Source of the DNA: a virus
IMG/VR virus record: IMGVR_UViG_3300003873_000003
Location: 1 to 64,000 of that record
Length of the DNA stretch: 64,000 nucleotides
Direction: 5' to 3' (one strand)
Part shown: positions 1 to 64,000 of the stretch, one piece after another
How the letters are laid out: every line of letters starts with the position of its first letter
Position numbering within the stretch: the stretch's first letter is position 1
Program-made: the position numbers and the translations under genes
Notes under the pieces: model-generated
Database searches by the model: none
Seen by the model: the letters and a program-made list of their open reading frames with translations, nothing else
What the model was told of the DNA's origin: nothing

Positions 1-668
1 ATATGAAGAAGCTCGAAGACTGTGGGCAGTCTCCAGCCAAACTCAGAGTTCTGTTTGGCTACCGTTTGAGGGTTTGCTACTGTACTTCGCCACTGTAGCT
101 CAAGTATATTGGTGTTACCGACCCCACCTTCGGTATCGTTCACATGGTCTTTACCGCTTGGATGCTCAAAGGAAGATGGTCGTTTGACATCAGCGAACTT
201 TATAGGGGCGTGCCATGCAGGTAAATTCTCCGCACTAAGGTAGGTACGCAGTTCCTTGTAAGACACACCACGCTTATTAGGGGTGGCGTGAGTTCCCCCA
301 CTTACGCTGTTAAGCGTGGATACCAAAACTACCCTGTTACCTTCAAAGTCAGCTCGCTTGGTATCTGTTAGCCACTTACTGCTATTTACTGTAACTCCCC
401 AGAATAGCAGACTGCCGTAGCCGTTCGTCCCTCTAACAAGCGCACCTCTTCCGTTGTAATCCGAGTCGCCGCTTGAGGATATATAAAACTCACCCTTGCG
501 CTTTAGCAACCGACCTTTCGCAAGTTTCATAAGCTCAAAGATTGTAGGCAGTCTCCAACCGCTAGATTCCTTATTAAGGGCTTCTTGGTATGAGTAGTAA
601 GACGGCAGCTCTTTTGTTCTCAACGTGTGCTGATTCTCATACTCATATTGTTCTTCACTGTTGTTCAT
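1..668 (-). CDS. Lcl/DUF1566-like protein with two repeats, 3' end outside window
   Basis: The frame opens at an ATG at 668 behind an AGGAG ribosome binding site and stays open to the window edge (about 222 codons). It carries the signature GWRLPTIFEL near residues 37-46 and a second copy, GWRLPTVFEL, close to the edge, so it is a two-unit protein like its downstream-facing neighbour at 700-1668. Between the units is LPAWHAP, a form of the LPxWHPxF motif that ends several paralogues. The WRLPTxxEL signature is typical of the Lcl/DUF1566 fold, whose function in phages is not known to me. First seen member of a tandem family. Confidence 0.75.
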   Translation of the reverse strand, partial: MNNSEEQYEYENQHTLRTKELPSYYSYQEALNKESSGWRLPTIFELMKLAKGRLLKRKGEFYISSSGDSDYNGRGALVRGTNGYGSLLFWGVTVNSSKWLTDTKRADFEGNRVVLVSTLNSVSGGTHATPNKRGVSYKELRTYLSAENLPAWHAPIKFADVKRPSSFEHPSGKDHVNDTEGGVGNTNILELQWRSTVANPQTVAKQNSEFGWRLPTVFELLH

Positions 669-699
669 ATAGACACTCCTGTTCTCCTGCTACGCATAA

Positions 700-1668
700 T
701 CAGCGTCTCTTTTTAACTCTCTTTACATTTCGTGCAGGTGAATCACCACTCTCCGCAACATCGAAGGGAGGGTGCCACTTCGGCAACACGCCTAAATTCA
801 TGAATAGGCGAACTTCGGCATTGTGTACGTCCTGCACATGCTTGAACTTGCCACCCTTAACATAGAGGACATCCATAGGGATAATGGGGTCTCGTTTGAT
901 AGGCTTCAACTTATCCGCTTCAACGCACCAACCGAGTACACCGAGTACAGAAGAACTCCAGTATTTGCCATGCTTAGGTGATGCTCTCAAGATACTGATA
1001 AGCTCAAACACGGTAGGAAGCCGCCATCCGTGCGGGGCTTCTTTAAGGGCATCCTCCTGTTCTAAACCGCCTGTGTGGTGCTTAACAACAAGCACATGAG
1101 CATGTTTCGAGTTTGGCGTGTTTATGTGGTCTTGCTTGCTTGGGTGTTCAAACTCGTCAACAGGCTCCACATCCTCTATGACGATAGGGGGGGTAAACGG
1201 AGGTAATTGACCTGAATGCAAGAACGATGCAATAGCGCCCTCATCAAGAATATCATTTCCATCTGTACCGCTGGGATACCCCGATTCCCTGCTTGATTTT
1301 GTGGAAACCAGTGCCACGTGGTAACCCTTAAATTCGGTTCTGCAAGGTACAATCAAAGGCTTCCCATCCTCGATTATAACACCCCAGTTGGCGTACTTAT
1401 CGTGGGATAGTAGGGGTCTGAACTTAGTGTTCATTGATACGTAGGCTTCATCTTGATGTTGCAATAAACCCTTCTTAGCGAGCGTGTACAACTCAAACAC
1501 ATTCGCCAAACGCCACCCACCTCCCCCGAATGCTTTAGCCTCATAGGGGCTATAAAGACCTGTAACCTCTTTGAAAGATAGAGCTACGTCATCACCTTCG
1601 TGGTAAGAACTAGGCGGTATGTTGTTCTGTGGGGGAAAGTACCCATGTCTAGCTGTGTGTCTCCTCAT
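700..1668 (-). CDS. Lcl/DUF1566-like protein with two repeats
   Basis: A 322-residue protein with two Lcl-type units. The first has GWRLANVFELYTL near residue 52 and the second GWRLPTVFELISIL near residue 214. Each is followed by a segment in which aromatic and glycine residues alternate (for example KYWSSSVLG) and then by a late motif; the second unit ends in LPKWHPPF. A Lys/Arg-rich tail (RNVKRVKKRR) closes the protein. It starts 1 base after the stop of the upstream paralogue at 1670, so the two are probably translated from one message. Function unknown; the duplication looks internal rather than a fusion of unlike domains. Confidence 0.75.
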   Translation of the reverse strand: MRRHTARHGYFPPQNNIPPSSYHEGDDVALSFKEVTGLYSPYEAKAFGGGGWRLANVFELYTLAKKGLLQHQDEAYVSMNTKFRPLLSHDKYANWGVIIEDGKPLIVPCRTEFKGYHVALVSTKSSRESGYPSGTDGNDILDEGAIASFLHSGQLPPFTPPIVIEDVEPVDEFEHPSKQDHINTPNSKHAHVLVVKHHTGGLEQEDALKEAPHGWRLPTVFELISILRASPKHGKYWSSSVLGVLGWCVEADKLKPIKRDPIIPMDVLYVKGGKFKHVQDVHNAEVRLFMNLGVLPKWHPPFDVAESGDSPARNVKRVKKRR

Positions 1669-1669
1669 A

Positions 1670-2245
1670 TCAACGTCTCCGTTTCACATGTTTCTTCTTC
1701 ACTGACTTAACGGAGTTACGTGGTCGTTCTTCGGGTGCAGTCTCTTCGGGCTCTACATTGCGGTTACGGCGCAAAGAGCGTGTGTTGGGTGTTGGCTTGT
1801 GTACTTCTACCTTGCGTTTCCCTGACGTACGGCGGCTATTGCTCAATGGGATAGAGGGAGTCCGTGTGCTACGGGTTGCACCAAAGCTCGGATGCCAGTC
1901 AGGTAATGTTTTGTGTAGCATGTAGTCCCGTACATCAATAGCTTCCACTTCTGTCTTAGAGTCAAAGTCTGTGTCGTAAAAACCACGATTAACAAGAACC
2001 ACAGCACCTGTTCTCAACTTAGACTGGATACGGGCTTTGCCCATCATGCCAACAACAAGAGCATTGTCATTGTCGTAAGGTGAACCTGACCATATATCAT
2101 AGTCCCCGCCTAGGGCGTTCCTTTTGTATAAGAAAAGAAGCTCGAACACAGTTGGCAACCGCCATTCAGATGTCTCTTTTTTAAGGGCTGCCTTATAGCT
2201 ATAAGACCCCTGTAACTCTTTTGTTGATAAACTCTGCCTTTGCAT
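1670..2245 (-). CDS. Lcl/DUF1566-like protein with basic C-terminal tail
   Basis: A 191-residue protein starting at an ATG with a clean AGGAG site 6-7 bases upstream. It holds one unit with EWRLPTVFELLFLYKR near residues 27-42 and the conserved ending LPDWHPSF near residues 115-122. After that comes a roughly 65-residue tail rich in Arg and Lys (ending KKKHVKRRR), which could bind nucleic acid. That tail distinguishes it from the shorter neighbours at 2300 and 2680. Function unknown. Confidence 0.75.
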   Translation of the reverse strand: MQRQSLSTKELQGSYSYKAALKKETSEWRLPTVFELLFLYKRNALGGDYDIWSGSPYDNDNALVVGMMGKARIQSKLRTGAVVLVNRGFYDTDFDSKTEVEAIDVRDYMLHKTLPDWHPSFGATRSTRTPSIPLSNSRRTSGKRKVEVHKPTPNTRSLRRNRNVEPEETAPEERPRNSVKSVKKKHVKRRR

Positions 2246-2299
2246 AGTATGTCTCCTAGATTCGGTTATTGCGTAGTTGTACGCTAAGAATTAACCGAA

Positions 2300-2668
2300 T
2301 CAGCTAACCAAAGTAAACTTTGGATGCCAATCAGGTAGTGTTCCATGCAACTGGAAGTCCCGCACTTCACCGTAAGTTACAGGTGTATCGTGTGGGAAGT
2401 CAGGCTCACCCTTGATGGCAATAGCACATAGCCACATCTCTGCACCCCCACTTCGCACACGGTCTTGCGCAGCGTCAAAAGCGAGTACATTGTTTCGGAA
2501 CAAGTCGTCCACGGAAGCAGACCAAAAAATGCGTCCTCCGTGGTCTATGGAGCCGCAGTTGATGATGTGACGTAACTCGAAGATTGTGGGCAGCCGCCAA
2601 CCTTCTAACCTGCTCGCTTCTGCTAGAGTCAGAGTCCCTGATAAGGGCTTTGCTTTTATAGTATTCAT
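2300..2668 (-). CDS. Lcl/DUF1566-like single-unit protein
   Basis: I chose the ATG at 2668 because AAAGGAG sits just upstream; a longer frame to 2701 would overlap the upstream gene and lacks this site. The 122-residue product has GWRLPTIFELRHII near the N-terminus, a middle containing FWSASVDDLF, and ends LPDWHPKFTLVS. It is therefore one complete unit of the local family with the WHP motif almost at the C-terminus. Function unknown. Confidence 0.72.
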   Translation of the reverse strand: MNTIKAKPLSGTLTLAEASRLEGWRLPTIFELRHIINCGSIDHGGRIFWSASVDDLFRNNVLAFDAAQDRVRSGGAEMWLCAIAIKGEPDFPHDTPVTYGEVRDFQLHGTLPDWHPKFTLVS

Positions 2669-2679
2669 TCTATTCTCCT

Positions 2680-3048
2680 TTACTGCGTCCCATGATGCCA
2701 CTTAGGTAGCTTTCTGCGTAACTGATAGTCTCTGATGTTGGTGTGGCTCACAGCTCTAGGCTCACAGTCACCATCACCCTCAACGAGAACAAGCCACGCA
2801 TCCTCATCCTTTCGGGCTGCGTATGCGTGGTTATCACTAAAGGAAAGCATCCATGCGTGGCTGCACTTGAAGTCTGCAACGGAAGATGACCAGTACCACC
2901 CCACGTCACATAGTAGGCTAGATATAGAGCCTGATGCTCGCAACGCTGCAAGCTCGAAGATGGTGGGGACTCTCCAACCGCTATTGTCGTTGCTTCGTTC
3001 CATAGCGTCAAACCATGATACCTTATCCCTTGTTTCCAAAACGTTCAA
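2680..3048 (-). CDS. Lcl/DUF1566-like single-unit protein, TTG start
   Basis: A 122-residue member of the same family: GWRVPTIFELAAL near residue 24, YWSSSVADF in the middle and LPKWHHGTQ at the end. There is no usable ATG before the signature. A TTG at 3048 lies 5 bases after GGAGGGG, so I take TTG as the start. It is the first gene of the five-gene tandem array, downstream of a 12-bp-arm hairpin at 3075-3111. Function unknown. Confidence 0.68.
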   Translation of the reverse strand: MNVLETRDKVSWFDAMERSNDNSGWRVPTIFELAALRASGSISSLLCDVGWYWSSSVADFKCSHAWMLSFSDNHAYAARKDEDAWLVLVEGDGDCEPRAVSHTNIRDYQLRRKLPKWHHGTQ

Positions 3049-3074
3049 TGTAACCCCTCCAACCTAAATATCGT

Positions 3075-3111
3075 AGGTAAAGAAGCACAGGTAAGCTATG
3101 CTTCTTTACCT
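3075..3111 (-). terminator. Hairpin before the Lcl array
   Basis: Twelve-base perfect arms (AGGTAAAGAAGC and its complement) around a 13-base loop. It lies between the gene ending at 3201 and the Lcl array. There is no T-run directly after it in the minus direction, so it may be a weak terminator or an RNA-processing or leader structure. Confidence 0.45.
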
Positions 3112-3200
3112 CTATAGATATTAACTTCTAACTCACTTTTATGTTGTTTCAGGAAGAGGGGTCAAACTGGCTAGAGAGAAACTCCGTTGCAAAATTCCTA

Positions 3201-3548
3201 TTACTCATCTTCATCTCGGTATGCGTCAAGTAAATCTTGTCTGCATGGGTAACCCCCACTAACGAGCCGTCCTTGTGAATCCACCTTAGAGAATACATTA
3301 AGCAGGGACTGTCTGTAGCTGAACAAAGCATTTGTGACTTGAAACAATACCAAACGTGCTTCCTTATACCAGTCTTCATCTCGGCAGTCGCTGTACTTCG
3401 TCAAACGTGCTTCCTCTGCCTTCAATAAATCATCAATGTGTGGCTCACCGCCTTCTCGGGACTCAACAGGGCTTGTGTTCAACTGCGACCAACGAACCTC
3501 TTGGATGAATTGGTTGCTTTCTTTTAGTCTTTCTTTCGTATCAGTCAC
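3201..3548 (-). CDS. Small helical protein, paralogue of 4442-4774
   Basis: GTG start at 3548, chosen because AAGGAGG lies 6 bases upstream; the ATG farther upstream at 3584 has no such site and would run through the operator-like region. The 115-residue product is mostly helical and charged. The segment DWYKEARLVLFQVTNALFSY matches AWYIRAELQLFHLAQAFNAY in the protein at 4442-4774, and the following LLNVF...GRLVSGG matches LKNIF...GNLVGTG at 3710-4174. These three are therefore a small paralogous family. Function unknown; position suggests early expression. Confidence 0.6.
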   Translation of the reverse strand: MTDTKERLKESNQFIQEVRWSQLNTSPVESREGGEPHIDDLLKAEEARLTKYSDCRDEDWYKEARLVLFQVTNALFSYRQSLLNVFSKVDSQGRLVSGGYPCRQDLLDAYRDEDE

Positions 3549-3584
3549 TAGGGACCTCCTTCGTATCGTACTATAATGCTTCAT

Positions 3585-3594
3585 ATTTACAGTT
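3585..3594 (-). promoter_or_regulatory. AACTGTAAAT boundary motif
   Basis: Minus-strand AACTGTAAAT, 37 bases upstream of the GTG start at 3548 and downstream of the terminator at 3655-3690. It is one of about a dozen copies in the window at operon boundaries. Confidence 0.45.
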
Positions 3595-3616
3595 CTTAGT
3601 TGCGTTACTGCCTAGC

Positions 3617-3650
3617 TATATATGAACCCCTAGGGGATGTATATAGTGCA
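3617..3650 (-). promoter_or_regulatory. Operator-like dyad CCCCTAGGGG
   Basis: A perfect ten-base palindrome, CCCCTAGGGG, in AT-rich flanks (TATATAC on one side, ATATATAG on the other), upstream of the gene at 3201-3548. A closely similar dyad, CCCCCAGGGG, lies at about 4340-4362 upstream of a paralogous gene, which suggests one regulator acts on both. Confidence 0.4.
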
Positions 3651-3654
3651 GACC

Positions 3655-3690
3655 AAAAAAAAAAGCCACCGCTTTTACACGGTGGCTTTC
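3655..3690 (-). terminator. Rho-independent terminator after 3710-4174
   Basis: Perfect ten-base stem (AAAGCCACCG and complement) around an 8-base loop, followed on the minus strand by a run of about ten T residues. It ends the transcript of the gene at 3710-4302. Confidence 0.9.
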
Positions 3691-3709
3691 ATTGTATTAC
3701 AGGGTGTGC

Positions 3710-4302
3710 TTAGGCGTAAGCGTAAGGGTATGCACCGAAACGATTGAGGTTAAACACAGGGTAGCTCGGAAACAGGCTTTTATCCTCACCATCACTACTA
3801 GACGGAAAGATTGATTTTAATGCAGTACAGAATGTATCATACGCCAAACCAACACGCTTTAATCGGTCTAGGCTCGTATCAAACTCGGTGCAATCCTCAA
3901 ACTCCAATTCAAAGAACACATCGAAACCCCCATCCACCATATCAATCAGAAACGGATTTTCTCCACTGCATTGTTTGAAAACTAAGTTTTCATAGAAGTC
4001 GTAGGCTTGCAGCTCGACATCATACAAAGGCTTGCGAGCCACAGCATCCTCGGAAACTTCCAGCCAGTCTATTTTGTCGCCAGTACCTACAAGGTTACCG
4101 TTTGCATCACGTTCAGGGAATATGTTTTTCAGGTCACGAACGTAGGCTTCATAAGCAGGGCAAATAAGGCGCATTCGGGCGACTGCATCACGATGCCACT
4201 CCTCGCCAGCTCGGTCATACGGTTCAGCTCTTTGCTGATAGTCTCACGCAGAAAGCTGTCAAGGTTAGCAGCCTCAATTTTTCCATCGGTGTCTTTTGTC
4301 AT
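3710..4302 (-). CDS. Small-gene family member interrupted by an apparent -1 frameshift
   Basis: Two overlapping frames appear to be one gene. The upstream frame starts at the ATG at 4302, with AAGGATG 6 bases before it, and stops at 4129 (57 codons). The downstream frame is open from 4174 to 3710 (154 codons) but its ATG has no ribosome binding site. Compared with the paralogue at 3201-3548, the similarity passes from the first frame (SPECALF) into the second (AYEAYVRDLKNIF) in the overlap, so a -1 shift would give a continuous protein of about 190 residues. I see no classical slippery heptamer. A real mutation, a programmed shift or a base error would all explain it. Confidence 0.5.
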
Positions 4303-4337
4303 GGTATTACATCCTTTTTTCTAGATTTGAAACTTAG

Positions 4338-4364
4338 CACAAGATACTACACCCCTGGGGGTAT
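4338..4364 (-). promoter_or_regulatory. Operator-like dyad CCCCCAGGGG
   Basis: A near copy of the dyad at 3617-3650, upstream of the start at 4302. On the minus strand TTGATT and TAACAA lie just before it with 16 bases between them, a plausible promoter with the dyad covering its start region. Confidence 0.4.
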
Positions 4365-4402
4365 TGTTACCTTGTGATAAATAATAATCAAGGTTAGGAA
4401 GT

Positions 4403-4431
4403 GCCGCAGTACGCCATACCTGTACTGCGGC
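4403..4431 (-). terminator. Hairpin after 4442-4774
   Basis: Ten-base perfect arms (GCCGCAGTAC and complement) with a 9-base loop, just downstream of the stop at 4442. It lacks a T-run, so termination is likely but weaker than elsewhere. Confidence 0.5.
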
Positions 4432-4441
4432 AACCATGTTT

Positions 4442-4774
4442 TTACAGTGCTTTATACTCTCGGATGGTTTCACCTAGCTGCGAAAACTCGGTATAACCTT
4501 TCGGCTCGACAATTTTTTCCACTGCCAATGAATAAGCATTGAACGCTTGCGCAAGGTGGAAGAGTTGTAGCTCGGCTCGGATATACCATGCTTCGCTTCC
4601 AAATTGTTCTCTCCCTTGCTCAAGCTCTTCCCTTGCTTCTCGGATTATTTCGGCTTGGTCGTTTGTTTGGCTATGCTGCAAAATGAAAATACAGCTTGCA
4701 GTTTCTTGAACCGATTTTTTATAAACCTCACGCACATCATTCTCTTTGGCGGTCAACTCTTTTGTAGTAGCCAT
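4442..4774 (-). CDS. Small helical protein, paralogue of 3201-3548
   Basis: The start at 4774 is preceded by AAAAGGATG at good spacing, the same leader form as at 4302 and 11648. The 110-residue product is acidic and helical. Its segment EAWYIRAELQLFHLAQAF aligns with DEDWYKEARLVLFQVTNAL of 3201-3548. Two sigma70-type promoters (4832-4860 and 4927-4955) and the conserved leader copy 4804-4834 drive it, so it is probably an early gene. Function unknown. Confidence 0.65.
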   Translation of the reverse strand: MATTKELTAKENDVREVYKKSVQETASCIFILQHSQTNDQAEIIREAREELEQGREQFGSEAWYIRAELQLFHLAQAFNAYSLAVEKIVEPKGYTEFSQLGETIREYKAL

Positions 4775-4803
4775 GTGGTACATCCTTTTGTATCTCTGAT
4801 TTC

Positions 4804-4834
4804 GCTTGCGTCATTCACTTGCGATGGATGAAGT
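4804..4834 (-). repeat. Conserved promoter leader, copy A
   Basis: A 31-base segment that reads on the minus strand from the end of the -10 box into the 5' untranslated region (ACTTCATCCATCGC...GACGCAAGC). Near-identical copies lie at 11676-11706 and 14536-14566, with a variant at 11802-11839. All follow the same promoter type, so it is part of the early transcript leader. Confidence 0.7.
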
Positions 4835-4860
4835 CTAACGTACCACGCCTAAACTGTAAA
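4832..4860 (-). promoter_or_regulatory. Sigma70-type promoter for 4442-4774
   Basis: Minus-strand TTTACA, 17-base spacer, TAGACT. The sequence before the -35 box (AATTTGGAGCC) is shared with promoters at 11837, 11933 and 14564. Confidence 0.75.
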
Positions 4861-4926
4861 GGCTCCAAATTCTCATCAATGTTTTCTTGCTCTCTGAATA
4901 AACACGCACATGCGTGTGTGCGTGCG

Positions 4927-4955
4927 TATATACATGGACAATCTCTAACTGTAAA
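4927..4955 (-). promoter_or_regulatory. Second sigma70-type promoter
   Basis: Minus-strand TTTACA, 17-base spacer, TATATA. The upstream sequence is TTTAGGGGAC, shared with the promoter at 11985-12013. It lies upstream of the promoter at 4832 and points the same way. Confidence 0.7.
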
Positions 4956-5031
4956 GTCCCCTAAAGAGTATATATTTACTGCAAGGTAAGGGGCAGAAAA
5001 GCCCACCCAAAGGGCGAGCTTTCCATAGTCA

Positions 5032-6471
5032 CTACTCGATGATGCGTTTCCACTTTAGTTTGGAATCAGGCACTTTACTACCGTACGCATCTAGGTCGGA
5101 AGATAATGCAGCAGCGGTTAAGCGTCCCCTCTTAGCGAGTACAGCTCGTGCAGCCTTTGCAGCTTTCTTATCCGAAGTCACTTTGGCTTTATCCAAGCCT
5201 GCCAGTCTACGTATTTGCAAGTCCAGCACTGTGTTGGCATCTTCCTTAGAGCAAGAAAGAATCTTCATCACCTTGCGAACCACAATGTCCATAGTCTTGC
5301 TGTTGAGTGCCACCATGATTTCTTCACGGTGTTGTATCGCAGCCAGCAACAAGTCGAACCGATGAATCTGTGCGTCTAGCTTGGCTATCTCCGCTCGGCA
5401 CATCTTCTTCTCAATAGAGACACGCCACTTCGCCCAATCCATGATTATCTGGGGTATGGTGGTGTGACGGAACGTGACAGAATCTTTGTTGCGTTCTGTG
5501 ACTTGTGTGCATAGTGTACGGGTAATGCCCGACATAGACAAACAGCTCTTTGCAATGTCCTCTGCATAGGCATCCACTTCTTTCTTGGTCTTCTTCAAAA
5601 GCTGAATCACAAGCCGTACTTCACACACCCCTCTAGGGGACTCGTCATAGACGTAGCGAACAAAGGATTTCTCAACTGCACGCTCTTTAATCTTCTCAAT
5701 GGTTAAGTAGGGAACCAACCCTGTGATAATCATTTGGCTTTCTTTGTAGTCAATATGATAATCACAGGTGAAGCTAAGAGTACCGTTCCCCGTCTTGAAG
5801 TATTGTAGCTTCTCGGTATCACCTGACGTGCATACACCACCGTAAGGCATGTTAAACTTTAGATACTTCAAACAAAGGGCTGGGGTGATGTTACGCTTCT
5901 TATAAGCCATCTTCAATAGAGTCACAACACCACCACGCTCGAACGTAGGGATGTTGGTAGGGCTGATACCCGAACACACGCCAAACGTGCCGTTCAACAA
6001 GAGGTTGGGTAGCTTGAAGGGCAAGATAACAGGCTCAACATCCTTGTCATCGTAGTTTGGCACATAGTCCACAACATCCATGAGGGGCTTATCTAACATC
6101 GCCTTGCCATAGTTGGATAGGCAACATTCCGTGTACCTCATGCCAGCAGGGTTATCACTACCATCAATAGAACCCCAGTTACCACTACCGTGCATAGCAG
6201 GCAACGCACCGTGAACCAATGTTTTAATGGCTTCGACCACAGATGCGTCACCGTGGGGGTGCCATTTACCTAAAACATTACCCACAAGCCTAGCTGTCTT
6301 TACAACAGTGAAGACCTTGCCTCGGTAAGCTTCATAGATGATACGCCGTTGCACAGGTTTCAACCCATCTCGGAAGTCGGGCAATGCTCGCTCCTCAATA
6401 GTAAGTTCACCATACCGCTTGGTGCTTTCTTCAACCGTTTTTTCTAGTGTGATTGTCTCTTGCTTGCTCAT
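5032..6471 (-). CDS. Type II DNA topoisomerase, GyrA/ParC-like (gp52-like) subunit
   Basis: A 479-residue DNA breakage-reunion subunit. ALPDFRDGLKPVQRRIIYEA (residues 29-48), the HPHGDASV motif (71-78) and the GMRYTE motif with the catalytic tyrosine at residue 113 are all present. The protein ends soon after the tower and coiled-coil region and lacks the beta-propeller C-terminal domain of bacterial GyrA. Its length is close to phage T4 gp52. It overlaps the ATPase subunit gene by ATGA (6468-6471), so the two are translationally coupled. With its partner it should form a heterotetramer that relieves supercoiling or decatenates replicating phage DNA. Confidence 0.93.
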   Translation of the reverse strand: MSKQETITLEKTVEESTKRYGELTIEERALPDFRDGLKPVQRRIIYEAYRGKVFTVVKTARLVGNVLGKWHPHGDASVVEAIKTLVHGALPAMHGSGNWGSIDGSDNPAGMRYTECCLSNYGKAMLDKPLMDVVDYVPNYDDKDVEPVILPFKLPNLLLNGTFGVCSGISPTNIPTFERGGVVTLLKMAYKKRNITPALCLKYLKFNMPYGGVCTSGDTEKLQYFKTGNGTLSFTCDYHIDYKESQMIITGLVPYLTIEKIKERAVEKSFVRYVYDESPRGVCEVRLVIQLLKKTKKEVDAYAEDIAKSCLSMSGITRTLCTQVTERNKDSVTFRHTTIPQIIMDWAKWRVSIEKKMCRAEIAKLDAQIHRFDLLLAAIQHREEIMVALNSKTMDIVVRKVMKILSCSKEDANTVLDLQIRRLAGLDKAKVTSDKKAAKAARAVLAKRGRLTAAALSSDLDAYGSKVPDSKLKWKRIIE

Positions 6472-8369
6472 AAGTTCAATAGTCTCCTGCGTACCGCTGC
6501 ATCCTTTCCAACTAGGTCAAGGAAGTAAGTTTCATCTTTCTTGGTCTTCGGGGGTAGTACCTTAATCCAGTGTCGTGTATCTTCATCGAACGCAAACGCA
6601 TTCAATGCGGAAGGGTTAACTTCACCCCACCCTTTGATTCGAGTGATGGCTACATTCGACCGTGATTTACACTTTCTTTGAACTTCCTCAATCGTATCAC
6701 CCCAAACCAACGGTTTAGATGTTGTACAGAACAAGGGACCTTTAATGAGGTACACATGACCATTTCGGATAAGGTCAGGGCAGAGCCGCCAAATAGCCGA
6801 CAACACAAGCAACTCGATATGGCAGCCATCCACATCCGCATCCATTAGGAGACCTAACTTACCGATACGCATTTTCTCTAGTGGGTGTTCAGCCTTGCCA
6901 TCAAACCCGATAGACTGGAAGATGTTTTTGACTTCCTCGGACTCCATCAACTTAGCCATTGTGTTCTTGTAAGCTGCTACAATCTTACCCTTCAATGGGA
7001 GTACCTCTTGGTAACGCTTGTCCACTGCGTTCTTCGCTGTACCACCAGCCGAGTCACCTTCCACCAAAATAAGCTCAACTTCGTTCGCAGGTGTCTTGGG
7101 GTTACTTTGATTAAGCTTCGCAGGCAGCTTGCCTTTGCGATTGTTGGTAAGACCTGCCAATGCTTTGCGGTTCGCATTGAAGCTGTCCCTGTTCTTCTTC
7201 AACGCTGATGCCTTATCTAGCATCCGTTTAGCCAGTGCCTTATTCTTCTTGAAATGTGCTATCAGTGCAGCTTGTATGTCATCACAAACGAGCTTACCCT
7301 CTGTGGAGGTAAGACGCTCTTTCGTCTGTGAGGAGAACTGGGGTTGTACCATATTGAAGTTTACGATACCCACCAACCCGAACAAAAGGTCGTCCGCTGT
7401 ATAGGCGTGCTTCTTCAATTTGAATGGGGCTAACGCCGTTGTTAAAGCTTTCTTGAAAGCGGTTAGGTGCGTACCACCTTCCAATGTCACCGAGGCGCAC
7501 ACATAAGTATCAAGCAGTACAGAAGCCCCGTTAGTCACAGCAAAGCTGACATCTGTTCTGCCTGTATTGATGTGAAAGACGCTCCCATCCATCGTAAGCT
7601 CTTCTTCTTCGATGATGTGCTTCACATAGTCCACCGTTCCATTCTTGTGTAGCATGGTCTCGGAGATACCTGTGTTAGTTGTTAGTTTGATTTCCATGCC
7701 TCCGTGTAGGTAGGCTAGAGTATCGAGGTAGGTCATCAAGTGAGATATGTTCAGTTTGCTTCCTTTTTGGAATAAGCTCGCATCACGTACAAACTTAACC
7801 ACCGTACCCCTACGGCTCTTCATCTGCTTGGGTAGCTTAGGTGCTGCGCATTTACGAACACCAGACCCGATGCCTTTCTTGGATGAATATGAGTACCAAG
7901 CACCTTTACGGAAGGTGTAGGCTACAAGCCTATCACACATAGCGGATGTCACCGCAGCCCCTACACCGTTACAGCCTGCGCTCCCTTCGGCATAGGCTTT
8001 GCCACTGAACTTACCACCACTGTGTAGCTCATTGAAGGCAGCCTCTAGGGGAGACTTACCGTCTAGCTTGGCAGACTTCTCAACAGGGATGCCCCCACCA
8101 CCATCTTGAACAAAGTATGTAACACCTTCGATGTGAACATGGATAAACTTGTTCCGCCCCGCAAGAAACTCATCGCTACTATTGTCGATAGGTTCTTTCA
8201 GGATTTGGAATAAGCCATGTGCATCATTCTCACCGATATACATACCACTTCGCCTACGGACGTTATCGGGGTAGTGCAGGGTTTCCCAATCATCTGCTTT
8301 TTGCTCTTTAGGCTTTCGTGTTCGCCTTGTAGACCCACGAAGTGCCACGCTGTTTGTCTTGGTACTCAT
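6468..8369 (-). CDS. Type II DNA topoisomerase, GyrB/ParE-like (gp39-like) subunit
   Basis: A 633-residue ATPase and TOPRIM subunit. It has the GHKL ATPase elements EPIDNSSDEFLAG and VQDGGGGIPVEKS, the GSAGCNGVGAA loop, then the TOPRIM elements EGDSAGG and MDADVDGCHI. The fused ATPase and TOPRIM arrangement is like bacterial ParE; in T4 this polypeptide is split into gp39 and gp60. A strong AGGAG site precedes the ATG at 8369. It supplies ATP hydrolysis and metal chemistry to the breakage-reunion subunit encoded immediately downstream. Confidence 0.93.
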   Translation of the reverse strand: MSTKTNSVALRGSTRRTRKPKEQKADDWETLHYPDNVRRRSGMYIGENDAHGLFQILKEPIDNSSDEFLAGRNKFIHVHIEGVTYFVQDGGGGIPVEKSAKLDGKSPLEAAFNELHSGGKFSGKAYAEGSAGCNGVGAAVTSAMCDRLVAYTFRKGAWYSYSSKKGIGSGVRKCAAPKLPKQMKSRRGTVVKFVRDASLFQKGSKLNISHLMTYLDTLAYLHGGMEIKLTTNTGISETMLHKNGTVDYVKHIIEEEELTMDGSVFHINTGRTDVSFAVTNGASVLLDTYVCASVTLEGGTHLTAFKKALTTALAPFKLKKHAYTADDLLFGLVGIVNFNMVQPQFSSQTKERLTSTEGKLVCDDIQAALIAHFKKNKALAKRMLDKASALKKNRDSFNANRKALAGLTNNRKGKLPAKLNQSNPKTPANEVELILVEGDSAGGTAKNAVDKRYQEVLPLKGKIVAAYKNTMAKLMESEEVKNIFQSIGFDGKAEHPLEKMRIGKLGLLMDADVDGCHIELLVLSAIWRLCPDLIRNGHVYLIKGPLFCTTSKPLVWGDTIEEVQRKCKSRSNVAITRIKGWGEVNPSALNAFAFDEDTRHWIKVLPPKTKKDETYFLDLVGKDAAVRRRLLNL

Positions 8370-8413
8370 ATCTGTTTAACTCCTATTGTCATAAAGGCTG
8401 TATAAAGCTTTCT

Positions 8414-8797
8414 TTACACTTCTTCTGCTACTTCCTCTGGGACTTGCTCTTCACCCTCGTGTACGATTACGGCTTCCGAGTCATCGGATACAGGGAAAAT
8501 TTCAAGCCGCTTAAATACACATGTTGAGCGGTCATTGTGCTTAGAGCTGATTACATAAATCACATCACCAAAGCTAAACTCATGGTGAGCGAAGTTTGTG
8601 TGAACAACGGACTCTGCAATTTCTTTAGGGCAAAACTTCTCAAACAAGTCTCGTTTATTCTGCTGCCAAAGAACGGTCTCCTCATGCAACAAACAAGTCC
8701 GAAACTGCTTTAACGTAAGCTGCTCTACGTGCAAGAAATAAGCTGGGATTTCTTGGCTTATCATGTTTACACTGAAACAATCAATCGTGATACTCAT
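8414..8797 (-). CDS. Unknown 127-residue protein
   Basis: The start at 8797 has AGGAG at good spacing. The product is a mixed alpha/beta-looking protein with several His and Cys residues in the first 75 residues and an acidic tail (EEQVPEEVAEEV). The stop codon lies in a GTGTAAAG sequence resembling the boundary motif found elsewhere. I do not recognise the family. It lies just upstream of the topoisomerase pair and may be cotranscribed with it. Confidence 0.6.
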   Translation of the reverse strand: MSITIDCFSVNMISQEIPAYFLHVEQLTLKQFRTCLLHEETVLWQQNKRDLFEKFCPKEIAESVVHTNFAHHEFSFGDVIYVISSKHNDRSTCVFKRLEIFPVSDDSEAVIVHEGEEQVPEEVAEEV

Positions 8798-8861
8798 GGT
8801 GTAACTCCTATTAGTTTATAGTTGGAACTTTCTCCAATGAAACCAATTAGGTAACCCAAAA

Positions 8862-8900
8862 GAAAAAGGCAACCTATATACGTATATAGGTTGCCTTTAA
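8862..8900 (-). terminator. Long perfect-hairpin terminator
   Basis: Seventeen-base arms (AAAGGCAACCTATATAC and complement) meet with almost no loop and are followed on the minus strand by TTTTTC. It terminates the gene at 8922-9506. Confidence 0.9.
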
Positions 8901-8921
8901 GCGTACCGCAAACTGCTGAAT

Positions 8922-9506
8922 TTACTGCTCTACATTATTAGTCGCACTTGCTGCGACATCTTGCGCAACACGCCGCATGAATCCCGCACGGCTGATAGGG
9001 TGACTTTTATCTAGCTTGTTGTTCAAGCTTGTGCAAGTCTCTGTATCCCCTGAAAGCAATGCTTTCGTGTACATAGGAACAAGGCTGAAATCAACTCCCA
9101 ACCCTAGAGTCAACCCACGAGCGGCAGGGCAGGCTGGGTCGTCAATACATTTACCAGTACCGTTGGCAAGTGCGCCGACTAAGTGTGTACACTTCAAGCA
9201 TTCTTTGCGCAACAAAGGGATAAAGTTTGCTTCCGCTTCTTCTTGCGCTTTGGCTTCGGCGGCTTCCTGCTCTGCCTTCGCTTTCGCTGCTTCTCGTGCT
9301 TTCGCTTCTTCTTGCAGTGCGTGCGCTGCTTCCAATCCTGCGCTCAAAGGGTCAGCTTCGGTGGTTACGGTTTGCCCTGCGGCTTCCGCTTCTTCTTGCA
9401 ACATGGCATCATACAAGGCTTGGTCTTCTGGGCTCATAACCTCTTCGGTCTGTACTTCTTCGGCTTCATCGAAGCCCCAAGCATTGTTGTTTTGAGTGTT
9501 TGACAT
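8922..9506 (-). CDS. Ala/Glu-rich coiled-coil protein with C-terminal cysteine cluster
   Basis: A 194-residue protein starting behind AAGGAGG. Residues 25-95 are Ala, Glu, Gln and Lys rich and should form a long charged helix or coiled coil. The next part has four cysteines in the pattern CX2C...CX5C (KECLKCTH and GKCIDDPACPAA), a likely small zinc site. The rest is a short helical end. Abundant-structural or DNA-associated roles are possible. I do not recognise it. It lies downstream of the histone-tail-like gene. Confidence 0.65.
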   Translation of the reverse strand: MSNTQNNNAWGFDEAEEVQTEEVMSPEDQALYDAMLQEEAEAAGQTVTTEADPLSAGLEAAHALQEEAKAREAAKAKAEQEAAEAKAQEEAEANFIPLLRKECLKCTHLVGALANGTGKCIDDPACPAARGLTLGLGVDFSLVPMYTKALLSGDTETCTSLNNKLDKSHPISRAGFMRRVAQDVAASATNNVEQ

Positions 9507-9543
9507 AGGTAGTGCCTCCTTCTTTCCGTCTTATGTTTTGTTT

Positions 9544-9573
9544 GTGGGTGGAAGTTGACACACCTCCACCCAC
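9544..9573. terminator. Hairpin between 8922 and 9632 genes
   Basis: Nine-base stem (GTGGGTGGA and complement) around a 12-base loop, in the 125-base gap between two genes. The minus-strand side has no T-run, so its role is unclear. Confidence 0.4.
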
Positions 9574-9631
9574 TGTTTTCAAATATGAAGGGCTTTAACC
9601 TTCAACCTGCATCGAGCCGTGAAAGGTAGGC

Positions 9632-10451
9632 TTACATGTCCCACTCATCATCATCTTCATCTTCTTCGTCCCAGTCATCATCATCTTCATCATCACCATC
9701 TTCATCTTCTTCATCTTCTTCTTCGTCCCAGTCATCATCATCGTCATCTTCATCTTCATCTTCGTCCCAATCTTCATCATCTTCATCATCTTCATCGTCA
9801 TCAGCTTCTTCTTCGTCTTCTTCTTCGTCCCACTCTTCTTCCTCTTCTTCCTCTTCTTCAGGTTCGTCCCACTCTTCTTCTTCGTCTTCGGGTTCGGAAG
9901 CAGGTACATCAGGTGCGCCAGAATCATCGCTGACAAGAGTTACACAGTGTTGAGGTAAAGGTGTGACATCTTGAGTATTGCTTCCCACAGTCAAGCGCAA
10001 TGCGCCGCTCGGCAATAGTTCAACACTATCAGCACGCACGGATAGAAGTTGCATTTCAAGGTTGCACACCAATAAGGTCACAGAGCTTCCGTTGGACTCT
10101 TTACCAAGTAAGGACAAGATGTTCGAGCGTTGGAAAGTGTGAACATCAAACAATTTACTGCGGGGGCGTTTAACACGCAATGCGATAAAGTTCGCTGTTG
10201 ATTCAACAATAGTACCAACCAAAGATTCACAGCCTGCGCCAGTCACAGTCACAGTAGTGGCACCCAACATGCCTTCACTTGTTGATTGTTTCACAGGTGC
10301 TTTTTTCACTGGTGCTTTTTTAGCCGCTGTTTTCTTCACAGGTGCTTTTTTCACTGGTGCTTTTTTAGCCGCTGTTTTCTTCACAGGTGCTTTTTTCACT
10401 GGTGCTTTTTTAGCCGCTGTTTTTTTCCCGACGTTTTGTAGCTGTTGCCAT
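9632..10451 (-). CDS. Histone-tail-like basic protein with very acidic C-terminus; apparent frameshift
   Basis: The protein begins with tandem KKTAAKKAPVKKAPV repeats resembling histone H1 or bacterial Hc1-like tails. A globular part of about 140 residues follows (around VTVTGAGCESLVGTIVES). It ends in about 90 residues of almost pure Asp/Glu broken by regularly spaced WDE units. The best start is the ATG at 10451, with TTAGGAG upstream. That frame stops after 13 codons, because seven A residues at 10422-10428 put the repeats in the +1 frame. With six A residues the frame runs straight into KTAAKKAPV. So this is either a length error, a mutation, or +1/-2 slippage on the A run. Likely role: DNA or protein binding in the virion or nucleoid. 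Confidence 0.65.
10272..10430 (-). repeat. Tandem repeats encoding KKTAAKKAPVKKAPV
   Basis: Three tandem copies of a 51-base unit, with small differences, in the 5' part of the histone-tail-like gene. The A-rich content makes the tract prone to slippage. Confidence 0.8.
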
Positions 10452-10512
10452 GATATACTCCTAAGATATGAAGCTCGCTTGTGGTTGCGAGTCTTCTTTT
10501 GTTCTGTCACAC

Positions 10513-10522
10513 ATTTACAGTT
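10513..10522 (-). promoter_or_regulatory. AAACTGTAAATG boundary motif
   Basis: Minus-strand AAACTGTAAATGTGTGAC, about 65 bases upstream of the ATG at 10451 and after the stop of the gene at 10581. Confidence 0.5.
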
Positions 10523-10580
10523 TATAAAACTTAAAACGCTCATCATTTTAAGTTCATCAAATTAACATCAAATGAAAGCT

Positions 10581-10799
10581 TTAATAGTATTTCGCAAGCT
10601 CGCTTTGTACCTTGCGCACAGTATGCACAGTAAGGTGGGGTGAGTTCAACATCACATATAGGTCACGCATGTGGTTTTGGTCACTTGTTGCACTCAAAGT
10701 ATGTTGAAACTTTTGGATGCGCTTGCGTAACAGTCGCACCTGCGCCTTAGCGATGCGGGGCGTGCCTCGCACATTCTTACTATCATATCGTGTAGTCAT
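10581..10799 (-). CDS. Small basic protein of 72 residues
   Basis: The start at 10799 has AAGGAGAG 6-7 bases upstream. An in-frame upstream extension would run through a large hairpin and has no ribosome binding site. The product is basic (AKAQVRLLRKRIQKFQHTL) and helical, so nucleic-acid binding is plausible. It follows two overlapping hairpins in the leader at 10839-10911. Function unknown. Confidence 0.6.
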   Translation of the reverse strand: MTTRYDSKNVRGTPRIAKAQVRLLRKRIQKFQHTLSATSDQNHMRDLYVMLNSPHLTVHTVRKVQSELAKYY

Positions 10800-10838
10800 A
10801 ATAACTCTCCTTCGGGTCGTTCTTCTATTTGTTGGTCT

Positions 10839-10887
10839 CTTACCAACTCTAAACAAGCTTTATCCAAACATGTTTAGAGTTGGTAAG
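10839..10887 (-). promoter_or_regulatory. Seventeen-base inverted repeat, hairpin 1
   Basis: Perfect arms at 10839-10855 and 10871-10887 with a 15-base loop. It lies in the leader of the gene at 10581. Its right arm shares GTAAG (10883-10887) with hairpin 2, so the two cannot both form fully. Confidence 0.6.
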
Positions 10888-10911
10888 GCGAAGCTAGTAC
10901 CTTCGCCTTAC
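10883..10911 (-). terminator. Eleven-base-stem hairpin 2 after 10917-11648
   Basis: Perfect arms at 10883-10893 and 10901-10911 around a 7-base loop, 6 bases beyond the stop of the DUF2786-like gene. There is no T-run. It overlaps hairpin 1. Confidence 0.55.
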
Positions 10912-10916
10912 GGGAC

Positions 10917-11648
10917 TTAGTTCAGTGCGTGCGTTCCGTCCGATACACCATTACCGAGTCGGGCTTTCCTGCCATGCTCGATGCCTTGATTTAGCGCATC
11001 TGAGTCCCGAACTGGGACTGTATGATTTCTCACCTTGAGATTCTTCCTTATGTACCGCTCTACTGAATCAGAGATAGGCACTAAGGAACGAGACTCGGCT
11101 GCTCGGGCTGCTTTCACAGATTTTACCTGTTCTTTTATTCCGCTACTGTAACCCATCATATAAGACACAGAGAAGGATACACCACCCGTGGGCGACTCTC
11201 GTCTTGCCTTGCGCATCATTTCTTCCGCCTCTTTAAGCATGAACTCAATGAGGCATTTAGCCGACTTAATAGCCAGTGGGGTACCTATGAGCATAATGAG
11301 TGAACCCTTGCTTCCACGCCGATTCGGGATTCTTCCTGCTTCTACATCGAACAAGGACGCTACCGCTGCGGAAAAAGCACCATGCCATCCCATAGACTTG
11401 CCCTCGCTCTTAAAAATCATAGGCTCTTGAGTTATACCTTCGTTGGGGTCATCTGGGGTGTGTACCTCTGCCGCAACTTCTTCGATTGCTATATTGTACC
11501 GCTTGGCAATCTTCTTCAATGCGGCAGACGCATGATTCCTTTCGGCTTCGGCGGAGCTAGGGTCGATGCTCCGAACGAGGAGTTTAGACATCCTCTCTAA
11601 AACCGCAGCTCGGAAGGCTGGATTCCTTATATCTTTCTCTTTGCTCAT
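10917..11648 (-). CDS. DUF2786-like protein
   Basis: I set the start at 11648, preceded by AAAGGATGCACCAC as in other early genes here. In the 243-residue product, VLERMSKLLVRS followed by AEAERNHASAALKKIAKRYNI (residues 13-56) fits the DUF2786 pattern, in which several short helices carry conserved Glu, Ala and Lys. The central part (SMGWHGAFSAAVASLFDVE) resembles the domain that usually follows DUF2786. These proteins occur in phages and plasmids; function is unknown. Four stacked sigma70-type promoters upstream suggest strong early expression. Confidence 0.65.
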   Translation of the reverse strand: MSKEKDIRNPAFRAAVLERMSKLLVRSIDPSSAEAERNHASAALKKIAKRYNIAIEEVAAEVHTPDDPNEGITQEPMIFKSEGKSMGWHGAFSAAVASLFDVEAGRIPNRRGSKGSLIMLIGTPLAIKSAKCLIEFMLKEAEEMMRKARRESPTGGVSFSVSYMMGYSSGIKEQVKSVKAARAAESRSLVPISDSVERYIRKNLKVRNHTVPVRDSDALNQGIEHGRKARLGNGVSDGTHALN

Positions 11649-11675
11649 GTGGTGCATCCTTTCCTCTAAGATTTC

Positions 11676-11706
11676 GCTTGCGTCATTCACTTGCGATGGA
11701 TGAAGT
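11676..11706 (-). repeat. Conserved promoter leader, copy B
   Basis: Same segment as 4804-4834, between the -10 box of the promoter at 11704 and the ribosome binding site of the DUF2786-like gene. Confidence 0.7.
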
Positions 11707-11732
11707 ATATCAGGTTGATATTAAACTGTAAA
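11704..11732 (-). promoter_or_regulatory. Sigma70-type promoter 1 for 10917-11648
   Basis: Minus-strand TTTACA, 17-base spacer, TATACT. It is the promoter nearest the gene. Confidence 0.8.
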
Positions 11733-11801
11733 GGTGCCGAATTAGCATTTAACACTTCAATAAAAACTTGTATCGTAAAGCAAAGCTCTTTTCATCTCTA
11801 A

Positions 11802-11839
11802 GCTTGTGCGTTGCGTTCTTCACTTGCGATGGATGAAGT
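11802..11839 (-). repeat. Conserved promoter leader, variant copy C
   Basis: The first 19 bases after the -10 box match the other leaders (ACTTCATCCATCGCAAGTG). The remainder differs slightly. No gene directly follows; transcription would continue through the next promoter. Confidence 0.6.
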
Positions 11840-11865
11840 ATAGCAGGTCGAGATTGAACTGTAAA
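11837..11865 (-). promoter_or_regulatory. Sigma70-type promoter 2
   Basis: Minus-strand TTTACA, 17-base spacer, TATACT, with AATTTGGAGCC before the -35 box. Confidence 0.8.
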
Positions 11866-11932
11866 GGCTCCAAATTCTACCTAAAAAGTTCATCCATCAT
11901 TAAACTATTAAGTAAACGCACGCCTACGTGCG

Positions 11933-11961
11933 CAAATACATTAAAATGAGCTAACTGTAAA
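11933..11961 (-). promoter_or_regulatory. Sigma70-type promoter 3
   Basis: Minus-strand TTTACA, 17-base spacer, TATTTG. The -35 side matches the family well; the -10 box is weak. Confidence 0.55.
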
Positions 11962-11984
11962 GGCTCCAAATTCTACAGAGCTGC

Positions 11985-12013
11985 ACTATACACAAGCCAG
12001 TTGAAAGCGTAAA
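11985..12013 (-). promoter_or_regulatory. Sigma70-type promoter 4
   Basis: Minus-strand TTTACG, 17-base spacer, TATAGT. The upstream TTTAGGGGAC is shared with the promoter at 4927. Confidence 0.65.
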
Positions 12014-12024
12014 GTCCCCTAAAA

Positions 12025-12567
12025 TCAAGTCTTAGGGTGTTGAGGTAGGACGGGTGCGGTGGTTGCGGTGTGTTCTTGAATCATGGCACTAATGTCTTGG
12101 GAAGTCGGGAACATAGCTACGGTTTCCGAAGGTTGGTTCTCGTTGTTCCTACGCTGCACCACACGAAGGTTCTCCCCACTAAGTACCTCACTGATACTTA
12201 TTTCCGCAGCTTCTAGTTTGTAGCTGCCTTGAATTGAGGTATCCACAGGCATACCCCGAAAGACCTTGTTTAAGTTCTGTGGAGTATAGCCTTGTATAAG
12301 CAGAACACGCATCTTGCACTTTGTTCCCCCAAGCTCCTCCTCTCTACTCACGTTAATGACACCTTCTTTGGAGTTGAAGACTGTGTAATAGCAGGGTCGT
12401 TTACCTGCCGTTAGCCAGTAGTTGTTTCCGTCACCGAGATTCAGCGTGGAACTGTTTACAGAGCGTGCCTCTGTTTCTCTGGGTAGTCTCCACTTCGACA
12501 TAGAGCCAACAAGTTGCACTGCCTCTTTATATGTGTATTCACCTTGTAACACGATAGACTTAATCAT
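12025..12567 (-). CDS. Divergent Lcl-like protein
   Basis: A 180-residue protein with KWRLPRETEAR near residues 25-35 in place of the usual WRLPTVFEL, then NYWLTAGKRP, the counterpart of the YWSSS segment, and RVLLIQGYTPQNLNKVFRGMP where the WHP motif would be. It is therefore a diverged copy of the 1-3048 family. The last 60 residues, rich in polar residues and proline, look disordered. It starts downstream of the terminator at 12604-12634. Function unknown. Confidence 0.6.
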   Translation of the reverse strand: MIKSIVLQGEYTYKEAVQLVGSMSKWRLPRETEARSVNSSTLNLGDGNNYWLTAGKRPCYYTVFNSKEGVINVSREEELGGTKCKMRVLLIQGYTPQNLNKVFRGMPVDTSIQGSYKLEAAEISISEVLSGENLRVVQRRNNENQPSETVAMFPTSQDISAMIQEHTATTAPVLPQHPKT

Positions 12568-12603
12568 AGTATAAACCCCTAGTCCTTAGACGTTACAGCA
12601 CCA

Positions 12604-12634
12604 ACGCAAAAAGCGACCTCGTTAGAAGCCGCTT
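12604..12634 (-). terminator. Rho-independent terminator after the lipoprotein gene
   Basis: Nine-base minus-strand stem with two G-U pairs, TAAC loop, then TTTTT. It ends the 13346-12679 transcript. Confidence 0.85.
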
Positions 12635-12657
12635 CCCTTTGGTACTTCCTGCAATGT

Positions 12658-12667
12658 ATTTACACTT
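12658..12667 (-). promoter_or_regulatory. AAGTGTAAAT boundary motif
   Basis: Minus-strand AAGTGTAAATAC just after the lipoprotein stop and before the terminator. Its place upstream of a terminator is hard to square with a simple promoter role. Confidence 0.4.
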
Positions 12668-12678
12668 TACGCTTCAAC

Positions 12679-12891
12679 CTAACGCCAAGCAAAATGGCTG
12701 GACTTACCGCTGACACACTTTACATCATAGCCGAAGCCGTTGAAATGTATCGTGACAATGCCACCCACACCCCCACAAAAGGAGGCAGCCACTTGGTTTG
12801 CTCGTTCCTCTTCTACGTCAGACCACCGCTCGCACCCTGAAAGCAAAGCAATAGACAAGCAAGCCAACAACACTCGAACAAAGCATCTCAC
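12679..12891 (-). CDS. Small predicted lipoprotein
   Basis: A 70-residue protein. Residues 1-20 are a lipoprotein signal: positive start, hydrophobic core (VLLACLSIALL) and lipobox LLSGC with the lipidation cysteine at residue 20. The mature part of about 50 residues has two further cysteines (FCGGVGG and VKCVSG). Phages use such small lipoproteins in lysis (Rz1-type) or in superinfection exclusion. No Rz partner is adjacent, so I favour neither. It almost overlaps the preceding Lcl-like gene (TGAGATG), so the two are coupled. Confidence 0.75.
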   Translation of the reverse strand: MRCFVRVLLACLSIALLSGCERWSDVEEERANQVAASFCGGVGGIVTIHFNGFGYDVKCVSGKSSHFAWR

Positions 12892-13346
12892 AATTCCACC
12901 TCCACCATTCGGGGTTTAGTATTGGAGATGCGGGACATAGCCTCACGGCTGCCTTCGCCTTCCCTGTAAATCCGAGCAACGGCAGTCTCATTCGGGTCAA
13001 TTTTCACATACTTACGCACGATACCTGCACGCAGCAGCTTATTCATATCGGGTACGCTTAAAGGCGTTGAACCCTTTACCAAGAACACATGATGTGTATG
13101 CTTCTCGTATAACTCGTAGCGGGGTTTCGTTAGACCTACACTCATATCCAAGACTAAATCAGAGATAGTCCCATCATCTTCTTGCACCCAATAGGTGCGT
13201 GAATCACACTCGCTCAAGATGTCGTCATCCAAGCAAGCAAGCTCTACCTTGAAGGGGAGTCGCCACCCTTCATGTGCTTCCTGTTCGTCTAGGGCTTCCT
13301 CCTGAAAGCGAGTTGACCATAGAATCATTGCTTCTGCTTTACTCAT
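12888..13346 (-). CDS. Divergent Lcl-like protein
   Basis: The start at 13346 has AAGGAGAC upstream. The 152-residue product carries GWRLPFKVELACL near residues 27-39, TYWVQEDDG in the place of the YWSSS segment, and VFLVKGSTPLSVPDMNKLLRAGI, which matches RVLLIQGYTPQNLNKVFRGM of the 12025 protein. So these two form a subgroup of the Lcl family that has lost the WHP ending. Function unknown. Confidence 0.6.
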   Translation of the reverse strand: MSKAEAMILWSTRFQEEALDEQEAHEGWRLPFKVELACLDDDILSECDSRTYWVQEDDGTISDLVLDMSVGLTKPRYELYEKHTHHVFLVKGSTPLSVPDMNKLLRAGIVRKYVKIDPNETAVARIYREGEGSREAMSRISNTKPRMVEVEL

Positions 13347-13406
13347 ACCAGTCTCCTTTGTAATTGGGGGCTTGCATGGGTTGTTTATGCCATGCAAGCC
13401 TTTCTA

Positions 13407-14042
13407 TTATTTACGGACTAAATCATCAATCGCTTCGGCGATGTCAACAATTTTGTTGCGGCGTTCGCCATAGGTCTTGGTTGCCTCATTATCCATGACA
13501 TGAGCATCAAGCACCGCCATGACACCACCAACCAAGTTGGGACGTACAAGCTGTGAGCCGTACATAACAGCTCTGCTTGGGGTTGAAGCCTCACGCAGGC
13601 GAGTACGCTCATCAATCAGGTAGTCGATAGCTTCACCGAGTAGGCTATCAAGAGTCAATGCGTCCACAATGGTAGGTTCGGGACAGCAGTTCTCAATATC
13701 ACCGTTGTAGCGTTCAATCTTCATATCAGGGTTGCTATCTTTCAGCAGTTCCTTGACTTGCGTACACTCATCCGTAGTTATGTCCCGAAGTACAACGGCT
13801 GCAAACGACATCCAGTTTAAGCTGCACATCATACGCCGTACTATGCGGTGGCGTACGTAGTGTGGGGGTTCAGACTGTGCCGTAGGCATTACTCGGATAG
13901 GTGAGACTGGCATGACCTTTATGTCGGGGTTTAACTTGGCAGTAAAAGTCTTGATAGCGTCAACTTGTTCCTTGATACTAGGTTTGGAAGTCCCGATTCC
14001 GCCGACTTCTAAACCCTTGATAATATATGTAGGTTTGCCCAT
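13407..14042 (-). CDS. Unknown 211-residue protein
   Basis: The start at 14042 follows AAAGGATGTTTTT, the same leader type as the gene at 14507. The product begins GKPTYIIKGLEVGGIG, contains two adjacent cysteines (ENCCPEPTI) and ends in helical segments. No family recognised. Its start region follows the strong inverted repeat at 14091-14133. Confidence 0.6.
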   Translation of the reverse strand: MGKPTYIIKGLEVGGIGTSKPSIKEQVDAIKTFTAKLNPDIKVMPVSPIRVMPTAQSEPPHYVRHRIVRRMMCSLNWMSFAAVVLRDITTDECTQVKELLKDSNPDMKIERYNGDIENCCPEPTIVDALTLDSLLGEAIDYLIDERTRLREASTPSRAVMYGSQLVRPNLVGGVMAVLDAHVMDNEATKTYGERRNKIVDIAEAIDDLVRK

Positions 14043-14090
14043 AAAAACATCCTTTCTTCTCTTATTATTGGCTCCATATTCAGTTACTGG

Positions 14091-14133
14091 GGTCAATGCA
14101 AAACAGCCTACTCGAAGTTGCTTTGCATTGACC
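14091..14133 (-). terminator. Inverted repeat after 14189-14507
   Basis: Perfect 12-base arms (GGTCAATGCAAA and complement) with a 19-base loop. No T-run. It sits after the stop at 14189, which supports that stop as the true gene end. Confidence 0.5.
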
Positions 14134-14188
14134 GAAGTTAGGTGGATGCTTTCACACCCACCCGTCCAATCGTTAGGCAGTCAATCCG

Positions 14189-14507
14189 TCACACGTCATT
14201 GGAAAATAAATCAGCATCCTCAACGTCATCATAAAAATCGACCGTAGTCGCAGCACCGATAAGGTCGGCGACACCAAGGTACTCTTTCGGCGTGGCGTTA
14301 CTCGGTAGCGTTTTTTCTTCATGCTCGACAGCATCATCAAGGGTCAGCAGTGCTGCATAATATGCGAGGGTGATAGCCGCTCTCGCTACCGTTCGCCTCT
14401 AAAATACCATCCAGCATAGTAGTTAGGTCATGAATCTGTCTTGGTGTTTCAACGTACAAAACCATGCAATCTATGCGCTTGTCCTTCTTTGCGTTACCCA
14501 TACCCAT
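14189..14507 (-). CDS. Small protein interrupted by an apparent +1 frameshift
   Basis: The start at 14507 follows AAAAGGACG. The frame stops at 14337, but the +1 frame continues without a start codon of its own from about 14375 to a stop at 14189. Joined near the codons for EANGS, the parts give a coherent protein of about 105 residues: a helix (ITLAYYAALLTLDDAVE) and then an acidic end (DFYDDVEDADLF). The codon usage and a hairpin after 14189 support the longer product. It is driven by a sigma70-type promoter with the conserved leader. Function unknown; a base error or a real or programmed shift are possible. Confidence 0.45.
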
Positions 14508-14535
14508 ATAAAAACGTCCTTTTGTGTAAGATTTA

Positions 14536-14566
14536 GCTTGCGTCATTCACTTGCGATGGATGAAGT
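14536..14566 (-). repeat. Conserved promoter leader, copy D
   Basis: Nearly identical to copies A and B; it links the promoter at 14564 to the gene at 14507. Confidence 0.7.
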
Positions 14567-14592
14567 ATAGCAGGTCGAGACTAAACTGTAAA
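14564..14592 (-). promoter_or_regulatory. Sigma70-type promoter for 14189-14507
   Basis: Minus-strand TTTACA, 17-base spacer, TATACT, with AATTTGGAGCC upstream: the best match to the family consensus. Confidence 0.8.
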
Positions 14593-14627
14593 GGCTCCAA
14601 ATTCTCTTTACTTCCTTACAGCGTAAA

Positions 14628-14658
14628 AAGAAAAAGCCCCTCGGTTAAAAGGGGCTTA
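14628..14658 (-). terminator. Rho-independent terminator after queE
   Basis: Eight-base stem (AAGCCCCT and complement) followed on the minus strand by TTTTTC. Confidence 0.85.
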
Positions 14659-14661
14659 AAG

Positions 14662-15696
14662 TTATGTTCCAATGTGATTGGCGTATAGTGTATGTAGGCG
14701 AGGTGTGTATCTGAAATCCTTGAATAACCCCCAAGGGGTGCCTTCATAAACAAGCTCATTAACTCGGGACTGCATCGCAAGTGCTGTATCCATAGCGAGC
14801 ATGTTAGACGCATTATGCAGGTTATCACCCTCACCCATGAATAGGATAGGAGTACCAACAACCAACTTATGTTTTAGTTCAACTTCATTAAGGCTGCTCA
14901 ACGTCTGTAGGGGAGTGCTACTGTAACGTGCATGACACCACACTGATTCAACGTAGTTAAGCAGGATGTCATCGACCCAGTTTACGTTAAATGGAGGTTC
15001 GACATAGGAAGCATCCACCACAAACTTGATTTGCGCTTTACATCCTACAATGCACGCAGCGAATTGTGTAAGGATACCAACAGATAGTGGAGGTGTGTAC
15101 TCACCGCTTGTTGGCAGCTTAGGTGAAATGCTGAACAGGAATAGAGTATCAGAATCTGTGCAGCCCTTTGAGTCACAGATTTGTTTAATGATGTTACCTA
15201 GTTGGGTTGACAACACAATAGAGCCGTTAGTCTCTATTGTAACACGGCTGGGGTTCGCTACGGCAAAGATGGCAGTCAGAATACGTCCTAAGCCGTCTTG
15301 AGATAGCATAGGCTCACCTCCAGTTATAACAATGGGGGTTGTAGGCTTACCAATTCGGGAAGAGCTATCGAGTAACTTAGAGTACATATCAGCAAGCATT
15401 GTTGATATAGTCCCTACGGTAGTCAGGTGTCGGTAACGCTTATCCCACGAGTAGGGTGTATCGCAACCTGATTTAGTTGGTGGTACGTCAGCTAACGACT
15501 TGAGTGTAGCGGGGTCGTAGTCTAGCTCTTTAGACAGACCACACCCACCAAATTCAGGGCAGGTGAAGTTACACCCCCATAGCCGTAAGAACAAGGAAGG
15601 CTCACCTGCATAGATACCCTCACCCTGTATGGAGTAAAAGGTCTCCACATACCTAACTCGTGATTCACCTAGTTCGCCTAGCACTTCTATATCCAT
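14662..15696 (-). CDS. queE: QueE-like 7-carboxy-7-deazaguanine synthase
   Basis: A radical SAM enzyme of 344 residues. YSIQGEGIYAGEPSLFLRLWGCNFTC (written here in parts: YSIQGEG, GEPSLFLRL, GCNFTC) is the QueE opening. The iron-sulfur cysteines are C42, C46 and C52, a CX3CX5C spacing instead of the usual CX3CX2C. The SAM-binding TGGEPML and ETNGS motifs follow, near residues 125-160. QueE converts 6-carboxytetrahydropterin to CDG, the third step toward preQ0. The product is about 100 residues longer than compact bacterial QueE because of inserted segments. It has its own transcription unit ended by the terminator at 14628; FolE and QueC are encoded elsewhere in the window. Confidence 0.85.
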   Translation of the reverse strand: MDIEVLGELGESRVRYVETFYSIQGEGIYAGEPSLFLRLWGCNFTCPEFGGCGLSKELDYDPATLKSLADVPPTKSGCDTPYSWDKRYRHLTTVGTISTMLADMYSKLLDSSSRIGKPTTPIVITGGEPMLSQDGLGRILTAIFAVANPSRVTIETNGSIVLSTQLGNIIKQICDSKGCTDSDTLFLFSISPKLPTSGEYTPPLSVGILTQFAACIVGCKAQIKFVVDASYVEPPFNVNWVDDILLNYVESVWCHARYSSTPLQTLSSLNEVELKHKLVVGTPILFMGEGDNLHNASNMLAMDTALAMQSRVNELVYEGTPWGLFKDFRYTPRLHTLYANHIGT

Positions 15697-15729
15697 ATCA
15701 ACTCCTATTGTATCAAGCTTAAAACGAGA

Positions 15730-15762
15730 ATAAGCCCACTGGGTCGTAACACAGCAGGCTTA
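15730..15762 (-). terminator. Hairpin after the pentapeptide-repeat gene
   Basis: Twelve-base stem that is perfect only as minus-strand RNA (two G-U pairs; A-C mismatches on the other strand), which fixes the direction. It is followed by TTATTCTCGTTTT. Confidence 0.65.
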
Positions 15763-15778
15763 TCTCATAGTTTACATA

Positions 15779-16297
15779 TTATGCGTATTGGCGGAATAGC
15801 TTAGAAAATACAAGCTTCCAGTTCAGGGACTTGCTGTTACGTGAACTACCCTTAATGACTTCGGGCAGTGTTTGAACAACAACGTCAGCAGGTACATCGT
15901 GGCGTAGCAACTCTTTAGCACACTCCCAAACACGTTTAACGAAAGAACCGTGAACTGCATCTAAGTTTTTACAACCTAAGAACAGAACCCCACCTGATTG
16001 GTGGTCAAACAGGATGGCATCGTCAAAGGTAGTCTTAGCCATATCGCAGTCAATAAAGGTGCATCCGCAAATCTGCGCTACAGAGAAATCAACACCCACT
16101 AAGGTGCAATGCTCGAACGTAGCTCCCGCTAGGTTAGAGTGTGTGAAGTTTGAGTCGGTCAAATCCAAGTCTTTGAATCGAGTTTGACGCATACTCGAAC
16201 CTGAAAAGGATGTGTTAGGGACACCCATTTCAGTGGTGATGGTTTGATGGTTAAGGCTCAAACCTCCGTAATCGTGCATAGCTGCATTATCATTCAT
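15779..16297 (-). CDS. Pentapeptide-repeat protein
   Basis: The start at 16297 follows AGGAGAAC. In the 172-residue product, residues 30-100 carry A(D/N)LXX-type repeats: TRFKDLDLTDSNFTHSNL, then AGATFEHCTLVGVDF and CTFIDCDMAKTTFDDAI. These form a right-handed square beta-helix. The C-terminal 65 residues are helical and basic. Related folds such as Qnr and MfpA mimic DNA and protect topoisomerases; a similar role here, near the phage topoisomerase genes, is only a guess. Confidence 0.75.
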   Translation of the reverse strand: MNDNAAMHDYGGLSLNHQTITTEMGVPNTSFSGSSMRQTRFKDLDLTDSNFTHSNLAGATFEHCTLVGVDFSVAQICGCTFIDCDMAKTTFDDAILFDHQSGGVLFLGCKNLDAVHGSFVKRVWECAKELLRHDVPADVVVQTLPEVIKGSSRNSKSLNWKLVFSKLFRQYA

Positions 16298-16316
16298 AGT
16301 CGTTCTCCTATTATCT

Positions 16317-16511
16317 TTAATATGCTTCTTGGCAAGGAACACATCGTACAGCGTTCGGCAAGATGCGCTTACGTTCAGCAGGGATTTCTACCCCACAATC
16401 GACACACTCGTCTGTGCCTACGCCTTCTGTGTTCTTTCGGCGAATCTCATCCAACTTAGCTTGTATTTGCAAGCTCATTGCGTCATTTGCTCTATCTACA
16501 TCATCAGCCAT
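16317..16511 (-). CDS. DksA/TraR-type zinc-finger protein
   Basis: A 64-residue protein. The N-terminal half is a helix (LQIQAKLDEIRRKN). The C-terminal half has the four-cysteine finger CVDCGVEIPAERKRI...RCVPCQ, with the CxxC pairs about 18 residues apart, as in DksA and TraR. Short TraR-like proteins of this size bind the RNA polymerase secondary channel and alter host promoter use. It lies between ligA and the pentapeptide-repeat gene. Confidence 0.85.
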   Translation of the reverse strand: MADDVDRANDAMSLQIQAKLDEIRRKNTEGVGTDECVDCGVEIPAERKRILPNAVRCVPCQEAY

Positions 16512-16528
16512 TGTGAAACTCCAAGTTG

Positions 16529-18457
16529 TTATTTATTCTTTTCAATCAAATCTTTAATGTAGCTCATAGACTTATCGCTGGGTATAACTGTTATACTCAA
16601 GGTGCTTGCTTTAGTTAGCTTACTGCTACCAACACCCGAACAAAACAAAGCGGTAGTCTTCTTGGTCACGCTACTTCCAATGCGTCCACCCTCTGATTTA
16701 ATCAGAGATTCTAGTTCGGGACTTCTAAAATTAGTAAAGACAAAAGATGTTCCCTCAAGTGCAGTACCTACAGTGGGAAGCTCAACTCTCTTAGCCTTTA
16801 GCTTATGCTTCTCAAGGAACGGAACAAACTCCCTAGCCCCGTTAGACAAGGCTCTTGCGGTCAAATGTCCAATGCGTTCAACGCTACGCAAGTCCTCGAC
16901 TGACACCTTAGTGAAAGGGAAATCAGGGAAAGCCCGAATTACAGGTTCAAGGGTAGTGCGTCCACAGTTAAGAAACAAGTTAGAGGCTAACATTAAATCA
17001 ATTAAATCATGCTCACGCACACGGAACTGGCGAAGGATAGAAGGCAAGTTATTGGGTCCGAACCCTTCCACCTTAGACAGAACTTCCATAAGGCGTTTAG
17101 TGGGACGTAAGATTCTATCCAAAGGTGCATTATCAAGCATAGCCTTACACGTTGAGTAGCCTACATCGGTGAACCCTAGCTTTTGTACGTAGTTGAACAA
17201 CCAACTAACACGGCGTTCGGGGCAGTTATAAAGACCAGCCATACAGACTAAGTGACGGTCAACGCTGACAAGCTCACGTCCGCATGAGCAGTGGGTAGGG
17301 AGCTTAAAGTTCTTGCAAGGTTTTGACTTGGCGATGTTTGGTATAACGTCACCGCTTTGAACAACCAGCAACGGGCTTCCTTTCCCTATCTTACGTTCTC
17401 GCAACCATTCCGAGTTATTACCAGTTGCGTGGTCGTTATCCTTACCATTGAAGTTCAAGGTAGGGTAATAGATTATGGGGATTAGCTTACCATCCTTAGA
17501 AACCTGCCACTCAACACGGTCACACTTTGTTTTCTGCGTGTCTTGGTCTGCGGCAGGGAGCTTAACTGCAATAGCTGCCAATGGTTTATAGTCAACGAAA
17601 CCTGCCTTCAAGTATGCTTTAGAATCGTTAGACATCAACACAATGCCATCATAGTTGTAGTCACTGGGGTACTTAGAAAGCATCCTTTCGAGTAACGCCT
17701 TGTTGATTTTCTTCGTGTTGGCGTACACCTTATGGCGAACTGGAGTAAACCCTAAACGCTTTAAGGTGGCAAGTTCTTCGGGATATGTTGCATCGAACCC
17801 TAGAATCTTGAACGCTCGGAAGTCTAACTTAGACGCTGGGTTTACTTCACTTAGCTTCTGATTGCGTAACGCACCATTGACAAATCCCCGATGGAACTTG
17901 TAGTCCTTGTAAGCCTTGTCCTTCTGTATTGCTGCAAAGACATCTCTGCGCACCACAGCCTCGCCACGAATGAAAGTAGGTTTTCTAAGCTTGATACGTT
18001 GGGGGATAGAGCTTAGGGCTGATACAGCTAGTGTAACATTTAATGTTGTTTCTGTGTCCCCACCAGTGTAAGCGGCTACCAGCCTACCTGCACGGTACTC
18101 AAGCAACAAGGTTAATCCATCGTACTTCCAAGAGATAGTAGTACCCCCTTTCAGTACTTGGCGAGGGATGTCATCTGTAGGGCGTGTCTTATTCAAACTG
18201 CCTATAGGTTCGGGTGTTATCGGTGTTGGTACAGATTGACCGTTAACGGTATCCTTTATAGGGGCTCGTAGCTGCGAGTACGGTGGTATCCCTTTCTTCT
18301 TTGCCATCAAGTTGTAACGCTCAACTGCCCTGTCAAACTTAGCATCAGAAACAATGGGGTTCTCACTGTCGTTGTAGTACGCATCTGCCCATGCACGTAG
18401 CACATTCAAGCGTTCTTCCATAGTCATACCTTTCTTCATCACGATAGGTTTAGTCAT
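16529..18457 (-). CDS. ligA: NAD-dependent DNA ligase
   Basis: A 642-residue protein with the adenylation motif KYDG at residues 111-114, GEAVVRRDVF, and the later VDYKPLAAIAVKLP lysine motif. A four-cysteine zinc finger (HCSCGRELVS...LVCMAGLYNCPERR), a helix-hairpin-helix region near residue 470 and a C-terminal BRCT-like domain (GTSFVFTNFRSPELESLIKSEG) follow. It seals nicks during phage replication and recombination. Most phage ligases are ATP-dependent, so a full bacterial-type LigA is notable. A terminator-bounded promoter region precedes it. Confidence 0.93.
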   Translation of the reverse strand: MTKPIVMKKGMTMEERLNVLRAWADAYYNDSENPIVSDAKFDRAVERYNLMAKKKGIPPYSQLRAPIKDTVNGQSVPTPITPEPIGSLNKTRPTDDIPRQVLKGGTTISWKYDGLTLLLEYRAGRLVAAYTGGDTETTLNVTLAVSALSSIPQRIKLRKPTFIRGEAVVRRDVFAAIQKDKAYKDYKFHRGFVNGALRNQKLSEVNPASKLDFRAFKILGFDATYPEELATLKRLGFTPVRHKVYANTKKINKALLERMLSKYPSDYNYDGIVLMSNDSKAYLKAGFVDYKPLAAIAVKLPAADQDTQKTKCDRVEWQVSKDGKLIPIIYYPTLNFNGKDNDHATGNNSEWLRERKIGKGSPLLVVQSGDVIPNIAKSKPCKNFKLPTHCSCGRELVSVDRHLVCMAGLYNCPERRVSWLFNYVQKLGFTDVGYSTCKAMLDNAPLDRILRPTKRLMEVLSKVEGFGPNNLPSILRQFRVREHDLIDLMLASNLFLNCGRTTLEPVIRAFPDFPFTKVSVEDLRSVERIGHLTARALSNGAREFVPFLEKHKLKAKRVELPTVGTALEGTSFVFTNFRSPELESLIKSEGGRIGSSVTKKTTALFCSGVGSSKLTKASTLSITVIPSDKSMSYIKDLIEKNK

Positions 18458-18501
18458 TGAGGTCTCCCAAATAGGTTATATGTTCTTTGCTAGTTCGTAC
18501 C

Positions 18502-18511
18502 ATTTACACAA
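18502..18511 (-). promoter_or_regulatory. GTGTAAATGG boundary motif
   Basis: Minus-strand TTGTGTAAATGG between the terminase terminator and the ligA start, about 45 bases upstream of the ATG at 18457. Confidence 0.45.
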
Positions 18512-18574
18512 AAAGGCGTGGCTAGTTTACTCGAAAGGGAATACGCAACCCTCTCACAGCAAACTAACCACGCC
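18510..18574 (-). terminator. Rho-independent terminator after the terminase gene
   Basis: Fourteen-base arms (GGCGTGGTTAGTTT on the minus strand, one G-U pair) with a long, possibly structured loop, followed by TTTTTG. Confidence 0.85.
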
Positions 18575-18581
18575 AGTATGT

Positions 18582-20846
18582 CTATCTCCGTCTTCCACCT
18601 AAACTACCCACAGCACACACAGCACGAGAAGATGAACCGCCTATGTTTGCGCTACTAGACGAAATCCGAGAAGATACGCCCAAAACTCCAGTACGCCCCG
18701 TTGTCGCTGTGCGAGTCATACCCATAGAATCAAACAACGCCCAGTTTTCGGGGTCGTGCAGGATAGTATGTGCAAGTACCGTTGCACGGAATAGGTCATC
18801 CGTAGTACCATCCCCCTTATCCACAGTCTTCTTCAAGTCAACTACAGTGATGCACTGAAACGCAAAGTGTGAAACAGGGTCGCCATCGAAGAAACTAGGA
18901 TAACGCTCTAAGGTATAACTCTCAATGTCTTTACGTTTCATCTCAATGAGGGGTATACTACACTTGCCATCATTGAGCTTAGTACGGAAGTCAAGAAAGT
19001 CATTATACTTTACAGAATAAGTCAGGGTAGCGATTGAAAACTTAACGTCAATGTCCTGTAAGAACTTGATGGACTGCCACCTATCGGCTGCCACCATAAC
19101 GATGTTAAGCTTTTCTATTGCGGCATAGATAATCTCCTCCACAATCAAAGAGTGGTTAAGGGGCTGTTCAGGTAACGGTATGATTTCAATGAAAGCTTCT
19201 ACACGGGTCTCTCCTCCCTCCAGTGAGGCAATCGTTATTGCAAAGCTGTTATCACAGTAACCTGCATCAATCGCAAGAATCTTAGGTACGGCAGTATCAC
19301 ACCCCGTAAAGTCAACCGTGCCATAACAGGTCTCTGCCCCGCTCTTAGAGCGGTAAACCCTGCGAGTTAGCTTGGCAGGGTTGTGTTGCTTGCGAACATT
19401 AACCCTCAATACGTCTAAGCTAAAGATGAACGGAGAGGTCGCCTGCGGTGGTATAGCAAGGTAATCTCGCCTTGCTGCAATAGGGTCAGCATCAAACTCT
19501 TCCTGTAAGTCCTCTTGACTGATTGTGGGGTTCAGCTCAAAGGTGGTGTACCAAAATCCGTACACTCGACTGGATGGTTTCTGTGACTGCTTATACAATG
19601 AAACAATCTTGTCACGGGCGTTTGAGGGACTTGATACGTTATACATGATACCGTTTGGCACATCATAGCCTTCTGCTAAACGATTGCGGCAAGCACTACG
19701 CACAGTCAACAGAGAACGTCCCACAGCATGGTGAACTTCGTTTGCATTAGCTTTTACAATGCTTGACTTCACGCTATCGAACCAACCGATTTCATCAATA
19801 GCCGCTTTACAACGTGTGTAACCACGCAACGTCTTCATGTTAGGTCCCGAAGGAGACAACACCAAGCTACGGTGTCTATAGTGAACAAAAGTATCTTTCA
19901 GCTTAACCAACTCAACTCCCTCACGTAACCCCACCTCTTGAAGCATTTTATTGTAAGCTATGAACCACGGTGTTTCAGTGAGATACCCATAGATAGGGTC
20001 CCATAGAGATGCTTTAGCTTGCGCAAAGGTCAAGGCTATCACCGTACCATGCAGCACACTATTAGGGAGTAGGTTGTACATACGTTGGGGGTTCTGACTC
20101 TTCAACAACAGGTGCGTGTGGTATGCGTCAGCCATAGCAATAAAGGCACTCTTACCACCACGCTGCCCTGCAAGTCCCGCAAGCTCATTGTAGGCTTTAA
20201 GCTTCCCTTCCTTGATGAAGGCATGACGGGGTTTCTTACACAGAGGACAAACGTTATCCTCAAAGATAATGACCTTCGACCTAACTTCCTCGGCAGGTGC
20301 ATCGTAAGGGATGTTGTGTATATAGTCGTCATTACAGTCGGGGCACCATTCAGAAAATAGCTTTATGCCACTCTCTAACTGCTTGGCAAAAGGCACAACG
20401 TTCAAAAATGTTTGAGAAAGACAGAACTCGACAAAGTTTTTGGCTTTAGGGAAGTCACCATCTGGGACACGAAGGTCAGGAGGGACTAACGCATCTGATT
20501 GTGTTGCAGACTGCACCAGCTTCTGTAGGTCAAACTCTTCTTCGTTGTCAAAGTCCTTCTCGTCAACTAACTCTTCGGGCTTTGGCTTCGGTGCATTATT
20601 GTACTTCTTAGAGGAATCACGCTTGTACTCTGTGCAAACGTAGGTTTCCGCTTTATTTGGGTTAGGGCAAAGCAGGTAAAGCAAGCATCGGTCGCAGGAT
20701 GCCCCGGGAGCTTTCCAGTCAGCACACTTCTTACCCTGTGTTGGACAAGAGCCTTTTAAGGCAATAGCGCAAGTGGCACACGACTTCACTCTGTTTTTAA
20801 TAAGCTCCTCTAAGTCAGCCCCCACTTTATCAGATGTATCAGTCAT
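18582..20846 (-). CDS. Terminase large subunit with cysteine-rich N-terminus
   Basis: A 754-residue DNA-packaging motor. Walker A is GQRGGKS at residues 227-233, and AAIDEIGWF supplies Walker B and the catalytic Glu. The nuclease domain starts with ILAIDAGYCDNSFAI and has a further acidic segment (VAADRW). Unusually, the first 75 residues hold eight cysteines in CxxC-like groups (C23, C26, C34, C41, C51, C54, C60, C71). A zinc-ribbon-like set (CPDC at 168, CPLC at 200) lies just before the ATPase. It cuts concatemers and pumps DNA into the prohead. A small subunit candidate is the neighbouring 20871 gene. Confidence 0.93.
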   Translation of the reverse strand: MTDTSDKVGADLEELIKNRVKSCATCAIALKGSCPTQGKKCADWKAPGASCDRCLLYLLCPNPNKAETYVCTEYKRDSSKKYNNAPKPKPEELVDEKDFDNEEEFDLQKLVQSATQSDALVPPDLRVPDGDFPKAKNFVEFCLSQTFLNVVPFAKQLESGIKLFSEWCPDCNDDYIHNIPYDAPAEEVRSKVIIFEDNVCPLCKKPRHAFIKEGKLKAYNELAGLAGQRGGKSAFIAMADAYHTHLLLKSQNPQRMYNLLPNSVLHGTVIALTFAQAKASLWDPIYGYLTETPWFIAYNKMLQEVGLREGVELVKLKDTFVHYRHRSLVLSPSGPNMKTLRGYTRCKAAIDEIGWFDSVKSSIVKANANEVHHAVGRSLLTVRSACRNRLAEGYDVPNGIMYNVSSPSNARDKIVSLYKQSQKPSSRVYGFWYTTFELNPTISQEDLQEEFDADPIAARRDYLAIPPQATSPFIFSLDVLRVNVRKQHNPAKLTRRVYRSKSGAETCYGTVDFTGCDTAVPKILAIDAGYCDNSFAITIASLEGGETRVEAFIEIIPLPEQPLNHSLIVEEIIYAAIEKLNIVMVAADRWQSIKFLQDIDVKFSIATLTYSVKYNDFLDFRTKLNDGKCSIPLIEMKRKDIESYTLERYPSFFDGDPVSHFAFQCITVVDLKKTVDKGDGTTDDLFRATVLAHTILHDPENWALFDSMGMTRTATTGRTGVLGVSSRISSSSANIGGSSSRAVCAVGSLGGRRR

Positions 20847-20870
20847 ACCTGCTTACCCCTTGAATCAAGT

Positions 20871-21398
20871 TTATTTGCGTCTTGGCGGTTGGCTCCCTTT
20901 GGGAACGCCCCTCGTTGGTTGGGATACACCGCCTGCCTGTGGACGGTCGGCAGCCGATGCCCTGCGTAGTTCCCTGTTAGGTGCGGTCTTTGGTTGTGCA
21001 ATAGCAAACCGTTGTGCTATAAGAGCTTCACGATAAATATCATCATCTATATCAGGATTGAGTGCCTTACACACCGCAACATCATGCTCAATTTTCAAGA
21101 TGCGTGTAACGTTTATTGTGTTGTCTGCGCTACCTTTGATACCGTAGCCCCATTGAAGCTCGTCTCTGATATTGTTCACAGCGTTATCAAGTGCGAGCAT
21201 CGTAATGGAAAAGTCCCTCACTAGAGGTTCGAGGATAGCGAGCTTGCGCTTCCAATCAGAAAACACTGCCTCACGCTCGCTATCGGAAATCTCGTTATCT
21301 GCCAACCATTCATCCCTCAGACGGGCTTCTTCCTCAAGACGCTTTACAGTTCGTTTTGCAATCTCTTCCATACTCTCGTCAGGCGTACTGTTCGGCAT
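20871..21398 (-). CDS. Unknown protein upstream of terminase; possible small terminase subunit
   Basis: A 175-residue protein. The N-terminal half is a charged helix or coiled coil (RTVKRLEEEARLRDEWLAD), the middle is helical, and the C-terminal 35 residues are rich in Pro, Gly, Arg and Gln. Size, helical content and position directly before the large terminase subunit fit a small subunit, but I see no recognisable DNA-binding motif, so this is a positional guess. Confidence 0.5.
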   Translation of the reverse strand: MPNSTPDESMEEIAKRTVKRLEEEARLRDEWLADNEISDSEREAVFSDWKRKLAILEPLVRDFSITMLALDNAVNNIRDELQWGYGIKGSADNTINVTRILKIEHDVAVCKALNPDIDDDIYREALIAQRFAIAQPKTAPNRELRRASAADRPQAGGVSQPTRGVPKGSQPPRRK

Positions 21399-21407
21399 TT
21401 TATACTC

Positions 21408-21929
21408 CTAGTATCTTAGTTCGATGTTAGTCACATCTGCCATGTTCAATAGGATAGCAGGCTTCCCTGTTTCTTTGTCGGTCACAGTGAACGCATCCGA
21501 CAAGCCTTTAACATTGATGATATTGTACCCCATACTGGATATACGTGCAGCAATCTCGTCACATGCAGCCGCAAGCATCGAAGGGTTCAACATAACCTTA
21601 ACAATGGACTCTCCATCCTCATCGACATAGCCTGTCACAGTACCAGTTTTAACAGCAGGGGCTATATTAAACATAGGGTGACCTGTACCTGACACACTGC
21701 TATCAAGGAACACATCAGGTAAACACCCTTCCACTGGAAAGGACAGCGAGATGGTGTGCTTCAATAAATCATCTGTACTTTCTAAGTGAGCCGAAGGGGT
21801 AGGTACTACAATACCCTCAAGCTTGTGACGCTTTAGCCGTAAGACGGTAGTCATAGACACAGAGGCAGTACCTGAATATGGTGACCCCTTGCTAGTTAAT
21901 ATCCTCGGCTTTATATCTCGTTCAGTCAT
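21408..21929 (-). CDS. Unknown 173-residue protein
   Basis: A mixed alpha/beta protein with no motif I recognise. It overlaps the helicase gene by ATGA-type coupling (21926-21929) and precedes the terminase pair. The C-terminal part (DAFTVTDKETGKPAILLNMADVT) looks like beta strands. Confidence 0.6.
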   Translation of the reverse strand: MTERDIKPRILTSKGSPYSGTASVSMTTVLRLKRHKLEGIVVPTPSAHLESTDDLLKHTISLSFPVEGCLPDVFLDSSVSGTGHPMFNIAPAVKTGTVTGYVDEDGESIVKVMLNPSMLAAACDEIAARISSMGYNIINVKGLSDAFTVTDKETGKPAILLNMADVTNIELRY

Positions 21930-23272
21930 AGTAGTTCTTCTCCTGCATCATACCCATCAAGCTCATCATCCAAGTCAGAATAGGAATCAGGGGTTCCCCC
22001 TTCCGATTCTTCATCAACGTAATGCTCGACTCGCATATACTTGTAGTTCTCCCTCAACTTAAAGGGGGACATATCTTGGTTACGTGCTTTCTGCGGTATG
22101 ATGTTGATTATTTGGTCTTCACGTTCTTCGGGTTCATAGCTCCAAGTCCACATAACACCACTATGCTCACGAACAGCACGAGCATAACGGATTTTCCCTG
22201 TGTCTTCGGACAACTGTGCTAGGAGAACAATTACACAATTATTAGCTTCGGCGTAACGCTTCCCATAACGTGCGATACTTCCGAGAGCTTTCCACTGGTC
22301 ATCCCCATCTGTACCTTTAAGTAGCGTAAGGTAGTCAAGAAAGATAACATCGAAGTTTGAAGGCTGCATCATCATAAGCAGCTCTTCGCCTGTCATGTCT
22401 TCCTGTGGAACATAGAGGGAATACTGGGCTTCTTTGGCTTGCAAATCTTTGACGTACTTCTTGTATGCAGCCTGTGCTTGCTTCTTGTCTGCCGCACTCA
22501 AGTTACCCATCACAAAGTTGGATAAGGGGACATCGCTTATGTTGGAAAGCGTACGCATATACATCTCTTCTTCGGACATTTCCAAAGATACATACCCCAC
22601 CCGACATCCTGCTCTCGCCATTTGAATAGCAACATGGTTTGCAATAGCCGACTTACCTGCGCCTGACGTTGCAGCCATAGTGAACACTGTGCCACGGAAG
22701 ATACCTCGGTTACGAGAGTCCCATGCCTCAATCCCTGTTGGAATAGCAGGCAGAGTTTCTCCCTTCAAGATAGTCTTCACGAGCTGCGCAGAATTGTTAC
22801 CTGTCCCCATAACATACTTCGGTACAACGTCTTTCTTCATCGAAGCTGCAACGAGTTCAGACATTAAATCTTTATACAGGGACTCGATGTTCACAGCATC
22901 GCTCTCAAGCGACTCGGCTGCATGGTTTATCACATCGGTTAATACCCTAGCACGGTAGTATTCAATTATGATGTCAACACCCTGCATTGCAGCCTTGCGG
23001 TTAGGGTGTTTAGATGCTTTGCGGAAGTGACGCACAACTTTCCGTACTTCCTTGTTGTTTTGCATATCGGAACATACGTTGTCCCATGTAGGTATTGATT
23101 GTGTTTCTAAATAGTAATCCTTGATGTAACGGAAAACATAGGCTGCGGCAGGGTACCCAAAATGGTCTGATTTTAGGCGGCTTACCATAAGCAAGCTTGT
23201 TTCGTCCGCCTCACAGATTGTCTTTAGTACACTCACCTCAGCCCTAGGTTCGACTAATCTGATTTGTCCCAT
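21926..23272 (-). CDS. DnaB-type replicative DNA helicase
   Basis: A 448-residue RecA-fold helicase. Residues 1-140 are the helical N-terminal domain. The motor domain begins IPTGIEAWDSRNRGIFRGTV and has Walker A ATSGAGKS (about residues 201-208), the DnaB segment YVSLEMSEEEMYMR, Walker B VIFLDYLTLL and VLLAQLSE. An acidic tail ends it. It should unwind the fork ahead of the phage polymerase. The gene upstream at 23279 may encode a loader. Confidence 0.92.
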   Translation of the reverse strand: MGQIRLVEPRAEVSVLKTICEADETSLLMVSRLKSDHFGYPAAAYVFRYIKDYYLETQSIPTWDNVCSDMQNNKEVRKVVRHFRKASKHPNRKAAMQGVDIIIEYYRARVLTDVINHAAESLESDAVNIESLYKDLMSELVAASMKKDVVPKYVMGTGNNSAQLVKTILKGETLPAIPTGIEAWDSRNRGIFRGTVFTMAATSGAGKSAIANHVAIQMARAGCRVGYVSLEMSEEEMYMRTLSNISDVPLSNFVMGNLSAADKKQAQAAYKKYVKDLQAKEAQYSLYVPQEDMTGEELLMMMQPSNFDVIFLDYLTLLKGTDGDDQWKALGSIARYGKRYAEANNCVIVLLAQLSEDTGKIRYARAVREHSGVMWTWSYEPEEREDQIINIIPQKARNQDMSPFKLRENYKYMRVEHYVDEESEGGTPDSYSDLDDELDGYDAGEELL

Positions 23273-23278
23273 GTTCCC

Positions 23279-23797
23279 TCATTTACCTGTAGATAAGTAC
23301 AGACTACAGGTTAGTTTATAGTTTATTTTTTCACCAAAGAACTTCAAGGGGTCAATACCACCAACACAGACAATACGAGGGATGGTATCGTATGTATCAA
23401 GCAAGTCACGCACCTTCTCAAGTTTATGGGGTGTACTAGACTCGATGATGTTGGATAGTATCAGCATCGGTATGTGAGGCTTCTTCGCCAGTAAATCATC
23501 ATGGAAACCACTCACTACACGATGCCATTTGGAACTAGATGGGGCTAAGTGTGTTGCCACCTGCATGGCTCGCATATCGCTGTACTGACCTGAAATGCAA
23601 AGTACGCTATTGTTCCCCTTCTTCATAGAACCACGCATGAACCGCTCTAGTTGGGTAAGCTGCGCCTTGACTGCCATACGGCGGGGTTGCCCATGAACCT
23701 CTGTCTTGATTGGTTCAACGTAATCAAGTAAATCAAACGAACGAAACCTTTTAGTATCATGCGGTGCTCCTGTAATCTTCTTCGGCTTTATTATCAT
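23279..23797 (-). CDS. Unknown protein between two helicases; possible degenerate AAA-like loader
   Basis: I take the ATG at 23797, with AAAGG upstream; a TTG slightly earlier is possible. The 172-residue product has a core of alternating strands and helices (SVLCISGQYSDM, IPMLILSNIIESS, IPRIVCVGGIDPLKFF) like the DnaC/IstB ATPase order, but the Walker A lysine is absent. It lies directly before the DnaB-type helicase gene, so a helicase-loading or accessory role is a reasonable guess. Confidence 0.5.
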   Translation of the reverse strand: MIIKPKKITGAPHDTKRFRSFDLLDYVEPIKTEVHGQPRRMAVKAQLTQLERFMRGSMKKGNNSVLCISGQYSDMRAMQVATHLAPSSSKWHRVVSGFHDDLLAKKPHIPMLILSNIIESSTPHKLEKVRDLLDTYDTIPRIVCVGGIDPLKFFGEKINYKLTCSLYLSTGK

Positions 23798-23812
23798 GTC
23801 ACGCAACCTTTG

Positions 23813-25342
23813 TTAGAATTGCCTAAAGATTCCCTCTTTCTTTGATAAGGATTTCTTCTTGGCAGTACCACTGGACGAGTTGCCCCTGCCTGTGGCGGCT
23901 AGGCACTCTGCTTTGACCCTTTCACTTAAAATGAACTTCAAAGGGAAAACACTCTTGAACAATGTTGTTCTGAAACAACCCGTTGACTGCGGGGACTGCA
24001 TGTCAACAATGAAATGTATTGTAGGTGTTTTCTTACCCTTCATAGGGGTGCAGATACGCATACTTTCTTGGTAAAACTTCGGTGGGTTTGAGATAGGAAC
24101 GCACTCAACCATGTATGACCAACAAGGTACATCAATACCCTCTTGAACCATCTGACGAATAGCAACCACACAACGAACCTTGCGCTCTCGGGCTGCATTC
24201 AGCACTTCTTCCTTATTCACACTGGCATGAAACTCTGCGGCAATAGGTCGCTTGCATCGTGTATTTATCTCTTCCACCAAGTCAATGATGTGCTGCTTCC
24301 TAGCGCAAGGGATGATAACACTGTGTCCCTTCTTCATCGCTGCGATAGCAATATCACAAATCAACTTGTTTCGCTTTTTATTGGAAGATAGGTTGTTGAT
24401 AAAGCCCACCCACGTCTTCAAGTCCTTAAACTTGATGTCGGTAGTTGTTATCTCAACCGTAGGCTTCAAGCTCTTCACTTTGGCTCTTGCAGTAACAGGA
24501 CCCAAGATGTCCGTAGTGATGAACTCTAAACCGTCTTTCCGTTCAACTGTACCCGTAACCCCGAATCGAATACGGCTGTCCATCTTGTTCACAACAGAGG
24601 AGAAACAAGCCGCTGCTACACGGTGACATTCGTCCACCGCAACGAACCCGAACTCCCCTTGGATGTACTTAGTGACCTTAGCTTCACCCGAACCTTCACG
24701 AATAAAGGATTGGTAGGTTGATAAGCATATATCAAAATCAGCTAACTGCTCTGGGGTCTTAGCCAAACCTGCAATGCGGATACCGTGATACTTAGCCACA
24801 TCTTCCATGTCGGTGAACTTGATTAAGGTGTTGATGAACTGGGTAAGCAAATCGTCCTGATGCGCAAGTATAAGAGCCTTGTACCCATACTTGCAAATCA
24901 GGTAAACCATCATCACCGTTTTACCCGAACGAGGCGGTGCTTCCAGTATCCCCCTACCACGAGACAAGAACTGTGCAATACATTTCTTTTGGTGGGGTAG
25001 TAACTTGCCTGTGAAAGTAATCTTATGACGCATCTTCTTCGTACAGCGTTTTTCTACGATTTCGGCACGAGGGAAAACACGCATGAACTTCTTAACATTC
25101 CCCGAAGGGAACCCCACATAACTCTGCTTCTTGCGTTTCAAGAACGTATGAAGTTTTACATTGCCGTAGTTTGAAGGGCATCCGTCACAGAGGTAAGAGC
25201 CTTGCTCATCATCCTCTACATTAACTGGGCATCTACTACACGAGGATTCATCAAACACCTCTCTTTCATACTTGGCTAGGTGTTCCTCCGAAACATGCTC
25301 CGCTGGGACGTAGAACATCTCTTTTTGGATAACCTTTGTCAT
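23813..25342 (-). CDS. SF2 DNA helicase (XPB/UvsW-like) with zinc finger
   Basis: The start at 25342 overlaps the previous stop as ATGA. The 509-residue product has a four-cysteine finger near the N-terminus (CSRCPVN...YLCDGCP). The helicase motor follows: LLPHQKKCIAQFL, Walker A APPRSGKT, ILAHQDDLL, the DECH box, GVTGTVERKDG, and motifs V-VI (VQEGIDVP and YQESMRICTP). The weak arginine-finger region should still work. It probably acts in recombination or restart, like T4 UvsW. Confidence 0.88.
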   Translation of the reverse strand: MTKVIQKEMFYVPAEHVSEEHLAKYEREVFDESSCSRCPVNVEDDEQGSYLCDGCPSNYGNVKLHTFLKRKKQSYVGFPSGNVKKFMRVFPRAEIVEKRCTKKMRHKITFTGKLLPHQKKCIAQFLSRGRGILEAPPRSGKTVMMVYLICKYGYKALILAHQDDLLTQFINTLIKFTDMEDVAKYHGIRIAGLAKTPEQLADFDICLSTYQSFIREGSGEAKVTKYIQGEFGFVAVDECHRVAAACFSSVVNKMDSRIRFGVTGTVERKDGLEFITTDILGPVTARAKVKSLKPTVEITTTDIKFKDLKTWVGFINNLSSNKKRNKLICDIAIAAMKKGHSVIIPCARKQHIIDLVEEINTRCKRPIAAEFHASVNKEEVLNAARERKVRCVVAIRQMVQEGIDVPCWSYMVECVPISNPPKFYQESMRICTPMKGKKTPTIHFIVDMQSPQSTGCFRTTLFKSVFPLKFILSERVKAECLAATGRGNSSSGTAKKKSLSKKEGIFRQF

Positions 25343-25629
25343 GCGTGCTGAACCATCAACTGTGCAAGTTCTTCTGGGGTGCGGAACACAGCCGTCTGTG
25401 CAGGTATGCACGTACCGTAGTTGGTGTTCAAGTATTCGATAGCCATGTTAGAACGGTCACCGTCCCGACAGTCGGCAAATGCTTCCAATGCTTCGGTGGC
25501 ACGTTCGATTAGGCGAGCCATGTAGGGAGACGGCTTCGTTGGATGCTCCGATACTCCACCTACCATCTCAATAGGTGCATGTGGTGTGGATTCTGTCACT
25601 GTACCATGTACGATAAAGCGTTCTGTCAT
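25339..25629 (-). CDS. Unknown 96-residue protein
   Basis: A small acidic protein whose stop overlaps the helicase start. Residues 33-60 form a helix (YMARLIERATEALEAFADC). No family recognised; the ATGA coupling suggests its level is tied to that of the helicase. Confidence 0.55.
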   Translation of the reverse strand: MTERFIVHGTVTESTPHAPIEMVGGVSEHPTKPSPYMARLIERATEALEAFADCRDGDRSNMAIEYLNTNYGTCIPAQTAVFRTPEELAQLMVQHA

Positions 25630-25673
25630 TTCAATCTCCTGTGTCGTAATAAATAGTTCTGAAAATTAACGGT

Positions 25674-26195
25674 TTATAATCTGCGCTCTACCTTAGCATT
25701 AAGCTCCAAGATAGAGACAAGACGTGTCAGCGTCCATGAGGCTGCGTCAATGTCTGCAACTAGAAGCTCGGCTATTTCCTTAACAGACTCGCCCTCCCGC
25801 TGCTTCTTAACAAACACGGCTAACATAGAGTTGACAGCTTGCTGACGTTCCCCCTTAGTCCTGTACTCACTAAGTAGCAAGGGTGAGTAAGTTGAGGATA
25901 AATAATCATTCATGGCTTCCATGAATATATCAAGCTGTGAATTTACCCTCTGTATCTGCATCAGTATCTCTACAGCCCGAGAGCGGTTAGCGCAATTCTG
26001 CTCGGCAGCTTCCACCAACATCGTCTGGGCATCATGCGTTGAGGCGAGGTTCAAGAACCTAACCTTGCGTACTGCGTGCATTGATTCCAATTCATCTCGA
26101 AAAGCCCGAAGGTCTAACGAGTAAACACCATCGGTTAGCATCTTACGGTGTCGCCTGTACTTCTTGTCAGCAAGAACGTTAGCCTTGAATGTCAT
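25674..26195 (-). CDS. Unknown helical 173-residue protein
   Basis: Nearly all-helical composition, basic at the N-terminus (KKYRRHRKMLTDG). The start at 26195 has AAAGGAGG upstream. It sits 12 bases after folE and before the helicase group. I do not recognise the family. Confidence 0.58.
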   Translation of the reverse strand: MTFKANVLADKKYRRHRKMLTDGVYSLDLRAFRDELESMHAVRKVRFLNLASTHDAQTMLVEAAEQNCANRSRAVEILMQIQRVNSQLDIFMEAMNDYLSSTYSPLLLSEYRTKGERQQAVNSMLAVFVKKQREGESVKEIAELLVADIDAASWTLTRLVSILELNAKVERRL

Positions 26196-26207
26196 AAGTC
26201 TCCTCCT

Positions 26208-26864
26208 TTAAGATAAGGGCTTCCTGTCAAGTCGGTCTAGCATCCCATAGTATTCAGCTTTGCAGGATGCGTTATCTAAGAAGATACCCCTAACCTCGGT
26301 CGTGGCAGTATAGCTTGGTGACTCAACTCCTCGACATTCCATGCAGGAGTGACGTGCTACGATAGACACTGCGCTACCTTGAGAAGGTATTTGGGGGAAC
26401 CAGTTAGAGGAACCGTCACGATAGAACACATCAGCAATATCTTTACACAACTGCTCTTGCAATACAGGTCGCTTCGACAATGATTTAACGATGCGTGCAA
26501 TCTTGGATAGACCCAGAACCACACCGTCCTTAGAAGGCATGTAGGCAACAGACACGTCAAGGAACACAGGTAGCAAGTGGTGAGGGCATAGACCCGAAGC
26601 TCGTATAGGGCTTTGCAGAACAATACCGTTAGTGGTGGTGTTGGCTGCGAACTCCGTGGGGAACGCCGTTGAGCATATCGTAAGCAATTCGTTACGGATT
26701 GTTTCTTTGGTTAGGCACATCTCAGACATAGCCCGAGCGCATCTCATAGGCGTATCTTCGAGGTTGTCCATCTCCGCCCTAGATAAATCACCATCACGGT
26801 TGAAGTAATCAACAATAGTTTTGTAGGCAGTAACCAGCTTGGGGTCAACGTTTTTGTTTTTCAT
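26208..26864 (-). CDS. folE: GTP cyclohydrolase I
   Basis: A 218-residue enzyme with the family signatures: GLCPHHLLPVF with the zinc cysteine and histidines (about residues 92-102), VLGLSKIARIVKSLSKRPVLQEQL, and HSCMECRGVE with the second zinc cysteine. It turns GTP into 7,8-dihydroneopterin triphosphate, the entry to both folate and 7-deazaguanine synthesis. Together with QueE and QueC in this window, the 7-deazaguanine route is the better reading. It is longer than the T-fold core because of an N-terminal extension typical of the enzyme. Confidence 0.92.
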   Translation of the reverse strand: MKNKNVDPKLVTAYKTIVDYFNRDGDLSRAEMDNLEDTPMRCARAMSEMCLTKETIRNELLTICSTAFPTEFAANTTTNGIVLQSPIRASGLCPHHLLPVFLDVSVAYMPSKDGVVLGLSKIARIVKSLSKRPVLQEQLCKDIADVFYRDGSSNWFPQIPSQGSAVSIVARHSCMECRGVESPSYTATTEVRGIFLDNASCKAEYYGMLDRLDRKPLS

Positions 26865-26879
26865 GTGAGTTCCTTTGAA

Positions 26880-27326
26880 TCAAATTTCATACAAATCAGC
26901 AATGTCTAAAATAGGTGTCCGACAATAAACTACCGACCACGCTATACCATCGCCTTCGCAAAGCCATATACAGGATAACCCTCCAACTACAGCCGTCTGC
27001 ACGCCTGCGTTATGGAGACCCCCACCGAGATAAAAGTTCGTGACGGGCAACAGAAGCCGCTCATAGGCGGAACTATTGGCATGACAGCTATCCACTAGGA
27101 CACCGTTAGAGATTAGGTACCCCATAACATCGTCTGTACGCTTATCATGTAGCGTAGCCAAGAAAGGAATCTTAGCAGCACAAACATGACCTTTGCGGAT
27201 AACATAGGTTGTTTCGCCAGCCTTCCAGTTGTCATCAGGGTTAGGGTGTGCATCCAACACAGCGATGCCACCCCCTTCTGTAGGGAACAACCCTTGCCCT
27301 TTATGGTAGTTAGGTAGCGTAATCAT
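26880..27326 (-). CDS. Member of a three-gene tandem paralogous family (copy 3)
   Basis: The start at 27326 overlaps the upstream stop as ATGA. The 148-residue product shares TDDVMGYLISNGVLVDS with GYLLNGGYVLARS and GYIVEGGFALSSW in the two preceding genes. All three open with a short strand and KG(Q/H/W)G, and end with a strand containing a Trp (here WLCEGDGIAWSVVY). Function unknown. Confidence 0.62.
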   Translation of the reverse strand: MITLPNYHKGQGLFPTEGGGIAVLDAHPNPDDNWKAGETTYVIRKGHVCAAKIPFLATLHDKRTDDVMGYLISNGVLVDSCHANSSAYERLLLPVTNFYLGGGLHNAGVQTAVVGGLSCIWLCEGDGIAWSVVYCRTPILDIADLYEI

Positions 27327-27814
27327 GCTACTCCACCTGTACCTACAGTAGAGTCCCAGTGCGCCACCCACGCATGTGGTGTAGCCAAAGATGAAACATA
27401 AGAAAAACCGCCATCTCTGAATGTATGAACGTCTTTTGGTGAAACGCTGTTAGATAGTGAGTACGCATGGATTAGGGACTCAAGTATTGTGTCATGGTCT
27501 GAACTACAGGCACATGTGTTACTCACGTCACCGTCAGAGCGTGCTAGAACGTACCCACCATTAAGCAGGTAGCCAGCAACAACAGCAGTATCGGGACAAA
27601 ATTCTGTTCCTTTGGAAGAACAAGTGTGCAAAGAGCAGAGCAGACTATCGTCACTATCACCCGAAAGCTGCACAGGTTTAACGAGGTAGTTATTAGCCCT
27701 CCAAGCTGGTTCATCCCATTCACGTCCATGCAACTGAATACAGACACACGAGCGTCCCATGTATGTAACAGGCACTAAGCCATGCCCTTTATGTACTGCA
27801 CGAAGTTTTATCAT
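27323..27814 (-). CDS. Member of a three-gene tandem paralogous family (copy 2)
   Basis: A 163-residue protein with the family markers VHKGHGLVPV, DTAVVAGYLLNGGYVLARS and HAWVAHWDSTV. Six or more cysteines give it a possible metal or disulfide character. Start at 27814, with GGGGG upstream. Function unknown. Confidence 0.6.
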   Translation of the reverse strand: MIKLRAVHKGHGLVPVTYMGRSCVCIQLHGREWDEPAWRANNYLVKPVQLSGDSDDSLLCSLHTCSSKGTEFCPDTAVVAGYLLNGGYVLARSDGDVSNTCACSSDHDTILESLIHAYSLSNSVSPKDVHTFRDGGFSYVSSLATPHAWVAHWDSTVGTGGVA

Positions 27815-27824
27815 GTGTTACCCC

Positions 27825-28310
27825 CTAAGATGGTATTACTTGCTGCGTTACAGTACCGTTATACTGCGCAATCCATTCAATGCCTGATTCAGTGGACACC
27901 CAATAACAAGCAAACTCCCTATCCATAAGAGAGTTGACATGGGGTGCATGTTCATCACTATCAAAGTGATTGTATAAGAGGTTCTGTACCGTACCCCTGA
28001 CAGGTGTCGAAGCCTCCCATGATGATAGGGCAAAGCCACCCTCTACGATATACCCTGCAACACTATCAGTTTCGGGGGAGTATAGAGCCTTCAAGAAAGG
28101 GAGTTCCACACCATCAACGTCAACAACAGCCTGTATTCTATACTCACGCACCCCGAACGGAGAGGGCTTGTCTGCATCCGACTTGAACAAAATCCCTACC
28201 GCAGGTGAATTGAGGGAACTTCCTGTACTAAGAAAGAACCCCCAACCCTTGCGAGCATCCAATAAAAAGACAGTATCACTTGCACGTTCGCTACCTACAG
28301 CCGAGTACAT
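27825..28310 (-). CDS. Member of a three-gene tandem paralogous family (copy 1)
   Basis: The ATG at 28310 overlaps the clamp stop (TGATG), with GGGAGT upstream. The 161-residue product has ARKGWGFFLS, TDSVAGYIVEGGFALSS and GIEWIAQYNGTV, matching the other two copies. Tight coupling to the sliding clamp suggests coexpression but not necessarily shared function. Confidence 0.62.
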   Translation of the reverse strand: MYSAVGSERASDTVFLLDARKGWGFFLSTGSSLNSPAVGILFKSDADKPSPFGVREYRIQAVVDVDGVELPFLKALYSPETDSVAGYIVEGGFALSSWEASTPVRGTVQNLLYNHFDSDEHAPHVNSLMDREFACYWVSTESGIEWIAQYNGTVTQQVIPS

Positions 28311-29392
28311 CAAAATGTACTCCCTAAGTAGGTGGTGTTAGTTTCTGCGTCCTCAATAACGAACACACGCTCCATAATCTTAAACACGATTGTGGGACTA
28401 CATAAAGGCAGCATGTCGAGTAGCTGTGGCACTTGGAACAAGATTTTAGTTTCACCTTTTGTGGTTACCTTAATACCCTCACGGATGTTGCCGTAAGAGG
28501 ATTTTGTTTCAACGGTAATACCCGACTTACCGACATGCAGAACCGTTGATGTGCTAGATTCATAGACAGCGGTTTGACCTTTCAACGCTACCACTAAGGC
28601 ATCACGGCTACATTCAAATGAGGCTTTCTCGTCCCCCATGATACTAAGCAACTGTTCCAACTCGTCCAAAGAGCGGGCTTCTGTCTGAACCAACGGAAGG
28701 CGAAGCTCGTACTCACGGCAAAACACGGTAACACTACTGCTATCAATCGACAACTTTAGGTTGTCCGAAGGCAGACCCCGAAGAATCTCAACATAGTGTA
28801 GCGGAAGTTTGAACTCAAACGCAGAATCAACAGCCGAGCCTTCCGTGTTAACGCTCAAAGCACCGTGATAGTGGTCAAAACACCCCACTGTGATACCTTT
28901 CTTGTCCATACGGATGTGAGCAAGCATATCACCCTCAACAAACTGTGAAGTCAAGCTCACACGGGGTAACATTTCAAACAAGGTTTTCTTCAACTCGCCG
29001 CCCAAGGTTCGTGAGTCAGCAATAGAAATCTCAACCTTAGTTGGAGGGAGCAAGGTCAATGCACCACTGTACCGACCTTTAAGGGACTTAACCTTCAATG
29101 TGTTACTTGCGTTCTTAGATGAAGGGTTAGAAATCAACGATACCACGCCCTTACCAGTCAATGCTGTGGATAAGACAACGGGGTCAACAGTAACAGAGCC
29201 TCGCTTCTTAACCTCACAGTCGGATAGGTACAAGGCGAACTTGCGTGCGCCTTCGATAGTCTCCCCACTTAGCCTGATACCTCGCTTCGCAGTTGCTTCG
29301 ATAACACACTGTGAAGCACTGGATTTACCAATGATGCGCTGTACACAACTCAGCCCCTTGATTAAGGCTGCACTCTCTATTTCAAAGTTCAT
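28310..29392 (-). CDS. Sliding clamp, DnaN-like
   Basis: A 360-residue protein of about three clamp-size (120-residue) beta-alpha units, the length of bacterial DnaN. It begins EIESAALIKGLSCVQRIIGKS, like the DnaN opening, and repeats strands with short helices throughout; the middle unit includes LPRVSLTSQFVEGDMLAHI. It lies just downstream of the DNA polymerase gene and the phage also encodes a DnaX-type loader, so it should be the processivity ring. Sequence identity to bacterial clamps looks low. Confidence 0.8.
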   Translation of the reverse strand: MNFEIESAALIKGLSCVQRIIGKSSASQCVIEATAKRGIRLSGETIEGARKFALYLSDCEVKKRGSVTVDPVVLSTALTGKGVVSLISNPSSKNASNTLKVKSLKGRYSGALTLLPPTKVEISIADSRTLGGELKKTLFEMLPRVSLTSQFVEGDMLAHIRMDKKGITVGCFDHYHGALSVNTEGSAVDSAFEFKLPLHYVEILRGLPSDNLKLSIDSSSVTVFCREYELRLPLVQTEARSLDELEQLLSIMGDEKASFECSRDALVVALKGQTAVYESSTSTVLHVGKSGITVETKSSYGNIREGIKVTTKGETKILFQVPQLLDMLPLCSPTIVFKIMERVFVIEDAETNTTYLGSTF

Positions 29393-29411
29393 ACATATCT
29401 CCTAGTCCTAG

Positions 29412-32339
29412 TTAATCTACGTCAACGAAATTAGCTTCAACAATCCGTACTCGTGCTACCATCTTCGACAAAAGCGTATCCATCTTCATGTGGTAGTTTA
29501 CACTTTCGTCAGCCTCAAGCTGCTGGGCTACTTCCTGTAAACGCACTTTCCCAAAGATGCGGCTGTTATGTTGCACAGCGTTCAGCACAGCCTTCTTATT
29601 CGTGCAGCGAATCCCCATGCGTGTCTCTTGTTCTATCAGCGAAGAGCTAACCAGTGTAACAAGGGATTCAGGTACGAAGTCCCAACCTTTAACGTCACGT
29701 AGATTGTCACCAAACTCAAAGTCCATTTCCAAACCCACTGGCAACGGCGCATTGAACTCATCACGGCAAACACGATGCACTCCCGTCGTGTACGAGTGTT
29801 CCATTATGTATGCCATCACAGGGATAGCCCAGAACGGGCATTGTGAATAGACACTATCATGCACACTGTTACTGATTTGAATCTTCAAGTCGCACCCACT
29901 GGATGTCCACTTAAACACGTTAGTCTGGAACTCCCTCCCACCGATAAACCCTTGGTCAGAGGCAGTGCCTTGAATAGGTGAGTTCATCGACATACGGGCA
30001 TTAGCCGCTTGGATGCCTGTATCAGGGTGCAGGAAGCCGAACAAGTGACGCTTACGACCCAGAGGAGAACGTGCGTAAAGGTTCTTCTTAGCGAAAGCCT
30101 GTACTGCATCGAGCCATTTCTTAGAAGCGAAGAACTTACCAAAGAACTGCTTTAGGAGCTTCTTCGTTGCGGAAAGCGGCTGCCCGATATTGTCAGAAAG
30201 AGACTGAACACCCATACCATATAGAGTACCGAACGTAGTCACCTTAACGGCGTTCCTAGCCTCCTTGGTACAATCGTCAGGGTGGGTATTGTGGAAGAAC
30301 TGCACGTTTAGTTTATGCACGTCCCCGTACAACTCAATGGCTCGCTCGTTTTCGGGTGTCGGATTCAAGCGGTAGTTGAGCCTTGCAAACAAGCCTTTGG
30401 CAAACTGTTCCGCAAACACCTTGTCTTTAGCGATTAACGTGAAACCCCGAATCTCATGAGCAGAGTAATCGGCAGCACAAAACATATTCCCTTTCTCTGC
30501 TACGAACATCCGCTTAATCACCTTACCGAGTTCAGAGCGAGAAGGGATTTGGTGTAGAGAGGGGTCTTTAGCAGAAGCTCGTCCTGTCACCACATCGGTG
30601 AAGGAGAACTGTGGTCTGATACGGCTATCCAACCTAGCATCTGGGTCATCACGCAGTACATCGTAAAACTTGTTCACATAGCTACTACGAAGCTTCTCCG
30701 CCTTACCTAGTTCCTCAAGCCACCGCACCTCTTCCACCTTACTGCTGTAGTGAGACTTGAAAGCCTTATCAAGCTTACCACCACCCTTGGCATTACGACC
30801 CAGAGGCTCAAGTTTAAGTACACCAAAGAACAAGACTTGTTTGTGCGCATCCTTCCCGATGTCAAACACATGAGGAACAGAAGCACCAAACAGCCCATTG
30901 GAAGGAGCCCCCGACTTCTTAACGAGAAGAGCGTTAGCCTTTTTCACGTTATCAGATTTACGGAAGGAGTCCTTCATTTCCTTAATAATCTTGTTCACAG
31001 GTGATTCGGGTGTCTTCAAATAATGAACCCACTCTTTATCAACAGGCAATCCAAAGTATTCCATCACAGCAAAGCAATGGATAAGAGAGCCGATAACACG
31101 GGTCACAACAGGTATGTGGTCTTCGTCTGCCTGCTTCAACTGCTCATCATGGATAAGGCGGGGTGCGATAACATCCACACAAGCGTACTCGATTAAAGCA
31201 TCGTTAAGGTCGGTGGTTGCGATAGTCACACGGTCAGCCTTGCTGAATTGCAGGGTACTATAAATGTCACTGCCGTACTGGTTACACAAGGCGGCTAAAC
31301 TGTAAGCACTGTAACCAAAGGAAGTCAGGGCAGTCCTGTTCTCGTCCAAGGCGTACTCACCTGCGGTAGTACAGTAAACAGGGGCTTTATAATAACGAAC
31401 ACCTAGGTTCAGCACTTGCCCTGTATCGAACTTTGCATTGTGCATGATATGGTATTTATTATCATTGGTCTCCAAATAGTGGCAAATAGCTTTTCTAACC
31501 TTCTCTAGTTGCGTAGGAGTAAACGGCGTATCCTTGTGGTATAACGGAACGAAGTACGCAGTAGAGCCCAACCCAAACTGGATAGAGAATAGCGTGGAAG
31601 CTCGCCGATATAGACCCGAACCCTCTGTATCAATACAGACAATATCAGCCTTGCGTAACTTGGCAAGGAGTAACTTCACCTTGCGCATTGTATCAATGTA
31701 GATGTACTTATAGTCCCCTTTATCCAGCTTGATTTTAGGTGTCGTCCCGTTTATGCACCATGATACATGGCGTATCCACATACCGATAAGCTCACTGACC
31801 TTAACAGTCTCCTTGAACTTAGCTTCGACATCACCGTAAAGCGTACTGATGGATAGGGTACTCATCACATTATATTCTGTACGACCAATCTTCACAGGGC
31901 GTACTTGACCTAGGAACTTACGAGCTTCTTGGGGTGAACCACTAAGGGCAACGTTAGGTTCTAAGCCACAGGTGATGACCATATCAGGTTTAAGTTTTGA
32001 TACAATACGCTTCACACGACCCTGACACAGAGTATCAGCAATTTCTTTTAAGTCACCACTCAAGTCGTATGTCTTACACACATTGTAGGGGACAACATAG
32101 ACTGTGCAATCTTTCTTTATGTTATCTTTGACACGGTTCATCATGTTGAAGAACAGCTTACCTACAGAACCACTAAACAACTCTTTACGTCCCATATCCT
32201 CAGTTGGGATATGGTCAACGATAAACAGCACCTTGTAGTTTCCTTCACCTAAGTAAAAAGGTCGCACGGAAAAAGGGCTGCGGTTAAGCAGCCCCTTCAC
32301 CTGACCTTCCGCTTTATCGGGAAGGTTGAAATACCTCAA
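29412..32339 (-). CDS. Family A DNA polymerase with UDG-like N-terminal domain
   Basis: A 975-residue replicative polymerase. Residues 35-190 resemble the uracil-DNA glycosylase superfamily fold (VLFIVDHIPTEDMG, then MVITCGLEPNVALSG), probably without conventional catalytic motifs. A DEDD 3'-5' exonuclease follows: DTEGSG with D237, HNAKFD, YACVDV. The polymerase has motif A AADYSAHEIRGF, motif B with KVTTFGTLYGMG, and motif C VHDSVY. It copies phage DNA with the clamp and DnaB-type helicase. There is no 5' nuclease domain. The UDG-like domain may recognise uracil or other unusual bases in the template. Confidence 0.9.
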   Translation of the reverse strand: MRYFNLPDKAEGQVKGLLNRSPFSVRPFYLGEGNYKVLFIVDHIPTEDMGRKELFSGSVGKLFFNMMNRVKDNIKKDCTVYVVPYNVCKTYDLSGDLKEIADTLCQGRVKRIVSKLKPDMVITCGLEPNVALSGSPQEARKFLGQVRPVKIGRTEYNVMSTLSISTLYGDVEAKFKETVKVSELIGMWIRHVSWCINGTTPKIKLDKGDYKYIYIDTMRKVKLLLAKLRKADIVCIDTEGSGLYRRASTLFSIQFGLGSTAYFVPLYHKDTPFTPTQLEKVRKAICHYLETNDNKYHIMHNAKFDTGQVLNLGVRYYKAPVYCTTAGEYALDENRTALTSFGYSAYSLAALCNQYGSDIYSTLQFSKADRVTIATTDLNDALIEYACVDVIAPRLIHDEQLKQADEDHIPVVTRVIGSLIHCFAVMEYFGLPVDKEWVHYLKTPESPVNKIIKEMKDSFRKSDNVKKANALLVKKSGAPSNGLFGASVPHVFDIGKDAHKQVLFFGVLKLEPLGRNAKGGGKLDKAFKSHYSSKVEEVRWLEELGKAEKLRSSYVNKFYDVLRDDPDARLDSRIRPQFSFTDVVTGRASAKDPSLHQIPSRSELGKVIKRMFVAEKGNMFCAADYSAHEIRGFTLIAKDKVFAEQFAKGLFARLNYRLNPTPENERAIELYGDVHKLNVQFFHNTHPDDCTKEARNAVKVTTFGTLYGMGVQSLSDNIGQPLSATKKLLKQFFGKFFASKKWLDAVQAFAKKNLYARSPLGRKRHLFGFLHPDTGIQAANARMSMNSPIQGTASDQGFIGGREFQTNVFKWTSSGCDLKIQISNSVHDSVYSQCPFWAIPVMAYIMEHSYTTGVHRVCRDEFNAPLPVGLEMDFEFGDNLRDVKGWDFVPESLVTLVSSSLIEQETRMGIRCTNKKAVLNAVQHNSRIFGKVRLQEVAQQLEADESVNYHMKMDTLLSKMVARVRIVEANFVDVD

Positions 32340-32340
32340 C

Positions 32341-32907
32341 TTATAGTACCTTTTCTAAGCGGCGCATACACAGACGAAGCCCCTTACGTAGGTAATCGCT
32401 ATCTTCACCGAACACAAGGATATTTGCATCTGCGATGGTTTGCAGCAAAGGGCTGTGGGTTGCGATGATGAACTGCAAGTTAGGTTTACTCTCAATCAGG
32501 CGAGCCAACTCAGCGATAGCAGAATAATCCAACCCAATTTCAGGTTCATCCATAACCACGGTTGTAGGGTCTGTAATGTTGTCCAACGCTCGCATATAAC
32601 GCATAAGAGCTTCACCGTGAGATTCAGAATCGTTGGTAATCTTCTTGGATGCCTCACCATCAATGTTAGGCTTAGAGGTGATTGTTCCACTGGCGTGGTA
32701 CAGAACAGGAACTTCGCTATCACGGATAAGTTGTGCAACAGGTACAGAATCAGCACCATTGACCACACGCATGATAGCTTCAATGGAACTGCTTTTTCCG
32801 CTACCGTTGGGACCAACTAGAATGTTCACGCCTTCCATGAAGGTGACACTCGTGCAGCCACAGCGGCTAATGTAGTTATTGGCGACAAACTTTGCTCGTA
32901 AAATCAT
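32341..32907 (-). CDS. Compact ABC/SMC-type ATPase
   Basis: The start at 32907 follows AAGGAGATTTTACC. The 188-residue product is almost only a nucleotide-binding head: GPNGSGKSS near residues 33-41, then the signature-region and Walker B VVMDEPEIGLD (about residues 120-130), and the H-loop IIATHSPLL. It lacks a coiled-coil or partner domain, like AAA_21/OLD-type minimal ATPases. A role in recombination, packaging or defence is possible; no nuclease partner is visible next to it. Confidence 0.8.
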   Translation of the reverse strand: MILRAKFVANNYISRCGCTSVTFMEGVNILVGPNGSGKSSSIEAIMRVVNGADSVPVAQLIRDSEVPVLYHASGTITSKPNIDGEASKKITNDSESHGEALMRYMRALDNITDPTTVVMDEPEIGLDYSAIAELARLIESKPNLQFIIATHSPLLQTIADANILVFGEDSDYLRKGLRLCMRRLEKVL

Positions 32908-32947
32908 AGGTAAAATCTCCTTAAAATATAATGTGTTTCCGTCGGTC

Positions 32948-32957
32948 ATTTACAGTT
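32948..32957 (-). promoter_or_regulatory. AAACTGTAAATG boundary motif
   Basis: Minus-strand AAACTGTAAATGAC just after the stop at 32964; TATATT follows the TGTAAA hexamer by 18 bases, promoter-like spacing. Confidence 0.5.
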
Positions 32958-32963
32958 TTCAGT

Positions 32964-33179
32964 TCAAAATAAATTCCGTGCATAAGGTGGTAACTTGTCT
33001 TCGGGCTTCAATTCAGCTAGTGCCTGTACCCGAAGCTCCAGTATCCGAATAGAGTTGCTTACGTGCAACGGTACACTACTACCAAGTGCATCCAACCGAG
33101 CCTTGGTGTACAAAAGCGAATCAAGCTCTTTTTTAGTGGTCTCTATCACCGAAGCTAAATCACCCATCTGTAGCACCAT
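32964..33179 (-). CDS. Small coiled-coil protein
   Basis: A 71-residue helical protein (DLASVIETTKKELDSLLYTKARL). The start is uncertain: ATG at 33179 or 33167, or GTG at 33191; none has a strong ribosome binding site, and the gene overlaps the end of the upstream one. Function unknown. Confidence 0.5.
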   Translation of the reverse strand: MVLQMGDLASVIETTKKELDSLLYTKARLDALGSSVPLHVSNSIRILELRVQALAELKPEDKLPPYARNLF

Positions 33180-33636
33180 CGGTATCCGCACGGGAGTGAC
33201 CCGATGAGTCCATAGCGGTAAATACGTTTAATTCACCACGCCGCACCCCCAGCGTGGCACTTAGGGAAGTTAATGTTGGTAGCCCCTGATACGTGGTAGC
33301 CCCTGATACAGTATCCACATGCAGACTTTCTTTTTCGTCTTCATTACCATGCGTGTCATGTTTAGGAATAGGTGTGCCGCATGAACGGAGGCGGTACACT
33401 TCATCAATACAGTTCAGCAATGAATCTTGGTATATCCGCAAAGACCTCCGCAACGACTCAAAGCTATGAATCAGAGCAGCGTCAGGGGCAAAGCCTGACT
33501 CGGATAGACTCTCGACATACCCATCTAAGTGAGCTAGGTAGTCCCAAGCCTCCGCCTGTTTCTCATACAGACTAGCCTTCATCTCTCCCCAGAATGCTCC
33601 ATCTATGGTTTCATTTGCGTGTGCATCATCAGTCAT
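33160..33636 (-). CDS. Unknown protein with a P-loop-like remnant
   Basis: A 158-residue protein coupled by ATGA to the acyltransferase gene. The first 85 residues are helical. Near the end, GVRRGELNVFTAMDSSGHSRAD resembles (in parts) the RRGELxVxTGxxGxGKS opening of DnaB/KaiC-type ATPases with the Walker lysine changed to His, and the protein stops 10 residues later. It may be a decayed or chance match. Function unknown. Confidence 0.5.
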   Translation of the reverse strand: MTDDAHANETIDGAFWGEMKASLYEKQAEAWDYLAHLDGYVESLSESGFAPDAALIHSFESLRRSLRIYQDSLLNCIDEVYRLRSCGTPIPKHDTHGNEDEKESLHVDTVSGATTYQGLPTLTSLSATLGVRRGELNVFTAMDSSGHSRADTDGATDG

Positions 33637-34646
33637 AGTAACTCCTTATTGTTGGTAGGTGATGGTACTGAAAGTTGGGTTGTGAGCCCTGCACCTTTAT
33701 AGAAAGAGAAGCAAGGCTTGCTATAGAAACCCCAACTCTTCTTCCACCCATTATCGTAAGACAACGGCTCTATGCGTCTTCCTTCCGCTACAGCAAAGCA
33801 AGATTGTGTTATGTAACCATTAACAGATTTATGACGCTTATGTCGAGTCCCTGACATGAACATCGTAAGCGAGTGCTTATTGCCAATCAAGATAACAACG
33901 GCAGCAAGCTCGTTTGTGTGCCTATCTGTAACACACAAAGCGGAAACCTCGTAGGAGCAACCCTTATCAAGCAGAGCCGACACTAAAGCATCAACATCAG
34001 GGACTGCATACTGCTCGAACCTGTAAGCGTTATCACCAAAACGCTCTTTCTGCATTTCTTTAACTGCCTCAATGTGGTACAAGCTGATAGGGGAAACTTC
34101 ATAGTAATACTTCTTGTTTAACCGCTTCAAACTATTTCGGATACGCCCACGTTGTTTGTGGTTACACGCATACTGCAAGTGGGACTCCCAATCCATTTCC
34201 GAGTAGAAATGGTCAGACGAGTATTTCACAGTAACTGGTCCCGTATCCGTGTGTAGCACCATAGTGTCACCGACATTTGGCAGATTGAAGTTCGTATTCA
34301 AGAACGGTTGGTTATCAATCACCGAGCCGCTAGGAAGACTATCAGCAATAACACTCATCCAGTCCTTACTTGAGAAAGGGTGTGCAGCACTTGGGGTCAT
34401 AGAGGACAACGAAAAGTCGCTGTCAATCTCAACGTAGTTAGAATACTCACCATTGTAGCACCCATACCTGCAAAGAGGCAAGTAAACAACATCACTCACC
34501 ACTGCACATGGAGGTTCCGCAAGATGCTTATGCCAATGCTCCGTCCACTCTAGGGTGGCTTGCACAGACGGCTTCTCGATACAAGATACCCTCCTCTCCC
34601 TATCACGGATAAACTCGCTTCCAGTAATCATATCAGGCTGGGACAT
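33633..34646 (-). CDS. FemAB/BioF2-like GNAT acyltransferase
   Basis: The start at 34646 follows AAGGAGAGG. The 337-residue product has the double-GNAT look of FemAB and Acetyltransf_6 proteins: RGRIRNSLKRLNKKY opens the acyl-binding half, then KEMQKERFG, CVTDRHTNELAAVVILIGN and SYDNGWKKSWGFYSKP. Such enzymes transfer acetyl or aminoacyl groups to amines. It lies last among the modification genes and overlaps the lysine 2,3-aminomutase gene by 14 bases. Acylating a lysine-derived amine is the simplest guess, by analogy with ablA/ablB beta-lysine acetylation. Confidence 0.7.
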   Translation of the reverse strand: MSQPDMITGSEFIRDRERRVSCIEKPSVQATLEWTEHWHKHLAEPPCAVVSDVVYLPLCRYGCYNGEYSNYVEIDSDFSLSSMTPSAAHPFSSKDWMSVIADSLPSGSVIDNQPFLNTNFNLPNVGDTMVLHTDTGPVTVKYSSDHFYSEMDWESHLQYACNHKQRGRIRNSLKRLNKKYYYEVSPISLYHIEAVKEMQKERFGDNAYRFEQYAVPDVDALVSALLDKGCSYEVSALCVTDRHTNELAAVVILIGNKHSLTMFMSGTRHKRHKSVNGYITQSCFAVAEGRRIEPLSYDNGWKKSWGFYSKPCFSFYKGAGLTTQLSVPSPTNNKELL

Positions 34647-35715
34647 GTCTGACCTCTCCTTCATAGTTAATAAGCGTATTAGTATCACCATCGGTTATAA
34701 TCACCCTAGCAGGCTCTAGGGGTATCTTGCCAATGCCACCTTCACCATCCACAACAAACGTAGGCATGGCAACACCGCTGATATACCCCCTAAGTTGGCA
34801 TACGAGTGTTTGTGCATCTTGCAGACTGACTTCAAACTGTGCGTTACCTAACTCACGGTCACAGGTGTACACGTAGTAAGGTCGAATACCGATAGACACA
34901 AGGTGCATAAACAGGGTCTCAAGGGTATGGGCGTTATCGTTGATGCCTTTCAACAGCACAGTCTGACTTCCTAGTGTTACCCCTGCGTCACGCAGATTGT
35001 TTACACCATCAACAAATATCGGTGTAATCTCTTTCGGATGGTTCACATGGATATTCAAAAGCACGTTATAATCACGCAGCAACTTACAGAATGCTGGGGT
35101 TAGTCGGTAAGGATTCTGTACAGGCATCCGTGAGCTGATACGAAGAATCTTGATGTGAGGTAGTGCCCGTATCTCTTTGAAGAGGTGTTCAAGAACGGTG
35201 TCGCTCATCAACAAGGGGTCTCCGCCTGACAGAAGCACATCATTTATTTCTGTATGCTTTTGCAGGTACTCAAGTGAAGCCATGAGTTGACCTTTCGATA
35301 TGTAATCATCCTCCCCAGATACCATACGTTTGCGAGTACAGAATCGGCAGTACGCAGCGCAAGTGTTCTGAACAAGGAAAAGGACACGCTTAGGGTAACG
35401 GTGGATAATGCTCGTACCTGCGATTCGATGACGTTCCTCATTGAGAGGGTCTTCCTGCTCAACATCAGACACATCTAGCTCTTTCTTCGAGTAGAGGTAC
35501 TGCTTACGGATAGGACAGTCGGGGTCATCAGGCGACATTAAACTTAGCAGATAAGGTGTTACACCTACCTTGAGTAACCCATGTGGGGGTACATCATCAG
35601 GCACATTCGATAAGTATATGCGCAATCCATCCATACTTCGCACACTACGCTTTATCTGACTGCGCCAACTAACGTCATCAAAGCACATAGGGTCTGTAGC
35701 CATCGTTTTACTCAT
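34633..35715 (-). CDS. Lysine 2,3-aminomutase (KamA/AblA-like radical SAM enzyme)
   Basis: The start at 35715 overlaps the upstream gene. The 360-residue enzyme has RYPKRVLFLVQNTCAAYCRFC in parts, with iron-sulfur cysteines C119, C123 and C126, and LLSGGDPLLMSD for SAM and PLP phosphate. The PLP lysine is K330 in GEGGIGKIPL. Asp286 (YTCD) and Asp323 (FVVD) fall 37 residues apart and Asp323 lies 7 before the PLP lysine, exactly the spacing of Asp293, Asp330 and Lys337 in the clostridial enzyme, where the aspartates hold the lysine side-chain amine. So it should make L-beta-lysine. Rare in a phage. Confidence 0.85.
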   Translation of the reverse strand: MSKTMATDPMCFDDVSWRSQIKRSVRSMDGLRIYLSNVPDDVPPHGLLKVGVTPYLLSLMSPDDPDCPIRKQYLYSKKELDVSDVEQEDPLNEERHRIAGTSIIHRYPKRVLFLVQNTCAAYCRFCTRKRMVSGEDDYISKGQLMASLEYLQKHTEINDVLLSGGDPLLMSDTVLEHLFKEIRALPHIKILRISSRMPVQNPYRLTPAFCKLLRDYNVLLNIHVNHPKEITPIFVDGVNNLRDAGVTLGSQTVLLKGINDNAHTLETLFMHLVSIGIRPYYVYTCDRELGNAQFEVSLQDAQTLVCQLRGYISGVAMPTFVVDGEGGIGKIPLEPARVIITDGDTNTLINYEGEVRHVPA

Positions 35716-36817
35716 GGGATGAACCTTGGATGAACAGCACCAGCTCATGTGGTTCGAGAACACCACCCCAAGCTTTAGAGAAAGAAGGTGAGATAGCTTC
35801 GGTCAAGTCCTCACCCACCATAGGTACGAACTCGGGGCGAGGTAAGCCTAGGTGAGCAGAGCGACCATCTTCGTGTGCATCATTATTCGTATCAGCGGCG
35901 AACCCCATGTGAACCATAGGAAACCCATCGTACAGAGCTTCGTGGTCACGCAAAGCACGTTGCATGGAAGATACGAGTTCCCCTGTAGTCCACGGTCGAA
36001 TCTTGACAGCCTCATCCAACTTAATGTCAGCTACAACACGAGTTTCACCGTCAGACTTAGAGTGGGACTCTTCCACAACGACATTCTTATGATAAAGCTC
36101 GATGCTGTTATTGAATAGGTTACGATGTGTGACAACTGTGTACGAAACATTCAGAGTAGAACTGGAGCGTACAATGCCATCAGCGATTAAATCCTTACCG
36201 ATGTCAGTATCTGTACTCAAAGGTGTCCAGCAGTCAGACTCGTACTTATCGTGGAAGGGTGTGTACACACCGAAAGGAACGATGTTAAACTGGGCATAAT
36301 AGTCATCACCGTGCTTAACAGCATTATTAAGCAGGTTGAGGAAAAAGTCATCCATTTCAGATTCGGTCTGCAAGGCATTCAAGCTGTAATAGTACCCCAA
36401 CACTAAGTTTGTGCCTTCGGGTATAGTACAGTGAGTGGCATCGGCTGTTTCTAACCCTGCACCGTTGTCATTCAGTTCGGTTATCGTATAAGAGCTTACA
36501 TCGACTGTGGGGGAGAAGTATCCAGTGAGTTTGGAATAGTAATCCTTCCCACCAAACAACTCAACAACGTTCGCAGAGGACAGGGACTCAATGAAGGGTT
36601 TGCCAAGCTCATAAGCAGTAGTTCGCTCAAAGTCAGCACTATGGGGGAACGTTATGCCTTCAAACTCACCGTTCAACACAGTACGCAATGTTTCTCGAAG
36701 AAGGAGAGTGTCGTACAAACGAGCATGTGGGTCAGGGGCAGTAACAGCCTCGTACACGGCGGCATGGTGGTAAAGAGATTTTGCATAGTAACATAACTTG
36801 CGGTCTTTTGATTTCAT
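35708..36817 (-). CDS. Methyltransferase-like protein of the modification cluster
   Basis: A 369-residue protein. NVVELFGGKDYYSKL (about residues 82-96) occupies the place of the SAM-binding loop of a class I methyltransferase. VDVSSY could be the next acidic strand. ADATHCTIPEGTNLVLGYYYSLNAL resembles motifs II-III. The catalytic core cannot be fixed and the glycine loop is atypical, so the call is tentative. It ends in an EPHELVLF strand. It follows the ATP-grasp gene after an AAACTGTAAATG motif and overlaps the aminomutase gene by 8 bases. Confidence 0.5.
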   Translation of the reverse strand: MKSKDRKLCYYAKSLYHHAAVYEAVTAPDPHARLYDTLLLRETLRTVLNGEFEGITFPHSADFERTTAYELGKPFIESLSSANVVELFGGKDYYSKLTGYFSPTVDVSSYTITELNDNGAGLETADATHCTIPEGTNLVLGYYYSLNALQTESEMDDFFLNLLNNAVKHGDDYYAQFNIVPFGVYTPFHDKYESDCWTPLSTDTDIGKDLIADGIVRSSSTLNVSYTVVTHRNLFNNSIELYHKNVVVEESHSKSDGETRVVADIKLDEAVKIRPWTTGELVSSMQRALRDHEALYDGFPMVHMGFAADTNNDAHEDGRSAHLGLPRPEFVPMVGEDLTEAISPSFSKAWGGVLEPHELVLFIQGSSHE

Positions 36818-36882
36818 TATTTTGTAACTCCCAATATAGGATAAACAGTGGATGTAACGTAGGTCAATCGGCTACACCCACC

Positions 36883-36892
36883 ATTTACAGTT
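36883..36892 (-). promoter_or_regulatory. AAACTGTAAATG boundary motif
   Basis: Minus-strand AAACTGTAAATGG directly after the ATP-grasp stop, about 65 bases before the start at 36817. A TTGACC lies between it and the start. Confidence 0.5.
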
Positions 36893-36900
36893 TTGCACTC

Positions 36901-38568
36901 TTATGGCTTAGGGTTATGACCTGTAGCCCTATCCATAATACGCTCTAACATCTCACTATAGAACCCCTCAAATAAAGTACCGTTGTAAACACAGTCAGAA
37001 CAAGCAGGCTCGATGTATTCTTGGATGCGTGGGGAATTAGGTCGCATTTCAAACACTGTACTAAGAACGGCAACACGCCCACCATGCGAAAAGAACCCAT
37101 CTGATACAACATCATAGTACACGTCAATATACCGCATATCAACAGTGCCTTGCTGTAAGAACGCTCCAGTCGGTGTTCCTCTGCGTGTATCAGGGTAGTG
37201 AACTGCCTTGGGTGTGCGGAAACGGTCGGCAGCAAACGAAAGGTCGATAAGCGATAACCCAAAACTTTCAGGGTATAGCAGCGGTACTATCGTGTTGCGG
37301 GGGTCTGACCAAGAGTAAGTGTTCGGTGCGTTGTATGAATAGAAGTAGTCTAGGAACTCAAAAGGGCTTGGGTGTAAGATAAGACTGTCTTCTGTATCAG
37401 CACACTCCGAAGGCGCAGGCTCCATCTCACCAGCTTGCATTGCAATCGTTGCGAAGTTGCTATTCGCAAGTCGAGTCATCCACTCGATACCATAAGTAAT
37501 AGAATCATCGTGACCCATAATAAACGTCAAGTCTATGACCCCAGTGTATTCAGGTGCATTGTCAGCCAACCACGCACCTAACCGACCTGCAATTACCTCG
37601 GGGTACATGAACCGCTTGAGGCGTTCAGATGTAAGAGACACATGGTAAGTAGCAACATCACCAAACTTGGGACCGCAGCCGCCATACTGATTGTCATGGA
37701 ACAAACGATTATCCTCAATCACCAACACGCCATTCCCCACGTGACCTTGAGCAACAAAATAGGAAAGGCTGAACTCAATACCTTCGATAAAGTCTTGGAT
37801 GATGATGGGGTAAGGTAGACCCTTGCCGTTTTCGGGACGCAAAGTCAAAGCACCAATAGACTGACCACGAAGTTCCTTTACGTACACCTTTTTCGAGGTG
37901 TCATCAACGGCGGAGCATACACCGCACCAATCTTCCTCATCTTGAACCGTGACCGTTTTAGGTGTAGCGATACCGAGAGAACGGAACGCCGCATCGCCAA
38001 CACTACGAACTAACTCTAAGTCCCGTGCGGCTTTCGGTGTTCTGGGGAACAGGTTGTACGGCAAGGGTTTACCCTTCGCAACCTTGGAATTGGCTACGCC
38101 TTTATAGATGATGTCATCCAACCATTGATAGAACGGTTTAGTCTGCGCCTGCTGTGCAACTTGTTTGGAACGGGGCTTAGTACGACCACCTTTCGTTGCA
38201 CGGATGTCATCCATAGTTCTTGCGTGCTGGATACCACAGGCAGCAGGGTACACCACAGTCCCACTACCATTCTTCTCGGTAACAAAGTGATGTACGATAC
38301 GCAGCGTAGCTTCCAACGAAAAGGCGTACTCCGACCCACCAATGGAGTGAGGAATCAAGCAGGCAGTTGGATGGTCTGCAAAATAATCAGAGGCAGCGTC
38401 CCTGTTACCGATAACCAGTGTGTTAAACAAAGAAGGTTCAAAGGCTGTACTATCCCTCACCTGCTCCATAGACAAAGAAAAACGAGGTACAAGCAGATTG
38501 AAAGATTTGGTCTTGGGGTCACCGACCGTAATAACACGGTAGTCGTCAATAGAAAATTCGTCACTCAT
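36901..38568 (-). CDS. PurD-like ATP-grasp ligase
   Basis: A 555-residue protein. The central 200-390 region is an ATP-grasp domain: KVYVKELRGQS, IIIQDFIEGIEFSLSYFV, GGCGPKFGDVATYHV (compare the GARS GGMGAYSP loop) and GIEWMTRLANSNF in the place of the metal- and ATP-binding end. An N-terminal domain of about 190 residues and a C-terminal part of about 160 with a CSDC pair flank it. ATP-grasp enzymes join a carboxylate to an amine via acyl phosphate; PurD joins glycine. It overlaps the second QueC-like gene by ATGA. Joining an amino acid to a modified base is the likely task. Confidence 0.75.
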   Translation of the reverse strand: MSDEFSIDDYRVITVGDPKTKSFNLLVPRFSLSMEQVRDSTAFEPSLFNTLVIGNRDAASDYFADHPTACLIPHSIGGSEYAFSLEATLRIVHHFVTEKNGSGTVVYPAACGIQHARTMDDIRATKGGRTKPRSKQVAQQAQTKPFYQWLDDIIYKGVANSKVAKGKPLPYNLFPRTPKAARDLELVRSVGDAAFRSLGIATPKTVTVQDEEDWCGVCSAVDDTSKKVYVKELRGQSIGALTLRPENGKGLPYPIIIQDFIEGIEFSLSYFVAQGHVGNGVLVIEDNRLFHDNQYGGCGPKFGDVATYHVSLTSERLKRFMYPEVIAGRLGAWLADNAPEYTGVIDLTFIMGHDDSITYGIEWMTRLANSNFATIAMQAGEMEPAPSECADTEDSLILHPSPFEFLDYFYSYNAPNTYSWSDPRNTIVPLLYPESFGLSLIDLSFAADRFRTPKAVHYPDTRRGTPTGAFLQQGTVDMRYIDVYYDVVSDGFFSHGGRVAVLSTVFEMRPNSPRIQEYIEPACSDCVYNGTLFEGFYSEMLERIMDRATGHNPKP

Positions 38569-39278
38569 AGCTCAACTCCTAGTTCTTTGAAAAGTTCATC
38601 CACTTCGATACAAATGGGGCATTCATGGCAAGGTTCAGCATACTCGCAGCTTTGAGTACGCGCAAAGTCAATACCCATTGAAATGCCAAACTGAATAACC
38701 TCACGCTTCGTTAGGGACTCAAGCGGTGCTGTGACCAAGAAAGGCTCTGCGAAGGATGAAAAGATAGTGTCGTTCACCTGTGTATGGATTTGGCGGCAAG
38801 CATCCCGACCACGCATTAGGTTCAAGTCTGTGTTCATACCCAATTCAGATTGGTTGGATTGGAACCCCGTAGCTAAGCGGTTACAGCCGTTATAAGAGGC
38901 AACCGTGGCTGCCATGAGCATGAACAAAGGGTTGCGCCCATTAAGGAATCCCATCTCGGTGTCGGTCAGTACACAACAGTCATCACGATGGACACCTTTC
39001 TTTTGCAACTCGTAGTCTTCTTGGAAAGTAGGAACAGAGGTCAACTTACTGTAGTCCCAATCAATAACGTGCGTCTTAACTGTGCAACCGCAGTAATTTG
39101 ACAGGAAGTTTGCGTGCCAGTTCATATTGCGTTTCATGGTTTCAAAGTTCGCATTGCCTCCATTCACTAGGATTAACATGCCTAGTGAGCCAGCCTCTGC
39201 CAACATGTACGCAGCTACAGTGCTGTCGATACCTCCACTGTAAAGTACGGCTTGTTTCTTCTCAATCGGTTTTGTCAT
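38565..39278 (-). CDS. Second QueC-like (ExsB family) PP-loop enzyme
   Basis: The start at 39278 follows AAGGAGATG. The 237-residue product has the PP-loop SGGIDS at residues 14-19, NGRNPLFMLMAATVAS in the place of the QueC RNGVMLSVA segment, and a zinc-type cysteine set CEYAEPCHECPIC near the C-terminus. It is a clear QueC relative but well diverged from the QueC encoded next to it. QueC adenylates the carboxylate of CDG to make an amide and then a nitrile; a paralogue could activate the same group for another amine, or act on the modified nucleic acid. ATGA-coupled to the ATP-grasp gene. Confidence 0.8.
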   Translation of the reverse strand: MTKPIEKKQAVLYSGGIDSTVAAYMLAEAGSLGMLILVNGGNANFETMKRNMNWHANFLSNYCGCTVKTHVIDWDYSKLTSVPTFQEDYELQKKGVHRDDCCVLTDTEMGFLNGRNPLFMLMAATVASYNGCNRLATGFQSNQSELGMNTDLNLMRGRDACRQIHTQVNDTIFSSFAEPFLVTAPLESLTKREVIQFGISMGIDFARTQSCEYAEPCHECPICIEVDELFKELGVEL

Positions 39279-39303
39279 AACATCTCCTTGTTTTGTAGTC
39301 ACA

Positions 39304-39313
39304 ATTTACACTT
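39304..39313 (-). promoter_or_regulatory. AAGTGTAAAT boundary motif
   Basis: Minus-strand AAGTGTAAATTGTGAC touching the queC stop and only 25 bases before the next start, which is short for a classical promoter plus leader. Confidence 0.45.
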
Positions 39314-39993
39314 TACCCATCTTCATACAGCGTAGGGTCAACAATGCCTGCCAACGAAAAGGCTAAACGGCGTTCCGTACAAGTACCGCACTTACCACAG
39401 TGGGTCACCCCACCTTTATAGCAACTGTATGTTTCTGCGAACGGTACACCCAAGCTTGCACCGATAGATACAATTTCGTTCTTAGTCAACCCACCGAAGG
39501 GGCTTACAACTTCAACACCACCGTATGTGCCTAATGAAGCAGCCTTACTCATAGCAGTTGTGAACTCGGTACGGCAATCGGGGTAGATGGCGTTGTCTCC
39601 TTTATGCGAGGCTAGGTAAACATGGTTAAGCTTACGGGCTTCTGCGATAGCTACAGCCACAGACAACATCACACCGTTACGGAAAGGAACCACAGTGCTA
39701 CGCATCGTAGCATCCTCGTAGTGACCTTCAGGGACGTCACCTGCACCCGAAATCAAGGAACTCAGCTCACCTAAGCTGCATTGGTTGAAGACGTTATGCA
39801 AAGGTATGACGAGGTGCTCCGTGTTAGTGATAGAGCAGTTACGAGAGGCACATTCGAGTTCTCGCTCATTGTGATTTGAACCGTAGTCGAACGACACCGC
39901 TAGAGCAGGCTTCATTTGGTACAACAGAGTGGTACTATCTAGACCCCCACTGTAGATTAAGATACCAGTATTTTCGAGAATGTTAGGTTTCAT
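39313..39993 (-). CDS. queC: 7-cyano-7-deazaguanine synthase
   Basis: A canonical 226-residue QueC: PP-loop SGGLDS at residues 15-20, FDYGSNH, VPFRNGVMLSVAVAIA, then FGGLTKNEIVSIG and the zinc site CYKGGVTHCGKCGTCTERR (written here within limits). It converts CDG to preQ0 with ATP and ammonia. The start overlaps the ArcS-like stop as ATGA, so the two are cotranslated. With FolE and QueE it supplies preQ0; QueD is not visible here. Confidence 0.92.
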   Translation of the reverse strand: MKPNILENTGILIYSGGLDSTTLLYQMKPALAVSFDYGSNHNERELECASRNCSITNTEHLVIPLHNVFNQCSLGELSSLISGAGDVPEGHYEDATMRSTVVPFRNGVMLSVAVAIAEARKLNHVYLASHKGDNAIYPDCRTEFTTAMSKAASLGTYGGVEVVSPFGGLTKNEIVSIGASLGVPFAETYSCYKGGVTHCGKCGTCTERRLAFSLAGIVDPTLYEDG

Positions 39994-41138
39994 TTTGAAT
40001 CTCCATTTGAATCATTTACTTTCAGAATACACCGCTTTAAGGAGTACAAACGGTCAGGGTCAAGCAGGTCAAGATAGTCAGGATAAAACTTCACAGGATT
40101 TACATATTGTACTTCGGGCTTATACCCATCAGGCAAGTCACGTAAGGCGGCTTCAATAGCTTGATTGTAATAGTCACAGTAAGAAACAATATGCACAGGT
40201 TTATGTTTGATGATATACTTCCTAACCTGCTGCATAGCACGCCAGTCATTAGGCACGCCACTATCGTACATAGGTGCTACACCCCAGAGGTCTTGAGGTA
40301 CGATACCTAGAACACCAGTAACGATAGCAATAGTCCAAGTATCAATCCAGTCCTCATCAGGGGCTTCACAAGAAGCGAGTGTATCCATGACGGCTTTGTG
40401 CATAGGGGAAGGGTACGGCTTATCCGCAGCACATGGAACGAGTAGCAGATTCGAGGTTGGATTTGAAGGGCTATAATCATCTAAGTCCTCCAAGTAGTCC
40501 AGTACAGTTGGTCGGTGGAACCCTCCGTTGTTAGTCACCACGAAAGACTTATCATGCAACCCTACACACCAATGAGGCTGAAAGCCTTGCACATCAAGCT
40601 TCCACAAGAAATCCGTAAGCTCTGGGCGCATAGAGGCAGACCACTCGACAGCCGAGCGTGTAACCTCCAAATCAGTGAAAGTCAACGCCACGTCCTCCTC
40701 AAATTCTACAGTAGGTAACTGCACTTCAACCCCCATGTAACGCAAAAGCATACACCAAGAAGAGGGAGGATACTTCGCAATGACTTTAGGTGCATCTTTT
40801 AAGTCGCCCGTACATTGGGTCGGTAAGAGAGGAGCGAGCGTAGAAACGTACCCATCCTCATCCATGTTAAAGTCCCGCCATGTAAAGTTTGGGTTGGCAA
40901 GCTGGAACAGCTTTTTGAACAACGTCATGTAGCCTTGATAGGTGTCCTCATACGACTCGCCTTTATTAGGCGCACTCAAGTAAATGGTGTAAGTCTCTTG
41001 TGGGTCTTCGTCAGACAGACCTAGTGTGTGGTTACAAGGGTAACCAAACAGCTCACCGTGGATACAGGGGACTCCACTGACCTTTACGTGTGAGCTAAGG
41101 TCTTCGGGTGTAGGTGACGGTAGTTCTTGTTCATCCAT
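39990..41138 (-). CDS. ArcS-like (archaeosine synthase core) protein
   Basis: A 382-residue protein, first gene of the cluster. Residues 231-350 match the ArcS catalytic domain: LLLVPCAADKPYPSPMH (residues 231-247), where PCxxxKPY with K240 equals the active motif, then VTGVLGIVPQDLWGVAPMYD in the place of the ArcS SPLGVVPREL and PAAHYD segments. In archaea this domain attaches lysine to the nitrile of preQ0 in tRNA. The first 200 residues are unlike archaeal ArcS and I see no TGT domain. Start at 41138 with GAGGAGAG. It may add lysine or a relative to a 7-deazaguanine base. Confidence 0.75.
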   Translation of the reverse strand: MDEQELPSPTPEDLSSHVKVSGVPCIHGELFGYPCNHTLGLSDEDPQETYTIYLSAPNKGESYEDTYQGYMTLFKKLFQLANPNFTWRDFNMDEDGYVSTLAPLLPTQCTGDLKDAPKVIAKYPPSSWCMLLRYMGVEVQLPTVEFEEDVALTFTDLEVTRSAVEWSASMRPELTDFLWKLDVQGFQPHWCVGLHDKSFVVTNNGGFHRPTVLDYLEDLDDYSPSNPTSNLLLVPCAADKPYPSPMHKAVMDTLASCEAPDEDWIDTWTIAIVTGVLGIVPQDLWGVAPMYDSGVPNDWRAMQQVRKYIIKHKPVHIVSYCDYYNQAIEAALRDLPDGYKPEVQYVNPVKFYPDYLDLLDPDRLYSLKRCILKVNDSNGDSK

Positions 41139-41195
41139 TGGTTTCTCTCCTCTTAATCATGCGGGTCTAATAACAATTCACTGCACTTGCGGTAC

Positions 41196-41205
41196 ATTTA
41201 CAGTT
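41196..41205 (-). promoter_or_regulatory. AAACTGTAAATG boundary motif
   Basis: Minus-strand ATAAACTGTAAATG downstream of the terminator and 58 bases before the ArcS-like start; probable promoter element for the modification operon. Confidence 0.5.
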
Positions 41206-41223
41206 TATACGTTGAAAAAAATT

Positions 41224-41267
41224 AACAAAAAAAAGCCGCCCTACCCTCACTTGGGTAAGACGGCTTT
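41224..41267 (-). terminator. Rho-independent terminator after 41284-41715
   Basis: Fifteen-base minus-strand stem with G-U pairs, followed by eight or more T residues. It separates the SNF2 operon from the modification operon. Confidence 0.9.
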
Positions 41268-41283
41268 CTAAGAGGTAAGCTAC

Positions 41284-41715
41284 TTAGCGAAGCTTACGGG
41301 ACTTCGGTTGCTTAGAAGCGTGACCTTGCTTCTTAGGTGCATCGGGTGCATCAGGTGCATCGGGTGCATCAGGTGCATCGGGTACATCAGAATTTACCCC
41401 TTCTTGACCGTCAACACCAGTATCCTGTGTTGAACCCTCGGTAGTAGACTCGGATTGGGCTTCCTTCCGAGACTTAACCAACGCAGTCAAAGCGTCCAAC
41501 GCATCTTGAGTAAGATGTGCAACACGAGGTAAGACAAACCGAATAGATGCAGCTAAGTAAGAATCCTGCGATACCTTACCCCACACGCCATCTAACTTGC
41601 CTAATGGGTACTCACCCAAGCTCTTGAGAGCCTTCTGACCTTCAAGGAACATGGTGTTTACTTCATGTTCCGAATTGCCTTCGTTATCAATAATACCTTT
41701 TCCTTCTTCACTCAT
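41284..41715 (-). CDS. Protein with DAP tripeptide/tetranucleotide-type repeat tail
   Basis: A 143-residue protein. Residues 30-85 are folded and helical (DSYLAASIRFVLPRVAHL). A low-complexity tail follows with five to six (PDA) repeats and a basic end (KQPKSRKLR). The start follows AAAGGAGG. It is the last gene before the terminator, after the giant ATPase. Function unknown. Confidence 0.6.
   Translation of the reverse strand: MSEEGKGIIDNEGNSEHEVNTMFLEGQKALKSLGEYPLGKLDGVWGKVSQDSYLAASIRFVLPRVAHLTQDALDALTALVKSRKEAQSESTTEGSTQDTGVDGQEGVNSDVPDAPDAPDAPDAPDAPKKQGHASKQPKSRKLR
41335..41385 (-). repeat. Short tandem repeat encoding Pro-Asp-Ala
   Basis: About five copies of a 9-base unit in alternating TGATGCACC and CGATGCACC forms; a slippage-prone tract within the gene at 41284. 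Confidence 0.7.
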
Positions 41716-41739
41716 AATAGCCTCCTTTTAGCTACTTCG

Positions 41740-44700
41740 TTATTTGCTACGAACATGGATTGCCCGTAGTTCGTCCAACACGCCCTCTTTGTTGATGATA
41801 CCAACGTCACGAGAGATTGACTCCAGAACCTGTTTAGCTTCCGCAGGTGTCTTCAAGAACAAGAACTTGCGTGATGGCTCTAAACGGAACTTAACGCCGT
41901 TCACATGCAATGAAGGCAAGTGAACCGCACTAGGGGCACGATTAGATACAACAATATACAGCTCACCATCTTGAACCATTGGGTATGGCAACAACGTACC
42001 TTTAGGGATAGGTTTCTTCTTCAAGTTCCAGAAGTTCACAATATCCTTCCAGTTAGACCGTGAGATGTCACTGATACGCTTGTTACGTGGCAGCATCTCC
42101 AAGAAGTCCTCAAGCTTGTCCATGCGAGATTGAGGTATGTTGAACGTGATACCTTTACGCTTGCCATTGGATTTCTTAGACTTCTTAACTGTAGGTGCCA
42201 CAGTGCTATCAGCAGGAATACCTGCTAAGAAAGCATCCAACAATTCATCAAGCTGCTTACGCTTAGTAATGTGAGCAGCCCAATAAGCACCAACATCCTT
42301 GAAGCCATGCTTGGATAGAACGCCTGCATCAGGGTCATCACTAAGAACAGACAACACTAGATGCTCATTGAAGCTTCCTGCATACAACTCGACACCTTCG
42401 TCCTCTTCGTCAATCTCCTCCCCGAATGGTGAGGCAGAAGACTTAGCCTTGCCTTTAGCCTTAACCTTAGCTTTAGGCTTGCGAGTCTTACGTGGCTCGG
42501 CAGGCTCATCAGCAGATTCATCCTCGCCGTCAGCCCAGCTATCAATGTCCTCATCAGTAAACCCATCGGACTCGTCATCGTCTTCTTCGATTTCAAACTC
42601 GTCATCGTCTTCTTCGATTTCAAACTCGCCGTCATCGTCTTCTTCAAGTTCTTCTTCAAAGCCATCGAACATGGATTTGCCTGATACACTCAACATGTCG
42701 TCCCACAAGCTTTCGCCTTCCTCACTAACTTCATCCTCGAAGCGGAAGAATACGCTAGTAATAGGGAACGATACTTTGCGTTTGCCACCAGCAAGCATAA
42801 CTTGTAGGCGGGTCTTACCAACCTTAGTTACCATGCCAGCACCAAGCTCTGTAAGCACAGTCTCACCATACAGTGAGTTCTCATCACCTTCATGGCGTGT
42901 AAGAAACTCGCCTACAGTAACCAACCCTAGGGCTTCGGCGTTCGGCAGGCTTTCAGGTGACATGCCGGGGATAAACGGCTGGTCATCGAGTTCCTTGTAG
43001 TCCTTCGGTGCAGGAAGAGCCACCACAGGAATCATCTCGGGGAACTCTTTGCGTTTAGCTTCAAACTCCCTATCCTCAAACTCCTTGATGCCTTGGTAAC
43101 CATCGAGGTACTTAGCTAAGGATTCTTGAGTCCTAAATTGGTCAAAACTCTGGGTATTCATGGTGATAGTACCAAGAGACTCAAACGCATTGCTGTCATA
43201 GTAAGGGTTGTCAGCTTCCGTAAAGTTCAGGTTACTGATAGTCTTACTAATCAAGCGGGCTGTCTTAGCCATCTCCATACTACCTTCGATAACGAGCCAG
43301 TCAAAGTAGATAACCTTGCCTGCATCGAAGTTATTAACATCAGGGCGGAAGATACGAGACAATGCTTGGTCGTGGTCTCCTGGAGCCCATACAGACTGCA
43401 CACGAATCAACCGAGTACAGAACTGGAAGTTGAAGCCAGTGTTAAGGGTCTTCTCCGTTGCAAACAAAACAACCTTGTTAGGGTCAGTGTAAAAAGAAGA
43501 CAAATCAGTTTTGTGCTTACCATGGTAAAGGATAGCTTTATCGCCATGACGGGATGCTTCCATCAAGTGTTCCACAGCAGATACGTTTGTTGTGAACACA
43601 AGAATCTTACCTTTTGAAGCTTCTGGGTCTGCCAAATGAGCATCAATCAGGTCATCCACCATCTTCACTTTAGGGCTGATTAAGTCTTCGCCTTCCAACA
43701 ACTCACGACCACCATCGGAAGTGCTTGGGTCCACTACAAACTGCTCTAGGTCAGTCAATGAGTTCATCAACTTGGATTCAAGCATCTTCATAGAGGCAGC
43801 ATCTTTCTTGCGGAGTAACGCCTTGTAAGCGGGGTCAGATTTAACCTTCTCCAACGCTTCTTGCAACATCAAGTCATGCGTTGTTTGTTGGTTAGGGCTG
43901 AACTTACCAAAGTGCATCTTCTCAACCAACGTAGGTAACATAAACGCCCAGTCACTACGTTTCGCACTCAAAGAGGCAGCGTATGGTGCTAAGGTATCCT
44001 GAATAGCTTTAGCCGACTGAGGGGTCAACGCACCATTCTCATTCATAAACTTAGCTTTGAAGTTATTGACGTTATAGAAGATAGAGCCGTCAATAAGGTT
44101 CCCAAGACCTACCAAGTCAGCAACAGTGTTAGACACCAAAGTACCTGATGCGAACCGCTTGTACTTAGCCCCCATGATAATACGGTTAGCCGCAATACTA
44201 CGTTGGCTAGTAGGGTTCTTCAAGTTGTGGCTTTCATCCATAACAACTAAATCACACCCCAACTCTGCTATCTTGATAGCATTCAAGTAAAGGTCAACAT
44301 GCTCACCGCCGAACGCAACGGAGGACTTGTTAGACATACTCAAGAAGTTGTACGACACAAGGAAGATAGTGTTACGAGGTGCAGCCTTCGCCATCTCGAA
44401 TAGGTCACGACCTTCACGCTCCCAAAGGTTCACTGTATCAGAGTGGAAAGGGAAGAAGTTGATATTACCATGTGTGAATTTGCGAATCTCGCCTGCCCAT
44501 TGCGACAATAACTGCCCTGGAGCTAACAAGATAGGACGTTTCACACGACCTTCACTCATCATAGTCAAGATGTCCAAAATAGACATACATGTTTTACCAC
44601 CCCCAGGCTGTACAGACATCATAGCCGCAGGTGAGATACCGTCATCGTCAAGCTTGTGCAAAATCTTGGCTTGGTGAGGGAACACTTTAGTCCCAGGAGC

Positions 44701-46572
44701 CACACCAGCGATTTCCAAAGGTACTTTAGCTTCCTCTGCACTAACTACAGCCTTGTTCTTCTTACACAATTCAGCGTAGTCAGATTTCAGCTTGTTGATA
44801 GAATCAATATCGCCATATTTACGAATCCACACAAAGAAAGGATGGTTACGCAAAGCAGTGGTGTACGTGTGGGTCTTAGACAACACAGCAACATCATCGA
44901 AGGGATGACGAAGATACTCGACCACAGTAGCGCAAACAGCACGCTGAACGAAAGCATCGGGCAAGTATGTATCAGGGTCTAGTTCATCTGTAGAGAACAA
45001 GTCCTTAGAAGCCAGTGGAAGACGACCGTTACTATCAACAGAAAGGAAGTCAGCACCAGTTAAGGTATCACGTGGACCACGACCTGCATATTGGCTCAAG
45101 AATAAATCAGCAGCTTTAGCTAAGCGAGCAGCATCCTTCCCACCATACTTCAACTTGCCTACATCTTCCATTGCTTTCGCAAACATGGTTTCCCACAAGT
45201 CATGCAGTTCAGGGGTTGCGCCCATATAACCAAGAATAAGCAAATACGTGTCTAGGTTCTTAGACAACAAGTAACGGATAACGTAGGCATGAGGCGGCTT
45301 AACACACCCACGAAGGTTAGTGGTGACAGGAGTCAAACTCGAATGGTCTATAGTCAAGTAAAGCTCTGATACCCAATCCTCATAAATAGGTAATGCTTTA
45401 ACTGCACCCAAGATAGCCCGATACTTATCCTTATGTTCTGAATCAACATCGGAAACACCATAGATAACTTTACCCGTCTCGGGGTTATACAAGCTATCCA
45501 TCAGGTCGTAGTATGCAGCAACAGCACCTTTACTCACAGGTGGTAAGTACATGCACTGACCCGAACTCAAGATAACGATGCGCTCGTCCTCATCGTAACG
45601 ACCTTTCAGGTGAGGTGAGTTTGGAACACTAGACTCCAAGTTCTCCAATGTAACGTTGCGAGCCATAGGCTTAGGCTTATCACGTTGCTTTCCGCTAGGG
45701 ATAAAGCGGCTTGCCCACTCGTAAGCAGGTGCAATGCGGAAGTTGTCCTCGGTAGTACCCGTACCCCATTCAAGTAATGCCTTTGGTACATTGATTGTCA
45801 TGTGTCCCCTGACAGTACCTTCAATAACATAGGCTTGTCTTCCAGTGCGCAGAAACACGGAAGTAGAGTTCTTCTCAATGCTATACTCGGAGTTACCATC
45901 CTCGTCTTCTTCCAAAGCAACCTTAGAATCAAGTTCCATGGTCAGCTTGATTGTTGGAGACAGTAGCTCCATCATAGACTCGGCAGCAGCACCTCGGAAG
46001 CTGTTAGGCGCACCGACAGTATCACCGATGTCATCATCGCTATCAAGTGTAGGAAGCAATACGGACTCTTCTGATAACGCATCCATCCAAGCGTCAATAG
46101 GCAACTCGATAGAAGCAGTACCGCCTTGCTTGACGGCAGAACGCCATAAGTCAGCCAGTTCTTCGACAGCAGGTGCAGGAGCATCAGCGATGCGAGCCAC
46201 ACGGATGAAACCTAGACTGTAGGTAATATCATACGATGTGCCATCGTCATTCTCCAACATGACAATGCGTTCTTTCTTAGAAGCCTCCATGACACGACTT
46301 AGAATACTACCGTCATTGACGCTAGGAAACAAAGAGTCATTCTTAATCAAGAACTTAGAGTCCCGTTGCAAGTCCTTCATAGGGCGAGGGTCTTGCAGGT
46401 GTTGGTAGGCACACACGGCAGTGCGTTTTGCACTGTAATAAAACGGCTCGAAGTTGGATGCCAAGGTCTCACCTAGGCTATCAACGCCAAGGGCATATCT
46501 GCTATTTCGGGATTTCTTTGCGGACGTTACAGGTGTAACATCACGATGGGAGCTTTGGCTTCCACTAAACAT
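41740..46572 (-). CDS. Giant SNF2-family DNA translocase/helicase
   Basis: The start at 46572 follows GAAGGAGG. A 1610-residue protein. The SNF2 motor lies around residues 600-1100: VFPHQAKILHKL, Walker A QPGGGKT, PILLAPGQLLSQW, the DESH box (VVMDESHNLKN), and later KILVFTTNVSAVEHLM, LNTGFNFQ and DQALSRIFRPD. About 600 unknown residues precede it. After it comes an Asp/Glu-rich linker with EIEEDDDEF repeats and a Lys-rich stretch, then a 180-residue end domain. Possible roles are remodelling of DNA-bound proteins, or anti-restriction if injected. The size is like very large phage enzymes such as DarB, but no methylase motif is seen. Confidence 0.85.
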   Translation of the reverse strand: MFSGSQSSHRDVTPVTSAKKSRNSRYALGVDSLGETLASNFEPFYYSAKRTAVCAYQHLQDPRPMKDLQRDSKFLIKNDSLFPSVNDGSILSRVMEASKKERIVMLENDDGTSYDITYSLGFIRVARIADAPAPAVEELADLWRSAVKQGGTASIELPIDAWMDALSEESVLLPTLDSDDDIGDTVGAPNSFRGAAAESMMELLSPTIKLTMELDSKVALEEDEDGNSEYSIEKNSTSVFLRTGRQAYVIEGTVRGHMTINVPKALLEWGTGTTEDNFRIAPAYEWASRFIPSGKQRDKPKPMARNVTLENLESSVPNSPHLKGRYDEDERIVILSSGQCMYLPPVSKGAVAAYYDLMDSLYNPETGKVIYGVSDVDSEHKDKYRAILGAVKALPIYEDWVSELYLTIDHSSLTPVTTNLRGCVKPPHAYVIRYLLSKNLDTYLLILGYMGATPELHDLWETMFAKAMEDVGKLKYGGKDAARLAKAADLFLSQYAGRGPRDTLTGADFLSVDSNGRLPLASKDLFSTDELDPDTYLPDAFVQRAVCATVVEYLRHPFDDVAVLSKTHTYTTALRNHPFFVWIRKYGDIDSINKLKSDYAELCKKNKAVVSAEEAKVPLEIAGVAPGTKVFPHQAKILHKLDDDGISPAAMMSVQPGGGKTCMSILDILTMMSEGRVKRPILLAPGQLLSQWAGEIRKFTHGNINFFPFHSDTVNLWEREGRDLFEMAKAAPRNTIFLVSYNFLSMSNKSSVAFGGEHVDLYLNAIKIAELGCDLVVMDESHNLKNPTSQRSIAANRIIMGAKYKRFASGTLVSNTVADLVGLGNLIDGSIFYNVNNFKAKFMNENGALTPQSAKAIQDTLAPYAASLSAKRSDWAFMLPTLVEKMHFGKFSPNQQTTHDLMLQEALEKVKSDPAYKALLRKKDAASMKMLESKLMNSLTDLEQFVVDPSTSDGGRELLEGEDLISPKVKMVDDLIDAHLADPEASKGKILVFTTNVSAVEHLMEASRHGDKAILYHGKHKTDLSSFYTDPNKVVLFATEKTLNTGFNFQFCTRLIRVQSVWAPGDHDQALSRIFRPDVNNFDAGKVIYFDWLVIEGSMEMAKTARLISKTISNLNFTEADNPYYDSNAFESLGTITMNTQSFDQFRTQESLAKYLDGYQGIKEFEDREFEAKRKEFPEMIPVVALPAPKDYKELDDQPFIPGMSPESLPNAEALGLVTVGEFLTRHEGDENSLYGETVLTELGAGMVTKVGKTRLQVMLAGGKRKVSFPITSVFFRFEDEVSEEGESLWDDMLSVSGKSMFDGFEEELEEDDDGEFEIEEDDDEFEIEEDDDESDGFTDEDIDSWADGEDESADEPAEPRKTRKPKAKVKAKGKAKSSASPFGEEIDEEDEGVELYAGSFNEHLVLSVLSDDPDAGVLSKHGFKDVGAYWAAHITKRKQLDELLDAFLAGIPADSTVAPTVKKSKKSNGKRKGITFNIPQSRMDKLEDFLEMLPRNKRISDISRSNWKDIVNFWNLKKKPIPKGTLLPYPMVQDGELYIVVSNRAPSAVHLPSLHVNGVKFRLEPSRKFLFLKTPAEAKQVLESISRDVGIINKEGVLDELRAIHVRSK

Positions 46573-46945
46573 TATCACTTCCTCCTTCGTATAAAGAGAA
46601 CTCATAAGCACCCTGCGAAACACTGTCCCACAAAGGGCTATTAGGGGTGTACTCGCCTAACTCGGATAGTAGGGTATCTGCAAGCTCTTTGGCGGCATCT
46701 TCGCCAAAGAGTAACGCAGCTCTATCAAAATAGGCACTATCATAGAAGCTGTAATCACCGATAGACGACAACATCTCGTCCCGCATAGCTTCTAACGCAG
46801 GCGCAAGGGCATCGAGCTTACGCTGGGCAACTAAACCAGCTCGCTTACTACGAGCTAAATCCAACGTAAGCCTATCCAGTTCGGCTACGAGTTCTTCTTT
46901 CGTACTATCATGGGTATAAGCCATAACAGGTATGTATGCTTTCAT
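46565..46945 (-). CDS. Unknown helical protein of 126 residues
   Basis: The start at 46945 follows AAAGGAGAG. The first 60 residues are helical (ELVAELDRLTLDLARSKRAGL) and the end is acidic. The stop overlaps the start of the SNF2 gene by 8 bases, so the two are cotranslated; it could be a partner or chaperone of that ATPase. Confidence 0.6.
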   Translation of the reverse strand: MKAYIPVMAYTHDSTKEELVAELDRLTLDLARSKRAGLVAQRKLDALAPALEAMRDEMLSSIGDYSFYDSAYFDRAALLFGEDAAKELADTLLSELGEYTPNSPLWDSVSQGAYEFSLYEGGSDNV

Positions 46946-46978
46946 ATAATACTCTCCTTTACTGCGCACCAAAATAAA

Positions 46979-47611
46979 TTAAGGCAACAGTCTTTCTTTT
47001 ATCTCATCCTGCATGGCTTTCACTGACGTGTTTACCATACCAGCATGTCTCTCAATCATATTGTTTATGAGGGCTTTAATCTCCTTCCGATGCTTCGGTG
47101 GAACGATAGCCTTCAAGTCATCTTGTAAGTTGCAGGACTCTTCAAGAAGATTCTGCATCTGCTTTGTAGCGTTAGGCATGATGATGTCTTTGGTAATAAC
47201 TTCGGCTTGGGCTTCTAAGTCTGCTACAGCTCGTATTTCAGAAGCCAAATCCCTCGCCGTGCCAGTCAAAGCTATGAATAGGTAACCCATCGTAGTGTTC
47301 GTTGGGTCGTCATCAATCTCGGCTTTGGTCTTAGGTATTAAGTCAAGAACATCGTCAAGGATAACCGAGTACATACTAACACAGGTATCTGACTTCTCCT
47401 GACCCCCAAGGGACTTACGAAGCTTTTTATACTCACGCTCTGCGGCTTCTAGCTTCGCCGCAACACGCTTCTGCCGCTTCTCACGAGCAGACTCTTTTGC
47501 TGCTTCCGCATCAGAACCCCCACGATTACCATCACGACCTCCGCCTACATCACGCAAGCTACGAACCTTGGTCGGGGCTCGGTCTCTCTTTGAACTAACA
47601 GGTGCTGCCAT
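46979..47611 (-). CDS. Basic and helical 210-residue protein
   Basis: I chose the ATG at 47611 because AGAGGAGG lies just upstream; an earlier in-frame start would run into the terminator. The first 70 residues are basic with glycines and a coiled coil (KRQKRVAAKLEAAEREYKKL). The rest is helical. No family recognised; it might bind nucleic acid or be structural. Confidence 0.6.
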   Translation of the reverse strand: MAAPVSSKRDRAPTKVRSLRDVGGGRDGNRGGSDAEAAKESAREKRQKRVAAKLEAAEREYKKLRKSLGGQEKSDTCVSMYSVILDDVLDLIPKTKAEIDDDPTNTTMGYLFIALTGTARDLASEIRAVADLEAQAEVITKDIIMPNATKQMQNLLEESCNLQDDLKAIVPPKHRKEIKALINNMIERHAGMVNTSVKAMQDEIKERLLP

Positions 47612-47667
47612 TACTATACACCTCCTCTTGTATTGAACTCTTACGAAAGAATTAGAGTCCATAACCT

Positions 47668-47710
47668 AGAAAAGCAACCACACGCAATAGTCGCTTGTGG
47701 TTGCTTTTCT
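47668..47710 (-). terminator. Rho-independent terminator after 47713-48327
   Basis: Fourteen-base stem (AGAAAAGCAACCAC and complement) with TTTTCT in its lower strand; just after the kinase-like gene. Confidence 0.85.
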
Positions 47711-47712
47711 GA

Positions 47713-48327
47713 TTAAAGTATGTTCGTTGAACCCAAAAAAGAGTCCACGTTTTTGACCAACGTAGCCATAGTAGCAACCGAAGTAGAGTCAGGGTCTCCT
47801 ATCGGGTTGGTTACCTGCCAATCAGACAAACTACGAAGCTCCTGCTGCTCGGCATCTAGTGCTATGCCTACAGATGCGGCGGAAGGTAGAAACGGTGCGT
47901 CAACATGCAAGTGATAGATGCGGTTACCTGATGCAGTAATGCGACCGTAGTCACTAACCGTCCTAAGCCCAGACAGCGCAACGATAACACTCTTAGAGGC
48001 TGCAACGTCCTCAAGTGATTTCTCCAAAACACACTTGTTGTACAGAAAACGGGAACGAAAGTACACCTCAATCTCGTGGTACAAGGCGGTTGCCGATAGC
48101 TGCTTTCCATTAAAGTCACCAACTACAGTAGAAGAACAAGACTGATGCAGGGACTCCAATTCAGCAATTGGTTTGTTTGAAATAGCTGATGCCAACTCTT
48201 TCATCACACGGTAAATCTCGACATGTGCCACAGGGAAGAAGGGCGACCGCAGCTTAGAGCTAATGAGGTTACCTACAGTCGATTTGCCCGAACAAGCGTT
48301 CCCCGAGATTAAGACTATCGTAGTCAT
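47713..48327 (-). CDS. P-loop nucleotide-kinase-like protein
   Basis: A 204-residue P-loop protein with VLISGNACSGKSTVGNLIS at the N-terminus (Walker A GNACSGKS), a later VIVALSGLRTVSDYGRI and YHLHVDAP, matching the order of deoxynucleotide kinases such as T4 gp1 (lid and core segments). It may phosphorylate deoxynucleotides, perhaps unusual ones. The exact substrate is not visible. ATGA-coupled to the gene upstream. Confidence 0.7.
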   Translation of the reverse strand: MTTIVLISGNACSGKSTVGNLISSKLRSPFFPVAHVEIYRVMKELASAISNKPIAELESLHQSCSSTVVGDFNGKQLSATALYHEIEVYFRSRFLYNKCVLEKSLEDVAASKSVIVALSGLRTVSDYGRITASGNRIYHLHVDAPFLPSAASVGIALDAEQQELRSLSDWQVTNPIGDPDSTSVATMATLVKNVDSFLGSTNIL

Positions 48328-48638
48328 TGTAGCGTGCCAAACACAGAATCTTTGGGATGGTAAGGCGCAGTCAACTTCACATACTTACCCATCAAATGAT
48401 AGTCTTGGAAAGTAATAAGTCCCGACTTCCAAGCTGCATCTCTATGAGAGGCACGCACTTCCCAAAGACCTAAAGGGCAAGATACAACAGTGTACCCTTG
48501 GGACTCCGTTACAATGGCATGGCGAAGGAAGTCTGCCAGTATAGACAGGCTTATACTACGCCGCTCTTTCAACAGCGCATTGCGAATATCATAATCATCA
48601 TCGGTTTGAGGGGAGTCACAGAACATACGACACCACAT
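48324..48638 (-). CDS. Unknown 104-residue protein
   Basis: Start choice between the ATG at 48638 and one four codons later; neither has a clear ribosome binding site, and the gene overlaps the end of the small membrane-protein gene, so translation is probably coupled. The product has helical and beta segments (YTVVSCPLGLWEVRASHRD). Function unknown. Confidence 0.5.
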   Translation of the reverse strand: MWCRMFCDSPQTDDDYDIRNALLKERRSISLSILADFLRHAIVTESQGYTVVSCPLGLWEVRASHRDAAWKSGLITFQDYHLMGKYVKLTAPYHPKDSVFGTLQ

Positions 48639-48756
48639 AGTTGCACAGAAAGTAGTACCCTAAACAAACGGTTGCTGTAACCGCTATAGACCCCAAGTTG
48701 ATAGCAGGCTTTCTTGAAAGTGCAGTAAAACACAACTCATATCCAGTAATCTTCAT
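48616..48756 (-). CDS. Small single-span membrane protein
   Basis: A 46-residue protein. GGGGAGG lies 8 bases before its ATG. Residues 22-45 form one hydrophobic span (GSIAVTATVCLGYYFLCNYV); the N-terminus is short and polar. Too small for most automated calls, but the strong ribosome binding site and coupling to the next gene support it. Function unknown. Confidence 0.6.
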   Translation of the reverse strand: MKITGYELCFTALSRKPAINLGSIAVTATVCLGYYFLCNYVVSYVL

Positions 48757-48817
48757 ATAAGATACCTCCCCAGTTTCGTATAGCACCTATTGACTATACA
48801 GAGTTTTTCTAAAAGTT

Positions 48818-48827
48818 ATTTACACTT
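48818..48827 (-). promoter_or_regulatory. AAGTGTAAAT boundary motif
   Basis: Minus-strand AAAGTGTAAATAAC; the TAA is also the stop codon of the gene at 48820. TATAGT lies about 20 bases later. Confidence 0.45.
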
Positions 48828-49206
48828 TGTTGCAGATATTGCACGCAGCTTTAACAATCGCCACCTTGTAGTCGTTTGACCTAGAGGCTACACCCCCGTC
48901 ATGTTTTCCTGCTAAGTAAAAGCGACTATCAGCAGGGTCAACCTTAACCCAAAGGTTAAAGGCGAGCATGACGTGCATAGAGTCATAGTCAGAGCGAAGT
49001 GGGTTAAACTGCCGAGTACCTTGAATAAGTACAGCAAGGTCGCCTGTAGCTTTTGCATGGTCGGAAGATGAAGCCCGTCTGTGCAAATGAGGTGTAGATA
49101 AAGTACCCACACTGACAGACTCATCAGGATAGGTGATAGATGCCAGCTTCACCAGTAGTTCGAGCGAGTGTACACATACATCATCGCACGCTTTTTTCGT
49201 AGTCAT
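48820..49206 (-). CDS. Unknown 128-residue protein
   Basis: The start at 49206 follows TTGGAGAAACG. Mixed alpha/beta composition with two cysteines near each end (CDDVCVHS and ACNICNKV). No family recognised. It starts downstream of the terminator at 49224. Confidence 0.55.
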   Translation of the reverse strand: MTTKKACDDVCVHSLELLVKLASITYPDESVSVGTLSTPHLHRRASSSDHAKATGDLAVLIQGTRQFNPLRSDYDSMHVMLAFNLWVKVDPADSRFYLAGKHDGGVASRSNDYKVAIVKAACNICNKV

Positions 49207-49223
49207 GTTACGTTTCTCCAATA

Positions 49224-49262
49224 AAAAATGCAGCCGTGTTTGGTTTAGGAACACGGCTGCAT
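49224..49262 (-). terminator. Rho-independent terminator after 49281-49583
   Basis: Thirteen-base stem (ATGCAGCCGTGTT and complement) followed by TTTTTTAT on the minus strand. Confidence 0.88.
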
Positions 49263-49280
49263 CAAATTAACCAACAAAGT

Positions 49281-49583
49281 TTAATGTCGGATGATAGGGC
49301 TGCTAAAATCAGGTCGTACAACCTTACTGAATTGGGCATCATACAGGTCAACAATGTTAGTATCTGTAACAGGCTCAATAAACAGGACTTTATCACGACC
49401 AACTGTAATACTTTCCAACATAGGCATGTAAGGAGCGAACCCCAGTTGGTCACGCACTGGAACCATCTGCAAACTGTTCTTCAAAATAACGGACGATGAC
49501 GTTTCCGTTACAGTAGAAAGAACCTTCTCACCACTTATGAATGCTACGACACGTAGCCCTGCGCTGTCTTCTTCTCTTAACAT
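49281..49583 (-). CDS. Small beta-rich phage protein, LSM-like
   Basis: The start at 49583 follows AAAGGAGAA. The 100-residue product has the order strand, SGEKVLSTVTE, SVILKNSLQMVPV, LGFAPYMPMLES, VLFIEPVTDTNIVDLYDAQF. This is the pattern of a small conserved phage family with an Sm/Hfq-like beta barrel and a short helix at the end. Role unknown; RNA binding is possible. Confidence 0.6.
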   Translation of the reverse strand: MLREEDSAGLRVVAFISGEKVLSTVTETSSSVILKNSLQMVPVRDQLGFAPYMPMLESITVGRDKVLFIEPVTDTNIVDLYDAQFSKVVRPDFSSPIIRH

Positions 49584-49587
49584 ATTG

Positions 49588-50139
49588 CTATTCTCCTTTA
49601 GGGGATTTACTACCGATAGTAGCAAGCTTCTCTTCTAACCATTTGGACAATACAACCTTCCCATCGGCTGTGATAGTCTTCTTGTGGCTATTCTGTTTCC
49701 ACTCTTCTGTAGAGCGGATGTTCTTTTTGTTGTCAAAACACCACTTAGCAAGTAAAAGCGCACCTCTCACTCCCCACACGACACAAGAAAAACTTGCGGT
49801 GTACTGCTCATCACCATCCCACCAAGAGGTAACATAACGGTCGGAGTTCTTAGCATCCTGTGGTCGGAATGCTACACCTCGAAGACCAGTGTGGTTTGCC
49901 TTCGTAGGTAGCCCCTTAGACTTCAAGGAGACGGGTTTCCATCCTTCATCTTTGATACGTTGTAACTCTGCATCTCGGAATGCAATAGCCTCATCTAGGG
50001 TACGAAACGAGCCATGCACCAAAGGTTTCCGATACTGATATTTAAGTCGCACAATATAGGCACAGTCCGATGCTGTGATGTAACGTGTATTTGGAGGGAT
50101 TGGAAGAAGGGGTTTTGGGGTCGCACGCTTTGCTTCCAC
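49588..50139 (-). CDS. AP2-like DNA-binding protein
   Basis: GTG start at 50139 overlapping the upstream stop (TAGTG). The 183-residue product has two AP2-like modules: YIVRLKYQYRKPLVHGSF with DEAIAFRDAEL, and GLRGVAFRP...RYVTSWWDGDEQYTASF with WGVRGALLLAKWC. Such domains read DNA with a three-stranded sheet and usually accompany HNH homing endonucleases; I do not see an HNH motif here. It may be a regulator or a homing remnant. Confidence 0.68.
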   Translation of the reverse strand: MEAKRATPKPLLPIPPNTRYITASDCAYIVRLKYQYRKPLVHGSFRTLDEAIAFRDAELQRIKDEGWKPVSLKSKGLPTKANHTGLRGVAFRPQDAKNSDRYVTSWWDGDEQYTASFSCVVWGVRGALLLAKWCFDNKKNIRSTEEWKQNSHKKTITADGKVVLSKWLEEKLATIGSKSPKGE

Positions 50140-50231
50140 TAAAGTGTGCCTCGAAAACGCTCTTGAAAGTCAAGCCCTTCATCTTTTCTTGAACGTGGTT
50201 TTGCTTGTACCGTAATGGTTTCATTCGTCAT
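50139..50231 (-). CDS. Leader peptide-size gene coupled to the AP2-like gene
   Basis: A 30-residue frame with AAAAGGATTG before its ATG at 50231, ending in TAGTG, where the next GTG start overlaps. It may exist mainly to couple translation of the AP2-like gene. Its sequence (TITVQAKPRSRKDEGLDF) is polar and basic. Confidence 0.45.
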   Translation of the reverse strand: MTNETITVQAKPRSRKDEGLDFQERFRGTL

Positions 50232-50278
50232 GGGGACAATCCTTTTGTAATCATCTGATTTAGCGAGTGCGTGCAGCT

Positions 50279-51826
50279 TTATAGAACGTAAGCCTTTTTG
50301 GAAGCCCGAGTTAAAGCAACATACGCACACTGCATAGATTCCTTATTGCTTCTGTTACGGAGTATGTTAGCCTCATCAATAAAAACGTTCTCATAGGTGC
50401 TACCTTGCGCCATGTGAGCTGTCATAGCGTAACTATGCCGCACACTGGACAATGCCTTCAACTGCCAAAAGCATTGCCAAGGTAGCCACGCTGCGGAACC
50501 CTTAGAGTTACGAGCGAGGTTAGCATACTTCTGTATCTCGTTGTACCCTGGGGCACCTACGAGGATACGATGCTTTTCACCATTTACAGATTCAGTATTC
50601 AGAATGTAGGCAGGCGCAGTGTATTCATCGAAAGCAACCACTTTACACGCAGAGCTATAGTTGGGCTTACGACCCGTGTTCGCATCCACCATTATGTTAG
50701 GCGTATATGCTATACGTTCGTAGCTCAATACACGAAACTCATCTGCCGTTGTATAAACAGGCGAAGCGCACCGAATAGACTTATGCTTAAAGGACACAGC
50801 AACTAGACCACTATGGAAATCATTAAACGAATACAAGGGACCACGAGAATAAACCCACTCGCCTTCTGTGAAAGGTATCGCATCACACTCATCACCATAG
50901 ATAGAACGGCGGATTAGCTTATTGAGTTCCAGAACCCTTGCGTTAGTCCAAGCAACGCATCGGATATAGTCAGGATTGTCAACAAAGGCTTTGAACAACG
51001 GGAGCATCATTGCTTCGGTTCCATTGTACACACCTTCTGTACCATCATGGTTAGCAGCTCTGGGGATAAGAGTCTTCTCGTTACGGTTCACCGCCTTGCG
51101 CAGCTTTTGGCTACAAGCAAATAATGGGTTATCCCCAGAGGTACGGATAGGTAGCTTGAGCAGGGCGGATGAAGAAGACTTACGAAAGGTAGGTGACATC
51201 TGCTCTTCGCCAACAGGTCGTAGTTGGGCGGGGTCACCAACAAAGAGGACTTTTAATGTTGGAGGTACAAGCACACACAACATCTCAAAAAGCTCGGTGG
51301 ACACCTGCGAACACTCATCAACGATAAGAAGCTTAGTTGGAAGGTTAGGTTCCCTATCACGTATCAGGTGCATCTCACCATCCTCACCTGCTCGCATAGT
51401 AAGCCCCAACATAGACTGTATTGTAGTACAGTTTGCGTTGTTGCCTTTCTCTTTAAGCATAGAGTGGATAACCTTGGTAGCCTTGTTTGTTGGTGCGGCG
51501 AAAGCGGTCAACGCATCACCAACACTACTAACAATAGTCGTAACCAAATGGGTCTTACCTGTACCTGCAAACCCTTTGATACACATGAACCCATGGCTAC
51601 CGTCCGTAGGAGCAGGGGAGTCCAACCACTCCATGACCGCTTTGTAGGCGGCAGGTTGGTCTCCCTTCAAAGGTGTATCCAACACTTCCTCAACATCAGG
51701 CGTTGGTACAACAGCACCCTCTTTAACAGCAGGAGGGGCATCCGTAGTGTTCGGTGGTGTGGCAGAGGTTGAGTCAGACACATAACCACCAGTGTTTTCT
51801 TTTTTATCGAAGTCTAAATTAGACAT
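50279..51826 (-). CDS. SF1 DNA helicase, Dda/RecD-like
   Basis: A 515-residue helicase. Residues 1-50 look disordered. The motor has KGDQPAAYKAVMEWL, Walker A GFAGTGKT, AFAAPTNKAT, LLIVDECSQVS, VLFVGDPAQLRPV and, near the end, YAMTAHMAQGST and YVALTRASKKAYV. This motif order is that of Dda and RecD2 (5'-3' polarity). It likely helps replication initiation and recombination. Confidence 0.9.
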   Translation of the reverse strand: MSNLDFDKKENTGGYVSDSTSATPPNTTDAPPAVKEGAVVPTPDVEEVLDTPLKGDQPAAYKAVMEWLDSPAPTDGSHGFMCIKGFAGTGKTHLVTTIVSSVGDALTAFAAPTNKATKVIHSMLKEKGNNANCTTIQSMLGLTMRAGEDGEMHLIRDREPNLPTKLLIVDECSQVSTELFEMLCVLVPPTLKVLFVGDPAQLRPVGEEQMSPTFRKSSSSALLKLPIRTSGDNPLFACSQKLRKAVNRNEKTLIPRAANHDGTEGVYNGTEAMMLPLFKAFVDNPDYIRCVAWTNARVLELNKLIRRSIYGDECDAIPFTEGEWVYSRGPLYSFNDFHSGLVAVSFKHKSIRCASPVYTTADEFRVLSYERIAYTPNIMVDANTGRKPNYSSACKVVAFDEYTAPAYILNTESVNGEKHRILVGAPGYNEIQKYANLARNSKGSAAWLPWQCFWQLKALSSVRHSYAMTAHMAQGSTYENVFIDEANILRNRSNKESMQCAYVALTRASKKAYVL

Positions 51827-51849
51827 AAACTCTCCAGTTTTACGGGGCG

Positions 51850-52425
51850 TTACTTACCTGTACTACCAAATCCACCGTCACCTCGAACCTGACCATCCTT
51901 TGATTCTCCCCAAACTTCCAATGTTACGCCTGCAATAGTTGCTTGGGGTGCAGGTGCTAAGACACATTGAGCAATGCGCATACCTTGGGTGATATTAAAA
52001 GCCTGTGAGCCTTGGTTGAACAGCAAAACAATGATTTCACCACGGTAGTCAGAGTCGATAGTCCCAGGGGCGTTCAACACTGTAATGTTGTGTTTGGCTG
52101 CCAATCCTGAACGTGGTCGCACTTGCAGTTCGTAACCATCAGGAATGTGAGACACCAAAAGCCCAGTAGCTACTTTAAGCATCTCCCCAGGATATAAGGA
52201 TGCAGCGGTTTCACTATCAAACACGCCATCGTTGATAACATCTGCATGTAGGTCGAACCCCGCAGAGCCGCTGGTTTGATACTTAGGTAGGATGTTGTAT
52301 TCATGCTTCAAGCAGAACTCAACACGCAATTCGTTTCCCTGTACATGCTCGGTTATTTTATCCCCCACCTTAGTGGGTGGGATAGGTTGTTTCTTTTGTT
52401 GTTTCTTTTGTTGTGTGTGTTGCAT
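51850..52425 (-). CDS. dut: dUTPase
   Basis: A 191-residue protein. The family motifs are GSAGFDLHA, RPRSGLAAK, LNAPGTIDSDYRGEI, FNITQGMRIAQCVL, and the C-terminal GDGGFGSTGK that covers the active site. The first 25 residues are a Lys/Gln-rich extension. It hydrolyses dUTP and keeps uracil out of phage DNA. The presence of a UDG-like domain on the polymerase makes uracil control in this phage a coherent theme. Confidence 0.93.
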   Translation of the reverse strand: MQHTQQKKQQKKQPIPPTKVGDKITEHVQGNELRVEFCLKHEYNILPKYQTSGSAGFDLHADVINDGVFDSETAASLYPGEMLKVATGLLVSHIPDGYELQVRPRSGLAAKHNITVLNAPGTIDSDYRGEIIVLLFNQGSQAFNITQGMRIAQCVLAPAPQATIAGVTLEVWGESKDGQVRGDGGFGSTGK

Positions 52426-52492
52426 ATAAAACTCCTTTTAATAAGTCGTACTATTTTCATGTAAAACGCCAACACGCAGGGGTGCGTGTAAG

Positions 52493-52816
52493 TTACATAA
52501 GGATTACCCATGCTACGTAAACATCAGATGCGCCAGTAAATAACCCTGCAAGAAAAACTAAAGTCCCCACCAAAGGGAAATCCCTATCCGTAATACGGGG
52601 ATACACTATCTCTAGTTCAGCCTCCATGCAGTTTTCACATCCGTTGCCACATTCTTTTGAAACCGTGCTATCCGAAGGTGTGCAACCAGAGTGTTGCCGT
52701 ACATGTATGTCACAAGAGTCCACAAATATGGCTATTCCTAACAAGCATACAGTTAAACTCATCACAAAAGCGATAGACAGAATAGCGCAAGTTACGCCCC
52801 ACGTAATAGTAAGCAT
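52493..52816 (-). CDS. Membrane protein with cysteine-rich loop
   Basis: A 107-residue protein with a hydrophobic N-terminal span (about residues 6-33), a polar loop with four to five cysteines (SCDI...SGCTP...ECGNGCENCM) and a C-terminal hydrophobic span (about residues 83-106). It suggests two spans with an external, disulfide-rich loop. One base separates it from the next membrane-protein gene. Function unknown. Confidence 0.6.
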   Translation of the reverse strand: MLTITWGVTCAILSIAFVMSLTVCLLGIAIFVDSCDIHVRQHSGCTPSDSTVSKECGNGCENCMEAELEIVYPRITDRDFPLVGTLVFLAGLFTGASDVYVAWVILM

Positions 52817-52817
52817 A

Positions 52818-53030
52818 TCAATGGCTAGTGAGCAGGATAGGAAGACCTACACCAACACCTGCCATAAACAAGACACCGCCAGCCAAGACAAACACAACAC
52901 CCCCAATGAAACTCATAACAGAACCATGAAGGGTTGAAGCTTCATAAAAGAAAAGGTAGAGGGCGGCATATATGAGTACACCACCCCCACCGAGTAAACC
53001 TATCAAGATTAAAGTAGTTGAAAAGACCAT
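52818..53030 (-). CDS. Small two-span membrane protein
   Basis: A 70-residue, very hydrophobic protein: LILIGLLGGGGVLIYAALYL (one span) and SFIGGVVFVLAGGVLFMAG (second span), joined by a short polar loop. Start at 53030, with GGAGG upstream. Small hydrophobic proteins of this type can be holins, but no endolysin is next to it, so no function is assigned. Confidence 0.62.
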   Translation of the reverse strand: MVFSTTLILIGLLGGGGVLIYAALYLFFYEASTLHGSVMSFIGGVVFVLAGGVLFMAGVGVGLPILLTSH

Positions 53031-53087
53031 AAGTACCTCCGAGACTGCGTTTAGCAGTTTATTGTTTTATTGTGTTGCATAATACAG

Positions 53088-53097
53088 ATTTACATTA
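53088..53097 (-). promoter_or_regulatory. AATGTAAATC boundary motif (weak copy)
   Basis: Minus-strand TTTAATGTAAATC overlapping the stop of 53095-53547, 58 bases before the next start. Confidence 0.35.
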
Positions 53098-53547
53098 AAC
53101 GAACGCTCTTTTTATATTCTGACGAAAAATAGTTTCGTTACGACTACTAGAGTACACAGACGTTATCAGGGACGTAGGGTGACACATAGTGAAACTAAAC
53201 CCTGCGAGGGCAAGCCAACTATCCACATCGGAAATATGAACCTCACCCTTCACAGTGGCTGAAACAGTAGTGTACACAACCACAGGTATCGGGCTACAGA
53301 CACACACGCTACCGTCTGCCCCTATACCTATACCCGAACCACACCGCACGTTAGCTCGAACAGTATCAACCAAGCATGACGGAACAGGAAGACCCGATGA
53401 TAGCAAACATTCAGGCTCTTTGCGTACCAAAATATCGCAACCAAGCAGAAGAGGCTTATCTCCTCGACCGAAAACGTCAACCTTAATAACAGGGGATTCG
53501 GATTGTATAAGCTCGGATGAAACTAAGCGTGGGTGTGATGGTGTCAT
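53095..53547 (-). CDS. Unknown 150-residue protein
   Basis: Beta-rich composition, with many Val, Ser and Cys residues and a central GSGIGIGADGSVCVCS loop. Possibly a virion protein. Not recognised. It lies between the PAAR-region genes and the membrane genes. Confidence 0.55.
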   Translation of the reverse strand: MTPSHPRLVSSELIQSESPVIKVDVFGRGDKPLLLGCDILVRKEPECLLSSGLPVPSCLVDTVRANVRCGSGIGIGADGSVCVCSPIPVVVYTTVSATVKGEVHISDVDSWLALAGFSFTMCHPTSLITSVYSSSRNETIFRQNIKRAFV

Positions 53548-53569
53548 ATGGGTCTCCTAAGTGAGTCAT

Positions 53570-54235
53570 TTATGGAACATACGCAGGTGGTGTTAGAGAC
53601 ACCCCAGGGAAGTTAGGCAAAGCAGCCTTGTATCCGAGTTCAGTGGAAGTGGCAGAACCATAGATGTAATTACCAAGTTGGGGCTTTGTGTAAGATGTCG
53701 GTACAACTACATCCTCGAACAAGGCTTTATTTACAAACCCTTGAACGAAAGCCGACATAGAGGATATAAGACCCCTAAAGTGCGCCTCTTCGTCTGTGAT
53801 GGCTTGAGTTATAGAAGCCTCAAGAGCAACAAGATTCGCAGGTACAGGAGGCTTAGCAGGTGGGACAACAGGCGCAGCAGGGTACGGTAAGTCATTGTAG
53901 TAACTAACGGTAGTGGCAGACACCGCAGCACGCACAGCACCGAGCCCCATAGCCGCAGCACCGTGGGTACTAGGTGGTGGTGTAATGCCCGAAGTAACAA
54001 CATAGGAATACAAGGCAGGAACAAAGTCACCAATCCAAGGTCGAGGTGCTGCAAAGTGAGCTTGTATAGCAGCATCAACAGAAGACCAGTAAGAGCTATA
54101 ATCGGCGAACCCCGTTGTGGAAGCAACTCCTGTAGAGGTCAGAGTGTAGCAGTTGTTTTCCCTGTCTGTGAGAAGTGTGTAGAGCGCAGGGTCGCTCGGA
54201 ATGGGGGATAAAACGGATTTAGCATGTACTGGCAT
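53570..54235 (-). CDS. Unknown Ala/Pro-rich protein next to the PAAR protein
   Basis: A 221-residue protein. The first half includes YSSYWSSVDAAIQAHFA and YVVTSGITPPPSTHGAAAM; the middle has a proline linker (PVVPPAKPPVPAN); the last part is helical then beta. It is encoded immediately downstream of the PAAR tip protein and could be a cargo, adaptor or another tail-tip part. That is a positional guess. Confidence 0.55.
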   Translation of the reverse strand: MPVHAKSVLSPIPSDPALYTLLTDRENNCYTLTSTGVASTTGFADYSSYWSSVDAAIQAHFAAPRPWIGDFVPALYSYVVTSGITPPPSTHGAAAMGLGAVRAAVSATTVSYYNDLPYPAAPVVPPAKPPVPANLVALEASITQAITDEEAHFRGLISSMSAFVQGFVNKALFEDVVVPTSYTKPQLGNYIYGSATSTELGYKAALPNFPGVSLTPPAYVP

Positions 54236-54254
54236 GGAGCCTCCTATTGAAAAG

Positions 54255-54548
54255 TCACTTGACCATGATTTTCGGGTTACCTGTCATAGATACGCAAGGT
54301 CCCGGGTTCGTTCCGACATCACCTACACGGTGAGCAGGTTTTCCCGTAAGGTTTGTGATAGCAGAGCCACTAAGTGCAACTACAGGATGACCACAAGTAG
54401 CGACAGCCACGTCACCTACGGCGATGCCTGGGGTAGCACCTTTAACAATAGGGTTACCTGTGACGAACGTACCAGTGTAACCTTGGGGGTTTGTATGGGC
54501 AGGGCAAACACCTACACAGATGTCACCAACACACACTAAGGGAGGCAT
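54255..54548 (-). CDS. PAAR-domain tail-spike tip protein
   Basis: The start at 54548 follows GGAGAG. The 97-residue product shows the PAAR pattern of beta-strand pairs with conserved Cys/His metal ligands: MPPLVCVGDICVGVCPAH, GNPIVKGATPGIAVGDVAVATCGHP, GSAITNLTGKPAHRVGDV and GPCVSMTGNPKIM, given here in parts. In contractile tails, PAAR proteins cap the spike and carry a metal ion. It suggests a contractile (myovirus-type) tail. Confidence 0.88.
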   Translation of the reverse strand: MPPLVCVGDICVGVCPAHTNPQGYTGTFVTGNPIVKGATPGIAVGDVAVATCGHPVVALSGSAITNLTGKPAHRVGDVGTNPGPCVSMTGNPKIMVK

Positions 54549-54549
54549 A

Positions 54550-55320
54550 TCACTCTCCCTCAACCACGGCTAACATCTTATGGTAGAATAAGTAGCCATG
54601 CGCCCCAAGACCTCTTGTATCCTCGCTCGCCTCCTCCATAACAGCGTCTATCTCCGCCTTAACAACCTCCAAGTCAACATGGGGATGGTTAGCGTCAGAA
54701 GCCACAATGTTGTGAGTATCACAATACGAGGCATACACCTTACGCAGGTACGACAGATTGAAGTCATCACGGTCTAAGATACGACCCAAGAGAGGCGTAT
54801 CCATGTGTTGCTCTAAGGCATAGCGGACGACTGCAAGAGATGCAATACGTTGTTTAACTGGAAGCACAGCATCGAATCGGGAACCGCACATCTTAGAGAG
54901 TCGTAGCTCTTCCGTGTTCACCTTAGCGTCAACCAACGGAATAGCGAGGTTCTTTAATAGGACGGGGTTAAGTGTGAGCAGAAACAGCTCTAACAGGTTG
55001 CCACACTGTATGACAATGTTTTCAACAGCCTCTGTATGAGCAGGAAGAGTGGAGTTCATCTCCGAACGTACTTGAGATGCGATGCTTTGTAGGACGTTAC
55101 GAGGAACCCTGTCCCCTAAGCCAGTGTAGTCTAAGTGTGAAATATCATCACTACCGAACAGGTCAATGTAGTCATCAACGTCTTCGGACGCTACAACATA
55201 ATCCATAACGTCAAGTAAGTCGAGGTAAACAATCAATAGATTCCTAAACTTATCAGGGGTAAGCATTGAGGTAAGACCTTTATGCAGGTCGAACAGGTCA
55301 TCGGGGATACGTTCTCCCAT
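54550..55320 (-). CDS. Unknown helical protein, one of three similar neighbours
   Basis: The start at 55320 follows AAAGGAGAA. The 256-residue product is helical with acidic stretches. The segments LLELFLLTLNPVLLKNL and IASLAVVRYALEQHMDTPL seem to correspond to parts of the next two proteins upstream. Located before the PAAR gene; may be a baseplate or virion part. Not recognised. Confidence 0.55.
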   Translation of the reverse strand: MGERIPDDLFDLHKGLTSMLTPDKFRNLLIVYLDLLDVMDYVVASEDVDDYIDLFGSDDISHLDYTGLGDRVPRNVLQSIASQVRSEMNSTLPAHTEAVENIVIQCGNLLELFLLTLNPVLLKNLAIPLVDAKVNTEELRLSKMCGSRFDAVLPVKQRIASLAVVRYALEQHMDTPLLGRILDRDDFNLSYLRKVYASYCDTHNIVASDANHPHVDLEVVKAEIDAVMEEASEDTRGLGAHGYLFYHKMLAVVEGE

Positions 55321-55345
55321 AATGGTATTCTCCTTTGTACGAATG

Positions 55346-56125
55346 TTATACGCCGTTATACGAAAGGTGGAGGGCAAACGCTACTCTTTGTTGGGAGTGG
55401 TAGGAATCGTCAGACATAGCGTCACGAGCCTCTTTCTTTATAAGGGCTAGTGCTGATTTACACTTATCATAAACACGCACGTTCAGTCCATCAACCTCGT
55501 GGTCGGGGAGCAAGTGGATGAGGCGCATGACAGTGTACTGTTTGTCTATGTACGAAGAAACATCAGTATCGAACTTCCAGTGAGGTATCTTGGTAGAACG
55601 TAATGCCTTGAGAGCCAACTGGCACACTGAGGACGAATAGGACACACGCTGCAAATGAGACTCATGCAAGCTTGCATCCTCGGTATGACCCCTATGAAGT
55701 TTCAAGAAATGGGATTCATCCGCTAACAACGCAGCTCGCTTCTTCAAAGAAGGGATAACCATCCTATGCAGCAATGTACGGATACGCAGAACACCGAACG
55801 TTCGCACCAAGTCATCCACTTGCTTCTCAAGCGACACGAGCGTCATCCACAAGGAGCCCATACGAACGACATCTTTGGCGGAATTTATATCAGCGGTATC
55901 AGCAAATGACCGCATGGTAGTATCGAAGTCTATGAGTTGAGCCCAAAGCTCATCTAAAGCAGACCGTGCAGCTACCCAGTGGTCGTGGGGGATAAGTGTA
56001 ACATCGCTGTATGCCGAGCCACAACCTTCCAAGGTGAGAAAGTCCATTAACGGTCGGAGCTTACTCAAACACGCTTGGAATCGAGTATCGTAGTCTTTAT
56101 CATCTATATTGGTGCATTCGCTCAT
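55346..56125 (-). CDS. Unknown helical protein, one of three similar neighbours
   Basis: A 259-residue protein. LEKQVDDLVRTFGVLRIRTLLHRMVI and VSYSSSVCQLALKALRST, here in parts, resemble positions of 54550-55320. Helical and His-rich. The start at 56125 follows GGGAGC. No family recognised. Confidence 0.55.
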   Translation of the reverse strand: MSECTNIDDKDYDTRFQACLSKLRPLMDFLTLEGCGSAYSDVTLIPHDHWVAARSALDELWAQLIDFDTTMRSFADTADINSAKDVVRMGSLWMTLVSLEKQVDDLVRTFGVLRIRTLLHRMVIPSLKKRAALLADESHFLKLHRGHTEDASLHESHLQRVSYSSSVCQLALKALRSTKIPHWKFDTDVSSYIDKQYTVMRLIHLLPDHEVDGLNVRVYDKCKSALALIKKEARDAMSDDSYHSQQRVAFALHLSYNGV

Positions 56126-56154
56126 CGGGAGCTCCTTTGTTTAAGTAATCGTAT

Positions 56155-56799
56155 CTAGTCAGAAGTGCATCTGTATATGTAGTCCAAGTAGTTCGCCAGA
56201 TGATAGGCAAAGTCAGCTCGCACCTCGACATCACGGTACAGGTCAACATCACTAACAACATCAACCACATGAGCAATCGCTTCATCCGCTAGGGACGCAA
56301 CACGATAGTCAGACCGTGAGATTTCACCTGAACCTGCCAAATAGATAAGGAAGGTAACACTATTTATGGAGCCCAAATCAAAGTATTCTGTAGGAGGTAT
56401 CCACATCACCACACGCAACGCCAAGTCCAAGGCATTAACCTTTCGGCGAGCAGCACGGATACTACGCACACGCATTTCAGGGGTTTCTCCGATGAAACAA
56501 TGGGCGTGGTAAGAGTATTCGGTGTACGCCGACCTACGCAAAGCCCTAAGAGTCTCTAGGTAAAGACGCTTCATAAAACGGTTTTCAGCTATGGTTACCT
56601 CGGTTAAGAGATTACCGAGCGCATCAGACTCTAGGGGTTCATCAATCACAGATTGAACTATGTCAGCCACACCCGACAAAGGGTTGTATTGACGAAGGGT
56701 ATCACGGATGACTTCTGCCCGACGTGTATTTAACTTTGCTATTGATACAGTCGTGGACGAAGGTAAGTCACAGTTAGAATGCTCTGTTACAGTAGGCAT
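56155..56799 (-). CDS. Unknown helical protein, one of three similar neighbours
   Basis: A 214-residue protein: helical core with RFMKRLYLETLRALRRSAY and ALDLALRVVMWIPPTEYFD, similar in layout to the two genes downstream. Start at 56799, with TTGGAG upstream. No family recognised. Confidence 0.52.
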   Translation of the reverse strand: MPTVTEHSNCDLPSSTTVSIAKLNTRRAEVIRDTLRQYNPLSGVADIVQSVIDEPLESDALGNLLTEVTIAENRFMKRLYLETLRALRRSAYTEYSYHAHCFIGETPEMRVRSIRAARRKVNALDLALRVVMWIPPTEYFDLGSINSVTFLIYLAGSGEISRSDYRVASLADEAIAHVVDVVSDVDLYRDVEVRADFAYHLANYLDYIYRCTSD

Positions 56800-56945
56800 T
56801 ATTTAAGCTCCAAGGGATAAGGTTATCCAATATACGAAATAAGAGGGCAAGTGTGCAGGTGTAGGGGAAACCACCGACCACCTCACTAGGAACTACTGGC
56901 ACAACTAAAAAACTACATGCCTAGCAATTAGCAAAGGTAGCCGTC

Positions 56946-59030
56946 TCACACTTTGTTTAAGTGTGCCTCCCCTCCACTACGAGTAACACGGTACACGTCA
57001 CCTAAGCCCATATCAAAAGGCGATACGACCACTACATTCACCAACTTAGACAAGCTAGGTAAGAACTCGGAGATGAACAGCGACTTGCTGCTATCATCCA
57101 TACCGCTCTCAATCTCATCGAAGATGACGGTATCGACTCTGCTTGTCTGGGGCATGATGCTTATAAGGGAGATGTAAAGCAAGCAAATAAACTGCCTGCG
57201 CTCTGCGCCACTAAGCATACGGACATCTGACACTAGACCCGAAGGTCGTGTAACAACAATCTGCAAAGAGGAAGGGTTGACGATAATCTCAAACTTAAAG
57301 GATTCTGCGAATAGCAGGCTTCTGTAGGTATTAAGCTTCTTAGTACAGACAGCAGCCAAAGCCCGAAGCGTATGTATCTTGATACCTGTGTTTGAGTAAG
57401 CATCTGCTAAGGCAGAGTAACACACTAAGTCATCAAGCTCCTCTTCAAGTTCATCAAGCTCTAACTTCAATTCCGCCTGCTCTTCCAAGTCTTTCTCATA
57501 GAGAGCCCGACTGACCTCATACCCGTGCAGCTCGTTTGACAACGATTTTATACGTTTGCCTAGCTTACCAAGCCTCACCGTATCAGGGTTAGTCTCAGGC
57601 AGGGCAACCCCATAAGCGTCTCGGTAGTCCTCGATGTTAAAATCGAGTGGTGTTGGCTTGGTTGGTTTCGGTACGGGCTTGACTATAGCTCTACGCAACC
57701 AAGAGCGGTGTTCGTCTATCTCATCCTCGATGTCGTTTAATCGTGATAACATAGGCTTAATATCAACCTTCCCTAGAGTCTTCTCCAGCCTAGCCCTCTC
57801 CTGCACGGATTTCAAGGAATCGTTGAACTCGGTGCGCTTCAACAGCTCGGCTTTATACTTGGCGACCCTAGACTTGGACTTATCGTACAAGGCTTGGATG
57901 GAATCAGCATCTAGCTCCGAAGAGCAGGTAGGGCATACGCAAACACCGACAATACCCTCCAGAGAAGCTACAAGCTCAAGTGCTTGGGATAGCCTACCTT
58001 CAATCTCTGATACAGGTTTCGGTGACGCATCTGCACTTACCTTAACAGTTACCGTAGGGAGGCGAGCTATCTCTGCCTTCACAGACTTGTTACTGGCACT
58101 AATACGGCGTGCAGCACGAACCTCAACCTTCAAGTCAGCAAGCTCCGAGGTCAAGGCATCCAAAAGGTCTTGGCGTTCTTCTCGTGACATGGGGTCAGGC
58201 TTGTATGCCTTAAACTTCCTGTATGCCGCTGCATCTGCCTTATATGACTTTACAGCGGTGGCGTATGCAGAATAAGCGTCTAAAGCGGCTGTGTAGTCTG
58301 CCTTACTCAATGGTACTAGGGCTTTAGCCGAGGACGTTAACCTATCGTAGTTCTGTTGCTGAAAGGTTGTTTCAGCGCACAGCTTCTGCAAACGTTCGTA
58401 CTGCTTCCGATACTTACGGAGCTTCTCCACATCCGCTGACCTATCAGGGACTACCTCCACTTCCTTAATGCGGTCGTTAAGAGTCTCGAACCTGACTTTC
58501 TTTTTCTTCAACTCACGCACTTTAGCCAACATGGGTTTCTGCAAGTCAGCGTACTGCTCTAGGGGAAAAATCTCCTCGAACGCTACCAGTCGGTTAGCAT
58601 CAGTTCCGTTTAGAAACGGCGAGAAAAGCAAACTATTGATATAGAAGGTTGAGTAGAACATAGCAGGGGTTAATGGAAATATCTCTCTCACCATCTCCTT
58701 AGCATGTGACTTAGTGCGAACAGCTAAGTCCTTACCATCACGGTAAATCTTATAGCCCCCATCATAGATTATCTTATAACGGTGTTCATTCGTGAACTCG
58801 ACAGTAATAGTCCCTGTCTTCAACTTCGCTCTCGACACAGCAAGAGGGTGGTCTTGAAGCACGGTACAGAGTGCATAGAACATAGCAGACTTGCCTGCCC
58901 CATTACTGCTGTGTGGTTTCCTGTCTTTATTGAGACCTATCACGGAAGTTAAAGGGGCGTTACCGAACTGAAAGGTGGTATCGACATGGTGCGCACAACC
59001 CTCTAGTCGAATACTGTGCATCTCAATCAT
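56946..59030 (-). CDS. SbcC/gp46-like recombination ATPase
   Basis: The start at 59030 follows AAAGGAG. A 694-residue ABC/SMC-type protein: ATP-binding head with SNGAGKSAMFYAL near residues 39-52, long coiled coils, a zinc hook CPTC near residue 390, more coiled coil, then the signature MLSGAERRQF and Walker B VDTVIFDEIESGMDD. It matches the Rad50/SbcC/T4 gp46 layout. It should work with an SbcD/gp47 nuclease in DNA end processing; that partner is not visible beside it. Confidence 0.9.
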   Translation of the reverse strand: MIEMHSIRLEGCAHHVDTTFQFGNAPLTSVIGLNKDRKPHSSNGAGKSAMFYALCTVLQDHPLAVSRAKLKTGTITVEFTNEHRYKIIYDGGYKIYRDGKDLAVRTKSHAKEMVREIFPLTPAMFYSTFYINSLLFSPFLNGTDANRLVAFEEIFPLEQYADLQKPMLAKVRELKKKKVRFETLNDRIKEVEVVPDRSADVEKLRKYRKQYERLQKLCAETTFQQQNYDRLTSSAKALVPLSKADYTAALDAYSAYATAVKSYKADAAAYRKFKAYKPDPMSREERQDLLDALTSELADLKVEVRAARRISASNKSVKAEIARLPTVTVKVSADASPKPVSEIEGRLSQALELVASLEGIVGVCVCPTCSSELDADSIQALYDKSKSRVAKYKAELLKRTEFNDSLKSVQERARLEKTLGKVDIKPMLSRLNDIEDEIDEHRSWLRRAIVKPVPKPTKPTPLDFNIEDYRDAYGVALPETNPDTVRLGKLGKRIKSLSNELHGYEVSRALYEKDLEEQAELKLELDELEEELDDLVCYSALADAYSNTGIKIHTLRALAAVCTKKLNTYRSLLFAESFKFEIIVNPSSLQIVVTRPSGLVSDVRMLSGAERRQFICLLYISLISIMPQTSRVDTVIFDEIESGMDDSSKSLFISEFLPSLSKLVNVVVVSPFDMGLGDVYRVTRSGGEAHLNKV

Positions 59031-60270
59031 GGGTACTGACTCCTTTGAACGAAGAACCAAAGTTAAATGAGGTATCTAGACGAAGCGCAAAGACGCACTC
59101 GGGGCATACATGGATGTGGTTATTCTGCTTACCGTCAAGAATACCACTAGCATGGTAAGCTGTAGTATAGTCACCCTCGGGGAACTCGAACCCACAGATG
59201 TCACAAGATAGGCGTACAGAGGCATCAGCTTGAGAGTCATCCAAAGGCGTAGCGACAAGAGTACGCCTAGGAGAGTCGGGGGCAATAAAAGAAATCTTAC
59301 CTTCACTATCAGCAGTAATATCAAGAACATCAACATCAAACACCCTACAGGCAGTCTCACATACCGCACAATAAAGGATAGACTCAACTAAGTGGGAAAT
59401 ATAGCTGTCATCTGTTTCGTTCGACCCCCGTTCGCCACTCAAGGTTTCCATCAGTTCGGAGGAATACTCGGAGTACGGAAAGTCATCACGAGAGAATACA
59501 GTGCTATGATGAACTGATACACCGTCCACACCAATAGAGTAGCGTAGGGCACCTAAAAGCGGTGGAGGCGTACCAGCCTTCGGATGTAGAGACCCAACCA
59601 CAAGGATATAATAAAACTGCTCGTGTTCAAAAGGTAAGTGCAACCCTCTTGAATAGTGGGTAATTAGGGCGTTGTCCGCAGGGCTAAGGCAGGTGGCAGG
59701 GTCTGTAGTGTACACAGGTTTCAGTATCGAAGTACCGTTGTGGTAGATATTCATCATAGTGGGGTCTCCTTGTTTTTGAGCATATTGTAGAGTGTAGCGT
59801 AGAGCATAGCTATCAGGTTTGCGGTGGGTGGTTATAACAGTACATCCATTAGCACGAGCGGCGGCATCAAGTTCGTTAGACAGACACTTGCGCACGATGT
59901 ATGAAACGTAAGATGCCGAGACAGAAGAAAACGAACTATCGGAGCCTACACTAAAGTACGTATCAGGTTCGACACATAAGGACTCTTGAAGATTCACGGC
60001 ATAAGAATCATAAGGAAACGGACTGCAATCAAATACACGTTCAGATAAGACATCCAAACATACATCAGATACACAGTACCGTACGATGCCCAAGACACGC
60101 ATATAACCTGCTGAACCTTGAGCTAGTACACTGATATATTTAGTACGCCCACGAACACCAAACCTTATGAAGGTGTCTAGCTCGGATAAGTCGTAAGAAC
60201 CTCTAAGCTCCACTATGTTTTCATCAGTGCAGACAATGAGTAAACTACCAATCGCTTTCAAAATATCCAT
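59023..60270 (-). CDS. Zinc-finger protein with an internal duplication
   Basis: The start at 60270 follows GGAGG. In the 415-residue product, residues 55-150 (YMRVLGIVRYCVSD, FPYDSYAVNLQESL, SYVSYIVRKCLSNE) and 235-330 (LLGALRYSIGVDG, FPYSEYSSELMETL, SYISHLVESILYCA) are two copies of one unit. A C-terminal CDICGFEF...CPEC finger closes it. Function unknown; it overlaps the SbcC-like gene by 8 bases, which suggests a joint role. Confidence 0.62.
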   Translation of the reverse strand: MDILKAIGSLLIVCTDENIVELRGSYDLSELDTFIRFGVRGRTKYISVLAQGSAGYMRVLGIVRYCVSDVCLDVLSERVFDCSPFPYDSYAVNLQESLCVEPDTYFSVGSDSSFSSVSASYVSYIVRKCLSNELDAAARANGCTVITTHRKPDSYALRYTLQYAQKQGDPTMMNIYHNGTSILKPVYTTDPATCLSPADNALITHYSRGLHLPFEHEQFYYILVVGSLHPKAGTPPPLLGALRYSIGVDGVSVHHSTVFSRDDFPYSEYSSELMETLSGERGSNETDDSYISHLVESILYCAVCETACRVFDVDVLDITADSEGKISFIAPDSPRRTLVATPLDDSQADASVRLSCDICGFEFPEGDYTTAYHASGILDGKQNNHIHVCPECVFALRLDTSFNFGSSFKGVSTHD

Positions 60271-60283
60271 CACGCCTCCAAAG

Positions 60284-60322
60284 AAAAAACGCCACCCCGT
60301 GTGTGCGGTAGTGGCGTTTCGG
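60284..60322 (-). terminator. Rho-independent terminator
   Basis: Nine-base stem (AAACGCCAC and complement), 15-base loop, then TTTTTTC, just upstream of the ribosome binding site for 59023-60270. Confidence 0.88.
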
Positions 60323-60331
60323 TTATGCAGT

Positions 60332-60341
60332 ATTTACAGTT
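60332..60341 (-). promoter_or_regulatory. AAACTGTAAATA boundary motif
   Basis: Minus-strand AAAACTGTAAATAC between the 52-residue gene and the terminator at 60284. Confidence 0.45.
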
Positions 60342-60359
60342 TTGAGATTAAGCAGCTAC

Positions 60360-60518
60360 CTAAAAACTAGGATGCCATTCAGGTAGAACACCATCATGTA
60401 AGTACCCCTTAACAGCTTCAATAGAGGCGCACACAAGCACACCACCAGTAACGTTAAGCCCTGCGAGGGACGCTTTTAGCGATGCCTTAGCGTCAAGATT
60501 CATCATGTCATCATACAT
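60360..60518 (-). CDS. 52-residue protein ending in the Lcl-family WHP motif
   Basis: A small gene with ATG at 60518 and AAGGAG 7-8 bases upstream. Its last 20 residues (VKGYLHDGVLPEWHPSF) match the ends of the Lcl-like proteins at 1-2668 (such as LPDWHPSF), but no WRLPTxFEL part is present. So the motif is a movable end module. Function unknown. Confidence 0.62.
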   Translation of the reverse strand: MYDDMMNLDAKASLKASLAGLNVTGGVLVCASIEAVKGYLHDGVLPEWHPSF

Positions 60519-60530
60519 AGAATAAACTCC

Positions 60531-60725
60531 TTATGGTTTTGGTTCTTCATAACCATGTAAGACCTGCGAAAGAAACGAGCGGATGCAACGCACAGATAAA
60601 GCAACCGCAACCGTCAGGTAAAATACCACCACAACACCACAGAAGATGGCAATTATACCCCCAGCACCTACGAGACCGACACATAGCTGAAAAAAGCGTT
60701 CGAGGAAATCAGATATTGCCGTCAT
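60531..60725 (-). CDS. Small membrane protein
   Basis: The start at 60725 follows AAGGAGG. A 64-residue protein with a long hydrophobic stretch (residues 15-45, GLVGAGGIIAIFCGVVVVFY) and a charged end. It overlaps the previous gene by 17 bases. One of three successive membrane-protein genes; function unknown. Confidence 0.6.
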   Translation of the reverse strand: MTAISDFLERFFQLCVGLVGAGGIIAIFCGVVVVFYLTVAVALSVRCIRSFLSQVLHGYEEPKP

Positions 60726-60960
60726 AGGTAGCCTCCTTAGGGGATTCTTCGCACAAGTAATCACGGAGTTTAGGGTAGCCGAACGCCTTGAGTACCCCAC
60801 CAGCTAGTACCAAAGCAATCACTACCACAAGTATAGGTAGGAGTAGGACAACTATAACAACACCTACCGTAATGAAGTAGGCTAGGAGATTAAGACCATC
60901 TACAACGATGGTACGTAAAAACGTCCAACTGTTAGCAAGAAATTTTGTTACTTGTTCCAT
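60709..60960 (-). CDS. Small membrane protein
   Basis: An 83-residue protein with one or two closely spaced spans (residues 25-60, FITVGVVIVVLLLPILVVVI). The acidic C-terminus would lie on one side. Start at 60960, with GGAGG upstream. Function unknown. Confidence 0.6.
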   Translation of the reverse strand: MEQVTKFLANSWTFLRTIVVDGLNLLAYFITVGVVIVVLLLPILVVVIALVLAGGVLKAFGYPKLRDYLCEESPKEATYDGNI

Positions 60961-61012
60961 CAGTATAGCCTCCGAGCTAGTTTAAGTTTTAAGTTCACAT
61001 AGCATGTGTACA

Positions 61013-61387
61013 TCACCACCTACCCCAGTATCTAAACAAGTCCTTGATTCTAACACCTACCCGAACCGAGAAAGAAGTGAACCGTGACTCAATATAGTCT
61101 AAAGCAGCAACAAGCAACTTAGTGGACTCTCTACCTACAGCTTCCACCAAGTACGCAAGAAGCCACACGAAAGAAAGAGCTAGAGTGATGAGTAGCATAG
61201 GGACCAACAACGTAAGCCACAGCAAACAGTATCCCACAACAACACACAAAGGGAGAAGGAACACTGCAACCTTCGAGCATATTGACTGCGCATGATGCAG
61301 CAAGTCCCACTTTACGAGAAGGTGCGCCACATAGCTTTGCGCACTTAACCACATAATGTTTAGGTTACGGATAACAGAGTTAATCAT
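61013..61387 (-). CDS. Small membrane protein
   Basis: A 124-residue protein with a central hydrophobic region of about 45 residues (VFLLPLCVVVGYCLLWLTLL and following), likely two spans, with amphipathic helices on both sides and a basic end. The start overlaps the DnaX-like stop (ATGA). Function unknown. Confidence 0.6.
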   Translation of the reverse strand: MINSVIRNLNIMWLSAQSYVAHLLVKWDLLHHAQSICSKVAVFLLPLCVVVGYCLLWLTLLVPMLLITLALSFVWLLAYLVEAVGRESTKLLVAALDYIESRFTSFSVRVGVRIKDLFRYWGRW

Positions 61388-62457
61388 AGCGCCAGCAACC
61401 GAGCAATCAATAGTTGCTTATCATCAATGGTGAAGGTCGTGAACTCTTTTTTCAAGTCAACCAACCCATTCATAATCGCAGTCATGTCTTCCAAATCAGG
61501 AGCTTCTTTTAGCTTGCGGAACTTGGCTAAGAACGTGCGTCTATCATACGAAACATAGTCCAGCTTCACCTTAGACATGTAGTACAAGGCACAAGTATGA
61601 AACTCAAGCATCTTACCTAGAGCCCCAATACTGCAATAGCGAACAATGCTTGTTGGGTTGTTCGTATAAACACCCATCAGAACTTCAATGGCAGCAACCC
61701 CACTTGTCACGTCAAACTGCTCACCGAATGTTTTAAGGACATCAACGTTCTCGCCTGACGCAATGATGTTAGCCACACCTTCGAGAAGCTGCAAAGAGTC
61801 CCTAGGTTGACCGCCTGTAGCATCAAGGATTTGACTCAAGATTTTATCCCGTTCTTCTTGGCTCTTGAATCGGATACGCTCTGCCTTAGCAGTAGCCTTC
61901 AAGAAAGGCATCATATCCTTAGGGGTCAACCTACGTAGGTTCAGCTTAACACATCGACCGATGATGGTGTTCATCATCTTATCAGGGTCAGTTGTAGCCA
62001 AGAGGAACACTGTATGTTCAGGGGGTTCTTCCAGTAACTTCAACAAACACGATGCACCTGCTTTTGTCATTTGGTGACATTCATCGAGCAAAAAGACCCG
62101 CATGTTGTAATGAGGCATAAATTGAGATTGTTGCTTCAATGCACGGATGTCGTCAATACCACGGCTATCACCCATGTTCATCTCGATGAAATCGGGGTGC
62201 ATGGTGGATTTGCAAGAGGAACACTCGCCGCAGGGGTCGGCTCCTTTTAGGTTTTGGCAGTTCACAATCGAAGCTAAGATTCGAGATATGGTTGTCTTTC
62301 CACTTCCAGTGTCTCCAGATATTAAGATAGCGTTAGGTACGTTACGGCGCTTAACCATACCTTTTATCATATCACACACAGGCTTTTGACCAACAACCTC
62401 GCCGAGCGTTCGAGGGCGCAGTTTCACCGCCAAACTTTCTGATACCATTGAACTCAT
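61384..62457 (-). CDS. Clamp loader ATPase, DnaX-like
   Basis: A 357-residue AAA+ protein with LRPRTLGEVVGQ, Walker A SGDTGSGKTT (residues 44-53), the zinc site CGECSSC, Walker B FLLDECHQM, LLKLLEEPPEHTVFLLATT (sensor 1) and GGQPRDSLQLL (sensor 2). It is the motor of the clamp loader for the DnaN-like clamp at 28310. DnaX-type loaders need a delta-type wrench; none is recognised here. Confidence 0.92.
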   Translation of the reverse strand: MSSMVSESLAVKLRPRTLGEVVGQKPVCDMIKGMVKRRNVPNAILISGDTGSGKTTISRILASIVNCQNLKGADPCGECSSCKSTMHPDFIEMNMGDSRGIDDIRALKQQSQFMPHYNMRVFLLDECHQMTKAGASCLLKLLEEPPEHTVFLLATTDPDKMMNTIIGRCVKLNLRRLTPKDMMPFLKATAKAERIRFKSQEERDKILSQILDATGGQPRDSLQLLEGVANIIASGENVDVLKTFGEQFDVTSGVAAIEVLMGVYTNNPTSIVRYCSIGALGKMLEFHTCALYYMSKVKLDYVSYDRRTFLAKFRKLKEAPDLEDMTAIMNGLVDLKKEFTTFTIDDKQLLIARLLAL

Positions 62458-62498
62458 AATGAAACTCCTATTAAACTATAATAAAACTCTTTCACGTC

Positions 62499-62508
62499 AT
62501 TTACAGAA
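62499..62508 (-). promoter_or_regulatory. TCTGTAAATG boundary motif
   Basis: Minus-strand TTCTGTAAATGACG, then TTATAG 18 bases after the TGTAAA hexamer; between the terminator and the DnaX-like start. Confidence 0.5.
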
Positions 62509-62514
62509 ACCTAC

Positions 62515-62557
62515 AACGAAAAAGGCAACGTAACTGATATAGTGTTACGTTGCCTTA
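62515..62557 (-). terminator. Rho-independent terminator after 62566-63219
   Basis: Thirteen-base perfect arms (AAGGCAACGTAAC and complement) followed by TTTTTC. Confidence 0.9.
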
Positions 62558-62565
62558 ACATAAAG

Positions 62566-63219
62566 CTAGTCCCCTACAGTATCGTCACTAGGTACGAGAC
62601 TTTCAGTTTCATCGGTTGATTCATCGGGATTGCGGACATAGCCGTCACCCTCGGTAGTTGAGCTGTCAACATCCATAGACAAAGGAGCCGCAGAATAACA
62701 GGTGGACGGCACATACCAACCTTCGAGCAGCAAGTCTTCGAGCGATGGGTTCCAACCTCCGCAGAAAAGTCGGTCAGGTTCAACGGTCAAGGCTTCACCT
62801 ACATCGTCATAGGTGTTCTTATCGAACAAGTACACACCCAACATCATAGAGGAGGGGTCATAGTCTTTCAAGGCGAAAGGTTTTAGTGGGTCAGGTGCTA
62901 CAGAATCCACCAAAGCAACCACCATAACAGTCTCCTTCTGCGCAGGCGTAAGAACAACAGGGATAGAGGCAGGTAATGCCCCATCGAAGTTCTTATGTGC
63001 AACTAGCTTACCACGATGCAGAACATCAAGCAAGCAAGTGCGCTCTACAGGTTCAGAGACAGTAGCAGCTACTGCGGAGTGTAAGCTATCAATAGCCTCA
63101 CCTACGGTATCACCCGATGCTATATCTTGTGTTACATCAGCCCCCGTTGCAGTGACTTTAGTGGTTGTAGTACCATTTGAGGTTTTACCTCGCTTGTTCT
63201 TGTTCTTTCTCATTTTCAT
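62566..63219 (-). CDS. Unknown 217-residue protein
   Basis: Start at the second of three close ATG codons, where AAGGAG spacing fits best. A basic N-terminus (KMRKNKNKRGKTSNG) and a Thr/Ala-rich linker precede a 150-residue folded part (around SIPVVLTPAQKETVMVVALVDS). An acidic, Ser-rich end follows. No family recognised. Confidence 0.58.
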   Translation of the reverse strand: MKMRKNKNKRGKTSNGTTTTKVTATGADVTQDIASGDTVGEAIDSLHSAVAATVSEPVERTCLLDVLHRGKLVAHKNFDGALPASIPVVLTPAQKETVMVVALVDSVAPDPLKPFALKDYDPSSMMLGVYLFDKNTYDDVGEALTVEPDRLFCGGWNPSLEDLLLEGWYVPSTCYSAAPLSMDVDSSTTEGDGYVRNPDESTDETESLVPSDDTVGD

Positions 63220-63299
63220 CATTCTCCTTTTAGTTTAACTTAGTAGGGGTTCAACTAGACATGCGTAACTGCACTCTAGGACTTACACTGTTTAAGTGA

Positions 63300-63677
63300 C
63301 TAACTTGTAGTATCACCTTCGCCGTTAGCAGTCTCCCGCATAGCTTGTTTATATTGGCGCAAGCGAAGAATATCCTTATTCAGTTTGTACTCTTGCCGAC
63401 ATGCTTTACGGACTCGTTTCTGATAGGAAGCCTCCAGACCATCATTTAGGTTAGCGACTAAACCCTTGACGGTATCAGACTGACCAGCAACACTAAGTGA
63501 CTCATCAAGAAGAAGTTTAGCCTCGTGTATCGCCAACGAACACCTAAGAAGCTTTTTGCTGCGGCGAGCTACTTTACGTTCCAAACGGATTAGGGTTCGC
63601 AAGCCCGAGTTGGATTCAGTTAAGTACGCTGATTTTCCTCCCCCTGTATCCGACTGCTTGTCTTTCTCGTTACTCAT
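63300..63677 (-). CDS. Small basic helical protein
   Basis: A 125-residue, basic, helical protein (LIRLERKVARRSKKLLRC and YQKRVRKACRQEYKLNKDIL). Start at 63677, with AAAGGAGG upstream. It might bind nucleic acid. Not recognised. Confidence 0.58.
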   Translation of the reverse strand: MSNEKDKQSDTGGGKSAYLTESNSGLRTLIRLERKVARRSKKLLRCSLAIHEAKLLLDESLSVAGQSDTVKGLVANLNDGLEASYQKRVRKACRQEYKLNKDILRLRQYKQAMRETANGEGDTTS

Positions 63678-63728
63678 TGTTTGTACCTCCTTTCGTACTT
63701 CGTGCGGTGGCTTTACACTTTCTAGCCA

Positions 63729-64000
63729 TCACTTCTTAGGTATAGATTTCATCTTGAAGCATTTACCCCCGTTAGCGAATGGGCAGGGGTACACAGACTT
63801 ACCGCTCGCATCCTTCTTCATGTAACCATTAAAGAACTCTGATTTGTATTCGGCTAGGCTCTTGCACGGTTTAGCTTTCAAAAGAAACTTCTCCGCAGAA
63901 GCATGTTTCGGGTCTTTAAGTAGGGCTGTGCCTGCACGCCTTTGTTTGTATTCCATATCCATCTTGCGTACCTCATCTGCCCTCACAGATTCATCCGTTG
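63729..64000 (-). CDS. Protein with C-terminal cysteine pair, 5' end outside window
   Basis: The frame is open to the window edge; the first visible possible start (GTG at 63986) lacks a ribosome binding site, so the gene probably begins outside. The visible 90 residues are basic, ending with YPCPFANGGKCFKMKSIPKK, a possible small metal site. Function unknown. Confidence 0.5.
   Translation of the reverse strand, partial: TDESVRADEVRKMDMEYKQRRAGTALLKDPKHASAEKFLLKAKPCKSLAEYKSEFFNGYMKKDASGKSVYPCPFANGGKCFKMKSIPKK

Follow-up and report, generated by a model that had tools for sequence, protein, structure and literature searches.

Phage genes that may place a lysine-derived group on 7-deazaguanine in DNA

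Introduction

Phages 9g, CAjan and nt-1 carry DpdA-type systems that combine FolE, QueE and QueC with a DpdA/TGT homologue, and nt-1 additionally encodes ArcS (PMC6884629). In archaeosine synthesis, an ArcS whose core (DUF5591) is shared with the locus described here works together with RaSEA; the archaeal enzyme transfers lysine onto preQ0 nucleosides and nucleotides, and no tRNA structure is needed (PMC11298593). Enzymes of tRNA type are likewise reused on phage DNA in the CmoA/CmoX/CmoY system, in which the ATP-dependent amide ligase CmoY sets a precedent for a phage enzyme that attaches an amino acid to a base in DNA (PMC12783734). The anti-phage defence proteins Cap9 and QatC have the QueC fold with altered substrate motifs (PMC13329287, PMC13279940).

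Here we describe a gene set in the first 64,000 nt (the window) of the IMG/VR record IMGVR_UViG_3300003873_000003, a 118-kb, probably incomplete record of a large uncultured phage. As judged from its sequence, the set most likely builds a lysine-derived side chain on a modified guanine that is placed in phage DNA. To our knowledge, no amino-acid chain occurs on the known products of this kind (dPreQ0, dPreQ1, dADG, dCDG, dG+ and small variants).

Results

Seven ORFs follow one another on the minus strand from 33633 to 41138, with short overlaps or gaps between them in the ORF list (Table 1); the first-pass annotation gave their coordinates and contiguity correctly. The true starts of kamA and of the last gene probably lie slightly inside the listed ORFs. 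Profiles supported the proposed identities of the ArcS core, QueC, a QueC paralogue (QueC2), the ATP-grasp protein and KamA; the methyltransferase-like identity proved weak, and that of the last gene was not confirmed. The ORF that overlaps the last gene by 4 bases may not belong to the cluster, and a family search with it gave no match.

Table 1. Cluster genes and associated genes of the record (window positions unless stated otherwise)
Feature	Position	Strand	Length (aa)	Basis or remark
ArcS-core protein	39990..41138	-	382	PF17884, NF040592
Canonical QueC	39313..39993	-	226	TIGR00364 and motifs
QueC2, divergent QueC paralogue	38565..39302	-	245	PF06508
ATP-grasp (PurD-like) ligase, putative	36901..38568	-	555	Joint profile with relatives
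Methyltransferase-like protein	35708..36817	-	369	jackhmmer family link
KamA, lysine 2,3-aminomutase	34633..35766	-	377	TIGR00238; start likely near 35715
Last cluster protein (earlier candidate FemAB/GNAT)	33633..34691	-	352	No weighty match
ORF, may not belong to cluster	33160..33636	-	158	4-base overlap with last cluster gene
FolE, GTP cyclohydrolase I	26208..26864	-	218	PF01227, 120.6 bits
QueE, radical SAM 7-carboxy-7-deazaguanine synthase	14662..15696	-	344	PHROG 2076, E = 5.8e-35
DpdA/TGT homologue	75566-77215 of record, outside window			PF01702 and motifs

All three preQ0 genes are encoded in the window, with QueE and FolE located elsewhere in it, as had been claimed. QueC scores 162.1 bits against TIGR00364 (cut-off 150.3) and keeps SGGLDS, VPFRN, YPDC and CY...CGKCGTC. 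QueE, in which an insert separates the cluster cysteines, and FolE are homologous to 56564-57496 and 54211-54951, respectively, of the cultured Vibrio phage GR7B, and both enzymes are found in all three lineages considered here (the window phage, Vibrio phages and Pseudomonas putida phages).

The earlier statement that DpdA is missing holds for the window and fails for the record. A homologue search located a DpdA homologue 11.6 kb beyond the window end (33-34% identity, E = 2e-74), which matches PF01702 at 29.6 bits (cut-off 26.3). Homologues are also encoded by GR7B, by a second Vibrio phage, GR11A, and by the P. putida phage Lauda; the TGT-type DSGGFQ motif and the zinc motif CxCxxC...H are invariant among these proteins. 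This gene, found in the record and also in those relatives that were checked, strengthens the 7-deazaguanine half of the original proposal. Searching the remaining genome, as had been suggested, thus yielded a TGT/DpdA-like gene and no QueD: PF01242 has no match in the whole 118-kb record, which may be incomplete. QueD was also not found in the Lauda genome, and a QueD-like gene is present in GR7B and GR11A.

KamA matches TIGR00238 at 280 bits (cut-off 199) and the lysine 2,3-aminomutase structure 2a5h at E = 1.9e-97. Among equivalog models, AblA (TIGR03820) scores best with 332 bits, under its cut-off of 525. The CxxxCxxC motif is kept, and D303, D340, K347 and R145 align with D293, D330, K337 and R134 of 2a5h, among which we count the two lysine-binding aspartates and the PLP lysine; the residues of lysine recognition are retained. 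Identity with the GR7B, GR11A and Lauda proteins is 43-44%, and in a tree with 43 other viral KamAs, the proteins of the window, the Vibrio phages and the P. putida phages group as a single clan, separate from the others, with support 100/100.

The genes for KamA, ATP-grasp, QueC-family and methyltransferase-like proteins co-occur in the window and in both groups of cultured phages. GR7B and GR11A have the set with ArcS included; nine P. putida phages have two QueC-family genes, ATP-grasp, a methyltransferase-like pair and KamA, with FolE, QueE and DpdA located elsewhere in the genome. Because the lineages share core phage genes, this recurrence partly reflects common descent and not independent assembly. 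The proposed link between lysine chemistry and 7-deazaguanine is nevertheless strengthened, since KamA, ATP-grasp, the methyltransferase-like family, QueC and DpdA are conserved together in three lineages; this support does not extend to the exact product, lysine or beta-lysine placed on position 7 via ArcS. The same conservation speaks against a quite improbable alternative, in which the DNA would contain ordinary dPreQ0, dADG or dG+, with ArcS acting as proposed for nt-1 and the KamA/ATP-grasp module serving something else. The three lineages are diverged, and such neighbours are not seen at other viral KamAs: at 56 further loci, no QueC, ArcS, DpdA or ATP-grasp relative was found in the surrounding DNA examined. 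What favors ordinary bases is that nt-1, with preQ0 genes, DpdA and ArcS, has mostly dPreQ0, some dADG and little dG+ (PMC6884629), and that ArcS also occurs without KamA, since an IMG/VR search with an ArcS alignment returned 11 loci, none with KamA within the surrounding DNA examined.

KamA might also supply beta-lysine as a free solute (the osmolyte N-epsilon-acetyl-beta-lysine), and the GNAT (159 aa, PF00583) that directly follows kamA in GR7B and GR11A would then be AblB. We consider this very improbable, as the neighbours of kamA in the window and in Lauda include no recognisable GNAT, and all three lineages have ATP-grasp and QueC-family genes in one run with kamA.

ArcS matches PF17884 at 34.2 bits (cut-off 26) and the archaeosine synthase model NF040592 at E = 4.6e-12, covering residues 161-330 only; its 45.3 bits do not reach the cut-off of 440 for the full archaeal architecture. 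It has the PC-x3-KPY motif of the ArcS core, which reads PCTARKPY in AF0587, and all of the phage ArcS homologues (13/13) have PCAxDKPYP. The protein is 36-38% identical to those of GR7B and GR11A, and its AF2 model (pLDDT 74) has AF0587/2q07 as sole PDB match at E < 0.001. The window protein comprises only the archaeosine-synthase alpha core, and we predict that it acts as a preQ0-lysine amidine synthase. RaSEA was not found (no TIGR01210 match in the 118-kb record, GR7B, GR11A or Lauda), and the ArcS product may therefore stop short of archaeosine. The ArcS protein by itself gave zero matches in IMG/VR, and with the phage ArcS alignment a single scan across bacterial and archaeal genomes turned up no relatives. 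The P. putida phages lack ArcS, as neither PF17884 nor the phage ArcS profile has a match anywhere in the Lauda genome, and a dependence of these phages on ArcS was rejected on this ground. They keep the KamA module all the same, so ArcS cannot be the sole route by which such a chain would be attached.

QueC2 scores 64 bits against PF06508, above the cut-off, and 42 bits against TIGR00364, under the cut-off. It keeps SGGIDS, GRN and the zinc cysteines; the YPDC tyrosine is lost and the essential CY has become CE, so that it departs from canonical QueC in both its score and its catalytic tyrosines. The CE signature is also found in GR7B, GR11A, L019 and L022. QueC2 is possibly a CDG-amine ligase, and it is improbable, if conceivable, that the lysine-derived group sits on DNA 7-deazaguanine as an amide on 7-carboxy-7-deazaguanine, made by QueC2 or the ATP-grasp protein, with ArcS as an extra or alternative route. 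The QueC-family enzyme Cap9 couples CDG to an amine (PMC13279940), and Lauda-type phages, without ArcS, still encode two QueC-family proteins together with ATP-grasp and KamA. However, ArcS and QueC2 are neighbours in the window and in both Vibrio phages, and the second QueC-family protein of Lauda lacks the CE signature.

Less probable still is a tRNA or protein target in place of DNA, through ArcS action on tRNA, EF-P beta-lysylation, or QueC2 joining 7-deazaguanine to protein like Cap9. Archaeal ArcS acts on tRNA, and KamA is also matched by the EpmB model (TIGR03821, E = 8e-68), although lysine 2,3-aminomutase scores higher. The record's transglycosylase falls far short of the cut-offs set for tRNA TGT models. 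The CE...CxxCxxC pattern of QueC2 resembles that of Cap9 (PMC13329287), but Cap9 has kept the YPDC tyrosine.

The remaining genes would serve the lysine-derived decoration of DNA that we prefer. The ATP-grasp family is common to the window, Vibrio and Pseudomonas phages, with 29% identity to the GR11A counterpart across 207 positions. The window protein alone stays under the Pfam cut-off; a profile joining it with its relatives matches PurD structures (5vev, E = 1.2e-4; 2xcl, E = 3.1e-4) and supports a PurD-like ligase as its putative identity. The methyltransferase-like family is conserved in all three lineages, and jackhmmer relates the window protein to two-copy families in GR7B (7255-8169 and 8894-9841) and Lauda (193 and 194) at E 1e-17 to 1e-26. 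One Lauda copy matches Methyltransf_31 of Pfam weakly (E = 0.033), and this one relative hints at a methyltransferase fold in the 369-aa protein.

The FemAB/GNAT label once given to the last protein is not borne out: no FemAB or GNAT profile matches it. No meaningful match was found in Pfam, NCBIfam, PHROGs or PDB, and its single-sequence AlphaFold2 model (pLDDT 35) is uninformative on fold. It shares just one short basic motif with x2 of GR7B and with Lauda 192; a comparison with x2 of the other phages established no link (hhalign E about 0.02, probability 2%). Searches with ATP-grasp and x2 alignments found no additional viral loci.

Discussion

We propose that the cluster provides the tailoring steps in a DpdA-type 7-deazaguanine DNA hypermodification. 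FolE, QueE and QueC would make CDG and preQ0 together with a QueD that is supplied by the host or encoded in the genome part absent from the record, and the DpdA homologue would replace guanine of the phage DNA with the deazaguanine. ArcS would bond lysine, through its side-chain amine, to the nitrile; the resulting amidine-linked lysine would, with RaSEA not found, be retained and not cleaved to archaeosine. KamA would turn lysine into beta-lysine. Attachment or tailoring of the group, be it lysine or beta-lysine, would fall to the ATP-grasp ligase, QueC2, the methyltransferase-like protein and perhaps the product of the last gene. DNA as the target, the lysine-derived group on the base, the attaching enzyme and the order of steps are what we infer. 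That the DNA carries a lysine-derived group on 7-deazaguanine, made by a route involving ArcS, has in our judgment not quite an even chance. A more specific version appears unlikely, though worth stating: a two-part decoration in which ArcS would place amidine-linked lysine on 7-cyano-7-deazaguanine and the ATP-grasp protein would add beta-lysine from KamA as an amide, perhaps methylated, leaving a cationic chain on the DNA.

If our proposal is correct, this decoration would be bulkier than the phage deazaguanines known to us; as far as we know, it would also be the first case of an amino-acid chain on a DNA 7-deazaguanine and of lysine 2,3-aminomutase serving to modify nucleic acids. Positive charge in the major groove should influence restriction, packaging and polymerase reading. 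The set is carried by cultured phages of Vibrio and of P. putida KT2440, a laboratory strain. Our proposal would also explain what phage ArcS does without RaSEA, a question left open by an earlier study (PMC6884629).

Compared with the systems of 9g, CAjan and nt-1, the present one additionally has KamA, ATP-grasp, a divergent QueC2 and the methyltransferase-like family. Archaeosine synthesis differs in that here a core-only ArcS is encoded by a phage, RaSEA was not found and the transglycosylase is unlike tRNA TGT. The CmoA/CmoX/CmoY system makes carboxymethylcytosine-glycine, and thus involves cytosine and glycine and an asparagine-synthetase-like ligase. QueC2 has a CE...CxxCxxC pattern similar to that of Cap9; unlike Cap9 and QatC, it is a phage gene beside ArcS, without the YPDC tyrosine.

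A gene cluster retained in one phage group

The first-pass annotation described a run of seven contiguous genes, and this holds: all lie closely packed on the minus strand at 33633-41138. Profiles also bear out its labels of ArcS core, QueC, lysine 2,3-aminomutase (KamA) and a second QueC-like enzyme (QueC2), the last as a member of the QueC family. The PurD-like ATP-grasp call depends on relatives: a profile built jointly with them matches PurD structures. For the supposed methyltransferase, the family is real and conserved, and the methyltransferase signal is only faint. Filing the last gene under FemAB or GNAT is not supported; a search for its relatives found none. The virus record (118,360 bases) is probably incomplete, since cultured relatives have 195-208 kb. 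The AF2 model of the ArcS core most resembles AF0587, followed by uracil-DNA-glycosylase-superfamily folds at weak E-values.

Features of the virus record (window: bases 1 to 64,000)
Feature	Position	Strand	Evidence
ArcS core	39990-41138	minus	PF17884 above cut-off; NF040592 E=4.6e-12
Canonical QueC	within 33633-41138	minus	TIGR00364 above cut-off
QueC2	38565-39302	minus	below TIGR00364 cut-off
ATP-grasp protein	within 33633-41138	minus	joint profile with relatives matches PurD structures, E=1e-4
Fifth gene	35708-36817	minus	family kept in all three phage lineages; faint methyltransferase signal
KamA	within 33633-41138	minus	TIGR00238 above cut-off; 2a5h E=1.9e-97
Last cluster gene	33633-34691	minus	
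DpdA homologue	75566-77215		tblastn from GR7B/GR11A homologues, E=2e-74
QueE	14662-15696		
Family A DNA polymerase	29412-32339		PHROG 17
Small paralogous proteins	1-3048, 12025-13397, 71514-72476		GWRLPTxxEL-type motif

The cultured Vibrio phages GR7B and GR11A carry the row arcS, queC, queC2, x1, x2, ATP-grasp, kamA and GNAT (x1 and x2 being further cluster genes); in GR7B, other parts of the genome encode FolE, QueE, a QueD-like protein and DpdA. In nine P. putida phages, one shared 12-kb region holds KamA together with a pair of QueC-family genes, ATP-grasp, x2 and a pair of methyltransferase-like genes. Lauda alone was examined over its whole genome: it encodes FolE, QueE and DpdA as well, and neither ArcS nor QueD was found there. 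Because core genes including portal, terminase and RecA are common to the window genome and these phages at about 30-47% identity, the gene set is an old trait retained in one phage group, not a chance adjacency, and its presence in three lineages does not reflect three independent inventions.

KamA is not rare among viral contigs, occurring in 56 other IMG/VR loci. None of these has QueC, ArcS, DpdA or the ATP-grasp gene within the searched flanks (up to 10 kb each side), and the KamAs of this cluster type form a single, fully supported clan. The 56 loci lie outside the cluster context; certain contigs exceed 200 kb, and some may be cellular.

Near the cluster, the polymerase immediately downstream has a long N-terminal extension; in another ArcS-bearing viral locus (L013), the polymerase near ArcS carries an N-terminal uracil-DNA-glycosylase domain. 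In QueE, about 40 inserted residues stand between the cysteines where an iron-sulfur motif is expected (CNFTC ... CDT). The small paralogues are reminiscent of DUF1566/lectin-like domains and are possibly variable surface proteins.

A transglycosylase beyond the window

The first-pass annotation saw no DpdA, which holds for the window only. A quick genome search with PF01702 gave no match; the Vibrio phage homologues, however, located one, which scores 29.6 bits against PF01702 when tested singly (cut-off 26.3). All four DpdA homologues keep unchanged the DSGGFQ motif and CxCxxC...H zinc site that characterise TGT enzymes, and the protein falls far below the cut-offs of tRNA TGT models. The virus thus encodes the type of enzyme that inserts 7-deazaguanines into phage DNA, with a presumed specificity for DNA. 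In GR7B, a gene annotated as an acyl carrier protein (152570-152905; 31494-31829 of the stretch L084) lies three genes ahead of the DpdA homologue; it is imaginable as a carrier of an amino-acid group.

KamA and QueC2

Aligned with the C. subterminale aminomutase, KamA has the cluster cysteines in place, and its K347, D303 and D340 match K337, D293 and D330, the PLP lysine and the two lysine-recognising aspartates. Among equivalog models, lysine 2,3-aminomutase (AblA) scores best, yet under its cut-off. By sequence, KamA belongs to the aminomutase subfamily, has lysine-type residues and falls under the AblA equivalog threshold.

QueC2 retains the ATP loop, RN pair and zinc cysteines and fails the canonical QueC test: the YPDC tyrosine is lost, and CE replaces the essential CY. 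Mutating those tyrosines abolishes E. coli QueC activity, and Cap9, which joins 7-carboxy-7-deazaguanine to an amine, carries a CE...CxxCxxC motif (PMC13329287). Given these substitutions, we predict that QueC2 does not make preQ0; our guess is an amine ligase. The CE signature recurs in QueC2 of the Vibrio phages and in two IMG/VR loci (L019 and L022), where ArcS adjoins QueC2 and the surrounding DNA examined has no KamA, which suggests that QueC2 is linked to ArcS rather than KamA.

A possible route to a lysine-derived base

In the proposed pathway, preQ0 would be synthesized and swapped into DNA by DpdA, after which ArcS would add lysine. Beta-lysine would come from KamA, and an amide bond would be the work of the ATP-grasp enzyme; a phage ligase adding glycine to a DNA base, CmoY, is known (PMC12783734). 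DNA is a plausible ArcS substrate, since archaeal ArcS takes the preQ0 nucleoside and 5'-monophosphate and needs no tRNA structure (PMC11298593). The KamA/ATP-grasp module exists without ArcS in the P. putida phages, so there, at least, another enzyme may attach the chain, for example as an amide. We give nearly an even chance to a DNA 7-deazaguanine that bears a lysine-derived group and is made by a route including ArcS; a similar product made through an amide route is unlikely, and other rival explanations share the remaining probability.

Relation to known systems

Of the papers listed as naming both aminomutase and deazaguanine, none deals with phage DNA, judged by title or abstract. The cluster is not an archaeosine pathway by membership, because the phage ArcS is core-only and RaSEA, which would convert the adduct to archaeosine, was not found in the four genomes (this virus, GR7B, GR11A and Lauda). 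QueD is untraced here; the cluster would work like DpdA-type 7-deazaguanine DNA modification, to which it belongs by gene content.

Follow-up and report, generated by a model that had tools for sequence, protein, structure and literature searches.

A predicted lysine 2,3-aminomutase encoded in a 7-deazaguanine operon of jumbo phages suggests beta-lysine as a candidate building block of phage DNA hypermodification

The analyzed window, comprising the first 64,000 nucleotides of the viral contig IMGVR_UViG_3300003873_000003, encodes an intact enzyme of the KamA (lysine 2,3-aminomutase) family within an operon of 7-deazaguanine genes. On balance, we favor the reading that a phage-encoded 7-deazaguanine DNA hypermodification uses beta-lysine as a building block. 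This placement in the deazaguanine pathway is based on the coupled operon, the co-occurrence of the genes in 11 phages and the repeated recruitment or replacement of kamA. The identities of KamA, QueC1, QueC2, the ArcS-like protein, the ATP-grasp enzyme, FolE, QueE and DpdA, together with the operon and the co-occurrence, are shown by sequence. The activity, the order of steps, the linkage and any protection of the DNA are inferred, and there are no DNA chemistry data.

The kamA open reading frame (34633..35715, minus strand) comprises 360 codons with zero internal stops. Starting at the ATG at position 35715, it shows an 8-base overlap with the upstream gene, resembling its coupled neighbours; an in-frame GTG at 35766 would alternatively give a protein of 377 aa. 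Using phmmer, the product matched PDB 2a5h, the Clostridium subterminale lysine 2,3-aminomutase, with 281 bits (E 9.5e-83, residues 30-371 of the 376-aa query), and it scored 280 bits against the KamA family model TIGR00238 (cut-off 199). Alignment with 2a5h assigned C119/C123/C126 to the clostridial C125/C129/C132 (radical SAM CxxxCxxC motif), R128 to the carboxylate-binding R134, D286 and D323 to the side-chain-binding aspartates D293 and D330, and K330 to the PLP lysine K337. The spacing between the two aspartates (37) and from the second aspartate to the lysine (7) is identical in both enzymes. The preliminary description had named the three cysteines, the PLP lysine, both aspartates and this spacing, all of which were confirmed. 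This agreement in residues and spacing is far beyond chance, and the product is an intact KamA-family radical SAM/PLP enzyme.

In order to assign its substrate, we compared NCBIfam subfamily scores, which ranked AblA (lysine) first with 332 bits, followed by the arginine (300), glutamate (291) and EpmB (229) models. The AblA equivalog cut-off of 525 bits was not reached, as was likewise the case for the Shewanella and Rhodoferax enzymes encoded in genuine beta-lysine or lysine-fermentation operons (340 and 328 bits). The Shewanella gene lies two genes from ablB, whose product passes the AblB cut-off with 301 bits, and the Rhodoferax gene adjoins kdd and is located near lysine 5,6-aminomutase. 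Because these context-validated proteobacterial enzymes fail as well, the AblA cut-off has no diagnostic value within this clade. The equivalents of D293 and D330 are retained in four of four cluster phages (window phage, Lauda, GR11A and GR7B); at the D330 position, the alignment showed Thr in two annotated arginine 2,3-aminomutases and Glu in E. coli EpmB. EpmB is known to use lysine as well, and the second aspartate is therefore consistent with lysine but not strictly required for it. Of the 80 nearest cellular homologues that were fetched, 78 adjoin such genes: 13 loci contain ablB and 65 others kdd or kamD.

In an IQ-TREE phylogeny, phage KamAs and proteobacterial lysine mutases form one clade (support 100/99), separate from EpmB and arginine mutases. 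Since no glutamate 2,3-aminomutase sequence was included in this tree, the exclusion of a glutamate mutase relies on residues and profile score. Overall, the phage enzyme is very likely a lysine 2,3-aminomutase in activity, as inferred from residues, profiles, tree and homologue contexts in the absence of activity data. The true lysine specificity claimed in the preliminary description is thus supported by several independent lines, and the comparison with KamA and EpmB that it had proposed as a check favors a lysine mutase; its second claim, that the enzyme is not a glutamate mutase, has the narrower support just given.

As EpmB belongs to the same superfamily, phage KamA could conceivably serve the beta-lysylation of EF-P or another protein in the fashion of EpmB/EpmA. 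Against this, the phage KamAs stand apart from EpmB in the tree, and the 118-kb contig, which is possibly incomplete, yielded neither an EpmA-type synthetase (PF00152) nor an EF-P domain (PF08207). EF-P modification was rejected on these grounds and protein beta-lysylation in general is all but excluded; the initial remark that no EpmA-like ligase adjoins kamA, so that EF-P modification is not suggested, held across the whole contig.

The more informative finding, overlooked in the preliminary description, is the operon itself. It runs on a single strand from 41138 down to 33160 (~8 kb) and is tightly packed, mostly with overlapping gene ends: from the ArcS-like gene to the last, 158-aa ORF, the gaps are -4, 10, -4, 83, -8, -59 and -4 bases. 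The gene order is ArcS-like, QueC1, QueC2, ATP-grasp, methyltransferase-like, kamA, a 352-aa protein and a 158-aa protein, all on the minus strand.

The ArcS-like protein (39990..41138, 382 aa) matched Pfam DUF5591 with 34.2 bits (cut-off 26), is 42-44% identical to the GR11A and GR7B copies and contains an invariant VPCA.DKPYP.PMH stretch in the DUF5591 core (about residues 233-246). A PC...KPY...H motif is generally associated with ArcS. Against the full-length ArcS profile (NF040592, E 4.6e-12), it reached 45 bits compared to a cut-off of 440 and matched only the middle of the model; since this cut-off was missed, we name the protein ArcS-like only. QueC1 (39313..39993) is a canonical-like 7-cyano-7-deazaguanine synthase (TIGR00364, 162 bits, cut-off 150), retaining SGGxDS, YPDC and four Cys in the alignment. 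The diverged paralogue QueC2 (38565..39302; PF06508, 64 bits) retains the ATP motif SGGxDS and the Cys motif and is without the YPDC stretch. QueC is described as recognising the deazaguanine through Tyr and Asp residues at positions i and i+2 (Y129 and D131 in B. subtilis; PMC13279940), and it is possible, by inference, that this pair corresponds to the YPD of the YPDC stretch.

The 555-aa ATP-grasp protein (36901..38568) is a carboxylate-amine ligase with a PurD-like core. Its single-sequence Pfam match is weak, but the family profile matches solved ATP-grasp ligases, including the PurD structures 2xcl (E 9e-7) and 5vev (E 6e-5), and homologues are present in all KamA-cluster phages. The assignment of the 369-aa product of 35708..36817 as a class I methyltransferase-like protein is weak: it relies on an hhalign comparison with two Lauda cluster proteins (E 6.5e-4, with a low match probability of just 27%), one of which has itself a weak Methyltransf_31 match (E 0.03). 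In Lauda, two related methyltransferase-like genes (7979-9846) are located immediately before kamA. The 352-aa ORF (33633..34691) overlaps kamA by 59 bases, so a later start is likely. It gave no match in profile searches, and a FemAB/GNAT-like nature is no more than a possibility inferred from reading the sequence. Neither the 369-aa nor the 352-aa protein had phage homologues in tblastn searches. The 158-aa protein (33160..33636), which has a 4-base overlap with the 352-aa gene, is of unknown function.

Further deazaguanine genes are encoded elsewhere on the contig. These are FolE, the GTP cyclohydrolase I catalyzing the first step to preQ0 (26208..26864, minus strand; PF01227, 120 bits; phrog_2197), a QueE-like radical SAM protein (7-carboxy-7-deazaguanine synthase; 14662..15696, minus strand; phrog_2076, 119-122 bits) and, outside the window, a DpdA/TGT homologue (contig 75566-77215, plus strand; Pfam TGT 29.6 bits, cut-off 26.3), which was recognised via homology to TGT-like ORFs of other cluster phages. 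FolE, QueE, the QueC pair and DpdA were all found in the window contig, Lauda, GR11A and GR7B. QueD was not found in the contig, whose 118 kb probably represent only part of the genome; GR11A and GR7B have a QueD-like gene, and Lauda shows a weak match. The window also encodes a 1627-aa protein with SNF2-type helicase domains (41740-46623) just upstream of the operon and an NAD-dependent DNA ligase with a BRCT domain (16529-18457).

Phages are reported to carry the deazaguanines dPreQ0, dPreQ1, dADG and dG+ (Hutinet 2019, PMC6884629). With the known modification systems of 9g, CAjan and nt-1 (PMC6884629), the window phage shares FolE, QueE, QueC and DpdA/TGT as well as an ArcS homologue, as in nt-1, whereas the lysine mutase, the ATP-grasp ligase, the second, diverged QueC and more tailoring genes are additional. 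Compared to archaeal ArcS/RaSEA archaeosine synthesis (PMC11298593), the phage ArcS-like protein shares the DUF5591 core and a PC...KPY...H-type motif. However, it comprises only 382 aa, with its match confined to the middle of ArcS models of 515-575 positions, and RaSEA was not identified in the phage.

Screening 50,697 phage records by tblastn, we detected the KamA clade in 11 jumbo phages: Vibrio phages GR11A and GR7B and nine P. putida vB_PpuM phages, in which kamA is annotated merely as a hypothetical protein. This count excludes KamA matches in huge phages and in bacterial contigs. Four records (OR845382, CAKLQF020000018, AFYI01000007 and AGRM01000005) were set aside as phage KamA, as their KamA-family stretch resembles bacterial chromosome and is EpmB-type; in CAKLQF020000018, efp neighbours the KamA-family gene. 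In searches seeded from Lauda and GR11A, the ATP-grasp family and one FemAB-like family were confined to the same 11 of 50,697 records. The DpdA subfamily occurred in 18 of these records, all of them large phages and including all 11 with KamA; Xanthomonas PhiXhv, Erwinia Ep032, NCTB and Motura have this DpdA without KamA. In the three genomes examined closely (Lauda, GR11A and GR7B), kamA is clustered with the QueC pair and the ATP-grasp gene.

KamA homologues were also found in two huge phages (LR756500 and LR756501) and two IMG/VR contigs, whose records lack FolE, TGT or a QueC above cut-off. The link between KamA and deazaguanine genes is therefore specific to this clade, and the huge-phage homologues, lying outside any deazaguanine cluster, indicate that phage KamA can serve other uses. 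LR756501 additionally contains a class II synthetase-like 291-aa ORF far from KamA, which has not been shown to be EpmA. Among viral contigs, a KamA-only search for close relatives gave none, a search with a four-row KamA alignment gave two distant loci only, both without the cluster, and an ATP-grasp search gave no match. Outside viruses, a KamA-family gene whose product has Cys in place of Asp330 is present on plasmid B of Sinorhizobium americanum. The next gene is biotin-carboxylase-like (ATP-grasp-type), which mirrors, in a cellular replicon, the pairing of KamA and ATP-grasp genes in the phages.

The phage kamA genes do not share a single history. In the IQ-TREE phylogeny, the Vibrio phage KamAs group with Shewanella, Psychromonas and Ferrimonas (support 100/96), the Pseudomonas phage KamA groups with betaproteobacteria (100/98), and the window KamA branches at the base of the phage/proteobacterial clade. 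A single clade of all cluster-phage KamAs was rejected (p-AU 1.1e-13, four rows), as was one of the non-window cluster-phage KamAs after removal of the longest branches (p-AU 1.4e-6, three rows). Since the lineages branch apart among bacterial genes, kamA joined the cluster, or was replaced in it, more than once. This is the simplest and likely reading, to be taken with caution given the long branches and the biased choice of bacteria. Such repeated entry is hard to explain unless the product of kamA is used in the deazaguanine cluster.

KamA could also represent an auxiliary metabolic gene that diverts lysine or supplies a solute, either beta-lysine or N-acetyl-beta-lysine, with the deazaguanine neighbours being incidental. 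In favor of this, the nearest cellular homologues lie in osmolyte (ablAB) or lysine-fermentation operons, and a small GNAT gene directly follows kamA in GR11A. However, the coupled operon, the exact co-occurrence in 11 phages and the repeated entry into the same cluster make this explanation unlikely. Compared to KamA/AblA of C. subterminale (2a5h), Shewanella (ablA) and Rhodoferax (kamA), the phage enzyme is alike in its full-length match and in all catalytic and substrate-binding residues, whereas the phage gene is part of a deazaguanine operon, and ablB, kdd and kamD were not found beside it.

In the hypermodification pathway that we favor, KamA would convert host L-lysine to L-beta-lysine during infection, and FolE, QueE and QueC1, with a host or undetected QueD, would provide preQ0, which DpdA would swap for guanine in the phage DNA. 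The tailoring genes beside kamA would then add side groups to the base. Most likely, the PurD-type ATP-grasp enzyme, the constant partner of kamA, would activate beta-lysine at its carboxylate and couple it to an amine of the modified base. For two of the three lineages, this acceptor amine may stem from an ArcS-type addition of lysine to the nitrile. The ArcS-like protein and QueC2 would prepare or vary the attachment point, and QueC2 and the methyltransferase-like and FemAB-like proteins may contribute further tailoring. There are precedents for such chemistry: T. kodakarensis ArcS uses preQ0 as the acceptor of L-lysine (PMC11298593), and in a phage, glycine is attached to a DNA base by an ATP-dependent ligase (PMC12783734). 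The latter, the CmoX/CmoY carboxymethylcytosine-glycine system, likewise uses ATP to ligate an amino acid to a base of phage DNA, but it differs in using cytosine instead of deazaguanine and an asparagine-synthetase-type ligase, and it has no mutase making a special amino acid.

No DUF5591/ArcS-like gene was found in Lauda, and ArcS is therefore not a universal attachment step. Conversely, eleven further viral contigs (L124-L134) contain ArcS-like genes, mostly with QueC nearby and with no KamA in the stretch read; as such modules frequently occur in viral contigs in the absence of kamA, kamA is not needed for the ArcS-like/QueC step. Two of them (L131 and L134) have a QueC2-type paralogue alongside the ArcS-like gene, and in L128 a DpdA-like gene lies beside the module. 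In Xanthomonas phage PhiXhv-12 (9406-18663), an ArcS-like gene belongs to a gene run that includes an L/F-tRNA-protein transferase, an L-glutamine-D-fructose-6-phosphate aminotransferase (so named after a PHROG that QueC matches as well), a deacetylase and a glycosyltransferase, according to their annotated names. This run has no KamA and could represent another candidate cluster for deazaguanine hypermodification, distinct from the one described here.

These distributions bear on two alternatives. It remains possible that the direct conjugation of beta-lysine falls to QueC2 or the ArcS-like enzyme, giving an amide from 7-carboxy-7-deazaguanine or an amidine from preQ0, with the ATP-grasp and FemAB-like proteins extending the side chain by other groups. 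QueC2 has the ATP motif without the YPDC stretch kept in QueC1, Cap9, which is related to QueC, links 7-carboxy-7-deazaguanine with an amine (PMC13279940), and the ArcS reaction with L-lysine cited above points in the same direction. However, the constant partner of kamA is the ATP-grasp gene and not the ArcS-like gene, and L131 and L134 combine an ArcS-like gene with a QueC2-type gene in the absence of kamA. Alternatively, the substrate of KamA might be, instead of free lysine, a lysyl adduct that the base already carries, such as ArcS-made preQ0-lysine, with KamA taking the place of RaSEA as the radical SAM enzyme working with ArcS. Archaeal ArcS indeed works with the radical SAM enzyme RaSEA, which processes the lysine adduct (PMC11298593), and kamA is likewise a radical SAM gene in an operon with an ArcS-like gene. 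This is nevertheless very unlikely, considering that both aspartates binding the free side-chain ammonium are retained, that Lauda has kamA without an ArcS-like gene and that many ArcS-like modules lack kamA.

Returning to ligation of beta-lysine by the ATP-grasp enzyme, a bolder version can at present be neither preferred nor dismissed: some guanines in the DNA of these jumbo phages would be replaced by a positively charged, beta-lysine-bearing 7-deazaguanine, built by the phage lysine mutase and the ATP-grasp ligase and possibly lengthened by FemAB-like transferases. In the literature searched, we found no report of beta-lysine on phage DNA or of the DNA composition of these cluster phages; the searched text of the phage deazaguanine paper (PMC6884629) does not mention lysine, and that of a jumbo-phage survey (PMC7824862) does not mention an aminomutase.

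As cultured phages share the cluster (Vibrio GR11A and GR7B; nine P. putida vB_PpuM), the hypothesis is directly testable. If true, a beta-amino acid would join the list of groups that phages attach to their DNA bases, and radical SAM amino-acid chemistry would be tied to DNA modification. Cationic groups would then line the DNA, which could prevent restriction enzymes from acting and also influence packaging, and the presence of kamA in a deazaguanine cluster suggests, by inference, that decoration with beta-lysine may hide phage DNA from bacterial defences.

Follow-up and report, generated by a model that had tools for sequence, protein, structure and literature searches.

The window analysed here, a stretch of 64,000 nucleotides covering positions 1 to 64,000 of the IMG/VR virus record IMGVR_UViG_3300003873_000003, encodes a protein built around the catalytic core of archaeal ArcS (DUF5591), in an operon that also carries genes for two QueC proteins, an ATP-grasp-like ligase and a lysine 2,3-aminomutase. 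In the explanation that we consider best, and to which we give even chances, preQ0 is supplied through DpdA and the ArcS core then adds lysine or beta-lysine to it. The fuller scenario, in which guanine in the phage DNA is replaced by a 7-deazaguanine amidine carrying lysine or beta-lysine, possibly extended by the ATP-grasp protein, and in which the ArcS core has been freed from tRNA-binding domains, is more tentative, and we rate it as somewhat doubtful.

The ArcS-core gene (39990-41138, minus strand) starts with ATG, a short way downstream of a Shine-Dalgarno-like AAGAGGAGAG, and encodes 382 residues. The preliminary description had placed the gene correctly, without giving a strand, and had recognized in it the ArcS-like motif PCAADKPY (residues 235-242, including K240). 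In the Pfam scan, the DUF5591 profile PF17884 matches residues 216-313 (E = 2.8e-8, 34.2 bits, cut-off 26). The NCBIfam ArcS model NF040592 matches residues 161-330 (E = 4.6e-12); its full-length equivalog cut-off of 440 bits is not reached, the protein scoring 45.3 bits with only residues 161-330 aligned. The comparison with the ArcS core at the HMM level that had been proposed earlier was also carried to the profile-profile level: using hhalign, the profile of 13 phage relatives was matched to that of 62 archaeal ArcS sequences with a probability of 99.8 and E = 7.5e-27, and the phage core alone with a probability of 98.6 and E = 1e-15. A phmmer search of the PDB with the window protein gave chance-level matches only. 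Taken together, the similarity of the window protein to ArcS is far beyond chance.

The PCAADKPY motif (40413-40436, minus strand), which contains C236 and K240, is invariant in 13/13 phage relatives. It is followed by LGIVPQDLW...PMYD (LGIVPQDLWGVAPMYD, residues 277-292, 40263-40310, minus strand), exactly as reported previously, and G278, P281, P289, Y291 and D292 of this segment are common to archaeal ArcS. Nine residues are shared by the 13 phage and 62 archaeal sequences, namely, P235, C236, K240, P241, Y242, H247, P281, Y291 and D292. A DNA pattern for PCSA.KPY served to collect the archaeal set and thereby forces the invariance of P235, C236, K240, P241 and Y242 in archaea, whereas H247, P281, Y291, D292 and any other shared residues are unforced. 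Among the matches listed for this pattern, 80/80 loci were archaeal by title.

The fold of the core points in the same direction. In the AlphaFold2 model (mean pLDDT 73.7 overall, mostly 82-95 in the core) residues 213-378 (40005-40502, minus strand) are most similar to the archaeal protein AF0587 (PDB 2q07; VIA-align Z = 15.4, rmsd 3.0 over 134 residues), and the same structure was recovered by a sequence profile (E = 6.4e-6). Thus, the predicted structure is not unrelated to ArcS, which the preliminary description had named as the outcome that would speak against its assignment. The second-best match of the core was uracil-DNA glycosylase X (Z = 8.7). A uracil-DNA glycosylase function was considered and rejected, because the corresponding scores (Z = 8 to 8.7) are far below that of 2q07 and at the warning level of the tool. 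In our PDB searches the AF0587-type protein was the only archaeal ArcS structure found.

Outside the core, the window protein has no PF01702 (TGT) match in Pfam and no PUA domain: DUF5591 was the only domain found at E-values of up to 1, and the protein ends after the core. In the same scan, a control archaeal ArcS yielded both DUF5591 and PUA. The previous statement that an ArcS core is present here in a phage protein lacking a recognisable TGT domain is therefore borne out, and extends to PUA. By contrast, the view that the N-terminal 230 residues are an unknown replacement of the archaeal domains stands only in part. Residues of about 49-212 (40503-40994, minus strand) are conserved in 13/13 phage relatives, including all those from IMG/VR, with the motifs YEDxY, PxSW, RPExVDALWKxD and FVVTNNGxFHR, and residues 161-215 lie inside the NCBIfam ArcS match; only residues 1-48, modelled with low confidence, look private and disordered. 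In the joint alignment, residues 49-212 align colinearly with the latter half of the archaeal TGT-like domain. When compared alone with the archaeal TGT-like part, the N-terminal part gave a weak match (E = 0.005, the best shuffled control reaching 0.025), which is suggestive of homology, and a remnant of the TGT domain is possible. Fold searches led to no assignment: for residues 45-216 the best Foldseek hits, TIM-barrel enzymes, had a non-significant E = 0.11, and the best VIA match of the N-terminal region was T4 RNase H (Z = 3.6).

Between the ArcS-core gene and the gene upstream lies a terminator-like hairpin (41269-41230, minus strand), which makes ArcS-core the first gene of the operon. 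The upstream protein (41284-41715) contains PDAPDAP repeats, a weak PHROG match being its only family match. At its other end, the ArcS-core gene overlaps queC by 4 nt (ATGA), so that both its position at the start of the cluster and its coupling to queC agree with the earlier reading. QueC itself (39313-39993, minus strand) is a canonical preQ0 synthase (PF06508, E = 8e-52; TIGR00364 above cut-off). It is followed by a second, divergent QueC paralogue (38565-39302, minus strand; PF06508, E = 1.7e-17), which according to the alignment retains the PP-loop and four cysteines and lacks the YPDC substrate motif; this paralogue may act on a different carboxylate. Next come an ATP-grasp-like ligase of 555 aa (36901-38568, minus strand), a protein of 369 aa (35708-36817, minus strand), the lysine 2,3-aminomutase (34633-35766, minus strand) and a protein of 352 aa (33633-34691, minus strand). 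Most of these neighbouring genes overlap or lie only a short distance apart. The ATP-grasp assignment comes from the family profile, which matched glycinamide ribonucleotide synthetase (2xcl) with E = 9e-7, the Pfam match of the single protein being weak; homologues occur in Vibrio and Pseudomonas putida phages. The 369-aa protein is perhaps methyltransferase-like: it is weakly similar to proteins of Pseudomonas phage Lauda, one of which has a weak Methyltransf_31 match, and its methyltransferase identity was not confirmed. The 352-aa protein has weak similarity (BLAST E = 0.002 over 53 aa; 14-21% identity in the alignment) to a GNAT/FemX-like protein that occurs in the clusters of the Vibrio, Pseudomonas and Xanthomonas phages. 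No significant PDB match was obtained with profiles of this protein, of the 369-aa protein or of the hyp116-type neighbours. Near the end of the cluster lies a gene for a small AAA/SMC-like ATPase (32341-32949; PF13304, E = 3.5e-16).

The aminomutase belongs to the KamA/AblA family of radical SAM enzymes (TIGR03820, E = 3.5e-99; 2a5h, E = 9.5e-83) and keeps the CxxxCxxC motif together with the equivalents of D293, D330 and K337. In lysine 2,3-aminomutase, D293 and D330 bind the substrate lysine, and K337 binds PLP. Since these residues are kept, free lysine is the likely substrate of the phage enzyme.

The complete virus record comprises 118,360 bases, and its terminase, DNA polymerase, NAD-dependent ligase and topoisomerase II genes indicate a large tailed phage. 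FolE, QueE, QueC and DpdA are all encoded in this one record: GTP cyclohydrolase I (FolE) at 26208-26864 (minus strand; PF01227, E = 6.4e-35), 7-carboxy-7-deazaguanine synthase (QueE) at 14662-15696 (minus strand; NCBIfam QueE, E = 3.7e-12) and, outside the window, a TGT-family DpdA at record positions 75566-77215 (PF01702, E = 4.9e-7, above cut-off) with 33% identity to the DpdA of Vibrio phage GR7B. The TGT function is thus neither replaced nor missing, and resides in a separate protein. Neither a PF01242 match nor an ORF with the HGH motif of QueD was found in the 118-kb record, which is possibly incomplete. RaSEA (TIGR01210) was found neither in this record, perhaps a fragment, nor in four complete phage genomes; among the controls, the TIGR01210 cut-off was passed only in the three archaea that also have ArcS. 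There are no tRNA genes in the window.

Close relatives of the window protein among 50,697 phage records are confined to Vibrio phages GR7B and GR11A (36-38% identity). A search of IMG/VR with the single sequence was empty, and a three-member profile was needed to collect ten further distinct relatives. queC lies within a few kb of ArcS-core in 10/10 of the latter, and in three of them (L006, L007 and L010) ArcS-core directly adjoins a DpdA-like gene. In another IMG/VR relative, FolE is split by an intein that carries an endonuclease domain of the HNH type (L009, 13311-14648). The second QueC was found among phage records only in GR7B and GR11A, and also beside ArcS-core in two IMG/VR relatives (L013 and L016). 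The aminomutase shares an operon with ArcS-core in three phages (the window phage, GR7B and GR11A) and was absent from the IMG/VR relatives examined. When IMG/VR was scanned for the aminomutase, two contigs were found that are unrelated and lack the cluster genes, and the aminomutase of a huge phage (L051) has no cluster genes within 10 kb. P. putida phages such as Lauda encode aminomutase, ATP-grasp and QueC together, with no DUF5591 match. In Lauda and eight relatives (L050, 1209-13092) this region holds the aminomutase, the ATP-grasp protein, two QueC-like proteins and several proteins without an assigned role. Xanthomonas and Erwinia phages have a degenerate ArcS relative without the PCx3KPY motif. 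Their 7-deazaguanine cluster is found in Xanthomonas phage PhiXhv-12 (L052, 6724-16681) and its relatives PhiXhv-15, PhiXhv-16 and Erwinia phage Ep032. In PhiXhv-12, Gat-QueC and the degenerate ArcS-like protein are accompanied by a leucyl/phenylalanyl-tRNA transferase (PF03588, E = 2e-29), by GNAT proteins, and by a PIG-L deacetylase and a MocA oxidoreductase; one further gene carries the annotation glycoside transferase. Perhaps the cluster produces aminoacylated or glycosylated DNA bases.

ArcS enzymes from three archaeal species use free L-lysine, which they attach to preQ0 in tRNA, and the resulting lysine adduct is cleaved by RaSEA to give archaeosine; the 5'-phosphorylated preQ0 nucleoside is a substrate, the free base is not (PMC11298593). 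Because the free base is not used, the phage ArcS core should act after DpdA. By analogy, DpdA would exchange guanine for preQ0 in phage DNA, and the stand-alone core would then act on preQ0 in the DNA (or on the nucleotide), adding an amine across the nitrile to form an amidine. The amine would probably be lysine, or beta-lysine that the aminomutase of the operon makes from lysine. As no RaSEA was found, such an adduct would persist, either staying on the DNA or being built on by the ATP-grasp protein, and might serve against restriction.

As to the residues involved, the preliminary description proposed that K240 holds preQ0. The lysine is indeed present and invariant in the phage family, and is a candidate for such a role; the ArcS of Vibrio phage nt-1 has an arginine at this position and keeps C236, and our literature search retrieved no paper assigning preQ0 binding to the motif lysine. 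As the catalytic residue, C236 is just as plausible. In QueF and QueF-L a cysteine attacks preQ0 and an aspartate is used (PMC5485725), which makes C236 and D292 reasonable candidates, by analogy only: a thioimide on C236 would be the probable intermediate, with D292 or K240 acting in acid/base catalysis or binding. Free lysine is what ArcS uses to form the known preQ0-lysine adduct (PMC11298593); the adduct test suggested for a K240 mutant would therefore mix two things.

The addition of lysine or beta-lysine is favoured by the homology and fold of the ArcS core, the nearby QueC, the adjacency to DpdA in three relatives, the presence of FolE, QueE, QueC and DpdA in one record, the kept aminomutase residues and the absence of RaSEA from the five phages searched; against it stand the P. 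putida phages, whose aminomutase and ATP-grasp occur with no DUF5591 match, the ammonia, Gln or Asn reported as donors for Methanocaldococcus jannaschii ArcS, the missing aminomutase in the IMG/VR relatives examined and QueD, which was not found in the record. An improbable alternative is that the ArcS core makes dG+ directly in phage DNA from ammonia, glutamine or asparagine, with the aminomutase and the ATP-grasp protein serving another pathway. Such donors, NH4+, Asn or Gln, are reported for Methanocaldococcus jannaschii ArcS, but three other archaeal ArcS do not use them (PMC11298593). No RaSEA would be needed, and dG+ is a known phage base that occurs in traces, as do dPreQ0 and dADG, in the DNA of nt-1, a phage having an ArcS homologue; yet dG+ amounts there to only about 0.02% of G (PMC6884629), and the presence of a lysine enzyme in the operon also argues against this route.

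Equally unlikely, in our estimate, is that the aminomutase and the ATP-grasp protein form a branch of their own, ligating beta-lysine to an amine on a modified base or elsewhere, while the ArcS core works separately, for example in amidation to dADG or dG+. The P. putida phages show that the aminomutase need not feed ArcS and that a lysine branch can stand without an ArcS core, although these phages could use an unrecognised transferase, and in the window phage and the two Vibrio phages all of these genes share one operon. That the target is tRNA rather than phage DNA we regard as very improbable: archaeal ArcS does act on tRNA (PMC11298593), but the window protein has no PUA domain, the window has no tRNA gene, and a DpdA-type partner, of a family acting on phage DNA (PMC6884629), is encoded in the same record or in adjacent genes.

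ArcS in stand-alone form has been described in a phage before, in 2019, for nt-1, the only ArcS phage analysed at that time; the bases measured were dPreQ0, dADG and dG+. Hutinet et al. 2019 called it unclear what such homologues do in phages, and made no mention of lysine (PMC6884629). The phage ArcS core is thus known, and the variant bearing lysine enzymes appears to be undescribed in the searched literature; our search of the open-access literature for phage 7-deazaguanine with aminomutase returned nothing relevant. The new part is the neighbourhood, namely, the aminomutase with intact substrate residues, the ATP-grasp protein and the divergent second QueC, a set that recurs in GR7B and GR11A and partly in Pseudomonas phages. 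Most of the novelty lies in the aminomutase and ATP-grasp genes, which were absent from the preliminary description. ArcS is now known as a lysine transferase, which makes a lysine adduct a definite product that can be tested for and seems so far to have escaped examination; the lysine aminomutase encoded in this operon fits with such a product. If real, the adduct would extend the known 7-deazaguanine modifications of phage DNA by an amino-acid branch, of use in studies of restriction evasion and in DNA labelling, and would provide the smallest ArcS for mechanistic work in a family whose sole archaeal structure in our PDB searches is of the AF0587 type.

With archaeal ArcS the window protein shares the catalytic core, the PCx3KPY motif and R209, H247, T274, G278, P281, P289, Y291 and D292. 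It differs in size (382 aa versus about 450-720), in having no recognisable TGT-like, pre-PUA or PUA domain and no RaSEA partner found, and in its presumed substrate, DNA instead of tRNA. The aminomutase resembles 2a5h and EpmB of EF-P beta-lysylation in its radical SAM motif, PLP lysine and both substrate aspartates; unlike them, it is phage-borne and located in a 7-deazaguanine operon, where no EpmA-like enzyme was seen. Like the window protein, nt-1 ArcS (VPFG_00169, 226 aa; L049, 8416-9096) is a DUF5591 core standing on its own, and it is encoded in a preQ0 cluster of the phage, next to FolE, QueC and DpdA2. Its motif, LCTTTRPY, has R for K240, and W replaces H247, while C, P, Y, Y291 and D292 are kept; the conserved phage N-terminal region is absent, and so is an aminomutase. 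A search with the window protein alone gave no BLAST-level similarity to nt-1, though both match DUF5591, and given the motif arginine, the reported base content of nt-1 may not transfer to the KPY type. In vB_VcorM_GR7B and GR11A, as in the window phage, ArcS-core, two QueCs, ATP-grasp and aminomutase stand in one operon, with DpdA elsewhere; the proteins, annotated there as hypothetical, are 36-38% identical to those described here, and other accessory genes lie between QueC and ATP-grasp.
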